DNA from: Sabellastarte sp. h YS-2021
Taxonomy: Eukaryota > Annelida > Polychaeta > Sabellida > Sabellidae
Length of the DNA stretch: 64,000 bases
Assembly (NCBI GenBank): GCA_964017235.1
Contig: OZ024935.1
Span: 30,731,596-30,795,595 of the forward strand
Direction of reading: 5' to 3'
Shown here: positions 1-64,000 of the stretch, in pieces
How positions within the stretch are numbered: the first letter of the stretch is position 1
Layout of the letters: each line of letters begins with the position of its first letter
Notes under the pieces: model-generated
Told to the model about the DNA's origin: nothing
What the model saw: the letters and a program-made list of their open reading frames with translations, nothing else
The model's database searches: none
Position numbers and translations under genes: made by a program

Positions 1-29
1 GTCCCCTCCGGGAAGCAAGTTGTATATAA

Positions 30-356
30 ACTATCTAGAACTTAAAGCAGCCTTTCTGGCTTTAAAAGAGTTCCAAGACCTTTGCTCAACAAGATAGTAC
101 TTGTAGCAACTGACAACAACACAGTAGTGTCATACATAAAGGAAGGAGGAATGAGGTCGGGCCCACTTTGTGCCCTACTATGGAGAATCTTGACCTGGTG
201 TACCAGGAAACAAGTGACTCTAAAGCACGACACATTCCAGGCCGGCCTAATGTGGTAGCAGACAGGCTGTCCAGGCTAGGCCAGACCATCTCAACAGTGG
301 TTTCTCCTTCCAGAGGTCTTCCACTCTATGCAGTAGGTGGCACCGACCCAAAATAA
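30..356 (+). pseudogene. RNase H fragment of element 0
   Basis: Broken 3' half of a DIRS RNase H domain. It starts with a stretch reading YLELKAAFLALKEF, shifts frame near 110, then reads VLVATDNNTVVSYIKEGG, and ends with RHIPGRPNVVADRLSRLG. These match the RNase H blocks in copies A-C that carry the catalytic Glu and the last two Asp residues. At least one frameshift and internal stops make it non-functional. The first catalytic Asp block lies outside the window. Confidence 0.85.
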
Positions 357-690
357 ACTTATTTGCCACAAGGTTCAACAACAAGTCGCCTCTGTTTTGT
401 GTCACCGGTACCGGATCCCCTGGCCACAGCAGTGGATGTGCTCAGTCGGCCATGGTAGGATCTAAAAGCATACACCTTCTCACCATCAGCCATATTGGGC
501 AAAGTGGTGGTGAAGTTGCAAGACTCCCCATGTAAGGGAATCATTCTGATTGCTCCGGGGTGGCCCAACATGCCTTGGTTTTGGGATCTAGTGGCCATGT
601 CCAGCCACATCCCGCTGAGCCTGCCCAATCTGTCCAGCCTGTTCACAGCCATTCGATCAGATCCCTCACAGAAATCTGACAAATCTTAAT
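357..690 (+). pseudogene. DIRS post-RNase H region of element 0
   Basis: Follows RNase H and matches the DLFATHLN and APGWPGMPWFWDLV blocks of copies A-C: here LFATRFNNKSPLF and APGWPNMPWFWDLVAMS in shifted frames. In DIRS elements this segment has been reported as related to Dam-type methyltransferases; that assignment is literature knowledge and cannot be proved here. The middle of the block (about 410-500) is not recognisable. Confidence 0.7.
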
Positions 691-2058
691 CTCCATGCAG
701 GGCTCCTAGAGCCTCAGCAATCGAGGAGCAGGACTTGTCTGAGGCAGTGGCAGCAAGAATTGAGGCTCCTCCAAGGGGGGTCAATCAGATCAGTCTATGA
801 GGCAAATGGGGCATTTTTACCAAGTGATGTATCATTCATCAGGTGGACTTCGGGCACCACCTGTAAAGTCAGTTGTTCACTTCCTTAGGTACCTGTTTCA
901 GGACAGGAAGTTGCAGCCCAGTACCATTGATGGCTACAGGTCAGCCATTGCTGATAGTCTAGAAATTTGCCCATCAATGTTAGTAAGGATGAAAATCTCA
1001 CTCGTCTCCTGGATAGCTTCCACTGAGACAGACCCAAAGGCTGGAGGGGAACCCCCTCCTGGAACCTCTCCCTGGTTTTTGCACCAGCTGACAAGGTCCA
1101 TTTTGAACCAATTAAAGGCCTCCTTGAAGCATTTGACCTTCAAGGCAGTTTTCCTCTTGGCCCTGGGTTCGGGCAAGCGTAGAAGTGAGATACATGCTTG
1201 GCAAACAGCCCAGCACCATTGATGGTTATAGGTCACCCATTGTTGATAAACTGGAAATTCACCCTTCAACATCAGTAAGGACGAAAATCTCGCTCGTCTC
1301 CTGGATAGTTTCCTCAGAGACAGACCCAGAGGCAGGAGTGGCATACCCTCCTGGAACTTCTCACTGGCCGTGCATCAGCTAAGACTCCATTGGATCCAAT
1401 CAAGGAGGCCCCCTTGAAGCATTTGACCTTCAAGACGGTATTCCTCTTGGCCCTTGGGTCGGGCAAGTGCAAAAGTGAGATTCATGCCTGGCAAAACTGA
1501 TATATTGGACACCAATCCGATTGGTCAAAGGTGTCCCTGTATCCATCACCCAGCTTTCTATCCTAGAATCAGCTGGCCATAGAGTGTCCAGTGTGGCCCC
1601 TGGGGTTATAACAGCCCTGGCCCCGACTCTGGATAGATCCCTCAAGTCTGACAGGTCCCTCTGTCCGGTCAGAGCATTGTGCTACTATTTGGACAGGACC
1701 TCAGACATCAGGCAGAATAAGGAGGTGGTTTTTGTCTCCTTTAAGAAAGGTTTCAACAAAGACATCTCACCTGCCACTATCTCCTCTTGGATCAAGCAGA
1801 CTGTGATCCTATGTTATGAGCTCTCTGACCAGGAGGCCCACATTTAACATCAGGTTAAAGCCCATGATGTCAGGGCCTTTGCTGCTTCTAAGGCCTTCCA
1901 GTCGGGAGTCTCCTTAGATCCAATCTTGTCAGCCTGCCACTGAATTCACAATACCTTCATACAGTTCTATATGAAGGGCGGGGCTTGGGCTGATTCAGAG
2001 CTTTACCAATTGGGCTCGGTAGTGGCTGCTCAGCAGATCCACATGTGGCCCTTAGATT
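691..2058 (+). pseudogene. Tyrosine recombinase pseudogene of element 0
   Basis: Decayed YR gene, the integrase of DIRS elements. Recognisable pieces in order are the N-terminal STIDGYRSAIAD block (about 920), the first active-site Arg block LALGSGKRRSEIHAW (about 1155-1200), SLCPVRALCYYLDRTSDI (about 1659), FVSFKKGF with SPATISSWIKQTVILCYEL (1730-1820), the His-x-x-Arg block VKAHDVRAFAASKAF (1856-1900) and the tyrosine block NTFIQFYMKG (about 1950-1980). Stops (for example TAA at 1846 and TGA in the CH block near 1943), frameshifts and a 292-bp internal duplication inactivate it. The order and spacing follow copies A-C. Confidence 0.85.
919..1500 (+). repeat. Imperfect 292-bp tandem duplication inside YR
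   Basis: The segment beginning CAGTACCATTGATGG at 919 recurs as CAGCACCATTGATGG at 1211, and the homology continues through the Arg-block region. The shift of 292 nt is not a multiple of three, so it breaks the frame. The two units have diverged, so the duplication is old or involved two divergent copies. Confidence 0.8.
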
Positions 2059-2200
2059 GAGGAGATATGTATATATGTATAAACAGTTTCTTCATGTACA
2101 TAAGAATTAAGTGTGGCGTACTTCCTTTGGGAGGTTTAGTTGCATTCTGGGACTGAACTCATCCCTCTCTTCCCCTACCTCAGAGCAGGTCTGCAAAAAA

Positions 2201-2230
<30 letters not shown>
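2201..2230 (+). repeat. Run of 30 G, preceded by six A
   Basis: An A6-G30 tract lies just downstream of the YR remnant. The same A-rich/G-run junction occurs at the YR C-terminus of copy A (12 G), copy B (11 G) and, interrupted, copy C. The run length may be imprecise because of sequencing. Confidence 0.95.
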
Positions 2231-2232
<2 letters not shown>

Positions 2233-2428
2233 GGCGGTATAGCCCCGGGTAACCGGCTGCTGGCAACCGACCATGGCCTTGCAGGGTTTCCTGACCTTAA
2301 AGTCAACCCAGGCCTGGACCTATAGGTCTCCTGACGAAGTCAGCCTAGACCGTAGGTTAAAATTTGCTATTACTTGTGAGTTCACATAAGTCCCTAGTAA
2401 CTTACCCGCCAACCAAGCGGTAGTTATT

Positions 2429-2525
2429 CAGCAATTGTCCATTGGATAGGATGTATTAACGCAATAAAATTGCAAATTTAATAAGTAAATTAAATTTTTA
2501 TAAGTTAATACCCTATCCAATGGAC
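2429..2525 (+). repeat. Internal complementary region of element 0
   Basis: Starts CAGCAATTGTCCATTGG and ends CCTATCCAATGG, so the outer parts are inverted copies of one another. The AT-rich centre is the complement of the element's right end (see 2738-2799) joined to an inferred left end. The right terminal repeat follows after a spacer that is G/C-rich and still resembles the matching spacer of copies A-C (CCCACC, then CCCCGCT). Confidence 0.8.
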
Positions 2526-2799
2526 ACACAAGACCCTCCCACCGACCCCGCTATCAGCTTACTAGGGGTCTAATAGTTTTAGACAACGAAAAAGATGCTA
2601 TGACGTCATGTTGTCTAGACAGGAAGTAAATACCATGCGCCACCTGGCGAATGCACAGTACTGGGACCGGCCAGCCGGTGGAAACACAGGACGTCTTTTT
2701 CTGGCGTTTGGCGGGCCGGTCTGCGCCGACCGGTTTAGCAATTGTCCATTGGATAGAGTATTAACTTATAAAAATTTAATTTACTTATTAAATTTGCAA

Positions 2800-4840
2800 T
2801 TTTATTTGCATTTACACTGTTATATAGAAATCCTTGTTTGGTAGAAATATTAATTTTTTTGTCAAATTTGACCTCAACCGTACTCAACTGTCTTGTATAA
2901 ATAAACAGGTCCAGTGCTTACACTAGAAACAAGTGTACTTCAAATATTCATAAGATGTTAAATGGCAGAGACTCATAAATTTGTCTTTCTGTAGTAAGTT
3001 TTTCACACTGATGAAAGTTCTGCAGACTCTGTGTACTGTATAACATCTATCATTTAACTGTGCTAGTAGTGTAAGCTAGTGGACGGATAATAAAAAGGTC
3101 CTAAAATATCAGGCTTTTTAAGTACACAGCAAGAAGGAAATACAAAGTTTTGAGAATAAAAAATTGAATATATGTATAATAGAAGGTAGTGCTGGGATCA
3201 TCGGTGATTTCTTAGGATCGAGCACTGCTTGTTAGAAGTGAATTGAACTCGAGTAAATGAAGGAAATTAAAAATGAAACGAGAAGGTCCACATAGTATCA
3301 CTAATTATATTTAGTCCCATTTTATTGCAAGAAAATATGTATTTTGTGCCGCTTAAATTGTAAAGGTATAAATGTAAGAATACTGCTTGATATATTTCGT
3401 AAAAACTCGAGTAAATATTATGCAGATTGATGTTATCTCTGTATATCACCCACTGAGTTGTGAGTCGAGTTACGACCAACTTGTCCCAGCACTGTTAGAA
3501 GGTTATATAATGGAGGTTCTACAGTAACTGTATTTGGGTCTGATTGCTAATGTTGTTTTTTTTTTCTACTGTTAAAGAAGCATATTTCTGATGTTCACAG
3601 TTGCTTTCTATGTCAAATTGAGCTGAAGTATTATTCAAAATTATGCTTGGAAACAAATCCCCTTATACAATGTTGCACTGAATTTTAGGGTCATTTACAA
3701 TGTACATTATACAATTGCAGTATATATTTAAGCCAGTAACTTGCTTTAGTTGTTGATATTTCAGATGTGATCGCATTGATTTCGGTGTGCTTACATCCAT
3801 TAATATTTGTGAATATACTAGTTTTTCCTGAGTTCTGGTGCTTACCTTAGTTGTTGTGCATTAAATTTGTAAAAATAGTTTATGTATTTTTACCATTCAC
3901 ATTGCCCCTAGTAGGTTAAAATGACAAGTTTAAGTATGTATATATGCTGTCGGAAACTTCAATCCATCTGAACTTCAAATTCTGATATCAGAAACTTCAA
4001 ATACAAGTTGTGATGTCAGATCTTCATCAAGACGTACATAGTTTTGTTGTTGCTACTAATTAGTCAGATGCTGTGTGTGTTAGTTGACGTGTTTATGCAA
4101 TGCCAGTTGGTCATGTAACAAGTTGAGATTTTTATACAAGTTATAACTTGTATGGGTGAACTGTTACAAGTTGCAATTTCTTGTTCAATAAGCCACTTTA
4201 ATATTTACAAGGTATTATTCCAACAAAAGGTTTGATTCAAATAAAACTGGTTTTGTCGTACTTGTACAACTTTGTGGTACAACTTGGGTTTGTTGGGTGT
4301 TGACATTCTCCTGAGGCTACAACTTGTACAGTGGGATATTTTGAAGTTTATGAAGTTTTACATTAATTATACAAGTTGCATCTAGTACAAAATCTCAATG
4401 TGAACATGACTTGTACACACAGAGCACATACTCAGTAACTCTTGTAGTGTTTGTTGCTTTGTAATATTTCCCTAGTTTTGCATGAACAGACGGTTGTTAC
4501 AGACCAATTAAAATTTGACAAAAAGCACAGGTGTCCAGTTTTGAATATTACCTGAACACAAATACTGAAAAAAAGGAAATGTGCCTCAGCTGAAATATAG
4601 TCCCGAGTCCTTTTGATAACTGCTTTGACTGGTTTCACAGTTTAAGCCAAACAAGAATATCCAGACGTTTTGAATGTTATAACTTGTTTTCACCAATAAA
4701 TGAAAAAAAAATACTTCCGTAGCAGTACATCTTCCTTAAACTCTGTCGAATCATTCATACTCTTTATGTCAGCATGCCAAACACTTATTTCTCATTTAAA
4801 AAGTAATTAATACTCCCAAGTCCTTGACATAAAACCACAG
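2800..4840. other. Intron / upstream sequence without a recognised gene
   Basis: AT-rich DNA between element 0 and the first exon. I see no exon-like ORF. The only structure is a cluster of ACAAGTTG/CAACTTGT words at about 4115-4410, listed separately. Confidence 0.5.
4134..4153. repeat. 20-bp perfect palindrome in a cluster of ACAAGTTG words
   Basis: The 20 bases are identical to their reverse complement (centre TTATAA, arms ATACAAG/CTTGTAT). Between about 4115 and 4410 the octamer ACAAGTTG or its complement, or close variants, occurs at least seven times. Confidence 0.8.
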
Positions 4841-5119
4841 GTACCACAGTGACTTCACAAGGCCTTGACCTAAATCTCTTACTGCAAGAGATCCGTCAGT
4901 TGAGGATCCAGCTGGAAAAGTCTATAGACAACAACAATCTGCTGCGCCAGAAATTAGAGGAACAATTAAACCGTGGATTGTCACCAAGATCACCTGCACA
5001 AAGTTTGACATTTTATGAAAAGGAGGGCAGTTTCAGCCGGGATGGCTCACCTGACCCAGATAGGATGATGGCCACACTCAGTGGTCTCCATGGTGATGAC
5101 CTAAAAAGAAAGAAAACAA
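4841..5119 (+). CDS. CDK5RAP2/myomegalin-like gene, first exon in window
   Basis: Internal coding exon of a centrosomal coiled-coil protein. It follows a CCACAG acceptor and ends at a GTAAGA donor at 5120. Phase is 1 at both ends, like most later exons. Near its start it encodes a helical heptad stretch, EIRQLRIQLEKSIDNNNLLR followed by QKLEEQL, which is characteristic of CDK5RAP2/PDE4DIP/centrosomin proteins. A Ser/Pro-rich, probably disordered tail follows (RGLSPRSPAQS, DGSPDPDR). A second possible acceptor lies 9 nt downstream (CACAG at 4845-4849), which would drop three codons. In the family the product sits at centrosomes and the Golgi and recruits gamma-tubulin complexes; that role is inferred from the family. 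Upstream exons lie outside the window. Confidence 0.8.
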
Positions 5120-6175
5120 GTAAGATTTGTAAGGGAGTTAATGGATGATACTTCTGTGGTAAGGGGAAAAAAATTGGTATTTGGGAAGATGGTTATCGAT
5201 ATTGTCAAGTGTTGACCTCAGATGGACTTTGTGAAGGTGGATGTGTTATCAAATTAATAGAAAAAATCTCTTTAACATTTGGGTGTGCTTGTTTGTGGCT
5301 TTACCTAATATTTTCCTTTTTAGGCTATGCTGTCTGTTGGACTCATTCATTTTGAAGTCTTTGTTGCAGCTCCATAAGCTGTTCTGAGTGTACCATGTTA
5401 ACTAATTTTATGCTCTGTTCATAGCCTGACTCTGTTTATAATCCAAATTGGGGTCCATTAGGGCACTGGAATGGAACATTGGTAATCAGGGGTTTAACAG
5501 ATTTAACAATTTCTTTGAAGGTCAAAGGGATATCCTATTTAAAAAGGAATTCTGCCTTTACAGAGTTCAACTTCAGCAGGTTTTTTCTTGTGCTGGAAAA
5601 GGGGTATTAATAAGATCTGTTTACTCTCAATTTTCCCAGTGGTTTTGAATTAAGTTAAGTAGCCTTTGTATTTATGTTTTCTTTTCTTTATAATACTTTT
5701 TTCTGTTTGCTTAATATTAATATCTGCTTTTAGTCTTATATTACTATATTAGTGGATGCTGTAGATTTAGACTGATTAATGTTTGTTCATACTTTGCCCC
5801 TGATTAAGTGTGATGTGTTTTATCCTGTATATAAAATAAGTTACTTTGTTGTTATATTTTGATTGCCTCTTCCTTGTGATATTCTCTGTAATACTAACCA
5901 GTACCTTGCATGAGATTGGTTTGTTTTGTTCCCATCATTCAAATAAATGAAACTCCTTATTCAGTTCCGAACCCCCCCTCCAATCTTTGATTAAAATAAT
6001 AATTATGTTAATTGACTGAATATTTTATTATGTTCAATATAAAATGTTTTGATTAAGTATTTATTAAAACCTGTTGCATGCCTCATAAAACATTTTTAAC
6101 CATACTAACATTATCTACAGTTTTGTTATGGTTTATGTGAACCCAATTATACATTATATACATTTCAGTGTAAAT
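5120..6175. other. Intron sequence
   Basis: Start of an 11.3-kb intron. AT-rich, with no exon or element recognised in this part. Confidence 0.5.
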
Positions 6176-6250
6176 TAGGGCAGGGTCGGTAGCAGATTTT
6201 TTCATTCCGGTATCCCGCCAGTGCAAAACCGTACCGATTCCGGGATACCG
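6176..6250 (+). repeat. hAT-like terminal fragment
   Basis: Begins TAGGGCAGGGTCGGT and contains an inverted pair, CGGTATCCCG and CGGGATACCG. A related sequence lies in the opposite orientation at 31637-31700, so this is a dispersed repeat. Its start resembles hAT terminal repeats of the C/TAGGGTTGG type; no 8-bp duplication was found. Confidence 0.45.
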
Positions 6251-6439
6251 AAAGAAGAAATTGCATTCTAGCATATTCCCAATCGAATAGGTCCACCAAC
6301 CGGAAGTAAGTTTCGCGAAAAGAAAACATTGAAGTTATGAAAGAAGTCACTATAAAAGTGCTAAAATATGTGAAAATATTGGATAAAAGTCAATAATTTC
6401 TTCAGATTTGAGGTTAGTTTCTAATACTTTACGTTTTTA

Positions 6440-6531
6440 CCCCACAGCCCTTAAGGGCTGTTGGGGTATTGTTTTCACCCATGGTGTCCGGATGGGCGGG
6501 CGGGCGGGCGGGCGGGTGGGCGGGCGGCGGG
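6440..6531. repeat. 27-bp palindrome followed by a GGGC microsatellite
   Basis: 6440-6466 is a near-perfect palindrome centred on CAGCCCTTAAGGGCTG with CCCCA/TGGGG outer arms. A GGGC tetranucleotide repeat follows at 6494-6531. Together they sit at the head of the 146-bp array and may be the terminus of the element carrying it. Confidence 0.8.
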
Positions 6532-6539
6532 AAAAGAGT

Positions 6540-7557
6540 TTGTCCGGGCTGTATCTCAGAAACAGTAAGGTGTAGGAAGTTGATACTTGGTAGGGACATT
6601 GGTTAGGGGGTGTAGGTGTGCAACGTCATGGTCTGACCTTGATTTGACCTTTGACCTTGCCGTAGTGACCTTGAGTTTGAAAATCTTGTCCGGGCTATAT
6701 CTCGGAAACCATAAGGTGTAGGAAGTTGATACTTGGTAGGGATATTGGTTATGGGGTGTAGGTGTGCAACGTCATGGTGTGACCTTGATTTGACCTTTGA
6801 CCTTGCCGTAGTGACCTTGACCTATAAAATCTTGTCCGGGCTATATCTCAGAAACCGTAAGGTGTAGGAAGTTAATATTTGGTAGGGACATTGGTTAGGG
6901 GGTGTAGGTGTGCAACATCACGGTCTGACCTTGATTTGACCTTTGACCTTGCTGTAGTGACCTTGACCTATAAAATCTTGTCCGGGCTATATCTCGGAAA
7001 CCGTAAGGTGTAGAAAGTTGATACTTGGTAGGAATATTGGTTAGGGGGTGTAGGTGTGCAGCGTCATGGTCTGACCTTGATTTGACCTTTGACCTTGCCA
7101 TAGTGACCTTGACCTATAAAATCTTGTCCGGGCTATATCTCAGAAACTGTAAGGTGTAGGAAGTTGATACTTGGTAGGGATATTGGTTAGGGGGTATAGG
7201 TGTGCAACATTATGGTCTGACCTTGATTTGTCCTTTGACCTTGCCGTAGTGACCTTGACCTATAAAATCTTGTCCGGGCTATATCTCAGAAACCGTAAGG
7301 TGTAGGAAGTTGATACTTGGTAGGGATATTGGTTAGGGGGTGTAGGTGTGCAGTGTCATGGTCTGACAAGGATTTGACCTTGCCGTAGTGACCTTGAGTT
7401 CGAAAATCTTGTCCGGGCTATATCTCGGAAACCGCAAGGTGTAGGAAGTTGATACTTGGTAGGGACATTGGTTAGGGGGTGTAGTTGTGCAACGTCATGA
7501 TCTGACCTTGATTTGACCTTTGACCTTGCTGTAGTGACCTTGACCTATAAAATCTTG
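6540..7557. repeat. Tandem array, 146-bp period, about 7 units
   Basis: The word TTGTCCGGGCT recurs at about 6540, 6686, 6832, 6978, 7124, 7270 and 7409, so the steps are 146 nt with one of 139. Units also share GGTGTAGGAAGTTGATA and TTTGACCTTTGACCTTG. They are highly similar, with one short deletion in unit 6 (near 7370). Short open frames on the minus strand here come from the repeat and are not genes. Confidence 0.95.
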
Positions 7558-8596
7558 TTGCACCTTTGAGTCTGTTTTTTTTATGCAGATTTAGCACTGT
7601 TAAAGTCATATTAGAATTTATTAAGAATTTTACTTTCATAACTTCCCATTGTAAGAGATAGAATTTCATCAAGTGAGCCACAGATTTTGCTCCAACACCA
7701 CACATAAGCATTCATTAAATGTATTACCACTTCTGTATGCATGATAATATTCAAACCATCTAAACCATAATTGGGCCATGCAGGTAGATAAAGAGTGTTG
7801 AGTTTTAGTTTGCTGATTAATGCTGTTATCTTGTTATTGAATTATCTTGTTTTAGTACTTCATCTTTATATGCATTATCTTTCTTTTAAACATTATTTCT
7901 CCATTTAAACATTGTTTGGACCTTTATATAACTGACAGTGCTCTGAAAGTATCCTGAAGTTTGTACTGGTACAGTACTTCTGTATCTCATGGTGTTGAAA
8001 ATATTTCCCTAGGCTGTGGGGTACGGGCATCTCCATAGTTACATACTTCACATATTTTTACTGTGACATATACAATAGCAAAGAAAGAACAGTCAATATG
8101 CAACTCATCCTCACTAACCATTAACACTTTATGGGTTTTGCCAAAATATATTAGAAAAAGATGATTCTAATTTATTGAAGTTGAAGGAAATATGAAATAA
8201 TTACCAAAAAATAAATAAAGAAAGAAATATTTAAAATTAAAAAAAAAAATTCTTAACATTTTTTAGACTTTTGCCGGTTTTATCTATTGTTTGTATGCAT
8301 AAATTTAAATCATTGGCAGAGAATTACCAGTATGATTTGAGAATAACCGCTGTGAAACAGTACTGTTTCCTTCAACATGTGTTTCTTCAATTTATTCTTG
8401 TAAGATAATAGAATAGTAAAGGTTTACTTGTATTTCTGCCATTTTTATTATGCAGAACATTGACAAAAAATCCAATTCAGTTTTATCCATTTTAACAAAA
8501 AATTGGAAGATTAAAATCATCATTGTAGTTTTATCCAAATAGTTGTTGCATTTGTTGGCAGAAATATTGAAGTGTTTATTACCGATTAATTTTATA
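7558..8596. other. Intron sequence before DIRS copy A
   Basis: AT-rich intron DNA with no recognised gene, splice-bounded ORF or repeat. Confidence 0.5.
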
Positions 8597-8613
8597 TTTT
8601 ATTACGCTACAAT

Positions 8614-8762
8614 AGCTTACCATGTGGGACTTAATGCTGTTCTCGGGTTGCCACACCCGGGGCCAACGTCTTAGAAAAAAAGACCGTTCTTGTTAGCCAC
8701 CGGATATACTGGTAGTTGTCGTCACGTGATACCTTCTGACCAATCGTCCTACTTTCTCGTTG
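8614..8762 (+). repeat. Left inverted terminal repeat, copy A
   Basis: 149 bp, from AGCTTACCATGTGGG to TTTCTCGTTG. It is the reverse complement of 15026-15174 with few mismatches. It includes the AAAAAAAGACCGTTCTTG and TATACTGGTAGTTGTCG blocks. Confidence 0.93.
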
Positions 8763-8987
8763 GCCACGATTGACTGGTAGCAGTTTGTAAATATACAGAC
8801 ATTTTCATTTATTTCTCAGACTTTACTTATTGTTGGAGGCTAATATTTGCATATTTCTTGTAATATATATCATAGATTATTCTGTTAAAGTTTCATTTCC
8901 ACAGGATAAGTATTTTTATTGCAGTCGCGTGTTTTGAGTTTTCCTCGGTTCAGGCTATTTCTTTCTACGTCTTTTATTGCGTACAAA

Positions 8988-11153
8988 ATGTCTACACATC
9001 AAGCAAATAAAGACAAACCGAGAGCGCAGAAATGCCGCCATTTCTGCTTTAGTTTTGATACACATAATTTCTGCCCTACCTGTAGGGAGGCTGGCAAGGG
9101 AGATGACCCCTGTGTCACCTTTGAAACCCCTTGCGAAGTTTGCACGTCTTTTACAGATGAGCAACTTCAGAAAATCCAAAACCGGAAACGGTATTTGAAA
9201 AAGCAGAAAGCGACAACTAGTTCCAAAGATGAACTAGATCTTTTGGGTGAAGGCGACGGGGATTCCTTCACTGGGTCTAATGCAGACCTCGAGTGTGCGG
9301 CTGATAGCCTTTTTACCTCACCCCCCCGTCCACAACCTCTTGCCTTCAGTTCCCTGTCTTTGAAAACGCCAGCAAAAACCGTCCCACCCACCCCTGGCAC
9401 TGCTTTGCAAAATAAAATCCAGTCAAATTTAGAGAAATCACTCGGTGATTCCTTAAATATACACTTACAGCAGCAAATGGGTTCCTTTCAGGCATCCATG
9501 TTGGAAGCTTTTAGGTCACTCCGAGAGGAGTTGACTGTAAAACAGAAAGTCGAGGCACAGCCCTCGACTCTTGCTTCAAAACCTGGCTTGTCCAGTACTT
9601 CTGCTGCCCCTCTGGATTTGCCCCCTCCGAGATCTGGTACTAACATTCCAAGCGAGGATATGGATGTGGACTACGGTCCAACTCTTCCTCCCCGTTTAGT
9701 ATCTACTCAACCTTCCTCGGATCAGTACGTTGCCCCCTCTGAAGGTCATCCCGAAGAGGTTTCGTACTCTCACAAAAAGCAAAGCCATAGGCAGCCAGTT
9801 GACCCGAGCTCTGCCTCGGACCAACTAAATGAGGATTCCGATGAACCTCGGATCCCTTCTTCTAGATCCAAAAAGCACTCTGACAAGAGCAAACATAAAT
9901 CAAGATCTAGATACGTGTCTTTTACCTCAGAGGAGGACCACTCCCCTGTAGCCAGACACAGGTCTTCTAAGCCCTCTAGGGCTCAGCCCTCAGGAGTTGC
10001 TTCTGATCAAGACCTCCCACAACATGATCCAGACCCCCCTTATTATAGGGCAGTAGCTTTGTCTGACATGCCCTCACAATACTCTGAGGAAGTTGATACC
10101 TTCAGGCGTATTTTGTCTCTCCCTGACCCCAGGGAATCTATGCCCAGGTCTTCCACCTCGGTGTTGGGTCTGGATGATGAAAAAGGCCGTCAAGAGCTCA
10201 GACCTAGAGGTCCCTCCTCTATTCTTCCACTTAGCTCAGTTATCAAGGACGCCTTTGATAAATTCCAACATGACTTTAAGGCTGCCAACTTATCTGAGGG
10301 AAAATATGTCAAGCCTCCTCCCTCAACTTCAAAGTGGTACAAGGTGGGACAACCAACTTTTCAAGACAAAATCCAGGAGTTGAATACAGACTTTGCTAAG
10401 ATCTGTATTACTCCTAGACCTTCTGGGCCCCCAGTAGCCAGAGTTCCCCTTCCAGTCCTCAAGGAGCTAGAACTTCAGGCTAGACAAAATATCTCTACCC
10501 TCAACTTCACCGCTGCTTTTGCCAAGACCTCCTCTTCTTGCAATGCTTCATTGGAAAAATGCCAACATAGCATCAAGTCTACGGTCAAGAAGATTAAATC
10601 TCAGATTCAAAAAGGTGCCGATCCTGAGAGAGCAGCAAAGCGCGGATATGAGGAAGTAGCTGACTACTTAGATTTTTGGAACAAGACAGTACTTGTTCAA
10701 CACAGGGCCCTCACTTGTCTCAGCAAATCTCTAGCCCATATTTTGCAGAGGGAATTATACTCTATGGCTAATACCGGCTTGCTTAGGCGCGAAGCCGAGA
10801 TGACTCTATTACATCCTCAATTAGGAGAAACGAGACGTCAAGAACTCAGGAACTCGTCCTTTTGGGACGCCTCCTTGTTCGAGTCTCAATTAGTGAAGGA
10901 AGGTGAGGACTTCCTTCTCAAAAAAGGCACCTCAAAAAATTCTCAGGGTTTTCCACCCTACCAGAATAAGCCCTTTCGTGGTCCCCACAAGAAAAGAGGC
11001 TCCTACAGGAAACGCCCCTATGGGGGCAATACCTCTCAAAGCAGTAACCAGTCCTTTCCTTCGGGAAGAGGAAAATCCAACTTCAGAGGCTTCAGGGGTC
11101 GTTTTCGACCCCACAATAGAGGAAGGGGGCGTGGAAACCCCCCTCCCCAATGA
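8988..11153 (+). CDS. DIRS ORF1, gag-like protein, copy A
   Basis: 721-residue gag-like protein, probably packaging element RNA. The open frame extends upstream to 8919. I chose the ATG at 8988 because its product start MSxHQANKDKPRAQKC is conserved in all three copies. Residues 16-52 hold a Cys/His cluster (C16, C20, C29, C32, C42, C49, C52) that looks zinc-binding. A Lys-rich and acidic region follows, then a long Ser/Pro/Arg-rich middle with RSxxKPSRAQPSG, and a conserved helical domain at about residues 420-650. The C-terminus is an Arg/Gly-rich nucleic-acid-binding tail (GRGKSNFRG, NRGRGRGN). The stop is TGA in the context CAA-TGA-CTC, and the same frame then stays open into the YR frame. 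The 3' end overlaps the RT frame by about 250 nt. No frameshift is seen. Confidence 0.9.
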   Translation: MSTHQANKDKPRAQKCRHFCFSFDTHNFCPTCREAGKGDDPCVTFETPCEVCTSFTDEQLQKIQNRKRYLKKQKATTSSKDELDLLGEGDGDSFTGSNADLECAADSLFTSPPRPQPLAFSSLSLKTPAKTVPPTPGTALQNKIQSNLEKSLGDSLNIHLQQQMGSFQASMLEAFRSLREELTVKQKVEAQPSTLASKPGLSSTSAAPLDLPPPRSGTNIPSEDMDVDYGPTLPPRLVSTQPSSDQYVAPSEGHPEEVSYSHKKQSHRQPVDPSSASDQLNEDSDEPRIPSSRSKKHSDKSKHKSRSRYVSFTSEEDHSPVARHRSSKPSRAQPSGVASDQDLPQHDPDPPYYRAVALSDMPSQYSEEVDTFRRILSLPDPRESMPRSSTSVLGLDDEKGRQELRPRGPSSILPLSSVIKDAFDKFQHDFKAANLSEGKYVKPPPSTSKWYKVGQPTFQDKIQELNTDFAKICITPRPSGPPVARVPLPVLKELELQARQNISTLNFTAAFAKTSSSCNASLEKCQHSIKSTVKKIKSQIQKGADPERAAKRGYEEVADYLDFWNKTVLVQHRALTCLSKSLAHILQRELYSMANTGLLRREAEMTLLHPQLGETRRQELRNSSFWDASLFESQLVKEGEDFLLKKGTSKNSQGFPPYQNKPFRGPHKKRGSYRKRPYGGNTSQSSNQSFPSGRGKSNFRGFRGRFRPHNRGRGRGNPPPQ

Positions 11154-13167
11154 CTCCTCCAAAGCCTCACTCAGTCCACCAGTAGGAGGTCGCCTCCGTT
11201 CTTTCAGGAGAGACTGGCTCACAAACAAATGTTCTCAAAACGTGTTAAACATTATCACCAATGGCTACGTTCTGCCATTCCGTTCAAAGCCAAACTTGAT
11301 CAGATTTCCTCTGATTCTGTCAGAGTACAAGGCCCAACAAAAAGACCAAGCCTTGGCTACTTGTATCCAGTCTCTCCTGTCAAAGAACGCTATCGAAAGG
11401 GTAGACAATGTAAAATCTCTCGGGTTTTACAGTCGCCTGTTCCTAGTACCCAAGCCTCACCAAAAGTGGAGGCCAGTCATAGACTTAAGCAGGCTCAATA
11501 CTTTTCTACACGTAGAAAAGTTCAAAATGGAAACTCCAGAGTCCATCAGGACCTCCCTGATTCCAGGGGAGTGGGTATCGTCGATAGATCTGTCGGACGC
11601 CTACCTGCATATCCCCATCCACCCAAACTCAAGGAAATACCTAAGGTTTTGCTACAAGGCTCAGGTGTTCCAATTCACCTCCCTCCCGTTCGGACTAGCC
11701 ACAGCCCCCCAGGTCTTTACAATGATCGTAAAGGAAGTGAAACTAATGGCCCTCTCAAGAGGACTCAGAATTCACCAATACCTGGACGACTGGCTGATCA
11801 GGTCCCAGTCTCAGGAGGAAGCACAAGTGAACACTCAGGCAGTAGTAGAACTGACTCAGTCCTTGGGATGGATAATAAATCAGGAAAAATCAGAACTGAA
11901 ACCTACACAGGTGTTTTCGTTCGTGGGCTACGAATACCACCTCGATTCAGCCCTTGTAAAACCCACTCAAGAGAGATGGCTCAAACTTCAGGATTTGATC
12001 CTACGACTCAAGTCAAAACGTGTTTTGACTGCAAGATGTTTGATGTCTCTAATTGGGTTGCTAGCCTCAACGGAGAAAATGGTCCCGGAGGGACGCCTTC
12101 ACATGAGGCCCTTTCAGTTTCATCTCAAGGAGCACTGGAGATATCCTCAGTCGCTGGACAACCTCCTTCCCTGGACAGAAGCCATTGCAGCCCACCTAGA
12201 TTGGTGGCAAAATCCCTCCAAGGTGATGAAAGGTGCAGACCTTCATCCCAAAGACCACAGTATCCAACTCTTTACCGACGCCTCAAACGAAGGTTGGGGC
12301 GCTCACTTAGACCAAAATTTTACCAAAGGTCTGTGGTCAGATCGGGAAAAAAGGCTTCACATAAATGTCCTAGAATTGAAGGCGGTCTCCCTGGCCCTTC
12401 GAGACTTCAAGGACCAGTGCCAGAATCAAACAGTGTTGGTTGCGACGGACAACTCAACAGTGGTAGCCTACATCAACAAACAAGGAGGAACACACTCGGC
12501 AGAGATGTGTGCTCTCCTGTGGAAGATCATGACCTGGTGCCATCACTATCACATAACATTGAAAGCCAGGCACATTCCAGGGTGCCTGAATGTGATGGCC
12601 GACCTGCTATCCAGGTCCAACCAAGTGCAGTCAACCGAATGGTCTCTGCACCCACAGGTCTTCAAACAGATCTGCCAGAAGTGGTTCACCCCTCATGTAG
12701 ACTTGTTTGCCACTCACCTGAACCACAAGCTCCCTCTATACGTGTCTCCTATCCCAGACCCAAAGGCCTGGGACATAGATGCTCTGAACATAAACTGGAC
12801 CAACCTCACAGCATATGCGTACCCTCCTACGGCTCTCCTTCACAAGGTGATCCAAAAGATCAGGCAATGCCAGTGCCTGATCATCGTAATAGCCCCAGGC
12901 TGGCCAGGGATGCCCTGGTTTTGGGACCTAGTGCAGCTCTCAACAGAGATCCCACTGCAACTCCCAGTGTCAACAACCCTACTCAAACAGTCCCACAAGC
13001 TGGTGTTCCACAACAACCCCCAGCACCTGAACCTCCACGCCTGGTGTCTAGGAGCGGACAACTCCAAGAACAAGGCTTCTCTGTGGAGGTGGCAGAGAGA
13101 ATTGCTGCCCCTCAGCGGTCATCAACAAGGACCATCTGGCCAGGGATGCCCTGGTTTTGGGACCTAG
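10903..13167 (+). CDS. DIRS reverse transcriptase / RNase H polyprotein, copy A
   Basis: Open frame of 754 codons in +1 relative to gag. It begins with a non-ATG codon; the first ATG is at 11020, so translation may start there or by frameshift from gag. The RT domain spans residues 120-370: SSIDLSDAY with Asp229, LPFGLATAP (261-269) and the active-site YLDD at 293-296. The RNase H domain (about 455-572) carries the full set Asp459 (FTDAS), Glu491 (VLELK), Asp516 (ATDNS) and Asp567 (MADLLSR). Residues 595-725 are the DIRS-specific region (DLFATHLN, YAYPP, APGWPGMPWFWDL) that others have likened to Dam-type methyltransferases. Copy B continues further, to residue 768; here a 236-bp duplication replaces the last residues with SGQGCPGFGT. 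All catalytic residues remain. Confidence 0.9.
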   Translation: MRTSFSKKAPQKILRVFHPTRISPFVVPTRKEAPTGNAPMGAIPLKAVTSPFLREEENPTSEASGVVFDPTIEEGGVETPLPNDSSKASLSPPVGGRLRSFRRDWLTNKCSQNVLNIITNGYVLPFRSKPNLIRFPLILSEYKAQQKDQALATCIQSLLSKNAIERVDNVKSLGFYSRLFLVPKPHQKWRPVIDLSRLNTFLHVEKFKMETPESIRTSLIPGEWVSSIDLSDAYLHIPIHPNSRKYLRFCYKAQVFQFTSLPFGLATAPQVFTMIVKEVKLMALSRGLRIHQYLDDWLIRSQSQEEAQVNTQAVVELTQSLGWIINQEKSELKPTQVFSFVGYEYHLDSALVKPTQERWLKLQDLILRLKSKRVLTARCLMSLIGLLASTEKMVPEGRLHMRPFQFHLKEHWRYPQSLDNLLPWTEAIAAHLDWWQNPSKVMKGADLHPKDHSIQLFTDASNEGWGAHLDQNFTKGLWSDREKRLHINVLELKAVSLALRDFKDQCQNQTVLVATDNSTVVAYINKQGGTHSAEMCALLWKIMTWCHHYHITLKARHIPGCLNVMADLLSRSNQVQSTEWSLHPQVFKQICQKWFTPHVDLFATHLNHKLPLYVSPIPDPKAWDIDALNINWTNLTAYAYPPTALLHKVIQKIRQCQCLIIVIAPGWPGMPWFWDLVQLSTEIPLQLPVSTTLLKQSHKLVFHNNPQHLNLHAWCLGADNSKNKASLWRWQRELLPLSGHQQGPSGQGCPGFGT
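11229..13156 (+). other. Overprinting open frame between gag and YR, copy A
   Basis: In the gag frame, no stop occurs between the gag TGA (11151-11153) and 13445. The frame therefore runs through the whole RT/RNase H region as an alternative reading, with an ATG at 11229. Its product would be Pro/Ser/Arg/Gln-rich and looks disordered and basic. In copies B and (before its deletion) C the same frame is open. In copy B it runs directly into the YR domain; in copy A the 236-bp duplication shifts YR out of this frame. Whether it is translated is unknown. It could be a long N-terminal extension of YR or a by-product of codon bias. Confidence 0.55.
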
Positions 13168-13373
13168 TGCAGCTCTCAACAGAGATCCCACTGCAACTCC
13201 CAGTGTCAACAACCCTACTCAAACAGTCCCACAAGCTGGTGTTCCACAACAACCCCCAGCACCTGAACCTCCACGCCTGGTGTCTAGGAGCGGACAACTC
13301 CAAGAACAAGGCTTCTCTGTGGAGGTGGCAGAGAGAATTGCTGCCCCTCAGCGGTCATCAACAAGGACCATCT
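12902..13373 (+). repeat. Exact 236-bp tandem duplication in copy A
   Basis: 12902-13137 is repeated at 13138-13373. The two units look identical base for base. Copies B and C have a single unit. Because 236 is not a multiple of three, the RT frame ends early and the YR frame changes phase relative to the upstream frame. Confidence 0.93.
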
Positions 13374-14503
13374 ACAAGTCAAAGTGGGCCCTATTTGAAA
13401 AATGGTGCAGAGAAAATTCGGTGGATTTCTCCACTCCATCTGTGAAACAAATCTCAGATTTCTTCATGTACCTGTACCAAGACCTAAACAGGCGCCCCTC
13501 GACCATTGATGGCTACAGGACTGCAATCGTTGACACTTTGGGCCCAACGGCCCAACATATTGCACACAATGCAGACCTTCATAGGTTACTCTCCAGTTTT
13601 CACAGGGATCGTCCTAAAAGTTCCAGAAACTTACCCAAGTGGAACCTTTCTGTTGTCCTTAACGAGCTCACCAAAGCACCTTTTGAGCCCATGAAAGACT
13701 CAGACCTCAAACATCTCACTTTAAAAACTGCTTTCTTGCTAGCCTTGGCCTCCGGCAAGCGCCGCAGCGAAATCCATGCCTGGGTCGCTAACAAAGTATC
13801 CAATTTAGGCCAATGGGAAAAGGTTGCCTTGTTCCCTTCTTCTGATTTCATAGCCAAAAACCAACTAGCAAGAGAAGGTTCTCAAAGTGTGTCTCCGGTG
13901 ACTATCCCTGCTCTGACTACCATTGTGGATAGACAGTTTAAAGAAGACAGGACCCTGTGTCCCGTACGGGCCCTGAGGTTTTATTTGGACCGAACTAAAG
14001 ACCTGAGAGGGTCTCGTTCTCTCCTTTTCATCTCCTTTAAGAAAGGACATACCTCAGACATCAGACCCGCTACACTCTCTTCATGGTTGAAACAAACCAT
14101 TTTACTTTGTTACAAACAAGCAGATCAACAAGCCTTGGACTTGGTCCAAGTCAAAGCGCATGACATCCGGGCCTTCGCGGCCTCTAAGGCCTTTTACGGT
14201 GGGGTATCGGTGGACCAAATCATGCAAGCCTGTCACTGGAAAGCTCACAACACATTTACAAATTTTTACCTAAAAGACCTTACTTGGTCGGACACCGACA
14301 ACAATTTGTACCTGGGACCCGTAGTGGCTGCACAACAAGTCCTAGATCCTTCCCCTCAGACCAGTTGTCCTCGGAAAGAAAAAAGGGGGGGGGGGGCACA
14401 TCCGCTACAACCAAGTCTTCAGGAGTCTTTCCCAGGATCTAGGTATTCCTTTACCTTCAAGATGTTACGGGTAAGGTCATTTTATTCTTTAATTATCAAG
14501 TAA
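13157..14503 (+). CDS. DIRS tyrosine recombinase, copy A
   Basis: Integrase of the element, thought to insert a circular DNA copy by strand exchange. The open stretch is 448 codons with no convincing ATG at its 5' end, so the true start is uncertain. The N-terminal SAM-like region runs about residues 68-155 (SKWALFEKWC, RPSTIDGYRTAI). The catalytic residues can be placed as Arg202 (GKRRSEIHAW), His335 and Arg338 (KAHDIRAF), His360/Trp361 (ACHW) and the nucleophile Tyr371 (FTNFYLKD, codon at 14267-14269). The spacing fits the family. The C-terminus follows a 12-G run and reads GGGAHPLQPSLQ, whereas copy B, with 11 G, ends in another frame. The catalytic core is intact. Confidence 0.88.
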   Translation: MGPSAALNRDPTATPSVNNPTQTVPQAGVPQQPPAPEPPRLVSRSGQLQEQGFSVEVAERIAAPQRSSTRTIYKSKWALFEKWCRENSVDFSTPSVKQISDFFMYLYQDLNRRPSTIDGYRTAIVDTLGPTAQHIAHNADLHRLLSSFHRDRPKSSRNLPKWNLSVVLNELTKAPFEPMKDSDLKHLTLKTAFLLALASGKRRSEIHAWVANKVSNLGQWEKVALFPSSDFIAKNQLAREGSQSVSPVTIPALTTIVDRQFKEDRTLCPVRALRFYLDRTKDLRGSRSLLFISFKKGHTSDIRPATLSSWLKQTILLCYKQADQQALDLVQVKAHDIRAFAASKAFYGGVSVDQIMQACHWKAHNTFTNFYLKDLTWSDTDNNLYLGPVVAAQQVLDPSPQTSCPRKEKRGGGAHPLQPSLQESFPGSRYSFTFKMLRVRSFYSLIIK

Positions 14504-14863
14504 TTTCTATTAAGGACTTATTTAGTTGTCATTAATCTCATATTCAGCTTGTAAAAATTTTATGAGACGCCCAACCACTGGGTTGGTCAGTCATACGTGA
14601 AGGGCCCTTTTGGACCCTCAGACCTCGGAGTGAGCACTGCTGCACTTCCGTCCTACAATAAAACATCTAGACAGTTTTTAGTACTGTCTCTCATTTACTT
14701 AGGTTTTTGGCTCGTTACAGGCCCGGCCTTCGGGATCGGGGCACTGTAAATGGGACTCAGACTGGTATTTCTGGCACTATTCTATAAATATTAATTCAAA
14801 ATCTTAGAAAAAATGACATACCTTCCAGTCTCAGCTGTAATCCCGCCACCGGGCGGTTGAATT
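14504..14863 (+). promoter_or_regulatory. 3' untranslated region of copy A with hairpin
   Basis: Non-coding stretch between YR and the ICR. It contains GGCTCGTTACAGGCCC followed by a GC-rich hairpin. In copy B this is a 7-bp stem (CCCGATC/GATCGGG) with a TTCGG loop; copy A has a mutated left arm. The hairpin is kept in all three copies. A role in RNA processing or strand transfer is only a guess. Confidence 0.5.
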
Positions 14864-14968
14864 CAGCATTAAGTCCCACATGGTAAGCTATTGTAGCGTA
14901 ATAAAATTGAAAATTTTAATTACTTAAATGTAGCTTTTATAAGCTACAAGCTTACCATGTGGGACTTA
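14864..14968 (+). repeat. Internal complementary region, copy A
   Basis: 105 nt. The first 43 nt are the complement of the element's left end (8597-8639) and the remaining 62 nt the complement of its right end (15155-15216). This corresponds to the joined ends of a circle, the diagnostic feature of DIRS elements. Confidence 0.95.
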
Positions 14969-15025
14969 GAAGAGTCCCACCCTGCCTCCCCGCTGTTTAC
15001 AGCTGAGGGGTAGGTTTAAAAATTT

Positions 15026-15174
15026 CAACGAGAAAGTAGGATGATTGGTCAGAAGGTATCACGTGACGACAACTACCAGTATATCCGGTGGCTAACAAGA
15101 ACGGTCTTTTTTTCTAAGACGTTGGCCCCGGGTGTGGCAACCCGAGAACAGCATTAAGTCCCACATGGTAAGCT
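15026..15174 (+). repeat. Right inverted terminal repeat, copy A
   Basis: 149 bp, CAACGAGAAAGTAGG to ATGGTAAGCT, the inverse of 8614-8762. It is followed by 42 nt of right-end-specific sequence ending TTTTCAA, and then by GTT in the flank. Confidence 0.93.
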
Positions 15175-15216
15175 TGTAGCTTATAAAAGCTACATTTAAG
15201 TAATTAAAATTTTCAA

Positions 15217-16432
15217 GTTAATTTGGTTTTGAGAGTATTAATCATTTGTTTTAATGTTTTTATTCCAGTTGCATGCTTCCTAGACCCTGTTGATAAGTGT
15301 GTATATGTCATGCTGGAAATTCTAATCTAATAAGGTTTGGAATTTTGTTGACAGAAACTGCAGTCCTTGTAATTAAATTCATTTAGCGAATCATAAAACA
15401 AGGATAAAGTTTCTGTTGACAGAGTTTCAGATTTTATCAGATTGGACTTTCATGCACAACATAAAGATGATGTACAAGAAACATTGAATGTGAGAAATTA
15501 TTTACAAATTACTCAAAGAACTTGGATTTCTAGAGCTGAAAAGAAGAATGTTTCCTTTGCAATATTTGAATTTCCTAGCAAAGTACCAATTATCAGGGAT
15601 GCCCACAGTGTGCTCCGAAAAAGTGCCTCATTCATTTGTTTGTGATCCTTTGAGAAGTGCTGTTTCTTGTACAAAAGGTTTTGGTTGAATTCAGATTACC
15701 CTTTTTCTCTAAATCATTCACATTCTGTAAATTTCCAAAATGTGGTCTTCGTACAAATTGTATGGTATAGAATGCCTTGAATAAACTTTTATCACCATTG
15801 TATGAATTTTATTCCTAGTTAAAATTGATGGCAGGTCTTTTGCTTCTGGTTAAAATTAGTACAATGCTTAGACCACTCCTAAGTTAGATTTTTAGTATTA
15901 CTTAGATTTCAAATAAGACATTGTGAAACCGTGTTCATAAACTTCCCTAATTCTTGTTTGGTGAGTGCAGATTCCAAGAAAAACTCAAATAAGAAACCTT
16001 CCCTCATTTAGATCTGAGGTGACCTTATCCTTAAGTATAACCTTAAGTATTTTTTTGTCATTCCAGCCCCAGGTCTTTTCTGACATTTTGAAAATAATTT
16101 TTTTTCAGACCTTATTTTGGAAAAATAATACATTATGTGAAAGATGGAACTGTTATGAAGTTACTCTTTCAGACTTTTTTTCTATTTTGACAGCTTCCCT
16201 TGGTTTGGCAACTGATTGAAACTTGTATTTTTTTTTTTACCCCAATGTATCTGTGTACACTCATAATTAACTAGAAGTAAACCTGAACCAAACTGGCACC
16301 GGTTTCAGTGCAGAATGGTCGGAGTCGCTTCATGCCACAGAAACAGGAAGTAAGCTGTAGCCATATGAACCAGTTGGCCCAAAGAGTAACTTTCTGCTTT
16401 ACTGTACACTTGATTATATCTCCCGCATGCAG
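15217..16432. other. Intron sequence after copy A
   Basis: AT-rich intron DNA leading to the acceptor at 16431-16432. No other element recognised. Confidence 0.5.
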
Positions 16433-16687
16433 GAAATCGCCATGGTCACAGCGTGCGTTTCCATGACGACCCTACCTCCCCTACCTTGCCTTCTCCTCCA
16501 AGCCCCAAGTACAATGGTGGCACAGGTGGCAGTGGTAGCACCCTGGATAGTGGTGTAGGTTCTGCCGAGTACCCTGATCCTTTGTACGGTCTAATGGGAG
16601 AGACCTATCTTGATCGTTACTTTGCACGGAAAGGCATGTTAGGATCTGGTGGTGTTGGGACTAGCTCAAGTCCAATTAGAACCAGAA
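16433..16687 (+). CDS. CDK5RAP2/myomegalin-like gene, exon 2 in window
   Basis: 255-nt internal exon between GCATGCAG and GTAAGT. Phase 1 at both ends, so it joins exon 1 without a break. It encodes a low-complexity segment: HSVRFHDDPTSPTLPSPPSP, then Gly/Ser-rich (GGTGGSGSTLDSGVGS), then a more ordered block GLMGETYLDRYFARKGMLGS. The Pro/Ser bias suggests a phosphorylated linker between coiled coils, as is common in this family. Exon identity rests on the open frame, splice sites and phase. Its length, a multiple of three, means it could be skipped without a frameshift. Confidence 0.75.
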
Positions 16688-18107
16688 GTAAGTTAACTTG
16701 ATTGGGCAGTTGGTATATTGTTTGTCAACTGGAAATAACAGAATTCCCTTACAAGGAGTGACATAAGATAGAATCTCTTTCGTGAAGTAAAGAATTTCAC
16801 AGTTAGAAAAATAGACTGGTACATTTTACACATGCCTCATTAGGACATAATGTACTTTCATTAAAGCAAAACATCCCAGTTATTCTAATATTTATACTGT
16901 TAGATCCTCTGAAAGGGCAACAACAATAAAAAATATAATGTAGTTGTACAGTCAGCTTAATTATTTGATTTGCTGAAGATATTTACCCTGGAATTTTTCA
17001 TCAGATTAACGTAGTTGCCAATACTGGTTTGTCCAGATGAAGATCAAAATTATTCCCATAAGAGTGTATAAATAAAAGCCGTTATGGCAAGTCGCACAAG
17101 AATTTTTTACCTGATGTTGACAGATGTTGATATATTTAAGGTGATCAAGTAGATACTGTGCCTGTTTATTTCAGAAAATTTAATATACCTAATTCATGTA
17201 AGTTTCTATGCAGTATATAAGTATTTAATTGTTTATATAGATGAGAATGAAGATCTAATTGTTAACCTCATAGCCTGTAGTATTGAAGTCTTTATGAAAA
17301 TCTCTGTCAGATTTTACTGACCAGGTGTTTGTATGAATTATATGAGGCCCTAATGTTGTCTTGCACCAAGTGAAAATTCATCTTTCTCTGTTAAATACCT
17401 TTGAAAAGTAAGTCTGGAACTCTGGATAGTTATAAAGGTCATGATGTCCTCAAATAGAAAGGGAGTACAGCAGAATGTATGGTGGATGGAAGGTCTTCTA
17501 ACATCTTGATTGTGTTAATAAAATATTTTTTAAGAATATATGGTGGTGGTAGTTTTTAGCTGGTAACATTACATCGTATAATTACATCGCATCTTTTTGT
17601 AATGGCTATTTGGGAATTTTTGAGCATGTTCTGTAAATTAACTGCATGGGGTTAAGCATGGTATAAAGTTTTATTATTTTTAAAAATTCCTTTAAAAAAG
17701 TGTCTGTTTATTCTAAAAAGGTGTAAAAAATAAAAATTATATTGCAAGTAAGTTTGATTGTACATTTGTGTATTTTGAAATTTGAAATTAATTAGCTTGC
17801 CATTGAAAAAATAATTAGACTTATTCGTATTCACATTTGGAATATTGTGATACATGGAAAACTAGTCAGTTTCAAATAAGAGAAAAATACACAGTCAAGG
17901 AAATAGTCTTCAAAATGACTTTGTTTGCTGGCTTTTCATGCATAAATTAAATATGACTATAAAAGTAGTAAATATTAACTTTCAAACATAAACTCATAAG
18001 CTTTTTTAAAAATAAATATTATATTGTTATTGTTAACTATAACTTTAATATTTTGCAAAAAAAAAAGCCCGTAAAATCACCTTTTAAAAAATACCTTTAT
18101 ACACTAG
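16688..18107. other. Intron sequence
   Basis: AT-rich intron; no gene or repeat recognised. Confidence 0.5.
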
Positions 18108-18113
18108 GTGCAG

Positions 18114-18158
18114 GAAGGTCACCAGCCAGCTCACGAAGTCGAACACCAGTGCCTTCTT
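18114..18158 (+). CDS. CDK5RAP2/myomegalin-like gene, microexon 3
   Basis: 45-nt exon after GTGCAG, ending at a GTGAGT donor. It encodes an Arg/Ser-rich piece (RSPASSRSRTPVPS). A second acceptor six bases upstream (CACTAG at 18102-18107) would give a 51-nt exon in the same frame, adding two codons. Phase 1 on both sides agrees with its neighbours. An SR/SP-rich microexon is a plausible alternatively spliced regulatory cassette; this is inferred. Confidence 0.65.
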
Positions 18159-18914
18159 GTGAGTACTTTTTGTGTTATTGTAATACTTAGCTAATACAAA
18201 TTGCCAAATATATATTAAAATATGGAAATTTTTTTTTGAAAAAGCTGTGAGAAAATCTGACACTTAAATTGTTTATCCAAGAACAGTTGTTTGAGAACCC
18301 TGGTCTTACTAACCACTTTTGATAAGAACCTGTCATAATTCTGAGTAAGATAAGCTGAGTTTCGCCTTTGTCAAGTATCATACACTGGTAAGGTTTATGC
18401 TTCTTCTATTACACTCATTTGAAAGAAATAAGAAGCTTTTTAGAAATACTATTTCATTATAAAATCTTAAAAATATTTGTCTGGAGTAACATTGTGTAGG
18501 ATCATTAAATGTACTCACATACTGACTGTACACATAGTCCAAGAGTTCAGAGGGGTAGACTTATTTTATGTTTTAGAGTCCGAAAGGATTATTGGTTGTT
18601 TTTACTGTAAGAAAGTAATACTATTAGAAATTCAAGTATGCAAATCTTACAAATTTAAACATCAAACTTCCCTTTGAAAAATTACTTTAAAGTTGTGTAC
18701 TGTCTGATTTTCACACAAATTCTAAGTTAAACCAAAAAAGCCATTTTTGCAAATACGTGTCTACAAATCATAAAAATGACATAATTTGTCACAAACACTT
18801 TGTTAAAGGTTATTACATTGCACTACCATAATCCCTGTAAGATTAAATGTAACACTTTAATCTGTAATCCCGATAATATATGTTATTGACCACATTATAA
18901 CAACGTGCCCCATG
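18159..18914. other. Intron sequence
   Basis: AT-rich; nothing recognised. Confidence 0.5.
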
Positions 18915-19175
18915 TTAGACAAGCAATCAGTGCCTGTGAACGGCAGTTCCAGGAAGTTTATGTGTAGTTTGCTTTCTGGAAGGGACCAAATGCCTTTGGT
19001 GGTGCAGTCTCCTAAATGTGTGTGGTCCAACCTTCATTTGATGCATCAGTAAAGATCTGAAGGGCTTGACGAAGGGGTTGCAGAGGCCGTAGAGGACATT
19101 TTCTTCTTTCAGCCAACAAAGGAGATGTGGTTGGAATGTGAATAAGCTTTTCCAGGGATTCTGGAACATTCCAGG
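18915..19175 (-). pseudogene. Antisense fragment of a DIRS RNase H domain
   Basis: On the minus strand this reads PLRPLQPLRQALQIFTDASN then EGWTTH, and after a frameshift TTKGIWSLPESKLHINFLEL. It matches the FTDASNEGW and KGLWSDREKRLHINVLELK blocks of copies A-C, which include the first catalytic Asp and the catalytic Glu of RNase H. It is short, frameshifted and without terminal repeats. It is the only DIRS coding remnant in the window in the opposite orientation. Confidence 0.8.
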
Positions 19176-19340
19176 TGTTCTTCAGTTGCTCTTGATGATA
19201 ATGTAAAACATGTGAGAAATCTCAAATTCTAGAAACTGTTAAAAAGTCAGTCTTGAGTTCCAGTTGTTTAGCTAGCAGATATAGGCATGCATCTCCATGA
19301 AAACCACTGTCTGATCATGTGACATTACCTCTTAATATAG

Positions 19341-19436
19341 CTCCACCCACCAAGTTGGATCGCTCACTGTCAGCTGATCGTGAGAGATACACCTCGCCTC
19401 GATCCTCTCGTCCAAACTCCAGAGGTCCTGCAGAAG
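19341..19436 (+). CDS. CDK5RAP2/myomegalin-like gene, exon 4 in window
   Basis: 96-nt exon after TAATATAG and before GTATGC, phase 1 at both ends. It encodes a basic Ser-rich segment (PPTKLDRSLSADRERYTSPR, then SSRPNSRGPAE). It continues the disordered linker of exons 2 and 3. No catalytic or structured domain is visible. Confidence 0.7.
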
Positions 19437-19930
19437 GTATGCACTCAATTTTTATGCATGTTTACCTATCACTTAATTCACAGAATATCTGTGTATGTAC
19501 AATTGTGGCTTGCTTTTCTCTCAAACTAGAAATAATGCAGAGGGTTAATGTTATTCAAAGATTTTACACCTTCATGGAAAAAAAAGAATATTTGTAAAAC
19601 TATAGGGCCAGAACATAACATTATACAGTGTAACCGACAGCTTATATGGAAAGTGGTAATCATGAAAGAATTTATAAGTAAATGTTCTGATTGACACTGA
19701 CCAACATAAACTTTTTTGACAGACTCCTAAAACTATGTTATGAGGAGAGGTTAACTAATATCATGCATAATTTGTCAGAAAAACTGCTTCAGTGTGATTC
19801 AAATTCTTTAATCATAAAAGCTTTGTTTATTGACTAACACTAAAGTCAATAATTTTAAAAGACTCTCAAATATTCACACAATACCTGCCTGGAAATGTAC
19901 CAATACAATTACTGTATTTTATATTCACAG
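19437..19930. other. Intron sequence
   Basis: AT-rich; nothing recognised. Confidence 0.5.
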
Positions 19931-20146
19931 ACTCACTGCATCAGAATGAACTCACTAATGGTAACAGCGCACTCCCCAGCCCAGAGTTTGCCAGGGCTGG
20001 CTATTCCATGGAGGACCCACTGCACTCTACATTCGGCTCTTCCTACAGAATGGCCAGCCCTGATGCTGTCAAGGTCAATGGGTTCGTTCCAGGGTCCAGC
20101 GATGGAGCCATGAGATACAGTATCCTGGATCCTGCCAGACCACCTA
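19931..20146 (+). CDS. CDK5RAP2/myomegalin-like gene, exon 5 in window
   Basis: 216-nt exon after TATTCACAG and before GTGAGT, phase 1 at both ends. It encodes NELTNGNSALPSPEFARAGY, then SMEDPLHSTFGSSYRMASPD and ends near RYSILDPARPP. Ser/Pro-rich with several potential proline-directed phosphorylation sites (SP). GC content is visibly higher than in the flanking introns, supporting coding status. Confidence 0.75.
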
Positions 20147-21446
20147 GTGAGTAAAGTCTGTACTAGAAACTGTAGTGTAGACATCTAGAGATTAGATGTA
20201 ACTGTTTCAAATGTCCGTTTTTTAAATTCAGATATTAGAGTTTGGTTATTTTGACCAGTGAGGAGGTCAACATTGACATTGTAAGTTTATGTTCATGTTC
20301 TCTGTAAGAAGTTAACAACGTTTTTCAGATTTTCGGATTTATTCAATTACAATGAATCATTTGTAGTAAAATAGTTAAATTGTTTTGCAAATTTCTGCAG
20401 TATTTTAGGATTGTATCATTTATGTATCACATTGAATTGCCTAGATATTTAGTGTTAGAAGTTGTATAAGTAGCCGTTACTCCCCCCATGCATGATTTTG
20501 TTGTCTTATGAAGCATTTAAATCACATTTGAAAGGATATAAGATTTAGCGATACTACTTGAGATGTTTCCGATATCTTTGAACAAATGTATAGGAGTTTA
20601 AAACTGCCGAGTTCCAGAATATATCATTGTAGCAGCTAATACCTTGGAATGCTGGTGATTTCCTTTATGTTCACACAGTTTCTGCTGCTGTTTGAAACCT
20701 TCTCATTAACCACTTGTTAGGTCCCCTTGTTTAAATCATATCTATGGAATATTTTATTTTCTATCGATCACTTGTGTAATCACCTTGAAAGATGTCAAAT
20801 ATTTCAAGTAAAGTGATGATATGTAAGACAAAACATAAGGCTATTTTACTACAAAATAAGTTTATGATACAAAGATTAAGTCAAATTCTGAAATCAAATA
20901 AATCAGGTGATAAAAAAATTAAGTTGTTTAATACAAAGTAAATCTAAGCATGCTTAAAGATCCCCCACCTCTCATGAACAAGCTGAGTTCAGACGCTTTT
21001 ACATGTTTTGAAGTGCTGATGTCAGTACTCTGGGTAGTGAGTTATGTGCTCATGCATGCGACTAACACTGAGAAGAATTTTCAGCTATTTCTTCTCAGGG
21101 CAATGATTTAAAAGTGTCAAACTTATAACCCGATGAGCTTGAATATGTCATACAGTAAAATGTGCAATATTAGTCAGTTAAGCACAAGTTTAGTCGCACC
21201 AAAAATACCCCGATAGTTCAATATGGATTGATAAGTAAAACCAAATAGAAGTTTGCTATTGACATTAAAACTTCAGTTCAATAGTAATATGAACAGCAGA
21301 AAGGCATGCCTCAACATGCAGTATAAATAGCTCTCAACTGTAGCTGATTGAATGTAGTGCTGAAAGGATCAGAGTCATACCCACTCCTCCTATTGCCCTT
21401 TTCATTGCTTGGACTGTAACCTGCATGTTTTCACTCATGTTTATAG
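20147..21446. other. Intron sequence
   Basis: AT-rich; nothing recognised. Confidence 0.5.
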
Positions 21447-21494
21447 AGCGTTCACCCAGTTCTGTGGAAAATGATTTAGACTATCTACAGGAAG
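21447..21494 (+). CDS. CDK5RAP2/myomegalin-like gene, microexon 6
   Basis: 48-nt exon after TTTATAG and before GTAAAT, phase 1 on both sides. It encodes KRSPSSVENDLDYLQE. Short but in frame with its neighbours, with good flanking signals. It may be an optional cassette. Confidence 0.6.
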
Positions 21495-22236
21495 GTAAAT
21501 TACATTCACCCTCTCTCTGTGTGTGTTGTGTTTGGTTGTTTCTTGCACTTTTTGTTGACTTTTTTCCAAGAAATATTTTCAGTTGTCTGTAGCAGTAAGC
21601 AAAGACATACAAGTAAATATTTTAAAATAAAAGAGCATTTTTAAATTTTTTTCTTTCAAGTCTTTGAAAAATCTAAAATTGTGATGATCATTGAATGAAA
21701 TTTTAACCAATAAATAATTTAAGAAATTTGCTGAGTTTGAATTTTAGTTTCATTTATAGAATAGTACTAGAAGATTAACGGTTTTCATTCGTATTTTTAT
21801 TCCATTTATTTCTTTGTTATTTGGATATGAAAAGAAATACAGGAATAATATATGAGAAATGTGACACAGTGAAACCGACTTTGACTAAAGATATAAAAGG
21901 AGTAGTACATACTTTTCAGATTAGGAAAAGTGAAATATGCCACAAAAGCTATGCCTTGAAAATCAAGTGACAAGAACAAAACTCAAAGAATTCTCTGAAT
22001 GTATAGATAAATTAAATATATTTGTCACAAAAATTAAAAAAAATTGTGCAAAAGTATCCCTATCATTCAAAAGAAATATGTAGGAGGTAATTTCATTTAC
22101 TAAGTTCAAATACATATGGGGCATGGTATATTTCTTATACTTAAAATGATTCATCATTAATTAAAATTTTGTGCGACCTTTAATTTTCTGATTATCTGGA
22201 TAATGTGTGAATCAGTTAGGAGTTCTAGTGGAGTAC
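21495..22236. other. Intron sequence
   Basis: AT-rich; nothing recognised before the DIRS derivative at 22237. Confidence 0.5.
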
Positions 22237-22505
22237 TTTTACTATGTTAGTATATATTACCTAACAGACTAATACCATTGTTCCGGCACAAGCCAGTACT
22301 GCCTAACATCATGCCCACTTGGCGTACATGGGAAAAATGAGTCCTCTAGTGAGAGGGGAAGGCATTATGCCTTAATGGCTGCCATTACGCTTGGGGCGTC
22401 TTTTTGTGAAGTTTGGTGGCACTGGCTTGTACTTGACCAATGGCATTAGTCCGTTAGGTAAGATATTAACTTATAAAAAATTTAATTTAGTGTTTAAATT
22501 TTCAA
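22237..22505 (+). mobile_element. Short non-autonomous DIRS derivative
   Basis: 269 bp with DIRS-type ends but no coding region and no ICR. The left end TTTTACTATG followed by ATTACCTAAC parallels TTTTATTACG followed by TTACC in copies A-C. The right end TTAACTTATAAAAAATTTAA leading to TTTTCAA parallels element 0 and copies A-C. Inverted repeats of about 55 bp face each other (CCTAACAGACTAATACCATTG and CAATGGCATTAGTCCGTTAGG), with a small palindrome AAGGCATTATGCCTT between them. No target duplication is seen; TTT follows the right end. Its parent family is not in the window. Confidence 0.7.
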
Positions 22506-24801
22506 TTTTATCTTAAAATTAGTGAACAAAAATTTATTTTCATCAGTAATGGAAGCTCATCAGTTATGAGCACAAGTGTTTCAGTTCCTGACCCCTCACA
22601 TCTAAACATGTGGGTTCAATCCCATTGATCTTATTTTATAAGGATGTTCTGTCAAGTACTTTCACCATGCCAAGAGTTGCTGGACACTGCTTTTCTTTGC
22701 CCTTAATCCTTGTTCACTTGGGCTGGATATAAGTTTCAGCTATGTTGTATATGCCATTTATTATCAGTCCATGAAATTCTAATATTTTGGATCATGATCA
22801 CTCAAGTGTTAAGATGCTAAAATCTATCAAAGTTTGGTTATTAAGTGCTGACTTATGCTCAGATTGTGAAAATTAAATGTGAATATTGATGTTATCACCT
22901 GGATTTGTTTGTGTTTTTAATGTACAGTACACGGTATCAAGTTACAGATAGGTAAAACAATGGGTTCATCTCTAAAACTAACAGAACTACCTTGATGTTG
23001 TTATTGCTGTTTAAAAGTGTGATACCTAATATATAAATATCTACATTATTGAGTTTGACTTTCTCATTGTGCATTAAAGGTCTGGCAATTCTTCAGATTC
23101 AGAGAATACAAACAATTGTATATGCTGATATATTGTTTAATAATTTAATACTTAAATTATTGTAGAAATCAACAGGAATATTTTCCATCATGCGATTAAA
23201 GTTGATTTTAAGCTGTTAAAATGAAATTTATGTTGGTCAAAGCCATTGCAGACACCTTGATTGAATATGAGACACAAGACATAACCGTGCCATTTCTTGC
23301 TCATCACTAGCTATGACGAATGTTCAGAAATGAAACTATACTCTGAAATGCATCATAGGAGACCCAGTGGCCTAGTGGTTGGTTAAGGTTGGGAATGGGT
23401 TTAGTAGGCCCAAAGTCTCAGTATCCAGAGCATTTTACCCATCTTTAGTAAACGTTAGCATTTCATCACTAGATTCTTACCTCAGTGGTGGCATGTTCAA
23501 TTACAACTCAAGTGGGATACAGTAGTAGAAGCCTGCTCTCTTATGATCTGAGAAGTAGAAATGGACACACCCTGCCTCCGACCTTTACTTGCTTAACTTT
23601 TTCCCTGATTTTAACCTTTCTGCAATAGAAACAGATTGTAACAAGTTTATATTTTTTCTTCTCTTCAATTGATAAGTGATCTTATTGTATTATTCACACC
23701 AGTTCTTTTCACATGTATGTCCTAATTGTGTCTTTTTTAGTTTAAAATTTTTTTCCTCATTTTATTTCAGTATTTCATGTTTCTAAAATAATAACTCTCG
23801 TACAGAAGTACCAAAATTCTTTCTAATATTTCTCCTTTCTATATAAAAACTTGTTAAAATCCCCACGCATTTTGAGTGGTTCATTATAAAATCTAATTTA
23901 GGAAGCAATACATCTACCACAATTGGTCTACCATCGCAGTGAGTAAGAAGTTCAATTTGATAAGAGAAAATGTAAAATAATTATTTAATGTAGTTAATAT
24001 TATTCAGACCACAGCAAATCTTGTTTTATCAAAATACACTGAAAGCCAATTAAAATTTGACAGAATTACATTAAGACATCCAAATTGTTTAAAATATGAA
24101 TGTAAAGATAGGATAGTAATATGTCAAACTAGAAGCTGTCTTAAACCAATGGTGATTATTGTGCTTATAGTCCATAGAAATGTATCAGAAAAGTAGTCCC
24201 TATATTATAAAGTCTATGGAATATCTGAAATAAGCTTGCCTCTTTTGTAAGTAATGATCAGGCTGTTCTTGTATCCAAACATAAAACATTGGGGGTTGTA
24301 AATAGCTAGGTGCAGAAAAATATATTTGCTTACATACCCCCAGCATCCGCCCAATGTAGTTATGGTTTGAATCTCAGCACAGATAAACACGTTTGAAATT
24401 TTGCACCAGATATTACTAACAGTGGTTTTGCCCACTACTGTACAGTGGTTTCTTCCACTGCTAAATATAAGTCAGGACTGACTTTCAATATCTATTTTCT
24501 TCATACTGCATTTATATCACAAAGGCGGTTTCCAGGAATTTCAGTTATATGTATATCCAAACTTTAGAGATTTAGTAACTAGCTCACATAGCCAATTTTT
24601 TTTCTGCAAGATTACACATTTATATACTCCAGGCTGAAACAGGATGACCATTTATCGAGTTATCAATGTCCCTGGGGTTGTTCAGCCTGTCACATGGGGA
24701 TAGGACCCAGTGACAGAGGACCACCATTTTAAGTGGTCATCGGAACCACCATGTAAATGTTACATTATATTCTACAACATGCTATTTAACTGGTCTCACA
24801 G
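22506..24801. other. Intron sequence
   Basis: AT-rich intron. A GGTTCAATCCC word near 22610 and a TGGCCTAGTGG word near 23370 resemble tRNA promoter boxes, but no convincing SINE was found. Confidence 0.45.
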
Positions 24802-24974
24802 GTTCTACCACAGTTCGTGTTGGCTCAGACTTGCGGCAGTTGTATGCCATCGGGGAGTTAGATGACTATGAACTACTGAAAAAAGAGATCAGTGAGAGTC
24901 ACTCCATACTGAATGGAATGGAGTGCAGGATTAGAGACAGGATGAGAAGTTACAGTCAGCGGTCTCAGGGCGAG
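24802..24974 (+). CDS. CDK5RAP2/myomegalin-like gene, exon 7 in window
   Basis: 173-nt exon after TCTCACAG and before GTGAGG. It enters in phase 1 and leaves in phase 0, so the phase pattern changes here. It encodes RVGSDLRQLYAIGELDDYEL, then LKKEISESHSILNGMECRIR. The IGxxDDYxxLKxxI pattern resembles a conserved block in the C-terminal part of CDK5RAP2 and myomegalin, which in vertebrates lies near the region binding partners such as pericentrin. This match to the family is from memory. It marks the change from the Ser-rich linker to the conserved helical C-terminal region. Confidence 0.82.
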
Positions 24975-27900
24975 GTGAGGGTCTTATTTGTATGTGTCTG
25001 TCTTTTGATTACCCCTGTCACAATTCTCCGTTGTGTGGAAGCTAGTGTTGAACCAACACATATCTATAATTAATAATTATTGTCATCACTTAGCCGTATT
25101 TGCAGGATCGTGTAATCGTTTCTGAACCCATATCATTTTGAGACTTGGGGCTGTGTGTTGCGTTCACAGTATGTTAATGGATATGACCAGGGCTTAAATA
25201 TGTATGGAACAGAATGTAGAGCAGGATTACTGAGGGACTATGAGGAACTGTAAATTATTATCGGATAAGTGCTCATAGTTGATTGGATCAATTTGTCTGC
25301 GTGTTTTTCTCATTCAGGGGGAATCAAGGTTTGGAGTTAGTAGACCCAGCAAACTATGTTGAAGTTTGTGTGTTGGTCTGTAATGAATCAAATAAAAGTA
25401 CATATTATAGAAAATGTAAAAAAATAAGAGTTTTCTTATACTTCTGAATATTTGTGGATTACAACTTGACTTCAGTGAATGCGACAAGTCACAGAATATC
25501 ATTCATCACTCTCATTTAAGATGTCATTCAAAATAGAATTTGATGTTGTAAAGGAATTAATATTTGAGAAAAAAATTCAATTAATACTGTAAAATACTGT
25601 ATATTTTCTTGAATTTATCAAAATTGTAACACTTTGTGATATATTAATATGCAACTAGATAAGATCTAATAGGTAAAACCTATTATGCATAAAACTCTGT
25701 TGTGTGGGTGATTGTGAATATCTGCAGAAAAAATTGTTGGCGATTTTATTTGTTTTTGTCTCTTTTTTTAAAATACAGAGAATAAAGGTATTGTTTTCTG
25801 CTGTTTGAGGAATGGCAATATTAATGCTTATTATCTTTACTTGTAATGCTAGATAGAATTACTGTATGAATAGTCCTGGTTAAACCATAACCTTCATTCT
25901 AACAGAATATGCATGTATAACATAGTTTGTACAGCTCAACCTCTAATATAAGATCACAGTGAGAGAGTAAGATTGTGATAATAGAAGGATTGTGATATAA
26001 AAAATGGAATGTGTTTCATCTGTAGCAGTGGTCAGACCATTGGTGAACTGAGTGAAATCTTATACCGGGTAATTTAGGTTCTCAAATTTTAGTATACACC
26101 AATTGGAAGTAAAGTGCTGTTGATGTAAGCAAATCTTGCCACAACAAAATGTGAACTTACTGCAAAAATGTGGAAAATTTGATTGAAAATGAACATAAAA
26201 AAAGCAAATTAGACATTTTATTGGCTTTTAATGGAGAAAGTTTACCTCAAAATGACACGTTAAGGTGCTTATGAAAACATGGGCAATACAGAATGCTACA
26301 TTGGTAACGACTGATTCGCCAATCAAGCTTTCTGCATTGAAAGCTAACTACTACTGTCCCTACTAATAGCCATTATACAGACAAGTCTGAGACAAAGACT
26401 TGCACCTTACCTGTAGTGTTAACCATGGCCAGGTAATGCAATAGATGCTTTGTCACAATTATGATAAACAGTAGAATCTCAATTGTGTAACATGCTATTA
26501 CCCATTTATTCTATTTGATGATAATATCATTGGTAAACCAGTATTCTGTTTTCCCGTTTTCTTGTGATAGAAATTATGAAATCCGCAAATTGAAATGTCA
26601 TTATATTTGGCTTTCTAAAGTCTGATACTTCCTCAAAAGACTACAAATCAAACAAGATTGAGGAAATATCACAAATAATTACATGTACTTTATATGTGGT
26701 AAATCTGATGTTTATTAAATTAATATCATGAAGAAGTTTCCTGTTTTGTAAATTATATTTCATTTTTTATCATGGTTAAGTTTCACCATATTAGTGCCAA
26801 GCCTACAAAATCATGTCAGTTGTTATGGAATGCCCGGCTGGTTTTGATTGTCATAAAGGGCTATCCCCAACTTTTGCAAGTATGCAGGGTATTTTCACTT
26901 ATTTTCTCCAGTTTAATGAGACTACAACTAAGTGTTTCTTGTTAAGCTGATATATGGTGATTGCCTTGTAGTGACAGTGCCTGCATCATAAACTTTCGGT
27001 GTGAATTCATGATTCCAATAAAGATATTGATGGATTTACCTTATTTTCCTGGACCCTTCCTGTCTCTTAAATTTGTTCCTTGTGTCTAAATCCATTCATC
27101 TTCTTATTTTGTAAGATACCATGATGTTTTGTTAAAATTTCAGCACTTTTTGATCATTTCACCTTGCTGGAAGGAGAGATGTTTCTGAATATTTTTTATG
27201 GATAGTGTTCCAGTCATTCTTGATCCCATGAATATTGCATATTTACATGTTTCTTTTTGCACTCATTGACCAGTTCCCAGTCTTTTGCAAAGATTATTCT
27301 TGTCATCCTGGTTTATCTGACAAAACCCTCCAAACCACCTCTTTTTTTTTCTAATTAACAACTTATTGAAAATGCATGCTATCTGCAAATGGATATTGAG
27401 AGTCAGCTTACATTTCTTGCTTAAAAATGTTAAAATGTGGTATGGGAATTGTTTACCTCCACATAACCCATAATGTGTTTATAAATGTTAGTGGTGGGAT
27501 GGCGCGTAATTTTGTTATCTCCATATCATGTCACTGCGAACCAGTCATAACAGTCTTGACATAAAAAAACTTCTCTAAATTTTACATCTAGCATGGGTCA
27601 TTGACTTCATTAAAAAGAATGACTCTGATGATCTGTTTATCTAGAATGTATTAGTATTCGAGCAGTATTCATTTAAAGTAAACTTGACTCGTGAAATCTC
27701 AGAAGAATTCTTTATTGCAAGGATTTCCAGATAACAGGCTTAGTTACCATCGAAATGGTCTTCTTTGGAAGTATTGTTGGTATTTATTCATTAAGAAATT
27801 TTATAAACTATAGTTCTATGTTTTGGGGGGTTTAATCTGTAGATAATTGTCTATTGAAAATTTCAATATTACGTGAGGCTCTCAGATAAACTATTTGACT

Positions 27901-28567
27901 GTGAATTGTGGGTACGAAAAAAATAACACAAAAAGAGCTTCAAAGGATCTATTTCTAGTTCTGTTTATGTGGATACATCTATCAAAGACACTCATAACTT
28001 TATCTTATTTTGTCATACCTGGCATGTGAATGGTGATGGATTTTTATATTTACCTGCATTGTGTTTTTGAAAAAATACTTTATAATTTTAATTCTATTAT
28101 TTCTCTGTGTGACAGCTTGTGTCTTGTTTATTATGCATGTCAATTGCTATGGCTATTTGCATTTGTGTGTCCTTGTACAAATGTACTTGTTATATGGCCA
28201 AAAGTGCCAGATGAGAAACTTATAATCTTAAGTTCTGAAAGAAATTAAATTGGGTACATTTTCATCCGGCCCAACTTACTTGATAACTGGGGTATCATGA
28301 TAGTTAAGCCAGGGCAAATACAAATTAAGCCAGTGTAAATTAATGTTAGCGTAATAAATGGAACAGGCTTTCAGGTTTCTACGTCAGAAAATCTAGTATT
28401 TTTATCGGTATATGTCAAAATAAGTTATGACTTTAATCAAATCCTATAAGTATTGATGGTTATTTACTTATAAAAGTCTTATGAATTTCCATGAATTGAT
28501 ATTAATGTTTGATTCCTTCCCTACTCGATAGAGTGTTAAGCACATTTGCTGACTCCTTTTATTGCAG
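24975..28567. other. Intron sequence
   Basis: 3.6-kb AT-rich intron. No exon, MITE or coding remnant that I can support. Confidence 0.5.
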
Positions 28568-28726
28568 AGTAAAGAGTTTCAAATCTTGCGTGACATCATC
28601 TCCAGTATTCACCAGTGTAAGACTCTAAATAGCGAGGCCAGTCGACTGGTGGCGCTATTCTGGATGTCACAGCTCCCCTTACGGGATGAACATGGAAACT
28701 TTGTGGATGTTAAAATGCTTAAACAG
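28568..28726 (+). CDS. CDK5RAP2/myomegalin-like gene, exon 8 in window
   Basis: 159-nt, phase 0-0 exon after TATTGCAG and before GTTTGG. It encodes KEFQILRDIISSIHQCKTLN, then SEASRLVALFWMSQLPLRDE and ends VDVKMLKQ. The pattern of a helix followed by a hydrophobic LFW and a Pro resembles a conserved segment of CDK5RAP2/PDE4DIP (an LFWRAALP-type motif; from memory). Together with exon 7 it is the strongest support for the family assignment. The open frame extends past the donor by chance. Confidence 0.85.
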
Positions 28727-29216
28727 GTTTGGGCGGTTTATTTTTTTATTTATTTTTTTGAATTTCAAGAATAGCAATCAAATCCTGTTAAATTGAATGT
28801 CTGTATAGTGTGGAATTCTAAGTAGCAGGGCATCTGTCACAGATAAGAGGTTATCCTATGGTCTGATATTTATCAGAGATGCAATTGGTTTAAATTTTCC
28901 AAAACTAGTTGTTGGCTTGTTTACACAACCGATGACCAGTTATGAAGCTGTTTTAAACTGAACTAAATAGCAATATTCTGAAATAATTTTAGGTTAAAAA
29001 GACCTGAAAAGGTTTGAATGATTAAGGTATTCAGTCATATAACTTGCCTTTTATAAACCTTCGCCGTTATTTTATTGAAATATTGAGAGAAATTTATAGT
29101 TTATGTCCTATAAGAACCTGTTTTAAAAGTTTGTAACTGGTTGTTGTTTTTATTGACAAAAAACCATTAACCAGACAAGCCCAATAAGCTTAATATCTAT
29201 TATGCAAAACCAGGAA
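28727..29216. other. Intron sequence
   Basis: AT-rich; nothing recognised up to the MITE. Confidence 0.5.
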
Positions 29217-29584
29217 TTTTACAGTAGTGTTGGTATCGAATAATATTATGTATATCGATATCAAACCATATTTTTGTCTTTCATATCGATCAATATTGAA
29301 ATATCAGGTCATAGATGTCTTCCGGGAGAGACATTCAAAACTGTTTCGCAGGTTTTAGTTGTTTCCCGAAACGTAAACAAATATGGCGTTGACAAAAATA
29401 ATAAAAAAAAACCTTTAGATTCTTCAAATATTGTCCTATATTTGAATGAAAAACACCACAGTTGTACATGTTAAGTGGTATGTTTCAATATTGATAATGG
29501 ACCCTACATTATCGATATCAGCGTATTTAGCAAGGATCGATAAACATTTGAATATTGATAAACAATACCAGCACTATTTTACAG
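29217..29584. mobile_element. hAT-type MITE with 8-bp target duplication
   Basis: The element is 29225-29576 (352 bp), flanked by the direct repeat TTTTACAG at 29217-29224 and 29577-29584. Terminal inverted repeats are TAGTGTTGGTATCG on the left and TAGTGCTGGTATTG on the right (read inward). An 8-bp duplication is the rule for hAT transposons. No transposase is encoded, so it is non-autonomous. The interior is rich in ATCGAT words. Confidence 0.88.
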
Positions 29585-30033
29585 GTACATATAGTATAAG
29601 AGAATTGTTTCTAATGTATTTAAAATGAAAGTTCCGTTCAGAAGGATTTGATTGACATTCTTCTAGTTTGCATGTGTTTTTCTTTCAATTGATACTTTAT
29701 ATCATTTTGATATTTAAATGAGTGCATTTTTTAAAGTTATTTTATAAAATATTAAAGGGATCTTTAATTTGTGTTTTTATTTGCAGTTGGAAATACAAGA
29801 TTCTCTATTATTTTTATGCAAGATTTTTATGAAAAGTTTGGAAGTGCATTTATTGTCCCTTTCTTTTTTGGCAATCTGAAAATGAGTATTGTAAGAACAG
29901 GAATGGTGGTGAATACGGAGCCTGTGCCACAGAGCTATAGGTTTTTAATTTATTAAGCTTAGCTAATTTAAAGGTCATGTAAACTTACTAAATCGTACAG
30001 TATTCATTTTCTCCTCAATATGATGTGTTACAG
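29585..30033. other. Intron sequence
   Basis: AT-rich; nothing recognised. Confidence 0.5.
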
Positions 30034-30123
30034 AACCAAGGCTTACAGGATGAACTGATGAAGTACAAACGTGAATGTTCTCGTCTTAAAGTACAACTCA
30101 GAGATACAAACTCGCATATGGAG
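30034..30123 (+). CDS. CDK5RAP2/myomegalin-like gene, exon 9 in window
   Basis: 90-nt, phase 0-0 exon after GTTACAG and before GTAAAA. It encodes a coiled-coil piece, NQGLQDELMKYKRECSRLKV then QLRDTNSHME. Leu and Ile/Val spacing fits a heptad pattern. It continues the C-terminal helical region started in exon 7. Confidence 0.8.
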
Positions 30124-30154
30124 GTAAAAAAACCCTGAACTCTCTTCCAAACCC

Positions 30155-30156
<2 letters not shown>

Positions 30157-30188
<32 letters not shown>
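30157..30188. repeat. TTGA microsatellite
   Basis: Eight TTGA units in the intron, just after exon 9. Confidence 0.95.
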
Positions 30189-30189
<1 letters not shown>

Positions 30190-30791
30190 CGATCAACCAA
30201 CCAGGAAGATACACTGCATTGCTCCATAATCTCAATGACCCATGGTGATCTGACTCCATACAGTGCGTTCACAATAAATCCTATGTAAAATGCTATTTAG
30301 AGCTTTATAAAAATAAGGTCCATTAAATATAAGCATTTCAAAGCTGTCTCATATTGACCTCAATTTACTCTCACTGTCTTGCATCAGTTAAGCATTTGCA
30401 CAACTGAATATAAGATAATGCACAAAATTTTTGCTGGAAGAAAGTTTCAACATTTTCAAATTAAGTTAAGTAAATTTTCAGAATTCGTGTCCATCAGTGG
30501 TCATTTCCTACTTAAGATAATTAGTGGAAGAAATTTAAGATTTCACTGGGAACTATTCTTCTCCTTCCCTCATTATCTAAACTAGCTACAATATTCAGTT
30601 AATTGAGGTGTGGTTGTGACTGTACTAAATTTTTGTCATATTCCATTTTAAATTTAAATGGAGTTGACCATACATCTCAACTTTGATGTGTTTTTAAACA
30701 TATAATCATGTATATTTTTCAAAAATTACCTGTTTTATATGCATACTGTTATAGAAAACAATAAAATAAGTTTTTTTTTTTCATATATCAG

Positions 30792-30840
30792 ATCACAAGC
30801 AGAAGCAGAGATGGGATGGAACAGGAATTACTACGACAAT
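30792..30840 (+). CDS. CDK5RAP2/myomegalin-like gene, exon 10 in window
   Basis: 49-nt exon after a T-rich tract and ATATCAG, ending at GTGAGT. It encodes ITSRSRDGMEQELLRQ and leaves in phase 1. The long polypyrimidine tract (about 30770-30780) supports the acceptor. Two possible partners lie downstream: the exon at 31374 and a weaker candidate at about 32660. Confidence 0.7.
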
Positions 30841-31373
30841 GTGAGTTTTTTAAATCTGTCCAAATTCTGAGTAAAGTAAGAGAGGCCTTCAATTCTACCG
30901 TATCTTGCCTTGAATATGTTTTGCTATATTTTGTAAGACAAATTGATCTACAAAAATACAGTTCCTGTGAAACCACAGTCAAACTTTCAGCTATAACTGA
31001 AAACTTAATTTCAGGTGAAGAAAAATAGTTATATTTTCTTAGCATTAGTAAACTAAGCCATGTTCACTTTTTGTACTTGATTTGGAATTTAAACATTGAT
31101 AAAAGGTTCACCATAATTTATAGATAACAGGATAAGTTTCACTAGAAAAGACCCTCTGGAGACCTGGGGCAATAGTCATGAAGGTCTCATTCAGATCTTT
31201 GTCTGAACTGGGCTCTATGTTTATGCAAAATTAAAAATCTTTTAACTGTATTCATGTCCTTGTCACATTGTTTTCTGTTGTACATACTTTTGTTGATGTT
31301 CTAGTTTTCCTGTTATTTGCATGTTCTATTTCTTTTTTGTGTTTTTTTTACACCTTTATTTAGTAAACAGCCA

Positions 31374-31446
31374 CCACACCACCTTACGGAAGACGACCAA
31401 TAACTTGGAGAAATTCAACACGGGGGTGCCTCTGTCTTATAGATAG
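31374..31446 (+). CDS. CDK5RAP2/myomegalin-like gene, last coding exon
   Basis: Follows TTTATTTAG. Joined in phase 1 to exon 10 it encodes LNSHHTTLRKTTNNLEKFNT then GVPLSYR, and stops at TAG 31444-31446. The tail is basic and short. An alternative ending is possible if exon 10 splices instead to an acceptor near 32659 (TTTTTCAG), giving LLLIENVMSNVS and a TGA. The first AATAAA after the stop is at 32124, another is at 32807. Confidence 0.65.
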
Positions 31447-31636
31447 TTGTTCTGTACACGTCACTGTTTCTAGGACTTAAACCTGGGTAGGCACTACACT
31501 TAGTCTTCTCTTGTTTACATAAATGTGATAGAAAATATACACTGGGGTCCATCTAACACTCTGTACAGTTGTTCTAAGAAATTTAAAAAAAAAAAATCCC
31601 AAATTAATTGGGGATGTACTAAAACACACCTTTTGA

Positions 31637-31700
31637 CGGAATCCCGGAATAGGATTGGTTTTGCGTTGCTGGCCTCTCGATGAAACCGACCCAACCCTAG
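31637..31700 (-). repeat. hAT-like terminal fragment (second copy)
   Basis: On the minus strand it starts TAGGGTTGGGTCGGT and ends TTCCGGGATTCCG, matching 6176-6250 in order and spacing. Confidence 0.45.
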
Positions 31701-34665
31701 TACAAACCTGGCTGAATGCAACAGGAAGGATTCACAAAGGTCTTGTCTTGATTATGACCTTAGTTCTTGAAATTAACATAAAAACCAACTTTGACCTTTG
31801 TCCCAAGTCACCAGTCTAAAGCAAGTTCTGTATTTAAGTTTGTGTCTTCTCACACTGTCTTATTGTATGTGTTAGATAAGGGGAACGTATTTTCAACCTA
31901 TTGCACTAATATTTTTCATGACTCTTTTTCTGGCTGGGATTCAAAACAACTACATACTGAATGATGTCCTATATTTTACACATTTAACCAAATATACCTT
32001 TTTAAGCCATATTTTGATGATAATTATGAAGTCAGGAAGTGCAAATTGAGTGCAAATAACATGAGCATGCAAACTCATTACACATCACTTGGAAGATTTG
32101 AAAAATTGTCCAAAATGACAGACAATAAAAGAATCTCTTAAGTCAGAATGTCAGTGTAGTAGTCTCTTTTAGGGAAAATAGCACTCGTGTCATGGCAGTA
32201 GGAATAAAAGTATGCTAACCTGTAGTTTGGTTTTCATTTTGGGTGATTCTTTCAGCACATTAGACTAAGGTTTATCCTAATTCTACCTGGAAGTGCCTTC
32301 TTAAGCAACAAAATAGTGAATTCCTGAAATTTACTGCTAATAAGTTATAATTACCATAGATTGGTGAGTATTAATGAAAGGAATTTTGATTAGCAGGACA
32401 TTCTTATTGTGTTACCAAAAGTGTCAGTATTTGATATCCTATGGGAGGGGGATTGAGTTGGGAACTCATTGGTGGTTCTCAAGTTGGGCAAATGGCCACT
32501 GGACAATGATACCTGTGGTTGTGAGTTCTAGTCTAACTCGTTATAACATGTAGGAGATCTTGACAAACTGTCTAAATGATACTCTCAGATGTTTATGTAG
32601 AGAAAAGTTATCAGGTTGTAGATAACACTGCTTAGTGAATTTCTTCTTGTATTTTTCAGTGCTACTTATAGAAAACGTGATGAGTAACGTTTCATGAAGG
32701 GAAGAGGAAAAAGGTACAAAACTTTTGATGAAACCTGCAGTGGAGGACTGTTTATTATATGTTTATGTCACACAAGCATTGTCAACAAGATGGTTTTACA
32801 ATTAGAAATAAACTTTTGTATTTCAAAGGAAAGCTAAATACTCTGCCTAATAGTTCTACTTTGTAGAATTTGAAAAATCATTAAATATCCAGTCATAAAG
32901 TGGAGAGTTTAAGCTTTCACATGTTAATTTCTAACGGAACATTATGAATCTTGTTTTTTCGAGTTTTTGTAAGTGAAATGTGTCCTGTCTTTGTAAATTA
33001 ATTTGACTGTCCACAATATGCAAGACTTTCAATCTACTTTAAGTTTTGTTAATTTCGGGAATAGTTTGTGAATATCTATGAATATTGAATGGTTCTTCCT
33101 TAAGAGATGCTGATTTACTTTCAGTTTCATATTCAGGTTTCAGTTTCATTTTTACACAGGAAAATTAAAATGGAAAATGTTAGTAGCAAGCTCATTCGTG
33201 TTGAAGTAGAATGATAGAAAAAAAAAAGTCGACCAAGGTTCAGCAATCTGTGGAATTTAACGTATATAACAGTTTCGCTATTTTGTTTAGATTGCTGTTC
33301 ATGATATTGACTTTTGTGACAAAAGTTATACTCATACATGTGTCTTCATACTATCTATACTTAAATGTACATTTCGACATGGTTTAAGTCTTGATTTCTG
33401 ATGCTTCTATGTATTCACCAGGCTTGTGCTAGAAACAAATACATGGTTGAATTTCGTGGTAAAAAAATATGATGTTTTGTCACAGGAAACAGTTTCCCAG
33501 AGGAAATCCCCATACTATACCATGAATTATGTGGACATTCTTATACAAATTTGTGCTTTTTGTGACAGCTTAGGGGTCTCTCTGATCTGTGGTAGAATTG
33601 AAGGATATGTTACTTCGTACAAAGGAAGGGGGGTAGCCAGAGAGATGAATTTCATGCCCTGTGGCAAAGTATCGTGTTTTTTACCTGACAAGTGCCTCTT
33701 ACAGCATAAAATGTGATAGTAGTTTTCTCATATTTCATTTGCCTGTGCATTTTAAGTGTGGCTTTTCTAATATCCTTATAGTGACAAGCTTTGCTATTGT
33801 TTGTGTATATTTCTGTATTCTATCTGAAAACACTCACATTATTGATGCCATTTATCATCTAAAACATCAACCGTTCAACTTTTGTTGTTTAAACATATTG
33901 CTGTCCTGTGTTTCTTGTTACCACAGAAATACAAGAACTAGTTTCTTGGTATATGCTGTACACGTAGAAAGGAATCAGATTTGAGGTGGTTTTAACAGGT
34001 TTTGTACTTGACTCTCACTAATGTGATCATGGGTTTGAAACAACCCAATTGCAATATTTGGAATTCACTGATGAGACCTCTGGGGTTGACATGAAATTAA
34101 AAACCCAACTTTGTCCCATAATGCAGCACAGTTTATACTACAAAACCACCCTGAAATTTTGGATTTGTCTAATTGTTTTACTCTTCTTAAGTTGTTGGGT
34201 AAATAGATACTGTGGCTTGTGTATCTGTGATAGGAGAAAGGAAACATACAAGCAAAACCCTTTCATTTTTTATAAGGGGTGTGTTTTCATGGACAGCTAC
34301 ATATTTGTAACATCTTTGTATCAGAAGAGGATTATGTCATCGGTAAATAGATAATCATTAGACGATTAATGATGTATTTACATAAGAAAACACACATTAC
34401 TAAACTATGTGGAAGAATCTTTTATGTCAGCACTTCAAAATGTAAAATAAAGACCGGTGTTTTTTAAATTGAATTGTTTATTATAGCTATATGAAGAAAA
34501 CATTTAACTTTGTTATTGAAATGTTAAAAAGATTTTAGAATTTGTTTATATATGTGAGCATGTTAGTATCCTTTATTTTGTGTTTAAGATTAGTAATTTA
34601 TAAGAGTGATTTTTGTACATATCATTGATTTGTTTATTTTTTGTAATGTTTTAGTATTTATATGA

Positions 34666-34685
34666 ATATATATATATATATATAT
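34666..34685. repeat. AT dinucleotide microsatellite
   Basis: About ten TA units. Confidence 0.9.
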
Positions 34686-34755
34686 GAATAACAATATGTA
34701 TGAGTACAGGTTTTAAGTGTGTTTAAATGAAAATGATTTTAAGTGTATGAACATT

Positions 34756-36693
34756 ATGACAGTTAGTGTTAGGAATCGGTCTAAAAAATCAGAATCGATT
34801 AATCGGTAATTCTAAGCGATCGATTATCGATTACAATCGTTTTTCTGCTTGCTTTGTAAGAAAGACAGAATATTCTTTTTTAACCAAATATAATAACAAT
34901 AGTCTTCCAATAGGTCAGTGGTGAAAAAATCCAGGTTATTTGTTTACAGTTTGGGGTAGGGAAGGGGCTATGTTAGGAAACCAATAGGTTGAAGAGTCAA
35001 CAAATATCTGTGTTAGCAATAATATAATTATCTACTAAGTTGACCTTAGCAATTTTCATTCTCCCTTTTCATCAGCTAAATCATTTACAGTGTTTGAATG
35101 TAACTTCAGCAGATTAGCAATCAATCATGCTTAAAATAAACAATATTTCAACCCCTTTTGTTCAACATCACTTTGTGGTACACCCGTGTTATGAACTCAG
35201 GACACTTTTTTTAACAAACAGTGTATATATACATATACAACAAAGAAGAATAGAATATCTGCTTATCCTTATCATATGTCAAGAACAGTGACTGCCAAGC
35301 AGCTTCTGAAAATTATCCTGCAGAAAATGCTTCTTTGGGAACTAAACAGCTAGACATGTATTCATGGAATTTTCCTTCTATTTTTAACTCGGGACACTTT
35401 TCAAAGACATGCTATTTTCATTAATCAAATGGAAGAGTGACTTTTATTTTTTCTGGTCAATATTGACATTTTGTAATATATACTAGATTATATGAAACAG
35501 TCTGACACAAGTGAACATGTGTTTCAGCATTGTCACTCAAGTATATGCGTGTTAGATGGGGTCTGGAATATGGGACTCTTATCTCAGGAATAATATGATA
35601 AAAATTTCTCAAAGCAACATATATATGACATAAATAGTTGTATATCATTGATACATGGATGGTGCAGTTATTTTATGTATTTAGCACTTGTATATGTTTC
35701 AGTACATGGGTGTCCTGAGTTAAAACCTTCCCAAGTTAGCAACACAGGTGTACTGTTTTTATAACACATATCTTTTTTCTTTCCTAATTTTACTTCAAAC
35801 TGAAAATATCTCCTAGCCTGGCCTTCCAGGCTGTCTGAACCATAATGCAAACGTGAAATATTTTTGCCATAATGCACACTGTATCAAAGGCCTTTCTTGT
35901 CTGGGAGTCTCCTCAGCAAGCTAGCCTAAGTAAGTGTATAAGAACATTATGAAAAATACTCATAATGCAGTCAAACAGTTGTGCCTTCTTTATACATATA
36001 AATGCCTGTGGCAAGGCTAAGTATCTCCCACCAGCTTCAATGAAGTCAGATATCCCTCACTCTTTCTCTTACTGTAAAGCATTTGTCTATTATTCTGTTA
36101 AATTTCTCTCATCCTGAAAACAATATTCCATGAATTTCCCTTTTTAAGCAGATCTTCATGATTTATTCATTTCATATAATTATAATTTCTTAGATACTGT
36201 AAAATTCTAAGTATGGCAATGTAGTAAACATTTCAGTTTTCTTGTTCAACAAAATTTGTCAAAAATATTCATGGCAGACTGCTGAAGTATTACAGTAGTG
36301 TTATCTCTCTCCACTTGATTTATGGCCAAGGTTGTTATTCCCCATTTATAGGGAATATGTATGTTGTGTATGAAGCAGTGAAAGTTAAATTTAATTTAGG
36401 TTGAACTTAGTTTATTGTATTAAAAGATCTTCTAAATACGTAAAGAAATTTTGAGTTTTAGTTGTAACCAACAGGAAGTAGATACCAGTCAAAGAAACAT
36501 GGCAGATAATGTAAACAGATGTTACGAAAATAAAATGTTAAATATCTGTAGAAAAAGGGAAAATTAGGTGTTTTATAAATCTTACTTTCGATTCACAATC
36601 GATTCTTAAAATGAGAATTGATTTTCTACATCGAAACTTTTAAATAGACGTCGAATCGATTTTCCGTCGAATCGTAGGACCACTAATGACAGT
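34756..36693. mobile_element. 1.9-kb hAT-like non-autonomous element with 8-bp target duplication
   Basis: The element is 34764-36685 (1,922 bp), flanked by ATGACAGT at 34756-34763 and 36686-36693. The ends read TAGTGTTAGGAATCGG on the left and, inward from the right, TAGTGGTCCTACGATTCG. Both subterminal regions are dense in AATCGATT-type words. No transposase ORF is present. Its TAGTG ends and ATCGAT-rich borders resemble the MITE at 29225-29576, suggesting a related family. Confidence 0.78.
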
Positions 36694-38608
36694 AGACTCT
36701 GTACACCTTAATTATTAGGCATCTGTGAATGACTGAATTACAACACATGTAAAGTTCTCGTATTGTCATTCTTGTTGCTTTTAAATTAAATTTATTGTTT
36801 ACTTCTTCATGCCCATGTTAGGCCATGTGATAAATTATGACGGGCATCTTTGAAAATGGAAAATTGAATTTAAAAAAATAATATAATGTTGGCTCTATTT
36901 ACGCAGAGTCTATTGTCAATAAAAGAAACATGTATGATTTTCAGCTTAGTTAGTGCCTCATCTTCACCACTTGTTAGAGGTTGGTAATGTGTGTATATTT
37001 TTAGCAGAGATTTTTAGATGCAGTGCACTATTTTTTTAGCTGTATAATGTTTGTTGGGTCTTTGTTGGTTGCATTTTCATTAAATTTGTACTTATTTTTT
37101 CACCCTCAGTAATCTGCATATATCTACTCATGTGAGCATTTAGTCTGTGTTTCCATAGTTACAATTTGCCGCCATGCTTTGCAATGTCTTGTTTTCACAT
37201 ACTTCAGCCTGATGTTTTACAATAAATTAATTGCACATTCCTCTCCAATAAATGTGTATAGACCAGACACGTTTATGTGCAGTTTCTTTAATCTTGAAAA
37301 AAAAGTCTTGTAAATCATGTCAGTACAGACAGAAAGTCTAAAATGAGTTGAAACCTTGCTGTCAGAGATAGCAAGTCATGCACATGGGAACATTCATGTC
37401 CTTGTGTATGAAAAACCTCTTACTATCTGAACAGCACTTCCAAGTAACTAAGATTTCTAAATAAACACTTAGATTTCATAGAAAAATGGCTTCTGAAGAC
37501 GCAAGAATTAAATATAACGGAACTCCACGTAAAGGTGGCAAAGCAGTGTGTGTAGACATGGACGACAATCTCTTAAGTTTGTGAAATACTGATTTGATTA
37601 AAAAGCTTTTTGAAACTGTGGAATTTTAACTCAGGTAAAAGGTCATACTTTTTACAATTTAGTTACTTCTAAACTGCAGAACAGACTATACATTTATTCC
37701 ATTTGCTTCGTAAAGGCAAGCTTGATTTACAGGGCTCTAAGTTTGTGTATAAAATCTTATGTGAGTGTGAACCGACACAGTAAGAAAGATAGAAATAGAT
37801 TTACTGACCATATTAGACAGTTTTCTCAGAATGTTTGTGAATAAAGGTAATGTATAACTTAACTGTATCAATGTATTTTTACCACGTTAGGAACATTAAA
37901 AACACATATTTAAATGGGAATGATTTTGCTGAAGTATTAGGTATCTACTTTTCAGATAGAGACTGCTCGGTGTATGGCAAACTACAAAAGTAAAAATTCT
38001 TTAAATGCAGTCATAGTAAAGACCCATTAAAAACATAACTCTACAATGTAGTGCTATTTTACACAGCTTTGTAGTTATACCTGAGTAACATTAATGTACA
38101 TGGAAATTCCCAAACTGGGTGTGGTTATAAACCTTACCAAGTTACAGCTGAGAAAAAAAATTTCTATTAAGGCTGTTTATTGCATCTATATTTGGTGTTA
38201 AACAGAATGTAAACTCACAATTTTTGACCCCATCTTATATTCTGATAAAACATTGGTGACGGATTAATGTAGATGTATATACTAGGGATCCGTGGAAACT
38301 GTTTAATGTGTGAAAATGTTTTAATAGGCAGGAAACATTTATCAGTATTATATGTGAGTGCATGACTTTGAATGTGTAAACCATATCTCTGTTGTATAAA
38401 GTGTAATTTAAAAAAAAAAAACACTACTGTGGATGAAGAAGTCTTATGTTTCTGTGTACTGTTTGTGACAATGTACACGATCGTAGTACTAACATGTTAG
38501 AATGTATCAGTAATGTAGGTTAAATAGTCACACCATAGCAAAATCAGATAATAGATCAGAGTACTAGGAAGAATCTACAAACTTAACCCTCCCTGGGGAA
38601 GGAAAAGG

Positions 38609-38610
<2 letters not shown>
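36694..38610. other. Intergenic sequence
   Basis: AT-rich. The only coding candidate is a 32-codon ORF at 37486-37584 starting AAAAATGGCT; there is no support beyond its start context. Confidence 0.45.

Positions 38611-38659
<49 letters not shown>
38611..38659 (+). repeat. Run of 49 G
   Basis: Uninterrupted G from 38611 to 38659, preceded by GGAAAAGGTT. Exact length may be unreliable. Confidence 0.9.
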
Positions 38660-38660
<1 letters not shown>

Positions 38661-39669
38661 GGCTACCTTTATACCATAATAGTTTTTGAAGAATTTAAAA
38701 CATGTCAGGCATATTTCTTTAAGGATCCAAGTTGAAACAGATCTTTTAGGAAGCCATACGTAATGAATGGGCATGCACTGTGGAAATGTATCAGGGAAGT
38801 ATGGAGTTGTATTTAGAATGAATGATAAGTAAAAATGTAAGTCTTTTGTGCCCTTTTGATTTTTGCTCAAATTTCTGTAAATATTTGATTTTTTCTTTTA
38901 TCTCATTGTGTGTATGAGGAAATTTGTGTATAAAAATTTGGATCAGAAAAAAAGCACTATTTTCTCTGTTGCATTAAATTTGCCAAGGAAAGTAATAGTA
39001 TTTCAAATTTATATCTGAATTTTTATCAAAACTGAGAAAACATTTAATTGAATATTACATATGATTTAATTTGGTTTTAAATTCTGGGGTCAAAGGTCAC
39101 TTCTTTGTAACATTTTTTTCCAGGCACATTTGGTTTTATACCATCTTTTTTTGTAAACCTCACAAAGGAATATTTGTGCCTGTGCTTTTTGACATTTGTT
39201 TGTACATGTGAAGTTTTACTAATAATTCTTCAAGTATTACTGAATCTCTCAATACTAGTACAGAATATTAATTGATATATCTATCTTTAGTATACTCATT
39301 TTATTATCAATATTTGTTAATGTTCTCATCAATGTATATATCTTTCTGTAAAATTGGGAAGATTTTTGTGTTTGTAATATAACATTGTAAGACAAATCAT
39401 TCTTGCAATATGTGTAATCGCATCAGCTGTTTAATATTGAATAAATTTTTATGAAGATTCTATATAGAATTTTTCTTTATCATAAAGCCATAAGTCTTTC
39501 AGTATAAAACTACAAGTGAAAAAACAAGAAGAGCTGAAATACAGCTGAACCTTGCTAAATCACATCTTAGCAAGGTCATTCAGAAAATTAGCAAGGTCAC
39601 GGATTCAGTTAAGTTTAACTTTCACAGAAAAATGGCTTAGCTAATCTTTGAATTCAATTGGTATTTACC
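38660..39669. other. Intergenic sequence
   Basis: AT-rich; nothing recognised. Confidence 0.5.
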
Positions 39670-39778
39670 AAGTTAAGCTAAATTTTGGATTAAGGGCAGC
39701 AGATTCAACTATATTTAATCCAGAATTAAATCCAAATTGATGGCTTGATTAAAGTTAATCCAAAAAATAGCTTAACTT
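39670..39778. repeat. Inverted repeat, 24-bp arms
   Basis: 39670-39693 (AAGTTAAGC to TTGGATTAA) pairs with 39755-39778 (TTAATCC to GCTTAACTT). Several further TTAATCC and GGATTAA words lie between the arms. Probably a small MITE remnant. Confidence 0.7.
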
Positions 39779-40249
39779 CTGTGTGAATACTTACGTTAAC
39801 CCATTCAATGTTTAAATTAAGCTGGTTTTTATGTCGTCACTCTGCGGCGTGGGCATACACGTCCGCATACGCGTCCACGTGAACAACTTCTCCTCCAAAA
39901 CTACAAGGCCTAGAAACATGCTATTTTTTTTAAAAGATACCTTATCTATCGTGGATGAAAAATTGTTCAAGGCATGCAAATCTGTCTGTTCGTCTGTTTG
40001 CTAGAGACAAGGGGGGTACCCCCACCAAAAGTGTGAAAATTTCAACATTTTATCACAATTTTCTCAGTGACTATTGAAGGGATTTCTCTCATATCTTGCA
40101 TATATGTACTAGGCCAGAGGTAGATTCTCTTGTGTGAGTATGAGACCTGGATCTGTCTTAATTTTTTTTAATAAATATTTTTAATATTTTTAATGCATTA
40201 AAATTCATGAAATCATGCACTAAATCACTTATAACTTGAAAAGTATAGC
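39779..40249. other. Sequence upstream of DIRS copy B
   Basis: Not coding. The last about 30 nt (TAAATCACTTATAACTTGAA onward) match the 155-bp satellite unit found on the other side of copy B. Confidence 0.6.
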
Positions 40250-40266
40250 TTTTATTACGCTACAAT

Positions 40267-40415
40267 AGCTTACCATGTGGGACTTAATGCTGTTCTCAGG
40301 TTGCCACACCCGGGGCCAACGTCTTAGAAAAAAAGATCGTTCTTGTTAGCCACCGGATATACTGGTAGTTGTCGTCACGTGATAACTTCTGACCAATCGC
40401 CCTACTTTCTCGTTG
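40267..40415 (+). repeat. Left inverted terminal repeat, copy B
   Basis: 149 bp, inverse of 46426-46574, with the same block order as in copy A. Confidence 0.92.
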
Positions 40416-40640
40416 GCCACGATGACTGGTAGCAGTTTGTAAATATACAGACATTTTCATTTATTTCTCAGTATTCACGTATTGTTGGAGGCTAATATTT
40501 GAATATTTCTTTAAATATATTTCATAGATTATACTGTAAAATTTTTAATTTCACAACTTAAGTATTTTCCTTACAATCCGCGTGTTTTGAGTTTTCTCGG
40601 TTCAGGCAATTTCAATTGTACGTCTTTTTATTGCGTTAAA

Positions 40641-42789
40641 ATGTCTCTCCATCAAGCAAACAAAGACAAACCGAGAGCTCAGAAATGCCGCCATTTTTGC
40701 TTCAGTTTTGATACTCGTAATTACTGCCCTACCTGTAGGGAGGCTGGCAAGGGAGATGACCCCTGTGTCACTTTTGAAGCACCCTGCCATATTTGCACGT
40801 CTCTCACTGATGAACAATTGCAAAAAATTCAAAACAGGAAGCGGTACTTAAAAAAGCAAAAAGCGGAAACTAGTTCCAAAGATGAACTAGATCTCTTGGG
40901 TGAAGGCGATGGGGACTCTTTTACTGGTTCTAATGCAGACCTTGAGAGTGCTGCCGATAACCTCTTTACCTCACCCCCCCGTCCTCAACCTCTCGCCTTC
41001 AGTTCTTTATCACTAAAGACCCCAGCCAAAGCTGTTCCACCCACCCCAGGTACTGTTTTACAAAACAAAATTCAAAGAAATCTAGAGAAATCCCTGGGTG
41101 ATTCCTTAAATATACATATCCAGCAGCAAATGGGTTCCTTCCAGGCATCCATGTTAGAAGCATTTCAATCACTCCGAGAGGAGTTGGCAGTTAAAAAGCC
41201 TGCCGAGGTTGATCCCTCGCCTCATGCTTCAAAAGCTGGCCCATCCAGCAACTCTGCTGCTACCCCCTCCGAGGTCAAGTACTAATGCACAGTCCGAGGC
41301 AATGGATGTGGACGTTGGTCCAGCACTCCCTCCTCGACTAGTACTTAACCAAACTTCCTCGGATCAGTATGTTGCCCCTTCTGAAGCTATACCGAAGGAT
41401 TCCTCGTACTCACACAAAAAACAAAGCCACAGGCAAACAGTAGTACCGAGCTCTGCCTCGGATCAACTGGATGAGGATTCCGACGAACCTCGGATCCATC
41501 CTAGACCTAAGAAACACTCTGACAAGAGCAAGCATAAATCTAGGTCCAGATATGTGTCATCTTCAGAGGAAGATCACTCCCCTGTGGCCAGACACAGGTC
41601 TTCTAAGCCCTCTAGGGCTCAGCCCTCAGGCGCAGCTTCTGATCAAGACCTCCCACAACATGATCCAGACCCCCCTTATTATAGGGAAGTAGCCCTGTCT
41701 GACATTCCCTCCCAATACTCTGAAGAGGTAGACACCTTCAGGCGCATTCTTTCTCTCCCTGACCCCAGGGACTCTATGCCTAGGTCTTCAACTTCAGTGT
41801 TGGGTCTGGATGACGAAAAAGGCCGTCAAGAGCTCAGACCTAGAGGTCCTTCCTCTATCCTGCCACTTAGCTCAGTTATCAAGGACGCCTTTGATAAATT
41901 TCAACATGATTTCAAAGCTGCCAATTTATCTGAGGGAAAATATGTCAAGCCTCCTCCATCCACTTCTAAGTGGTATAAGGTTGGACAGCCCACTTTTCAA
42001 GACAAAATCCAGGAGTTGAATACGGACTTTGCCAAGATCTGTATTACTCCTAGACCTCCTGGGGCACCAGTAGCCAAAGTCCCTATGCCAGTCCTTAAGG
42101 AGCTGGAACATCAGGCTAGACAAAATATTTCAACCCTCAATTTCACCGCTGCCTTTGCCAAAACCTCTTCTTCTTGCAATGCTTCCTTGGAAAAGTGCCA
42201 ACATAGCATCAAGTCAACTGTCAAGAAGATAAAGTCTCAGATCCAGAAAGGTGCCAATCCTGAGAAAGCAGCAAAGCACGGATATGAGGAAGTTGCTGAG
42301 TACTTGGATTTTTGGAACAAGACGGTTCTTGTTCAACATAGAGCTCTTACCTGTCTCAGCAAATCGCTAGCCCATATTCTCCAGAGGGAATTATATTCCA
42401 TGGCTAATACCGGCTTGCTTAGGCGCGAAGCCGAAATGACTCTATTGCATCCCCAGCTAAGGGAAACGAGACGCCAAGAACTTAGGAACTCGTCCTTCTG
42501 GGACTCCTCCTTGTTCGAGACTCAACTTGTAAAGGAAGGTGAGGACTTCCTTCTCAAAAAAGGCACCTCAAAAGATTCTCAGGGTTTTGCACCCTACCAG
42601 AATAAGCCCTTTCGTGGCCCCCACAAGAAAAGAGGCTCCTACAGGAAACGCCCCTATGGGGGCAATACCTCTCAAAGCAGTAACCAATGCTTTCCCTCGG
42701 GAAGAGGAAAATCCAACTTCAGAGGCTCCAGGGGTCGTTTTCGACCCCACAATAGGGGAAGGGGGCGTGGAAACCCCCCTTCGCAATGA
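40641..42789 (+). pseudogene. DIRS ORF1 gag-like, frameshifted, copy B
   Basis: Starts at the conserved ATG 40641 (MSLHQANKDKP). The N-terminal Cys cluster is complete. Near 41262 an 11-nt deletion relative to copy C shifts the frame, so the first part ends at TAA 41283-41285 after SAATPSEVKY. The rest of gag remains open in its original frame from about 41209 to the TGA at 42787-42789, including the helical domain and the RG-rich tail. The lesion sits in the Ser/Pro-rich linker. Unless the frame is bypassed, this copy makes only a truncated gag. Confidence 0.88.
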
Positions 42790-44845
42790 CTCCTCCAAAG
42801 CCTCATTCAGTCCACCAGTAGGAAGTCGCCTCCGTTCTTTCAAGAGAGACTGGCTAACAAACAAATGTTCTCAAAACGTGTTAAACATTATCACCAATGG
42901 CTACGTTCTGCCATTCCGTTCAAAGCCAAACTTGATCAGATTTCCTCTGATTCTATCAGAGTACAAAGCCCAACAAAAAGACCAAGCCTTGGCCACTTGT
43001 ATCCAGTCTCTCTTGTCAAAGAACGCCATCGAAAGGGTGGAAAACGTAAAATCTCTCGGGTTTTACAGTCGCCTGTTCCTAGTACCCAAGCCTCACCAAA
43101 GGTGGAGGCCAGTCATAGACTTAAGCAGGCTCAACACTTTTCTACATGTAGAAAAGTTCAAAATGGAAACCCCGGAGTCCATCCGGACTTCCCTGGTCCC
43201 AGGGGAGTGGGTATCGTCGATAGACCTGTCAGACGCATACCTTCACATCCCCATCCATCCAAACTCAAGGAAGTACCTAAGGTTTTGCTACAAGGCCCAG
43301 GTGTTCCAGTTCACCTCCCTACCTTTCGGACTGGCCACAGCCCCCCAGGTCTTTACGATGATCGTAAAGAAAGTGAAACTAATGGCCCTCTCAAGAGGAC
43401 TCAGAATTCACCAATACCTGGACGACTGGCTGATCAGGTCCCAGTCCCAGGAGGAATCTCAAAGGGACACACAGGCAGTGGTAGACCTAACCCAATCCTT
43501 GGGTTGGATAATCAACCAAGAAAAATCAGAACTGAAACCTACTCAGGTGTTTTCGTTCGTGGGCTACGAATACCACCTAGATTCAGCCCTTGTAAGACCC
43601 ACTCACGAGAGATGGCTCAAACTTCAGGATTTGATCCTACGACTCAAGTCAAAACGTGTTTTGACTGCAAGATGTTTGATGTCTCTAATTGGGTTGCTAG
43701 CCCCAATGGAGAAAATGGTCCCGGAGGGACGCCTTCACATGAGGCCCTTTCAGTTTCATCTCAAGGAGCACTGGAGATATCCTCAGTCGCTGGACAACCT
43801 CCTTCCTTGGACAGAAGCCATTGTAGCCCACCTAGATTGGTGGCAAAACCCCTCAAATGTGATGAAAGGCGCAGACCTTCATCCCAAGGACCACAGTATC
43901 CAACTCTTTACCGACGCCTCAAACGAAGGTTGGGGCGCTCACTTAGATCAAAATTCTACAAAAGGGCTGTGGTCAGAGCGGGAAAAAAGGCTACACATAA
44001 ATGTCCTGGAATTGAAGGCGGTCTCCCTGGCCCTTCAAGACTTCAAGGACCAGTGCCAGAATCAAACAGTGTTAGTTGCGACGGACAACTCAACAGTGGT
44101 AGCCTACATCAACAAGCAAGGGGGAACTCACTCAGCAGAGATGTGTGCTCTCCTGTGGAAAATCATGACCTGGTGCCATCACTACCATATAACATTGAAA
44201 GCCAGGCACATTCCAGGGTGTCTGAATGTGATGGCCGACCTCCTATCCAGGTCCAACCAAGTGCAGTCAACAGAATGGTCTCTGCACCCTCAGGTCTTCA
44301 AGCAAATCTGCCGAAAGTGGTTCACCCCTCATGTAGACTTATTCGCCACTCACCTGAATCACAAACTCCCTCTATATGTGTCTCCTATCCCAGACCCAAG
44401 GGCCTGGAACATAGATGCTCTGAACATAAACTGGACCAACCTCACGGCCTACGCCTACCCTCCTACGGCTCTCCTTCACAAGGTGATCCAAAAGATCAAG
44501 CAATGCCATTGCCTGATCATCGTGATAGCCCCAGGCTGGCCAGGGATGCCCTGGTTTTGGGACATAGTGCAGCTCTCAACAGAGATCCCACTACAACTCC
44601 CAGTGTCAACGACCCTACTCAAACAGTCCCACAACTATGTGTTCCACAACAATCCACAACAGCTGAACCTCCACGCCTGGTGTCTAGGAGCGGACAACTC
44701 CAAGAACAAGGCTTCTCTGTGGAGGTGGCAGAGAGAATTGCTGCCCCTCAGCGGTCATCAACAAGGACCATCTACAGGTCAAAGTGGGCCCTATTTGAAA
44801 AATGGTGCAGAGAAAATTCGGTGGATTTCTCCACTCCATCTGTGA
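42539..44845 (+). CDS. DIRS reverse transcriptase / RNase H polyprotein, copy B
   Basis: 768-codon open frame, +1 relative to gag, with the first ATG at 42656. It shows the best-preserved full-length RT frame of the three copies. Motifs are in the same places as in copy A: SSIDLSDAY, LPFGLATAP, YLDDW, then RNase H FTDAS, VLELK, ATDNS and MADLLSR, then DLFATHLN, YAYPP and APGWPGMPWFWD. The C-terminus reads GPSTGQSGPYLKNGAEKIRW then ISPLHL, overlapping the YR N-terminal region in another frame. Copy A lacks this ending. No internal stop was seen. It could supply RT to the other copies in trans; this is inferred. Confidence 0.92.
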   Translation: MRTSFSKKAPQKILRVLHPTRISPFVAPTRKEAPTGNAPMGAIPLKAVTNAFPREEENPTSEAPGVVFDPTIGEGGVETPLRNDSSKASFSPPVGSRLRSFKRDWLTNKCSQNVLNIITNGYVLPFRSKPNLIRFPLILSEYKAQQKDQALATCIQSLLSKNAIERVENVKSLGFYSRLFLVPKPHQRWRPVIDLSRLNTFLHVEKFKMETPESIRTSLVPGEWVSSIDLSDAYLHIPIHPNSRKYLRFCYKAQVFQFTSLPFGLATAPQVFTMIVKKVKLMALSRGLRIHQYLDDWLIRSQSQEESQRDTQAVVDLTQSLGWIINQEKSELKPTQVFSFVGYEYHLDSALVRPTHERWLKLQDLILRLKSKRVLTARCLMSLIGLLAPMEKMVPEGRLHMRPFQFHLKEHWRYPQSLDNLLPWTEAIVAHLDWWQNPSNVMKGADLHPKDHSIQLFTDASNEGWGAHLDQNSTKGLWSEREKRLHINVLELKAVSLALQDFKDQCQNQTVLVATDNSTVVAYINKQGGTHSAEMCALLWKIMTWCHHYHITLKARHIPGCLNVMADLLSRSNQVQSTEWSLHPQVFKQICRKWFTPHVDLFATHLNHKLPLYVSPIPDPRAWNIDALNINWTNLTAYAYPPTALLHKVIQKIKQCHCLIIVIAPGWPGMPWFWDIVQLSTEIPLQLPVSTTLLKQSHNYVFHNNPQQLNLHAWCLGADNSKNKASLWRWQRELLPLSGHQQGPSTGQSGPYLKNGAEKIRWISPLHL

Positions 44846-45873
44846 AACAAATCTCAGATTTTTTCATGTACCTGTACCAAGACCTAAACAGGCGCCCCTC
44901 GACCATTGATGGTTACAGGACTGCTATCGTTGACACTTTGGGCCCAACGGCCCAACACATTGCGCACAATGCAGACCTTCATAGGTTACTCTCCAGTTTT
45001 CACAGGGATCGTCCTAAAAGTTCCAGAAATTTACCCAAGTGGAACCTTTCTGTTGTCCTTAACGAGCTCACCAAAGCACCATTTGAGCCCATGAAAGACT
45101 CAGACCTCAAACATCTTACTCTCAAAACTGCTTTCTTGCTAGCCTTGGCCTCCGGCAAGCGCCGCAGCGAAATCCATGCCTGGGTCGCTAACAAAGTAGC
45201 TAATTTAGGCCAATGGGAAAAGGTAGCCTTGTTCCCTTCTTCTGATTTCATAGCCAAAAACCAACTAGCAAGAGAAGGTTCTCAAAGTGTGTCACCAGTG
45301 ACTATTCCTGCTTTGACTACCATTGTAGATAGACAGTTTAAGGAAGACAGGACCCTGTGTCCCGTGCGGGCCCTGAGGTTCTATTTGGACCGAACTAAAG
45401 ACCTGAGAGGGTCTCGTTCTCTCCTTTTCATCTCCTTTAAGAAAGGACATACCTCAGACATCAGACCCGCTACACTCTCCTCATGGTTGAAACAAACCAT
45501 TCTACTTTGTTACAAACAAGCAGATCAACAAGCCTTGGACTTGGTCCAAGTCAAAGCGCATGACATCCGGGCCTTCGCGGCCTCTAAGGCCTTTTACGGT
45601 GGAGTATCGGTGGACCAAATCATGCAAGCCTGTCACTGGAAAGCTCACAACACATTCACAAATTTTTACCTAAAAGACCTTACTTGGTCGGACACCGACA
45701 ACAATATGTATCTGGGACCCGTAGTGGCGGCACAACAAGTCCTAGATCCTTCCCCTCAGACCAGTTGTCCTCGGAAAGAAAAAAGGGGGGGGGGGCACAT
45801 CCGCTACAACCAAGTCTTCAGGAGTCTCTCCCAGGATCTAGGTATTCCTTTACCTTCAAGATGTTACGGGTAA
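42865..45873 (+). CDS. DIRS tyrosine recombinase with overprinting N-terminal extension, copy B
   Basis: 1,002-codon open frame starting at ATG 42865, in the gag frame 76 nt after the gag TGA. The first about 630 codons overprint the RT/RNase H gene and give a basic Pro/Ser/Arg-rich sequence without known domains. The YR proper begins near 44750 (RSKWALFEKWC). The catalytic set is present: GKRRSEIHAW, KAHDIRAF, ACHW and FTNFYLKD with the Tyr codon at 45667-45669. After an 11-G run the C-terminus reads HIRYNQVFRSLSQDLGIPL, a frame different from copies A and C. Whether translation starts at 42865, by read-through of gag, or further downstream cannot be told. Confidence 0.82.
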   Translation: MFSKRVKHYHQWLRSAIPFKAKLDQISSDSIRVQSPTKRPSLGHLYPVSLVKERHRKGGKRKISRVLQSPVPSTQASPKVEASHRLKQAQHFSTCRKVQNGNPGVHPDFPGPRGVGIVDRPVRRIPSHPHPSKLKEVPKVLLQGPGVPVHLPTFRTGHSPPGLYDDRKESETNGPLKRTQNSPIPGRLADQVPVPGGISKGHTGSGRPNPILGLDNQPRKIRTETYSGVFVRGLRIPPRFSPCKTHSREMAQTSGFDPTTQVKTCFDCKMFDVSNWVASPNGENGPGGTPSHEALSVSSQGALEISSVAGQPPSLDRSHCSPPRLVAKPLKCDERRRPSSQGPQYPTLYRRLKRRLGRSLRSKFYKRAVVRAGKKATHKCPGIEGGLPGPSRLQGPVPESNSVSCDGQLNSGSLHQQARGNSLSRDVCSPVENHDLVPSLPYNIESQAHSRVSECDGRPPIQVQPSAVNRMVSAPSGLQANLPKVVHPSCRLIRHSPESQTPSICVSYPRPKGLEHRCSEHKLDQPHGLRLPSYGSPSQGDPKDQAMPLPDHRDSPRLARDALVLGHSAALNRDPTTTPSVNDPTQTVPQLCVPQQSTTAEPPRLVSRSGQLQEQGFSVEVAERIAAPQRSSTRTIYRSKWALFEKWCRENSVDFSTPSVKQISDFFMYLYQDLNRRPSTIDGYRTAIVDTLGPTAQHIAHNADLHRLLSSFHRDRPKSSRNLPKWNLSVVLNELTKAPFEPMKDSDLKHLTLKTAFLLALASGKRRSEIHAWVANKVANLGQWEKVALFPSSDFIAKNQLAREGSQSVSPVTIPALTTIVDRQFKEDRTLCPVRALRFYLDRTKDLRGSRSLLFISFKKGHTSDIRPATLSSWLKQTILLCYKQADQQALDLVQVKAHDIRAFAASKAFYGGVSVDQIMQACHWKAHNTFTNFYLKDLTWSDTDNNMYLGPVVAAQQVLDPSPQTSCPRKEKRGGGHIRYNQVFRSLSQDLGIPLPSRCYG

Positions 45874-46259
45874 GGTCATTTTATTTTTTAATTATCAGGT
45901 AATTTCTATTAAGGACTTAGTCAGTTGTCGTTAATCTCATATTTCAGGTTAAAAATTTCATGAGATGCCCGACCACTGGGTTGGTCAGTCACACGTGAAG
46001 GTCTAATAGGGACCCTTAGACCTCGAAGTGAGCACCGCTGCACTTCCGTCCTACTACCAAACATCTGGACATTTTTAGCACTGTCCCTTTTTACTCAGGT
46101 TTTTGGCTCGTTACAGGCCCGATCTTCGGGATCGGGGCTCTGTAAAAGGGACTCAGACTGGCATTTCTGGCACTATTCTGTATATATTAATTCAAATCTT
46201 AGAAAAAAATTACATATCTTCCAGTCTCAGCTGTAATCCCGCCACCGGGCGGTTGAATT
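45874..46259 (+). promoter_or_regulatory. 3' untranslated region of copy B with conserved hairpin
   Basis: At 46118-46136 a 7-bp stem CCCGATC/GATCGGG closes a TTCGG loop. A second small stem (GACCA/TGGTC) lies near 45970-45985. Both are kept in copy C. Confidence 0.5.
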
Positions 46260-46364
46260 CAGCATTAAGTCCCACATGGTAAGCTATTGTAGCGTAATAA
46301 AATTGAAAATTTTAATTACTTAAATGTAGCTTTTATAAGCTACAAGCTTACCATGTGGGACTTA
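46260..46364 (+). repeat. Internal complementary region, copy B
   Basis: 105 nt, CAGCATTAAGTCCC to GTGGGACTTA. It has the same 43 + 62 nt composition from the two ends as in copy A. Confidence 0.95.
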
Positions 46365-46425
46365 GGAGAGTCCCACCCTGCCTCCCCGCTGTTTACAGCT
46401 GAGGGGTAGGTTTAATAAAAAATTT

Positions 46426-46574
46426 CAACAAGAAAGTAGGGCGATTGGTCAGAAGTTATCACGTGACGACAACTACCAGTATATCCTGTGGCTAACAAGA
46501 ACGATCTTTTTTTCTAAGACGTTGGCCCCGGGTGTGGCAACCCGAGAACAGCATTAAGTCCCACATGGTAAGCT
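46426..46574 (+). repeat. Right inverted terminal repeat, copy B
   Basis: 149 bp, inverse of 40267-40415. It is followed by the right-end tail to 46616 and then ATT in the flank. Confidence 0.92.
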
Positions 46575-46616
46575 TGTAGCTTATAAAAGCTACATTTAAG
46601 TAATTAAAATTTTCAA

Positions 46617-47850
46617 ATTTAGAGCATTTTGTTAAAATATGTTATTCAGCTACTTTTTTCATAGCTACAACATGGTGAGTAACTTGGGTGTCTGTCTCAA
46701 TAGCTAAGTGAGTAATAGCTACTTTTGGGCTTTTCAGTAACTTCCATCATGAGTAAAATCACTTTTAACTTGAAAACTATTGCATTTAGAGAATTTTGTA
46801 TAAATATGTTATTCAGCTACTTTTGGGTCAGCTATAACATAGTAAAATTTCAGACCTGTAGCTCATGGCATAGCTGAGTAATAGCTACTTTTAGGTTATC
46901 ACTGTTGAGTAAATCACTTGTAACTTGGAAACTATTGCATTTAGAGTATTTTGTTTCAATATGTTATTCACCTATTTTGGGGTCAGCTGTAACATAGTGA
47001 AGTTCCAGACCTGTGGCTCCTTGCATAGCTGAGTAATAGCTACTTTGAAGTTCTCAATGTTGAGTAAATCAGTTGTAATTGGAAAACTATTGCATTTACA
47101 GAAATTTGTGTAAATATGTTATTCAGCTACTTTTGGGTCAGCTATAACATAGTAAAATTACAGACCTGTAGCTCATGGCACAACTGAGCAATAGCTATTT
47201 TCAGGTGCTGACTGTTGAGTAAATCAGCTGTAACTTGAAAAATATTGCATTTGGAGTATTTTGCTAAAATATGTTGTTCATCTACTTTTGGGTCAGCTAT
47301 AACATAGTGAAATTACAGACCTATAGCTCATAGCATAGCTGAGCAATAGCTATTTTGAGGTTCTCACTATTGAGTAAATCAGTTGTAACTTGAAAACTAT
47401 TGCATTTACAGTAATTTGCTTAAATATGTTGTTCATCTACTTTTGGGTCAGCTATAATATAGTGAAATTACAGACCTATAGCTCATAGCATAGCTGAGCA
47501 ATAGCTATTTTGAGGTTCTCACTATTGAGTAAATCAGTTGTAACTTGAAAACTATTGCATTTACAGTAATTTGCTTAAATATGTTGTTCATCTACTTTTG
47601 GGTCAGCTATAACATAGTAAAAATTCAGACATGTAGCTCATTGCATAGCTGAGTAATAGCTACTTTGAGGTTATCACTGTTGAATAAATCAATTGTAACT
47701 TGAAAACTATTACATTTAGAGTATTTTGTTTAAATATGTTATTCACATAATTTTTGGTGAGCTATAACATAGTGGAATTGCAGACCTCTATGTCATGGCA
47801 TAGCTGAGCAATAGCTACTTTCAGGTTCTCACTGTTGAGTAAATCATTGT
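46617..47850. repeat. Tandem array, 155-bp period, about 8 units
   Basis: The word TGCATTTA (or a variant) occurs at 46781, 46936, 47091, 47246, 47401, 47556 and 47711, exactly 155 nt apart. Units share CTACTTTTGGGTCAGCTATA and TGAGTAAATCA. The array continues to the left of copy B (40221-40249), so copy B interrupts it. Confidence 0.95.
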
Positions 47851-48040
47851 ATCCACTGGATAGCTGCAGTGTGTAGAGATATTTCACCATTACCGCTCTG
47901 ACGAAAAAAATATTATAGCTAGCCTTCTTAAGTTTGCAGGATATATTAATAGCCATGAAATGTTGCCTGGGAATCTTTTTGGCCTCATTTTGAAAAACAA
48001 GAGAGCCACCATGGATGTTTATTCGACTTTAAACAAGGAC
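47851..48040. other. Linker between the 155-bp array and copy C
   Basis: Contains GGAATCTTTTTGGCCTCATT (47971 on), which recurs as GGAATATTTTTGGCCTCATT at about 54481 on the other side of copy C. Copy C therefore lies between two related units. Confidence 0.75.
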
Positions 48041-48057
48041 TTTTATTACGCTACAAT

Positions 48058-48192
48058 AGCTTACCATGTGGGACTTAATGCTGTTCTCGGGTTGCCACAC
48101 CCGGGGCCAACGTCTTAGAAAAAAAGATCGTTCTTGTTAGCCACCGGATATACTGGTGATAACTTCTGACCAATCGCCCTACTTTCTCGTTG
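48058..48192 (+). repeat. Left inverted terminal repeat, copy C
   Basis: 135 bp. Compared with copies A and B it lacks 14 nt between CTGGT and GATAAC, removing the CGTCACGTG block that its own right ITR still has. Confidence 0.92.
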
Positions 48193-48418
48193 GCCACGAT
48201 TGACTGGTAGCAGTTTGTAAATATACAGACATTTTCATTTATTTCTCAGTCTTTACGTATTGTTGGAGGCTAATATTTGAATATTTCATTTCATATATTT
48301 CATAGATTGTTCTGTAAAATTATTGATTTCACAACTTAAGTATTTTCCTTATAATCCGCATGTTTTGAGTTTTCTCGGTTCAGGCAATTTTAATTGTACG
48401 TCTTTTTATTGCGTTAAA

Positions 48419-50581
48419 ATGTCTCTCCATCAAGCAAACAAAGACAAACCGAGAGCTCAGAAATGCCGCCATTTTTGCTTCAGTTTTGATAATCATAATT
48501 ACTGCCCTACCTGTAGAGAGGCTGGCAAGGGAGATGACCCCTGTGTCACCTTTGAAGCACCCTACCATATTTGCACGTCTCTCACTGATGAGCAATTGCA
48601 AAAAATTCAAAACAGGAAGCGGTACTTAAAAAAGCAAAAAGCGGAAACTAGTTCTAAAGATGAACTAGATCTCTTGGGTGAAGGCGATGGGGACTCTTTT
48701 ACTGGTTCCAATGCAAACCTAGAGAGTGCTGCCGATAACCTCTTTACCTCACCCCCCCGTCCTCAACCACTCGCCTTCAGTTCTTTATCATTAAAAACCC
48801 CAGCTAAAGCTGTCCCACCCACCCCAGGTACTGTTTTGCAAAACAAAATTCAAAGAAATTTAGAGAAATCCCTGGGTGATTCCTTAAATATACATATACA
48901 GCAGCAAATGGGTTCCTTCCAGGCATCCATGTTAGAAGCATTTCAATCACTCCAAGAGGAGTTATCAATTAAAAAGTCATCCGAGGTTGAACCCTCGTCT
49001 CATGCTTCAAAAGCTGGTCCATCCAGCAACATTGCTGCTCATCTGGACCTACCTCCTCCGATGTCAAGTACTAATGCTCAGTCCGAGGCAATGGATGTGG
49101 ACGTTGGTCCAGCACTCCCTCCTCGACTAGTACTTAACCAAACTACCTCGGATCAGTACGTTGCCCCTTCTGAGGCTATACCGAAGGATTCCTCGTACTC
49201 ACACAAAAAACAAAGCCACAGACAAACAGTAGCACCGAGCTCTGCCTCGGATCAACTGGATGAGGATTGCGACGAACCTCGGATCCATCCAACTAGACCT
49301 AAGAAACACTCTGACAAGAGCAAGCATAAATCTAGGTCCAGATATGTGTCATCTTCAGAGGAAGATCACTCCCCTGTTGCCAGCCACAGGTCTTCTAAGC
49401 CCTCTAGGGCTCAGCCCTCAGGCGCAGCTTCTGATCAAGACCTCCCACAGCATGATCCAGACCCCCCTTATTATAGGGAAGTAGCTCTGTCTGACATTCC
49501 CTCCCAATACTCTGAAGAAGTAGACACCTTCAGGCGCATTCTTTCTCTTCCTGACCCCAGGGACTCTATGCCTAGGTCTTCAACTTCAGTGTTGGGTCTG
49601 GATGACGAAAAAGGCCGTCAAGAGCTCAGACCTAGAGGTCCTTCCTCTATTCTACCACTTAGCTCAGTTATCAAGGACACCTTTGATAAATTTCAACATG
49701 ATTTCAAAGCTGCCAATTTATCTGAGGGCAAATATGTCAAGCCTCCTCCATCCACTTCTAAGTGGTATAAGGTTGGACAGCCCACTTTTCAAGACAAAAT
49801 TCAGGAGTTGAATACAGACTTTGCTAAGATCTGTATTACTCCTAGACCTCCTGGGGCACCAGTAGCCAAAGTCCCTCTGCCAGTTCTTAAGGAGCTGGAA
49901 CATCAGGCTAGACAAAATATTTCAACCCTCAATTTCACCGCTGCCTTTGCCAAAACCTCTTCTTCTTGCAATGCTTCCTTGGAAAAGTGCCAACATAGCA
50001 TTAAGTCAACTGTCAAGAAGATAAAATCTCAGATCCAGACAGGTGCCAATCCTGAGAAAGCGGCAAAGCGCGGATATGAGGAAGTTGCTGAGTACATGGA
50101 TTTTTGGAACAAGACGGTTCTTGTTCAACATAGAGCTCTTACTTGTCTCAGCAAATCTCTGGCCCATATTCTCCAGAGGGAATTATATTCCATGGCTAAT
50201 ACCGGCTTGCTTAGGCGCGAAGCCGAAATGACTCTATTACATCCCCAGCTAGGGGAAACGAGACGCCAAGAACTTAGGAACTCGTCCTTCTGGGACTCCT
50301 CCTTGTTCGAGTCTCAACTCGTTAAGGAAGGTGAGGACTTCCTTCTCAAAAAAGGCACCTCAAAAGATTCTCAGGGTTTCGCACCCTACCAGAATAAGCC
50401 CTTTCGTGGCCCCCACAAGAAAAGAGGCTCCTACAGGAAACGCCCCTATGGGGGCAATACCTCTCAAAGCAGTAACCAATGCTTTCCCTCGGGAAGAGGA
50501 AAATCCAACTTCAGAGGCTCCAGGGGTCGTTTTCGACCCCACAATAGGGGAAGGGGGCGTGGAAACCCCCCTTCTCAATGA
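48419..50581 (+). CDS. DIRS ORF1, gag-like protein, copy C
   Basis: 720-residue open frame from the conserved ATG 48419 (the frame is open from 48323). Domain order is as in copy A: Cys cluster (residues 16-52), Ser/Pro/Arg-rich linker, helical domain, RG-rich tail. One candidate zinc ligand is changed: the sixth Cys of the cluster (Cys49) is Tyr (EAPYHIC). The stop is TGA in the context CAA-TGA-CTC. No frameshift was seen, so this is the only intact gag of the B/C pair. Confidence 0.88.
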   Translation: MSLHQANKDKPRAQKCRHFCFSFDNHNYCPTCREAGKGDDPCVTFEAPYHICTSLTDEQLQKIQNRKRYLKKQKAETSSKDELDLLGEGDGDSFTGSNANLESAADNLFTSPPRPQPLAFSSLSLKTPAKAVPPTPGTVLQNKIQRNLEKSLGDSLNIHIQQQMGSFQASMLEAFQSLQEELSIKKSSEVEPSSHASKAGPSSNIAAHLDLPPPMSSTNAQSEAMDVDVGPALPPRLVLNQTTSDQYVAPSEAIPKDSSYSHKKQSHRQTVAPSSASDQLDEDCDEPRIHPTRPKKHSDKSKHKSRSRYVSSSEEDHSPVASHRSSKPSRAQPSGAASDQDLPQHDPDPPYYREVALSDIPSQYSEEVDTFRRILSLPDPRDSMPRSSTSVLGLDDEKGRQELRPRGPSSILPLSSVIKDTFDKFQHDFKAANLSEGKYVKPPPSTSKWYKVGQPTFQDKIQELNTDFAKICITPRPPGAPVAKVPLPVLKELEHQARQNISTLNFTAAFAKTSSSCNASLEKCQHSIKSTVKKIKSQIQTGANPEKAAKRGYEEVAEYMDFWNKTVLVQHRALTCLSKSLAHILQRELYSMANTGLLRREAEMTLLHPQLGETRRQELRNSSFWDSSLFESQLVKEGEDFLLKKGTSKDSQGFAPYQNKPFRGPHKKRGSYRKRPYGGNTSQSSNQCFPSGRGKSNFRGSRGRFRPHNRGRGRGNPPSQ

Positions 50582-52627
50582 CTCCTCCAAAGCCTCACTC
50601 AGTCCACCAGTAGGAAGTCGCCTCCGTTCTTTCAAGAGAGACTGGCTAATAAACAAATGTTCTCGAAACGTGTTAAACATTATCACCAATGGCTACGTTC
50701 TGCCATTCCGTTCAAAGCCAAACTTGATCAGATTTCCTCTGATTCTATCAGAGTACAAGGCCCAACAAAAAGACCAAGCCTTGGCCACTTGTATCCAGTC
50801 TCTCTTGTCAAAGAACGCTATCGAAAGCGTGGAAAACGTAAAATCTCTCGGGTTTTACAGTCGCCTGTTCCTAGTACGCAAGCCTCACCAAAGGTGGAGG
50901 CCAGTCATAGACTCAACACTTTTCTACATGTAGAAAAGTTCAAAATGGGAACCCCGGAGTCCATCAGGACTTCCCTGGTCCCAGGGGAGTGGGTATCGTC
51001 GATAGACCTGTCAGACGCATACCTTCACATCCCCATCCATCCAAACTCAAGGAAGTACCTAAGGTTTTGCTACAAGGCCCAGGTGTTCCAGTTCACCTCC
51101 CTACCTTTCGGACTGGCCACAGCCCCCCAGGTCTTTACGATGATCGTAAAGGAAGTGAAACTAATGGCCCTCTCAAGAGGACTCAGAATTCACCAATACC
51201 TGGACGACTGGCTGATCAGGTCCCAGTCTCAGGAGGAATCCCAAAGGGACACACAGGCAGTGGTAGACCTAACCCAATCCTTGGGTTGGATAATCAACCA
51301 AGAAAAATCAGAACTGAAACCTACTCGGGTGTTTTCGTTCGTGGTCTACGAATACCACCTAGATTCAGCCCTTGTAAGACCCACTCACGAGAGATGGCTC
51401 AAACTTCAGGATTTGATCCTATGACTCAAGTCAAAACGTGTTTTGACTGCAAGATGTTTGATGTCTCTAATTGGGTTGCTAGCCTCAACGGAGAAAATGG
51501 TCCCGGAGGGACGCCTTCACATGAGGCCCTTTCAGTTTCATCTCAAGGAGCACTGGAGATATCCTCAGTCGCTGGACAACCTCCTTCCTTGGACAGAAGC
51601 CATTGTAGCCCACCTAGATTGGTGGCAAAACCCCTCAAATGTGATGAAAGGCGCAGACCTTCATCCCAAACACCACAGTATCCAACTCTTTACCGACGCC
51701 TCAAACGAAGGTTGGGGCGCTCACTTAGATCAAAATTCTACAAAAGGGCTGTGGTCAGAGCGGGAAAAAAGGCTACACATAAATGTCCTGGAATTGAAGG
51801 CGGTCTCCCTGGCCCTTCGAGACTTCAAGGACCAGTGCCAGAATCAAACAGTGTTAGTTGCGACGGACAACTCAACAGTGGTAGCCTACATCAACAAGCA
51901 GGGGGGAACTCACTCAACAGAGATGTGTGCTCTCCTGTGGAAAATCATGACCTGGTGCCATCACTACCATATAACATTGAAAGCCAGGCACATTCCAGGG
52001 TGTCTGAATGTGATGGCCGACCTGCTATCCAGGTCCAACCAAGTGCAGTCAACAGAATGGTCTCTGAACCCACAGGTCTTCAAGCAAATCTGCCAGAAGT
52101 GGTTCACCCCTCATGTAGACTTATTCGCCACTCACCTGAATCACAAACTCCCTCTATATGTGTCTCCTATCCCAGACCCAAGGGCCTGGAACATAGATGC
52201 TCTGAACATAAACTGGACCAACCTCACGGCCTACGCCTACCCTCCTACGGCTCTCCTTCACAAGGTGATCCAAAAGATCAAGCAATGCCATTGCCTGATC
52301 ATCGTGATAGCCCCAGGCTGGCCAGGGATGTCCTGGTTTTGGGACCTAGTGCAGCTCTCAACAGAGATCCCACTACAACTCCCAGTGTCAACGACCCTAC
52401 TCAAACAGTCCCACAAGTATGTGTTCCACAACAACCCACAACAGCTGAACCTCCACGCCTGGTGTCTAGGAGCGGACAACTCCAAGAACAAGGCTTCTCT
52501 GTGGAGGTGGCAGAGAGAATTGCTGCCCCTCAGCGGTCATCAACAAGGACCATCTACAGTTCAAAGTGGGCCCTATTTGAAAAATGGTGCAGAGAAAATT
52601 CGGTGGATTTCTCCACTCCATCTGTGA
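50331..52627 (+). pseudogene. DIRS reverse transcriptase / RNase H, broken, copy C
   Basis: Same gene as in copies A and B but with two clear lesions. A 10-nt deletion near 50911, just after WRPVID, shifts the frame. Further on, the RT frame reopens (TFLHVEKFKMGTP) and a CGA to TGA change gives a stop at 51422-51424 after LQDLIL. The remaining part from about 51443 is open to 52627 and still holds the RNase H residues and the DLFATHLN/APGWPG region. The YLDDW motif is present. The stop fits a CpG transition. Not expected to make full-length RT. Confidence 0.9.
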
Positions 52628-53670
52628 AACAAATCTCGGATTTTTTCATGTACCTGTACCAAGACTTAAACAGGCGCCCCTCGACCATTGATGGTTACAG
52701 GACTGCAATCGTTGACACTTTGGGCCCAACAGCCCAACACATTGCACACAATGCAGACCTTCATAGGTTACTCTCCAGTTTTCACAGGGATCGTCCTAAA
52801 AGTTCCAGAAATTTACCCAAGTGGAACCTTTCTGTTGTCCTTAACGAGCTCACCAAAGCACCATTTGAGCCCATAAAAGACTCAGACCTCAAACATCTTA
52901 CTCTCAAAACTGCTTTCTTGCTAGCCTTGGCCTCCGGCAAGCGCCGCAGCGAAATCCATGCCTGGGTCGCGAACAAAGTATCTAATTTAGGCCAATGGGA
53001 AAAGGTGGCCTTGTTCCCTTCTTCTGATTTCATAGCCAAAAACCAACTAGCAAGAGAAGGTTCTCAAAGTGTGTCACCAGTGACTATCCCTGCTTTGACT
53101 ACCATTGTAGATAGACAGTTTAAGGAAGACAGGACCCTGTGTCCCGTGCGGGCCCTGAGGTTCTATTTGGACCGAACTAAAGACCTGAGAGGGTCTCGTT
53201 CTCTCCTTTTCATCTCCTTTAAGAAAGGACATACCTCAGACAGACCCGCTACACTCTCTTCATGGTTGAAACAAACCATCCTACTTTGTTACAAACAAGC
53301 AGATCAACAAGCCTTGGACTTGGTCTAAGTCAAAGCGCATGACATCCGGGCCTTCGCGGCCTCTAAGGCCTTTTACGGTGGAGTATCGGTGGACCAAATC
53401 ATGCAAGCCTGTCACTGGAAAGCTCACAACACATTCACAAATTTTTACCTAAAAGACCTTACTTGGTCGGACACCGACAACAATATGTATCTGGGACCCG
53501 TGGTGGCGGCACAACAAGTCCTAGATCCTTCCCCTCAGACCAGTTGTCCTCGGAAAGAAAAAAAGGTGGGGGGGGCACATCCGCTACAACCAAGTCTTCA
53601 GGAGTCTCTCCCAGGATCTAGGTATTCCTTTACCTTCAAGATGTTACGGGTAAGGTCATTTTATTTTTAA
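50989..53670 (+). pseudogene. DIRS tyrosine recombinase, broken, copy C
   Basis: The overprinting frame and YR frame are open to 53328, where CAA has become TAA (53326-53328) directly before the KAHDIRAF block. The product would lack His-x-x-Arg, CHW and the Tyr (codon 53446-53448). A 3-nt deletion removes Ile from SDIRPATLS near 53241. The upstream 10-nt deletion also separates this frame from gag. Downstream of the stop the frame is open again to 53670 and ends like copy A (GAHPLQPSLQ). Confidence 0.9.
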
Positions 53671-54039
53671 TTACCAGGTAATTTCTATTAAGGACTTAGT
53701 CAGTTGTCGTTAATCTCATATTTCAGGTTAAAAATTTCATGAGATGCCCAACCACTGGGTTGGTCAGTCACACATGAAGGTCTACTAGGGACCCTTAGAC
53801 CTCGAAGTGAGCACCGCTGCACTTCCGTCCTACTACCAAACATCTGGACAGTTTTAGCACTGTCCCCTTTTTGCTTAGGTTTTTTGGCTCGTTACAGGCC
53901 TGATCTTCGGGATCGGGGCACTGTAAAAGGGACTCAGACTGGTATTTCTGGCACTATTCTGTATATACTAATTCAAATCTTAGAAAAAATGACATATCTT
54001 CCAGTCTCAGCTGTAATCCCGCCACCGGGCGGTTGAATT
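53671..54039 (+). promoter_or_regulatory. 3' untranslated region of copy C with hairpin
   Basis: Same layout as copy B. The hairpin near 53899-53920 has one change in the left arm (CCTGATC). Confidence 0.45.
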
Positions 54040-54144
54040 CAGCATTCAGTCCCACATGGTAAGCTATTGTAGCGTAATAAAATTGAAAATTTTAATTACT
54101 TAAATGTAGCTTTTATAAGCTACAAGCTTACCATGTGGGACTTA
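54040..54144 (+). repeat. Internal complementary region, copy C
   Basis: 105 nt, as in copies A and B, with a change near its start (CATTCAGTCCC for CATTAAGTCCC). Confidence 0.95.
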
Positions 54145-54205
54145 GGAGAGTCCCACCCTGCCTTTCCGCTGTTTACAGCTGAGGGGTAGGTTTAATAAAA
54201 AATTT

Positions 54206-54354
54206 CAACGAGAAAGTAGGGCGATTGGTCAGAAGTTATCACGTGACGACAACTACCAGTATATCCGGTGGCTAACAAGAACGATCTTTTTTTCTAAGAT
54301 GTTGGCCCCGGGTGTGGCAACCCGAGAACAGCATTAAGTCCCACATGGTAAGCT
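54206..54354 (+). repeat. Right inverted terminal repeat, copy C
   Basis: 149 bp, keeping the block deleted from the left ITR. Confidence 0.92.
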
Positions 54355-54539
54355 TGTAGCTTATAAAAGCTACATTTAAGTAATTAAAATTTTCAATTTT
54401 GTTGGTCCCGTAGAGCAAAGGGTATTATAGGTGGAGATCTCAAATAAGCAGGATATGTTCCTCATTATAAAATTTTGACTGGGAATATTTTTGGCCTCAT
54501 TTTGAAAAACAAGATGGTCGCCACAGGTGTTTCTTTGTC

Positions 54540-55420
54540 AGTCATGAAAAGTGCTTATATCTCCCTTATTATTGGTCCTACAGGTTTGGGATGGTAAACC
54601 AACCTGTAGGAAATCATGGCTGAGAATCTTTTGGTGTGGTCAGATTTGACCTTTGACCGCTCCTTCAAGGTCAAACAAGGATAGCCAAACTTGAAAGTGC
54701 TTATAACTCGCTTATTATTGGTCCTAGAGGTTTGCGATGGTAAACAGACATAGAGGAAATCATGGGCTGGGAATCTGTTGATGTGGTCCGATTTGACCTT
54801 GGACCCCTCCTTCAAGGTCAAATGAGGATAGCCAAACTTAAAAGTGCTTATAACTCGCTTATTATTGGTCCTAGAAGTTTGGGATGGTAAACCAACCTAT
54901 AGGAAATCATTGGCTGGGAATCTATTGGTTTGGTGAGATTTGACCTTGGACCCTTCCTTCAAGGTCAAATGAAGATGGCCAAACTTAAAATTGCTTATAA
55001 CTCGCTTATTATTGGTCCTACAGGTTTGGGATGGTAACCAACCTACAGGAAATCATGGGCTGGGAATCTTTTCGTGTTGTCGGATTTGACCTTGGACCCC
55101 TCCTTCAAGGTCAAACAGGGATAGCGAAACTTAAAAGTGCTTATAACTCGCTTATTATTGGTCCTAGAGGTTTGGGATGGTAAACCATCCTATAGGAAAT
55201 CATGGGCTGTGAATTTTTTGGTATGGTCAGATTTGATCATTGGACCCCTCCCTCAAGGTCCAATAAGGACAGCCAAACTTAAAAGTGCTTATAACTCGCT
55301 TATTATTGGTCTTAGAGGTTTGGGATGGTAAACCAACCTATAGGAAATCATGGGCTGGGAATGTTTTTGTGTGGTTGGATTTGACCTTGGACCCCTTCTT
55401 CAAGGTCGAGCGAGGATATT
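54540..55420. repeat. Tandem array, about 147-bp period, 6 units
   Basis: AGTGCTTATAACTCGCTTAT and variants start at about 54550, 54696, 54843, 54990, 55136 and 55284 (steps 146-148). Units share GGTTTGGGATGGTAAACCAA and GACCCCTCCTTCAAGGTCAA. Short open frames here arise from the repeat. Confidence 0.93.
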
Positions 55421-55827
55421 TCATTTGCAGTATTTCTTTAAATATGTTTTAGCCTACTTTTTACACTTAGACAATTACCTTGTTACTTTCCTTCATAATA
55501 CCATTTGCAGGGCACAACTTTTTTGTCCTTTCCTTCTGTCAGCTTCAGAATTTCTTTCGAACATGCTGTTCAATTACCATTTACTGTATTTCTGTACAGC
55601 ACTTTCCCTGATAATTATGCTTTCCTCTCATCACCTTCACAAATCAAAAACACTCAGTCAGCTGACACAGTGCCCGTTCACGGGCACTCTCCTCTTGTTC
55701 ACTTATTCTTTGCTAATATGTTTTGTGAAAACGCCCGCTGAAAAAACACGTCTAGTTAACCTGTATTTCTGTATAACCTGATGAATTACAATGGAAAATA
55801 CCTCATAAGGAACTGATATTAAATTGT
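55421..55827. other. Non-coding sequence
   Basis: A 143-codon frame at 55350-55781 starts in the satellite and resembles no family, so I do not call it a gene. Confidence 0.5.
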
Positions 55828-55962
55828 AGAAATAAACTACGTATGCGCGGACTTTATTGTCGATTCAATCACAAAAATAACCTCAAATAAAGGACGAGGG
55901 CCGAAGAGGGTATTTTTGTGATTGAATCGCCAATAAAGTCCAAGCAAAAGTAGTTTATTTCT
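55828..55962. mobile_element. Foldback / MITE-like inverted repeat, 135 bp
   Basis: Arms AGAAATAAACTAC (55828-55840) and GTAGTTTATTTCT (55950-55962), then a long inner inverted pair (GGACTTTATTGTCGATTCAA against TTGAATCGCCAATAAAGTCC). The whole unit can fold into one hairpin. No target duplication identified. Confidence 0.75.
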
Positions 55963-56199
55963 ATTATAAAACGATTTTTGTAGTTTTATCCAATGTTCAC
56001 TGATTTTGTTTGTTTTCAATTTTATTTTCGAGATTATGTTGCACAACCATGTTCGCAGATTGGAACAGCGTACATTTGTTCCTCTATAAAAGTACTCTCA
56101 CAAAATGCGCAGAGATGCATTTTCGTCGACTGCGCAGGTGTCCGTTTTATAATTTGCTTTACAGACGTCCCATTTATATAATAGGATAACTTCCCGAAT

Positions 56200-56304
56200 G
56201 ACATATACAGAAAAAATATATCACGAATGAAGATAATATTATACGAGAGCCAAGCACGAGTATTGTTAATCTTCCTGAATGATATATTTTTTTCTGTATA
56301 TGTC
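56200..56304. mobile_element. Foldback inverted repeat, 105 bp
   Basis: GACATATACAGAAAAAATAT at the left pairs with ATATTTTTTTCTGTATATGTC at the right, with a further partial match inside. Probably a MITE remnant. Confidence 0.65.
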
Positions 56305-57084
56305 TAATGCGGGGTGTTTTACTTTTATTATTCACCATTTTGTACGATTTATGGTTTAAACAATATTAATATTTAATAATTGAACATAAAAAAGGCTGTC
56401 AAAACGCACTGGCAGCAGTGAATATAAAAACATCAATCTTTAACTCCTAACATTTCAGTCATTTCTGCATGGATTTTTATGCAACAAATATGAGCAGAAT
56501 CGCCGTAAGAATACCTTTCTAATGATATATTATACATATTTTAAGTTAACATACTTTCCGAGATATTGTTGAAAAATGAAAGTTATTCACAATCATTATC
56601 CATAGTACCTGGGCGCCGGTGTATACAAAAAAATAGATCCTAGTCTGTATTCTCCCGTATCTAGGTAGACTTGCTCACAAGTCTCTACTTTGGGTTTTTT
56701 TTTTCAGACAATGAATGAGTGCATTTTACAAAAGTCTGGATTTTACAGTCTCAGTCCCCTTCTGGGGGGAAATGCTCTCAGAGAATCATAATGCACTAAG
56801 GAAGGACCTTGTAACAAGGTCTAGTATCTAGGGCAAATACATCACGTGGTGGACAACAAAGTTCTGTTCAAAGGACTTTCACTATGTATCCCTGTTGAGA
56901 ATTTATTAGATTTCAGTATTGTTTGAAATCATCTGTTCCAAAATGGATATTAAGTAAACAGTGTTGCCAGTGCAATGCAACCTGTAGCAAGAATATATCC
57001 GGCTCACTTGAGACCCTGATTTCCAGTGTGAAATTTTCAAGTAACCAAAAATAGGCACAATAGAAAGGACTTCTGAGTATTAAT
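56305..57084. other. Non-coding sequence
   Basis: Nothing recognised. Confidence 0.5.
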
Positions 57085-57102
57085 TTTTATAGCGAAATAC
57101 CC

Positions 57103-57279
57103 TTACCATTTCCTAACAGTAGCTATTTGTTGGAGCCATCCAACCCAATGGCCAACGCAGAGATGCGATTTTTAAGGTTATATGATATAACCACCTTAAG
57201 CAAGCTATTGGGTTACAGTAGTCCGTCCTCCCGCCAATTAGGTCACATGACCACAATGTTTACTTTATTATTTTTGTTG
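57103..57279 (+). repeat. Left inverted terminal repeat, element D
   Basis: Runs TTACCATTTCCTAACAGTAG to TATTTTTGTTG; inverse of 62517-62659. The left copy holds about 30 extra nt (near 57217-57245) absent from the right copy. Confidence 0.85.
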
Positions 57280-58978
57280 GCCATCATCAGTATGGACGTC
57301 TTTGGAAATTATTAGAAGTTTTGTCAGGGTTTCATTTATTTTTTGCAGATTTTGCTGTGAATCACACTTCATTTTTTATATGTATATGATACAGATCTGA
57401 TTCATTTATTGAGTCTTCAGAGGTATGCATTATATTATGCAAATAAAAGACTTTTTGGATGGCGACATCGAAAGTTTGATCGTCTTCAACCTCGAGGAAT
57501 GAGTCTTCATAAAGAAGGTCCTAATGCAACAATAATATTATTACATAGCTTGCCAGTCGTTTGGTTAAGTTTGCTGGACGTTGGAAGCTATAATTTTGCA
57601 GCATACATATATATAGAAAGAATGTACTCTTCAATAATGGAAGCGATCTGGACGACGCCATCTTGGATGAGAATGACAATTCGAGTGGCTGTTATTGCTG
57701 TTCACGTCGGGTTCTATTAGCCAGGTGTTGAAAGCAATTTTATCACAGTATGCATCCCAGTCGAATAGAATGTCGATGCTACAGAAGAAGGAATCTCCCT
57801 TGGGGGCAGCCATTAAGTTACCATGGACACGGCATCGTGGAGGAGTTTTGAATGCAGGAAAGACTACCTCTTGGGAAATTCTTCCGATGAGGTTCACTCA
57901 AAACATTCAGTTGGAGGAAATACCTGGGTGACGTCATTCAAAAAACAATCGAGTTTTCTATTCCTCCAAAAAGGTTAAGATTCTGGTTGTCAGATGACGG
58001 GGAGTGTCATTCATATCTACAAGCAAGGCATCTACAAGCAAGGCATTTGATTCAATGTTTTTGAACAATTTAGCAGTACAATCGGGTTTCTATACCTATC
58101 AAAAGGTTTAGATTCGGGTTGTCAGGAATACAAAGAACCTAGTCCTTATTTTTCAGAGTTTTGCTGACTATTATTAAGTGGCTAGTTATTGATATAATGG
58201 TCACAGGCAGTGTGAATGCTCCCTTGTTTGGTCACATTTACCTACATCATGGAATTTCCGCATTCCTTGGGTCAACAGACAGCGTTGAATGGCCTTTATT
58301 TGGGGTTTTCAGGGCGTTTTGAAGCCTCTGGTATTGTAAAGAGCAGTTATCCAGGAAGAAGTTTTTGATTGGACTTTCCTGCATAAATCACTTTCCTGGG
58401 CAGCTCCTTGGTGGCAGGAGGTCTACAGGAAGTTCACTTTCAGACACTTTAGGAACAAGTTCCCTTGTAGAAGACCATAGTAGAGACCAAAAATGTATGG
58501 TCTCACTTTTTCTGTTCAGGTCTCACTTAAGGGATCTAAGGGATCAGCATGAGTTGTTAGACTTATAATGCCTTTGGACAGTGTGCAGTGTGTTGCATTT
58601 CCAGTCCACAGTCGGCTAGATTTTGTGTTCTAATCTTCTTGTTGGAGTTTGACCATGTCTAAGAACATGTGACTCAACAGAAGGGATGTAACTTTAGAAT
58701 GCCTTTATAAAACATACAATGCTTTTGTCTGCTAATGAGGTTCTCTTGCTGGACATATCAGATGTTCAGAGGTTTTTCATGTAGTGTTTTCATGAAAATA
58801 AGGATGATGAGTAAGTCTAGAAGTGAGCATGCTCCTAGTCTGGACTAATAAAAGGACACCAGGCCTCAGAGCAGATTTTTTGTCCCTATCATGACAGTTA
58901 CCCTGGAAATAGAGTTACAAATGCCTCCTACTCCTCAGCTAGTTAAAGGGGGAGAGGATCTTACTTTATACAGGCCCT
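57280..58978 (+). pseudogene. Probable gag region of element D, unrecognisable
   Basis: Position predicts ORF1. I cannot recognise the Cys cluster or RG tail; only short broken frames remain. The call is by position only. Confidence 0.35.
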
Positions 58979-59760
58979 ATGGAAGCAGGGATGATAGGTG
59001 GCTCCTGTGGTTTCAGGGAACCTTTGCCCAGTTTTGGTAGTATACAAGTCTTGGGAAAGGAGAATATTCAGCCAGACATTTTAGAAGTGAGGTTGGCAGA
59101 AGTTAAAAAAAACCCGAGAGAAACAGCAGTTTTGATAAAAGCTGTTTATGAAATTATCGCCAAAAGGGCAATATCACCAGTCACTTGCCTGAGAGTTTAT
59201 ATTTGCAGTTTATTTCTTGGGATTAGTAAAGAAGAAATGACTGTCAGTGATACTTAAGGTCAGATAAACAAGCTTTGCATGTACCTTACTCAATATGAAC
59301 TGTTGCAGTATATTCAGCTTTCGTTTTATAGAAGGCGACTGGTTGACGTTACTAGAATTTATGGGTGTAGTACACATAATTCATCGATTCACCCAGTTAA
59401 CAAGGTATCTTCGCTTCATTGGAGGCTACAGATTCTACCAGTTCACTGCCTTACCCTTCAGTATTGCTACAGTTTTTTCTCTAGTTCACCAAGGTAGCAA
59501 AAGAGTTGAAGCTGATGGCATCACTATTCACCAGTATATGGACGGTTGGCTAATGACAACAAACTCAAAACAGCAATGCCAGGGATACACCCACTGGGTG
59601 GTGCATCTTGTGGAAAGCCTGGGTTGGATCACAAATTTCTAAAAATCAGATTTATTTCCGAGTCCACTAATCAAATTTATGGTTACTATTCGACCTCGAA
59701 TTTGATGTTGAAAGCTTCTCACTTATCTTCAGGGAAGCTCATGTCACTTTGAAAGCATGG
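58979..59760 (+). pseudogene. Reverse transcriptase remnant of element D
   Basis: Fragments follow the RT of copies A-C: ETAVLIKAVYEIIAKRAISP with LRVYICSLFLGI (about 59120-59225), then in a shifted frame RYLRFIGGYRFYQFTALPFS and ITIHQYMDGWLM (59395-59560), then HWVVHLVESLGWITNF. The active-site YLDD is YMDG, losing one catalytic Asp. Frameshifts and stops follow. Confidence 0.85.
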
Positions 59761-59939
59761 CTTCAATGGAGAAGACTATACCATTGGGTTATCTGAACAT
59801 GAAGTCACTCCAATGGTATCTGGAATACTGCTGATATCTTCAGTCTCTGGATATCCCATTTCTTGGGTCTTGGTTCAGGGATCATCTTCAGGGGTGGACC
59901 AATAGTTCAATTTTGAAGGAGTACTCACCACTCCTTCAG

Positions 59940-60475
59940 GAGCACAGTTTTCTCTCCATTCACGGAAGCTTCCCTAATGGGTTGGGGTGCTTTCTTGAGT
60001 CATCCACAGCCATTGGTCTGTGGCATCAGGAAGAGTCAAGACTCCACATTACATAACATTCTACAGCTGGAAGCAATGTTGTTATTTTTAAAATGATTCA
60101 GAAGTCAGTTTCTGGATTGAAATCAGTTTCATTTTCACTGACAATTTATTAGTGGTTGCCTATATGAACAGCCAGGGAGGCATCCACTCTCAGGTAATCT
60201 GTACCTTAATCTGCAGAGTCATGGTTTAGTTGATTTTTGTTTATTTGGGGTTTTACGTCGCTTTCAACACTGTACAGGTCATATCACGACAGGTAGTTGG
60301 AAGGGCAGAGGAAACCAGTACATATAGTTCGCTAGGGTTCTGTACTGTAAACTGCCGACCAACGGCAAGCAACTACCAGCTTATGGTTTAGTCGAGTGTC
60401 AGAATGATTCAGATTCAGGAAGTACACCCAGGGAATCTATATGTTCTGGCAGATTACTTGTCTAGACAGATAAGT
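59940..60475 (+). pseudogene. RNase H remnant of element D, interrupted
   Basis: FTEASLMGWGAFLSHPQPL matches FTDASNEGWGAHL with the first catalytic Asp changed to Glu. SQDSTLHNILQLEAMLLFLK and VAYMNSQGGIHS follow in broken frames. After a 152-bp insertion the last block resumes as GNLYVLADYLSRQ. Confidence 0.82.
60221..60392 (+). mobile_element. 152-bp insertion with 10-bp target duplication
   Basis: 60231-60382 lies between two copies of ATGGTTTAGT (60221-60230 and 60383-60392). It begins TGATTTTTGTTTATTTGGGG. The surrounding RNase H sequence is continuous when it is removed. Size and variable-length duplication suggest a SINE fragment or other short retroposon; the family is not identified. 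Confidence 0.75.
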
Positions 60476-61000
60476 TTTTCAAACTAAAAGGGCTCGTCAG
60501 GTTTTGCTACCATCAATCAGTGGTTGATGTGTTGTAATAAGATGAATCACAACCTTCCCTGGTAGGTCACCTGTCAGGCTCGGGAAACAGGTGCTTGAAC
60601 ATCTCTTGTGAAGGTCTGGACAGACATGTGTTTGTGCCCAGGGTCTTGATCCTGCAGGTAATGTAAACATGTATGTGTCTCATGTCCCAGAAAGTCAGGC
60701 TTGGGAAACCGATGCATTGAATGTCTCTGGGGAGGGTCTGGTCAGTTATGCCCAGTGGCCCTCATCCCTCAGGTGATTTAACAGATGAGCACCTACAGGT
60801 GCAGAATCATCCTGATTGGGTGGTCAGGGATGTCTTGGTTTTGGGTCTGGTGGGTCTGTCCACAAAACTCCTTCTAAATGGGTGAATCTGTTGACTCAAC
60901 CATTCAGCAACAGATTTCACAACAAGCTAGCTTACTTGAATCTTCAGGATTGGCATCAATTGTTCTATTTGGAAAGTGGTGTGAAGAGAGCCACATATTT
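60476..61000 (+). pseudogene. DIRS post-RNase H region of element D
   Basis: MNHNLPW, ESQAWETDALN and GGQGCLGFGSG (frame-shifted WSGMSWFWVW) correspond to LNHKLPL, DPKAWDIDALN and WPGMPWFWD. A diverged internal duplication is visible (CGGGAAACAGGTGC near 60580 and TGGGAAACCGATGC near 60703). Confidence 0.7.
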
Positions 61001-61990
61001 ATCTCAGACCCCACTATTCCACATTGAAAAAATTTGTTGAAATACTAGTTTTAAGGAAACATCCTAATACCATCCGCTATTGTGGGCTATAGATCAGCAA
61101 TTGTGGATGGTTTGGGGCTTAAAGGGTCAAGAAGTGTCTAAAAGTTGAGAGGAATAAGAAATTAGCAACTTTTAGTAAGAGACAAACAAATAGATTTGGA
61201 TTTTGTCATTGGTCCTGCATACTCTTATCAAACAACCTTTGAGCTTGTGAGGAAGGTTTTCTTGAAGTTATTACCTTTCAAGATGTTCTTTGGGTTTGGC
61301 TTCAGGTAAAGTAGTGGCTCTTCCCTTAGTTATAGGGAGAATTGGTCACAAGTAACTTTGGCCCATTGACTGCCTTTTTGGCCATGAACCAGTTGATTTA
61401 AGATGGGCCTACTGCAATTGAACCAGTGGTCTTTGTCTCTGTGGATTACAGATTCATGGTAAAGGAGTGACATTAATGCTTGGACATATTCTTCCTTTAG
61501 TTATCAGGAGAATGGGTCACAAGTAACTCTGACCCCTTCAATTGCAAGAACCAGTTGGCTTTGGATGGGCCTACTCCAATTAAGCATGTGGTCATGCCAG
61601 CGCTTAGCCTCTTTGGACAGCAGTTTGACTCAATATGGGTCTGTCCGTGTTGGGGGCTTGGTGATCAAAAGGTTTGGGATAGAACAAAATCTTTTGTTTT
61701 ACTGCCATTAAGAAAGTTTCTTACAAAAGACTTATCTTTTGGCACTTATTTCATCTTGATTGAGTCAAGATTGAGTCACGGAATCTATTGATGTATGTTT
61801 TGATTGCATCTTTAGTTTTATGGGTGATTTTTTTACATGAGTTTTGATGCATGTTATTGCAAATTCCATTGTATGTATACCAATTTCTGTCTTAAAAACC
61901 TCTGTTGTCATGGGGTCAGATTTGAAATTGGGTCCTACAGTTTATGCTCAGCATGTTGTTATTTTATAAGTATGTGTTTGATACTTATAT
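61001..61990 (+). pseudogene. Tyrosine recombinase remnant of element D
   Basis: Traces only: a GGCTATAGATCAGCAATTG piece (GYRSAI), LPFKMFFGFG (LTLKTAFLLALASG, about 61266), and YTNFCLKNLCCHGVRFEIGS near 61875, which matches FTNFYLKDLTWSDTDNNMYL with the catalytic Tyr replaced by Cys. Dead gene. Confidence 0.75.
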
Positions 61991-62376
61991 TGGTACATTT
62001 GCAGGTTGTGGCTGGTATGTCTGCAATGCTGGATGTATTGGTAGTAGACATCAATGTTGCCTAATCTGACTTGGAAAGGATTGGGCATTATGCTGATGAC
62101 ACTTTCAGGTTGGTTTGACCTTGTCTTGGGGTCGGATGTTGCAATGTAGATGGGTTATTTATTTATGACATCCAATTGCAGCTCCAGCAGTGTCAGCAGT
62201 TGTGAAAACTACAGGTACATACTGCCATCTTTTGGGAGTTGTATGTTGTGATTGTTGGAAGTTTATATGTTTATTAATGCATGTAAATTCCATTGACAAG
62301 TTCTCATGATGTTTAGTTGTAGGTTAAGTAGGGGTTTTCTTAAAAGAATTCCCTCCATCCTACAAGGCTGAATTCA

Positions 62377-62472
62377 GCTACTGTTAGGAAATGGTAAGGG
62401 TATTTCGCTATAAAATTGAAAAATTTAATAGTAATTTAAATTTTTATTAGAAATACTTACCATTTCCTAACA
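62377..62472 (+). repeat. Internal complementary region, element D
   Basis: GCTACTGTTAGGAAATGGTA to TACCATTTCCTAACAC; its centre joins the complements of both element ends (AAAATTGAAAAATTTAATAG). Confidence 0.88.
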
Positions 62473-62516
62473 CTCAAATTTCCCTCCCGCCTCCCCACAA
62501 GTCATTCTTTTACTTG

Positions 62517-62659
62517 CAACAAAAATAATGAAGTAAACAATGTGGTCATGTAACCCAATGGCTTGGTTAAGGTGGTTATATAACCTTAAAAATCGCATTT
62601 CTGCGTTGGCCATTGGGTTGGATGGCTCCAACAAATAGCTACTGTTAGGAAATTGTAAG
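62517..62659 (+). repeat. Right inverted terminal repeat, element D
   Basis: CAACAAAAATAATGAAGTAA to AGGAAATTGTAA, inverse of the left ITR. Confidence 0.85.
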
Positions 62660-62879
62660 TATTTCTAATAAAAATTTAAATTACTATTAAAGTTTTCAAA
62701 TTTAAGCGGCCCGTCAGGGAAGCTTATTTGTTTTCACCAAAGTTCGACTGATCACCGCCCCCGCAGGATTATGGTCTCCCTTGAATAACTTCTTAGCCTT
62801 TCAAATTTTTCTTTCCTTCTTATCTTTCTTTAAAACTATAGGGGCAGGAAAAATTTTTGGGATACTTTGCGCAGACCTT

Positions 62880-64000
62880 AAGCTTTACTTAAGGTAACCT
62901 TAAGCATAACTCCAAAACACCCCGTCATCGCATTTTGGAAAAAACCACACACACTTGTGCTATAAAATTTATCAGGTACATTCTAGACCAAATTTCCAAG
63001 GTCGGAAAGGTTTTTATCATCAATCGAACCATAGATGCCTGAATGGGAGGCGTTTTATTTTCGTAAAATTTTTAAAAATGGGTACTTGGTCTGTATCTCA
63101 AAAATGGTCAGGATTTCGGCATTTTGTTGGAATAACTTATTCAGCTACTTTTTGATAATCTTTCACATGCCGAAGTTTTAGCCCTGTATCTGCAATCTTA
63201 AGGTCACCTTAATGTCCAAAAAGGGGGTTTTAGCCCTCCAGTTCACTTAGTTTTTCACTTTTTTCAACCAAACTTGGCACATATATTAAGATTTGCCAAA
63301 GGAATATCCTGACTTTATGGTGACCTTAAACTCAAAATGTTAATGGACATATAGCCTGCTTAAAGTCATCAAATTGGAATAAAATCCTCTGGCTCCTTTC
63401 TTTTTCCATATTTTATATCGAAATTATCACTGGTATTACACTAGATAAAAATAATACTTATGGTCACCTTAAACTCTCAGTATGAATGGAGTTGTAGCCA
63501 CCTTAAAGTGAAATAAGGGGGTTTTCAGCCTCCAAGTATCTTATTGTTCGACTGACCTGAGTTAAACTTTGCACACCTATAAAGGATGGCAAACCAAAGG
63601 GTTATCCTGACTTTATGGTGACCTTAAACTGTTAATGTAATTTTGGCCGCCCTAAAGTCATAACATTTGAATAAAGCCGTCTGGCTCCTTTCTTTTTCCA
63701 TATCTAACATATATTGATATTGAAGGGACATTCTCATATTATGGTCACCTTAAAGTCGCAATATGAATGAAGTTATGGTCACCTTACAGTGAAAAAGGAA
63801 GTTTCAGCCTCCAGCTATCTTATTGTTCAACTAACCTGAGTTAAACTTTACGCATTTATAAAGGATGACAAAAGGGACATTCTTATTTTATCGTCACCTT
63901 AAAGTCCTAATATGAATGAAGTTATGGCCACCTTGCAGTGAAATTATGGAGTTTTTAATCTCCAGCTATTGTTCAGCTGACCCCACTTTAATTGTGCACA
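62880..64000. repeat. Diverged tandem repeat, about 280-300-bp period
   Basis: CTGGCTCCTTTCTTTTTCCA occurs at about 63389 and 63681; TGACTTTATGGTGACCTTAA at about 63309 and 63607; GTCACCTTAAA at about 63463, 63743 and 63892. Spacing of about 280-300 nt, with a half-unit near the end. Runs off the window. Confidence 0.75.

Follow-up and report, generated by a model that had tools for sequence, protein, structure and literature searches.

The window, which is the whole stretch of 64,000 nucleotides that was analysed, contains several DIRS copies and a unit of 269 bp at positions 22237-22505 (Table 1). The unit has TTTTACTATG at its start and TTTTCAA at its end with TTTT directly after, and TTT is present at both edges (22237-22239 and 22506-22508). 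Its facing arms, 22252-22311 and 22407-22466, are 60 nt long and 80% complementary, and blastn reports an inverted repeat of 75 nt at 79%. With DNA parameters the folding energy of the strand is -53.9 kcal/mol, while shuffled versions average -25.9 (z -7.3), and none of 200 shuffles folded as well. No Rfam family was above threshold across the window, i.e. no known structured RNA was found there. A unit of this length has no room for a gene, the RT/RH/MT and tyrosine recombinase genes are absent from it, and no open reading frame of at least 250 aa, the limit of the listing used, overlaps it. No ICR pair was found within 22237-22505, where the facing arm was the sole partner detected. An earlier note on this DNA had described DIRS-type termini and facing inverted repeats at this place, with neither a coding region nor an ICR, and these statements are borne out; its coordinates agree with the termini, and the unit extends to 22508 when the NTT is counted.

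Table 1. Features of the 269-bp unit and other DIRS copies in the window.
Feature	Position	Strand	Description or basis
Whole ICR-less DIRS derivative	22237..22508	+	269 bp plus terminal NTT (TTT, 22506-22508)
Left terminus, outer left ITR	22237..22311	+	About 70-76 of some 190 nt; alignments and inverted-repeat arm
Deletion junction	22306..22318	+	Left-end homology passes to right-end homology; pairwise alignments to left and right ends
Right ITR, nearly complete	22312..22466	+	Alignments to DIRS right ends
Right extension (rE)	22467..22505	+	Ends TTTTCAA, without left-end counterpart; similarity to 2464-2525 and 2738-2805
Full-length younger-family DIRS	40250..46619	+	ITRs, ICR 46260-46364, RT/RNase H, weak YR match
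Second younger-family DIRS	48041..54399	+	97% identical to the 40250-46619 copy
Third younger-family DIRS	8597..15219	+	Internal 236-bp tandem duplication
DIRS 3' end (ICR, ITR, rE)	2436..2802	+	From an element crossing the left edge of the window

The assignment of the two ends to DIRS rests on alignment rather than on the terminal motif. The ten-letter TTTTACTATG has four exact matches in the window, three of them inside a satellite array, and 13 matches with one mismatch where 9.1 are expected, so that the motif alone is not significant. The alignments used 21 left and 16 right ends selected by hand, among which L058, L059 and L062 have a common flank and are not independent. The left ends had been cut one base in, hence the alignments start at nt 2-3 of the unit in 18 of 21 cases; the other three start at nt 10. 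Left-end homology stops at nt 70-76 in 18 of the 21 alignments and at nt 61 in L043, and it extends with low identity to nt 98 in L060 and nt 136 in L047. Right-end homology starts at nt 70-82 in 13 of 16 alignments, with a length of about 187-202 nt, and stops at nt 266-267 in all 16. The remaining starts are at nt 158 (L033), nt 36 (L007) and nt 1 (L030); homology to the last two crosses the junction, and the unit aligns nearly end to end with the 3' region of L030. As judged from these alignments, some 75 nt of the left ITR remain in the unit, the right ITR and its extension are nearly whole, and the ICR is lost. The alignments confine the junction to about a dozen bases, possibly with a short microhomology at it. 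A candidate origin of the left end as a piece of the right ICR half was rejected, as the sequence agrees with the left terminus both in its outer 20 nt and after CAGAC.

Compared with the DIRS ICR half at 2464-2525, the right extension of the unit shows 84% identity (63 nt aligned), and compared with the right end at 2738-2805 it shows 81% (69 nt aligned); the element at 2436-2802 has the closest right extension within the window. Facing inverted repeats and the lack of genes would also suit a fold-back derivative of some DNA transposon, with no more than a resemblance to DIRS ends. This origin is next to impossible, given that the DIRS right-end homology spans the right ITR together with an extension found only at the right, that the two ends are asymmetrical, and that relatives have both DIRS gene remnants and an ICR. 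The facing ITRs are DIRS1-like in being conserved in their inner part and divergent in their outer part, with the left arm shortened.

The source of the unit lies outside the window's three young-family copies. These are mutually 90-97% alike, their ITRs, ICR and right extension are readable in the sequence, and Pfam finds RT and RNase H in them; for the recombinase, Phage_integrase matches only weakly and does not reach the curated cut-off (E 0.08 and 0.011). The unit is not from this young family; the copy at 40250-46619 has the same architecture and is not its direct parent. Elsewhere in the genome at least 39 other places resemble the unit at 73-85% (among the best 40 of 621 candidates), nearly all of them in the right half only. 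In this family the ITR is about 190 nt long. An ICR is present in two of the relatives, L030 and L031. Parts of their sequence upstream of this ICR are homologous to the DIRS of the window, in the RNase H region and in the recombinase frame; in this comparison the RT domain gave no match. On these alignments the unit belongs to an old, abundant and decayed DIRS1-like family. The autonomous parent called for by the earlier note has been approached in part: some relatives retain an ICR and remnants of genes, but the full-length DIRS in the window is not the direct parent.

MITEs are short, non-coding and form multi-copy families. The unit is likewise short and non-coding with terminal inverted repeats, and its size, hairpin and intact termini would suit a MITE-like family of miniature DIRS elements mobilised in trans. 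However, a MITE family consists of many homogeneous copies, and here one copy was found among the best candidates. When the whole unit was compared with the 1.79-Gb genome, only the unit itself joined both ends (best 40 of 621 candidates), and the left 94 nt gave no second copy in which the ends are joined (best 40 of 74 candidates). Among 20 loci fetched from the latter search, a left end followed by a right end within the flank was seen only in the unit and in L020, which is the same place as L033, described below. The middle 105 nt, which span the junction, had no other genome match. A core-gap-core pattern of the unit matched the unit alone in the genome; it demands exact cores, which are present in 13 of 33 left and 14 of 48 right segments (sets that include ICR halves and mirror images), so that its sensitivity is perhaps 10-20%, or one copy per five to ten. 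A pattern built on cores common to the family, with a spacing of 101-161, gave no genome match, a weaker check since the unit itself was also unmatched. The corresponding pattern for the young family gave one short element and one deleted copy bearing an ICR. In these genome searches the best 40 candidates were scored and very common words were skipped, so that a few diverged copies may be missed and the copy counts are lower bounds.

A high copy number of the unit is contradicted by these searches, and there is no amplification as far as the best candidates reach; a family of such units is not supported. A MITE-like, trans-mobilised family is very improbable, as a second copy with the same junction was not found among the best candidates in the genome. 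The description as a miniature DIRS therefore stands only in part: the unit is derived from DIRS and keeps both ends, while the near-identical copies expected of a MITE-like element did not appear, and the single copy found among the best candidates is the result that the note itself had named as refuting. The question of how it could be copied without an ICR largely dissolves, because nothing shows that the unit was ever copied.

The right flank (395 nt) has no other match in the genome, so that the repeat homology stops no more than a few bases from the end that was predicted. The genome search with this flank revealed no empty site; the left flank was compared within the window. NTT follows 20 of 30 distinct right ends of the genome, the unit included, and the frequency of TT in the window is 0.108. 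These 30 are what remains of 39 ends after the removal of three without a recognisable terminus and six with repeated flanks. A strict expression for right termini matched just three ends and was replaced before the count. The end of w2k, and probably that of L013, was misplaced by the script, and both were scored as not NTT; L077, one base off the repeated flank, was scored separately and also as not NTT.

Some right ends have flanks in common. Eight of them (L058, L059, L062, L075, L077, L079, L080 and L081) are followed by AATA(A/G)CAAAGTT, which points either to one duplicated unit or to repeated insertion at one place of another repeat. Four right ends without a visible ICR (L076, L082, L083 and L085) are alike by eye in their upstream sequence and their right flank, and here the DIRS 3' end seems to be embedded within a larger dispersed repeat.

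Three more short ICR-less derivatives are present in the genome, of 277, 610 and 233 bp, and the breakpoints differ in all four. In the 277-bp derivative (L005/L034, C5) about 88 nt of the left ITR are joined to most of the right ITR; no second copy was found among the best 40 of 1317 candidates. The 610-bp derivative (L033, C20) consists of the first ~340 nt of the left end and the last ~259 of the right end, beyond the ICR, again with no second copy among the best 40 of 2428 candidates. The 233-bp derivative (L096, C1) belongs to the younger family and shows the reverse arrangement: its left ITR measures 150 nt and its right end ~83 nt, with TTT directly after; it is the only short element that the young-family pattern gave at a spacing of 91-151. 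At a spacing of 152-212 the same pattern gave one internally deleted copy (L097). This copy was rejected as a second young short derivative, since its ICR is still present beside the internal deletion. At L097:1442-1838 both ICR halves extend into matching neighbouring sequence, which makes the symmetrical ICR of this deleted copy longer.

The loss of other parts was also observed. On C2 a distance of 1.95 kb, with an ICR-like junction in it, separates a left end from a right end; this is a deletion derivative that bears an ICR. As read by eye, the right half of the ICR is lost in L070, the ICR region is lost in L078, and ORF-like sequence is joined to the right ITR in L074. The complement of an end's own extension, i.e. 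the right ICR half, was clear in 18 of 35 right ends, weak in five and absent in 12 (background scores reach 31); the 35 are 37 rows less two left ends, L011 and L049. The 12 include the three old-family stubs, and in three others of them (L003, L061 and L070) blastn still detects a piece of the ICR. The sample is enriched for loss of the ICR, as 19 of its stretches were chosen for having no listed ICR partner, and its fractions are not genome rates. A match to the right extension beyond the left end of L038 is the junction of an ICR.

Taken together, the unit is very probably a dead-end derivative of an old DIRS1-like family, formed by internal deletion, that retained both ends and underwent no further copying. 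On this reading a DIRS copy whose termini had been made correctly would have been inserted at an NTT site by the tyrosine recombinase of the family; the ends and the TTT flank are observed, and the circle and the recombinase are taken from the published DIRS model. The alignments show that a deletion joined nt ~75 of the left ITR to a point ~199 nt from the right end; with it the genes, the entire ICR and the larger part of the left ITR were removed. The four short derivatives that keep both ends might nevertheless hint at a recurring process. Was the middle lost before or after integration?

Loss after integration is the reading that we rank ahead, and it is slightly more likely than not. A full DIRS would have been inserted, and its middle would later have been lost by chromosomal deletion or by instability of the inverted repeats. 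It is consistent with the deletions in L070, L078 and L074, which belong to the same family, and with the derivatives that keep an ICR, L097 and the C2 pair. The arms of the unit differ by ~20%, so that it is old and there was time enough for a chromosomal deletion. Against it, a large loss confined between both ends is required in at least four copies from two families. It is ranked ahead because the stubs come from aimed searches, because other partial deletions occur, because L034 lacks an NTT and because the arms are old.

Loss before integration is possible but distinctly less probable. The body and the ICR would have been lost at reverse transcription or on the double-stranded circle, when the ends were already complete. 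The resulting small circle would, with the same doubt, have been integrated by the recombinase of the parent, such ICR-less derivatives being a one-way by-product. This is suggested by the four short derivatives from two DIRS families, all of which lack an ICR and retain both termini, and by the NTT at the right end of the unit and, as read by eye, of L033 and L096. In addition, a ~5-kb chromosomal loss that spares both ends should be rarer than a loss running past an end. However, four stubs are few, coming from aimed searches among thousands of candidate places (2428 for L033). The right flank of L034 is ATG and not NTT, and the right terminus of L033 was not recognised as standard by the script used for the NTT count. 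Among 20 fetched left-end loci, some of which begin inside the ITR, just one (L037, the same place as L033) has a right end within ~1.5 kb beyond. Copies with other partial deletions also speak against loss before integration.

A related suggestion is that the ICR is needed solely to complete the ends, and that a circle with neither ICR nor genes could still be integrated by a recombinase acting in trans. This is rather unlikely. If it did apply, the unit, L034, L033 and L096 would be one-way products consisting of ends only, which we regard as equally doubtful. According to a 2017 review of Dictyostelium retrotransposons, the replication mechanism of DIRS-1 is not fully proven, and a tagged element without the ICR is proposed there as a test of the ICR requirement (PMC5633606).

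Several features of the unit agree with the DIRS1-like elements described by Piednoel et al. 2011 (PMC3266345), namely the facing ITRs, their divergent outer part, the right extension and the NTT ends; 23 of 28 described elements begin and end on NTT. The right extension is ~39 nt in the unit and 46-49 nt in five molluscan DIRS1-like elements (PMC3266345). In contrast, the 28 tabulated elements are 3793-6283 bp long, and the unit, at 269 bp, has no genes, no ICR and a left ITR of ~75 nt (PMC3266345). Decayed YR retrotransposons are also comparable. In fungi most copies are short, truncated or incomplete (PMC3783388), and 36 of the 75 families of X. tropicalis have degenerate repeats or ORFs (PMC9210276). 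The fungal survey is restricted to copies with a coding remnant, unlike the end-only unit (PMC3783388), and the Xenopus study is built on Repbase families and their copies (PMC9210276). End-only stubs are not mentioned in the parts of the fungal (PMC3783388) and Xenopus (PMC9210276) accounts considered here. Cryptons are also comparable in that non-autonomous families have been named that are short, non-coding and dependent on a tyrosine recombinase, but these are multi-copy families, in contrast to the single copy found here (PMC5753468).

The unit is a derivative of a known kind of element: it lacks two defining features of a DIRS and, among the best candidates searched, the copies that define a MITE family. 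Since it has neither an ICR nor genes, it is derived from a DIRS and is not itself a DIRS element. In the literature searched, with subscription papers and Repbase outside its scope, no description of end-only DIRS stubs was found. Alone the unit is a relic and means little. If it is true that end-only stubs are products of integration, they would show that two termini suffice for the integration step. Loss before integration is the interesting case, as it would mean that the ends alone are sufficient for integration. For annotation, end-only DIRS stubs resemble MITEs of unknown type and are easily misfiled.

Other DIRS sequences in the window and genome show further rearrangements. A further DIRS 3' end lies at 62382-62702. 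It belongs to another, divergent DIRS at 57082-62702, with a left end near 57082, the ICR and right end at 62382-62702, and, at 59325-60146, a match to the RT frame with ~30% identity to the young family. An exact tandem duplication of 236-238 bp, at 12900-13373, lies in the coding part of the copy at 8597-15219. At L049:1501-1809 a DIRS left end seems to have sequence like the right extension outside it, possibly a left-right hybrid terminus. Within 40200-47851 the DIRS at 40250-46619 appears to be inserted in a 155-bp tandem satellite, as the satellite array follows it and similar sequence is seen by eye before it.
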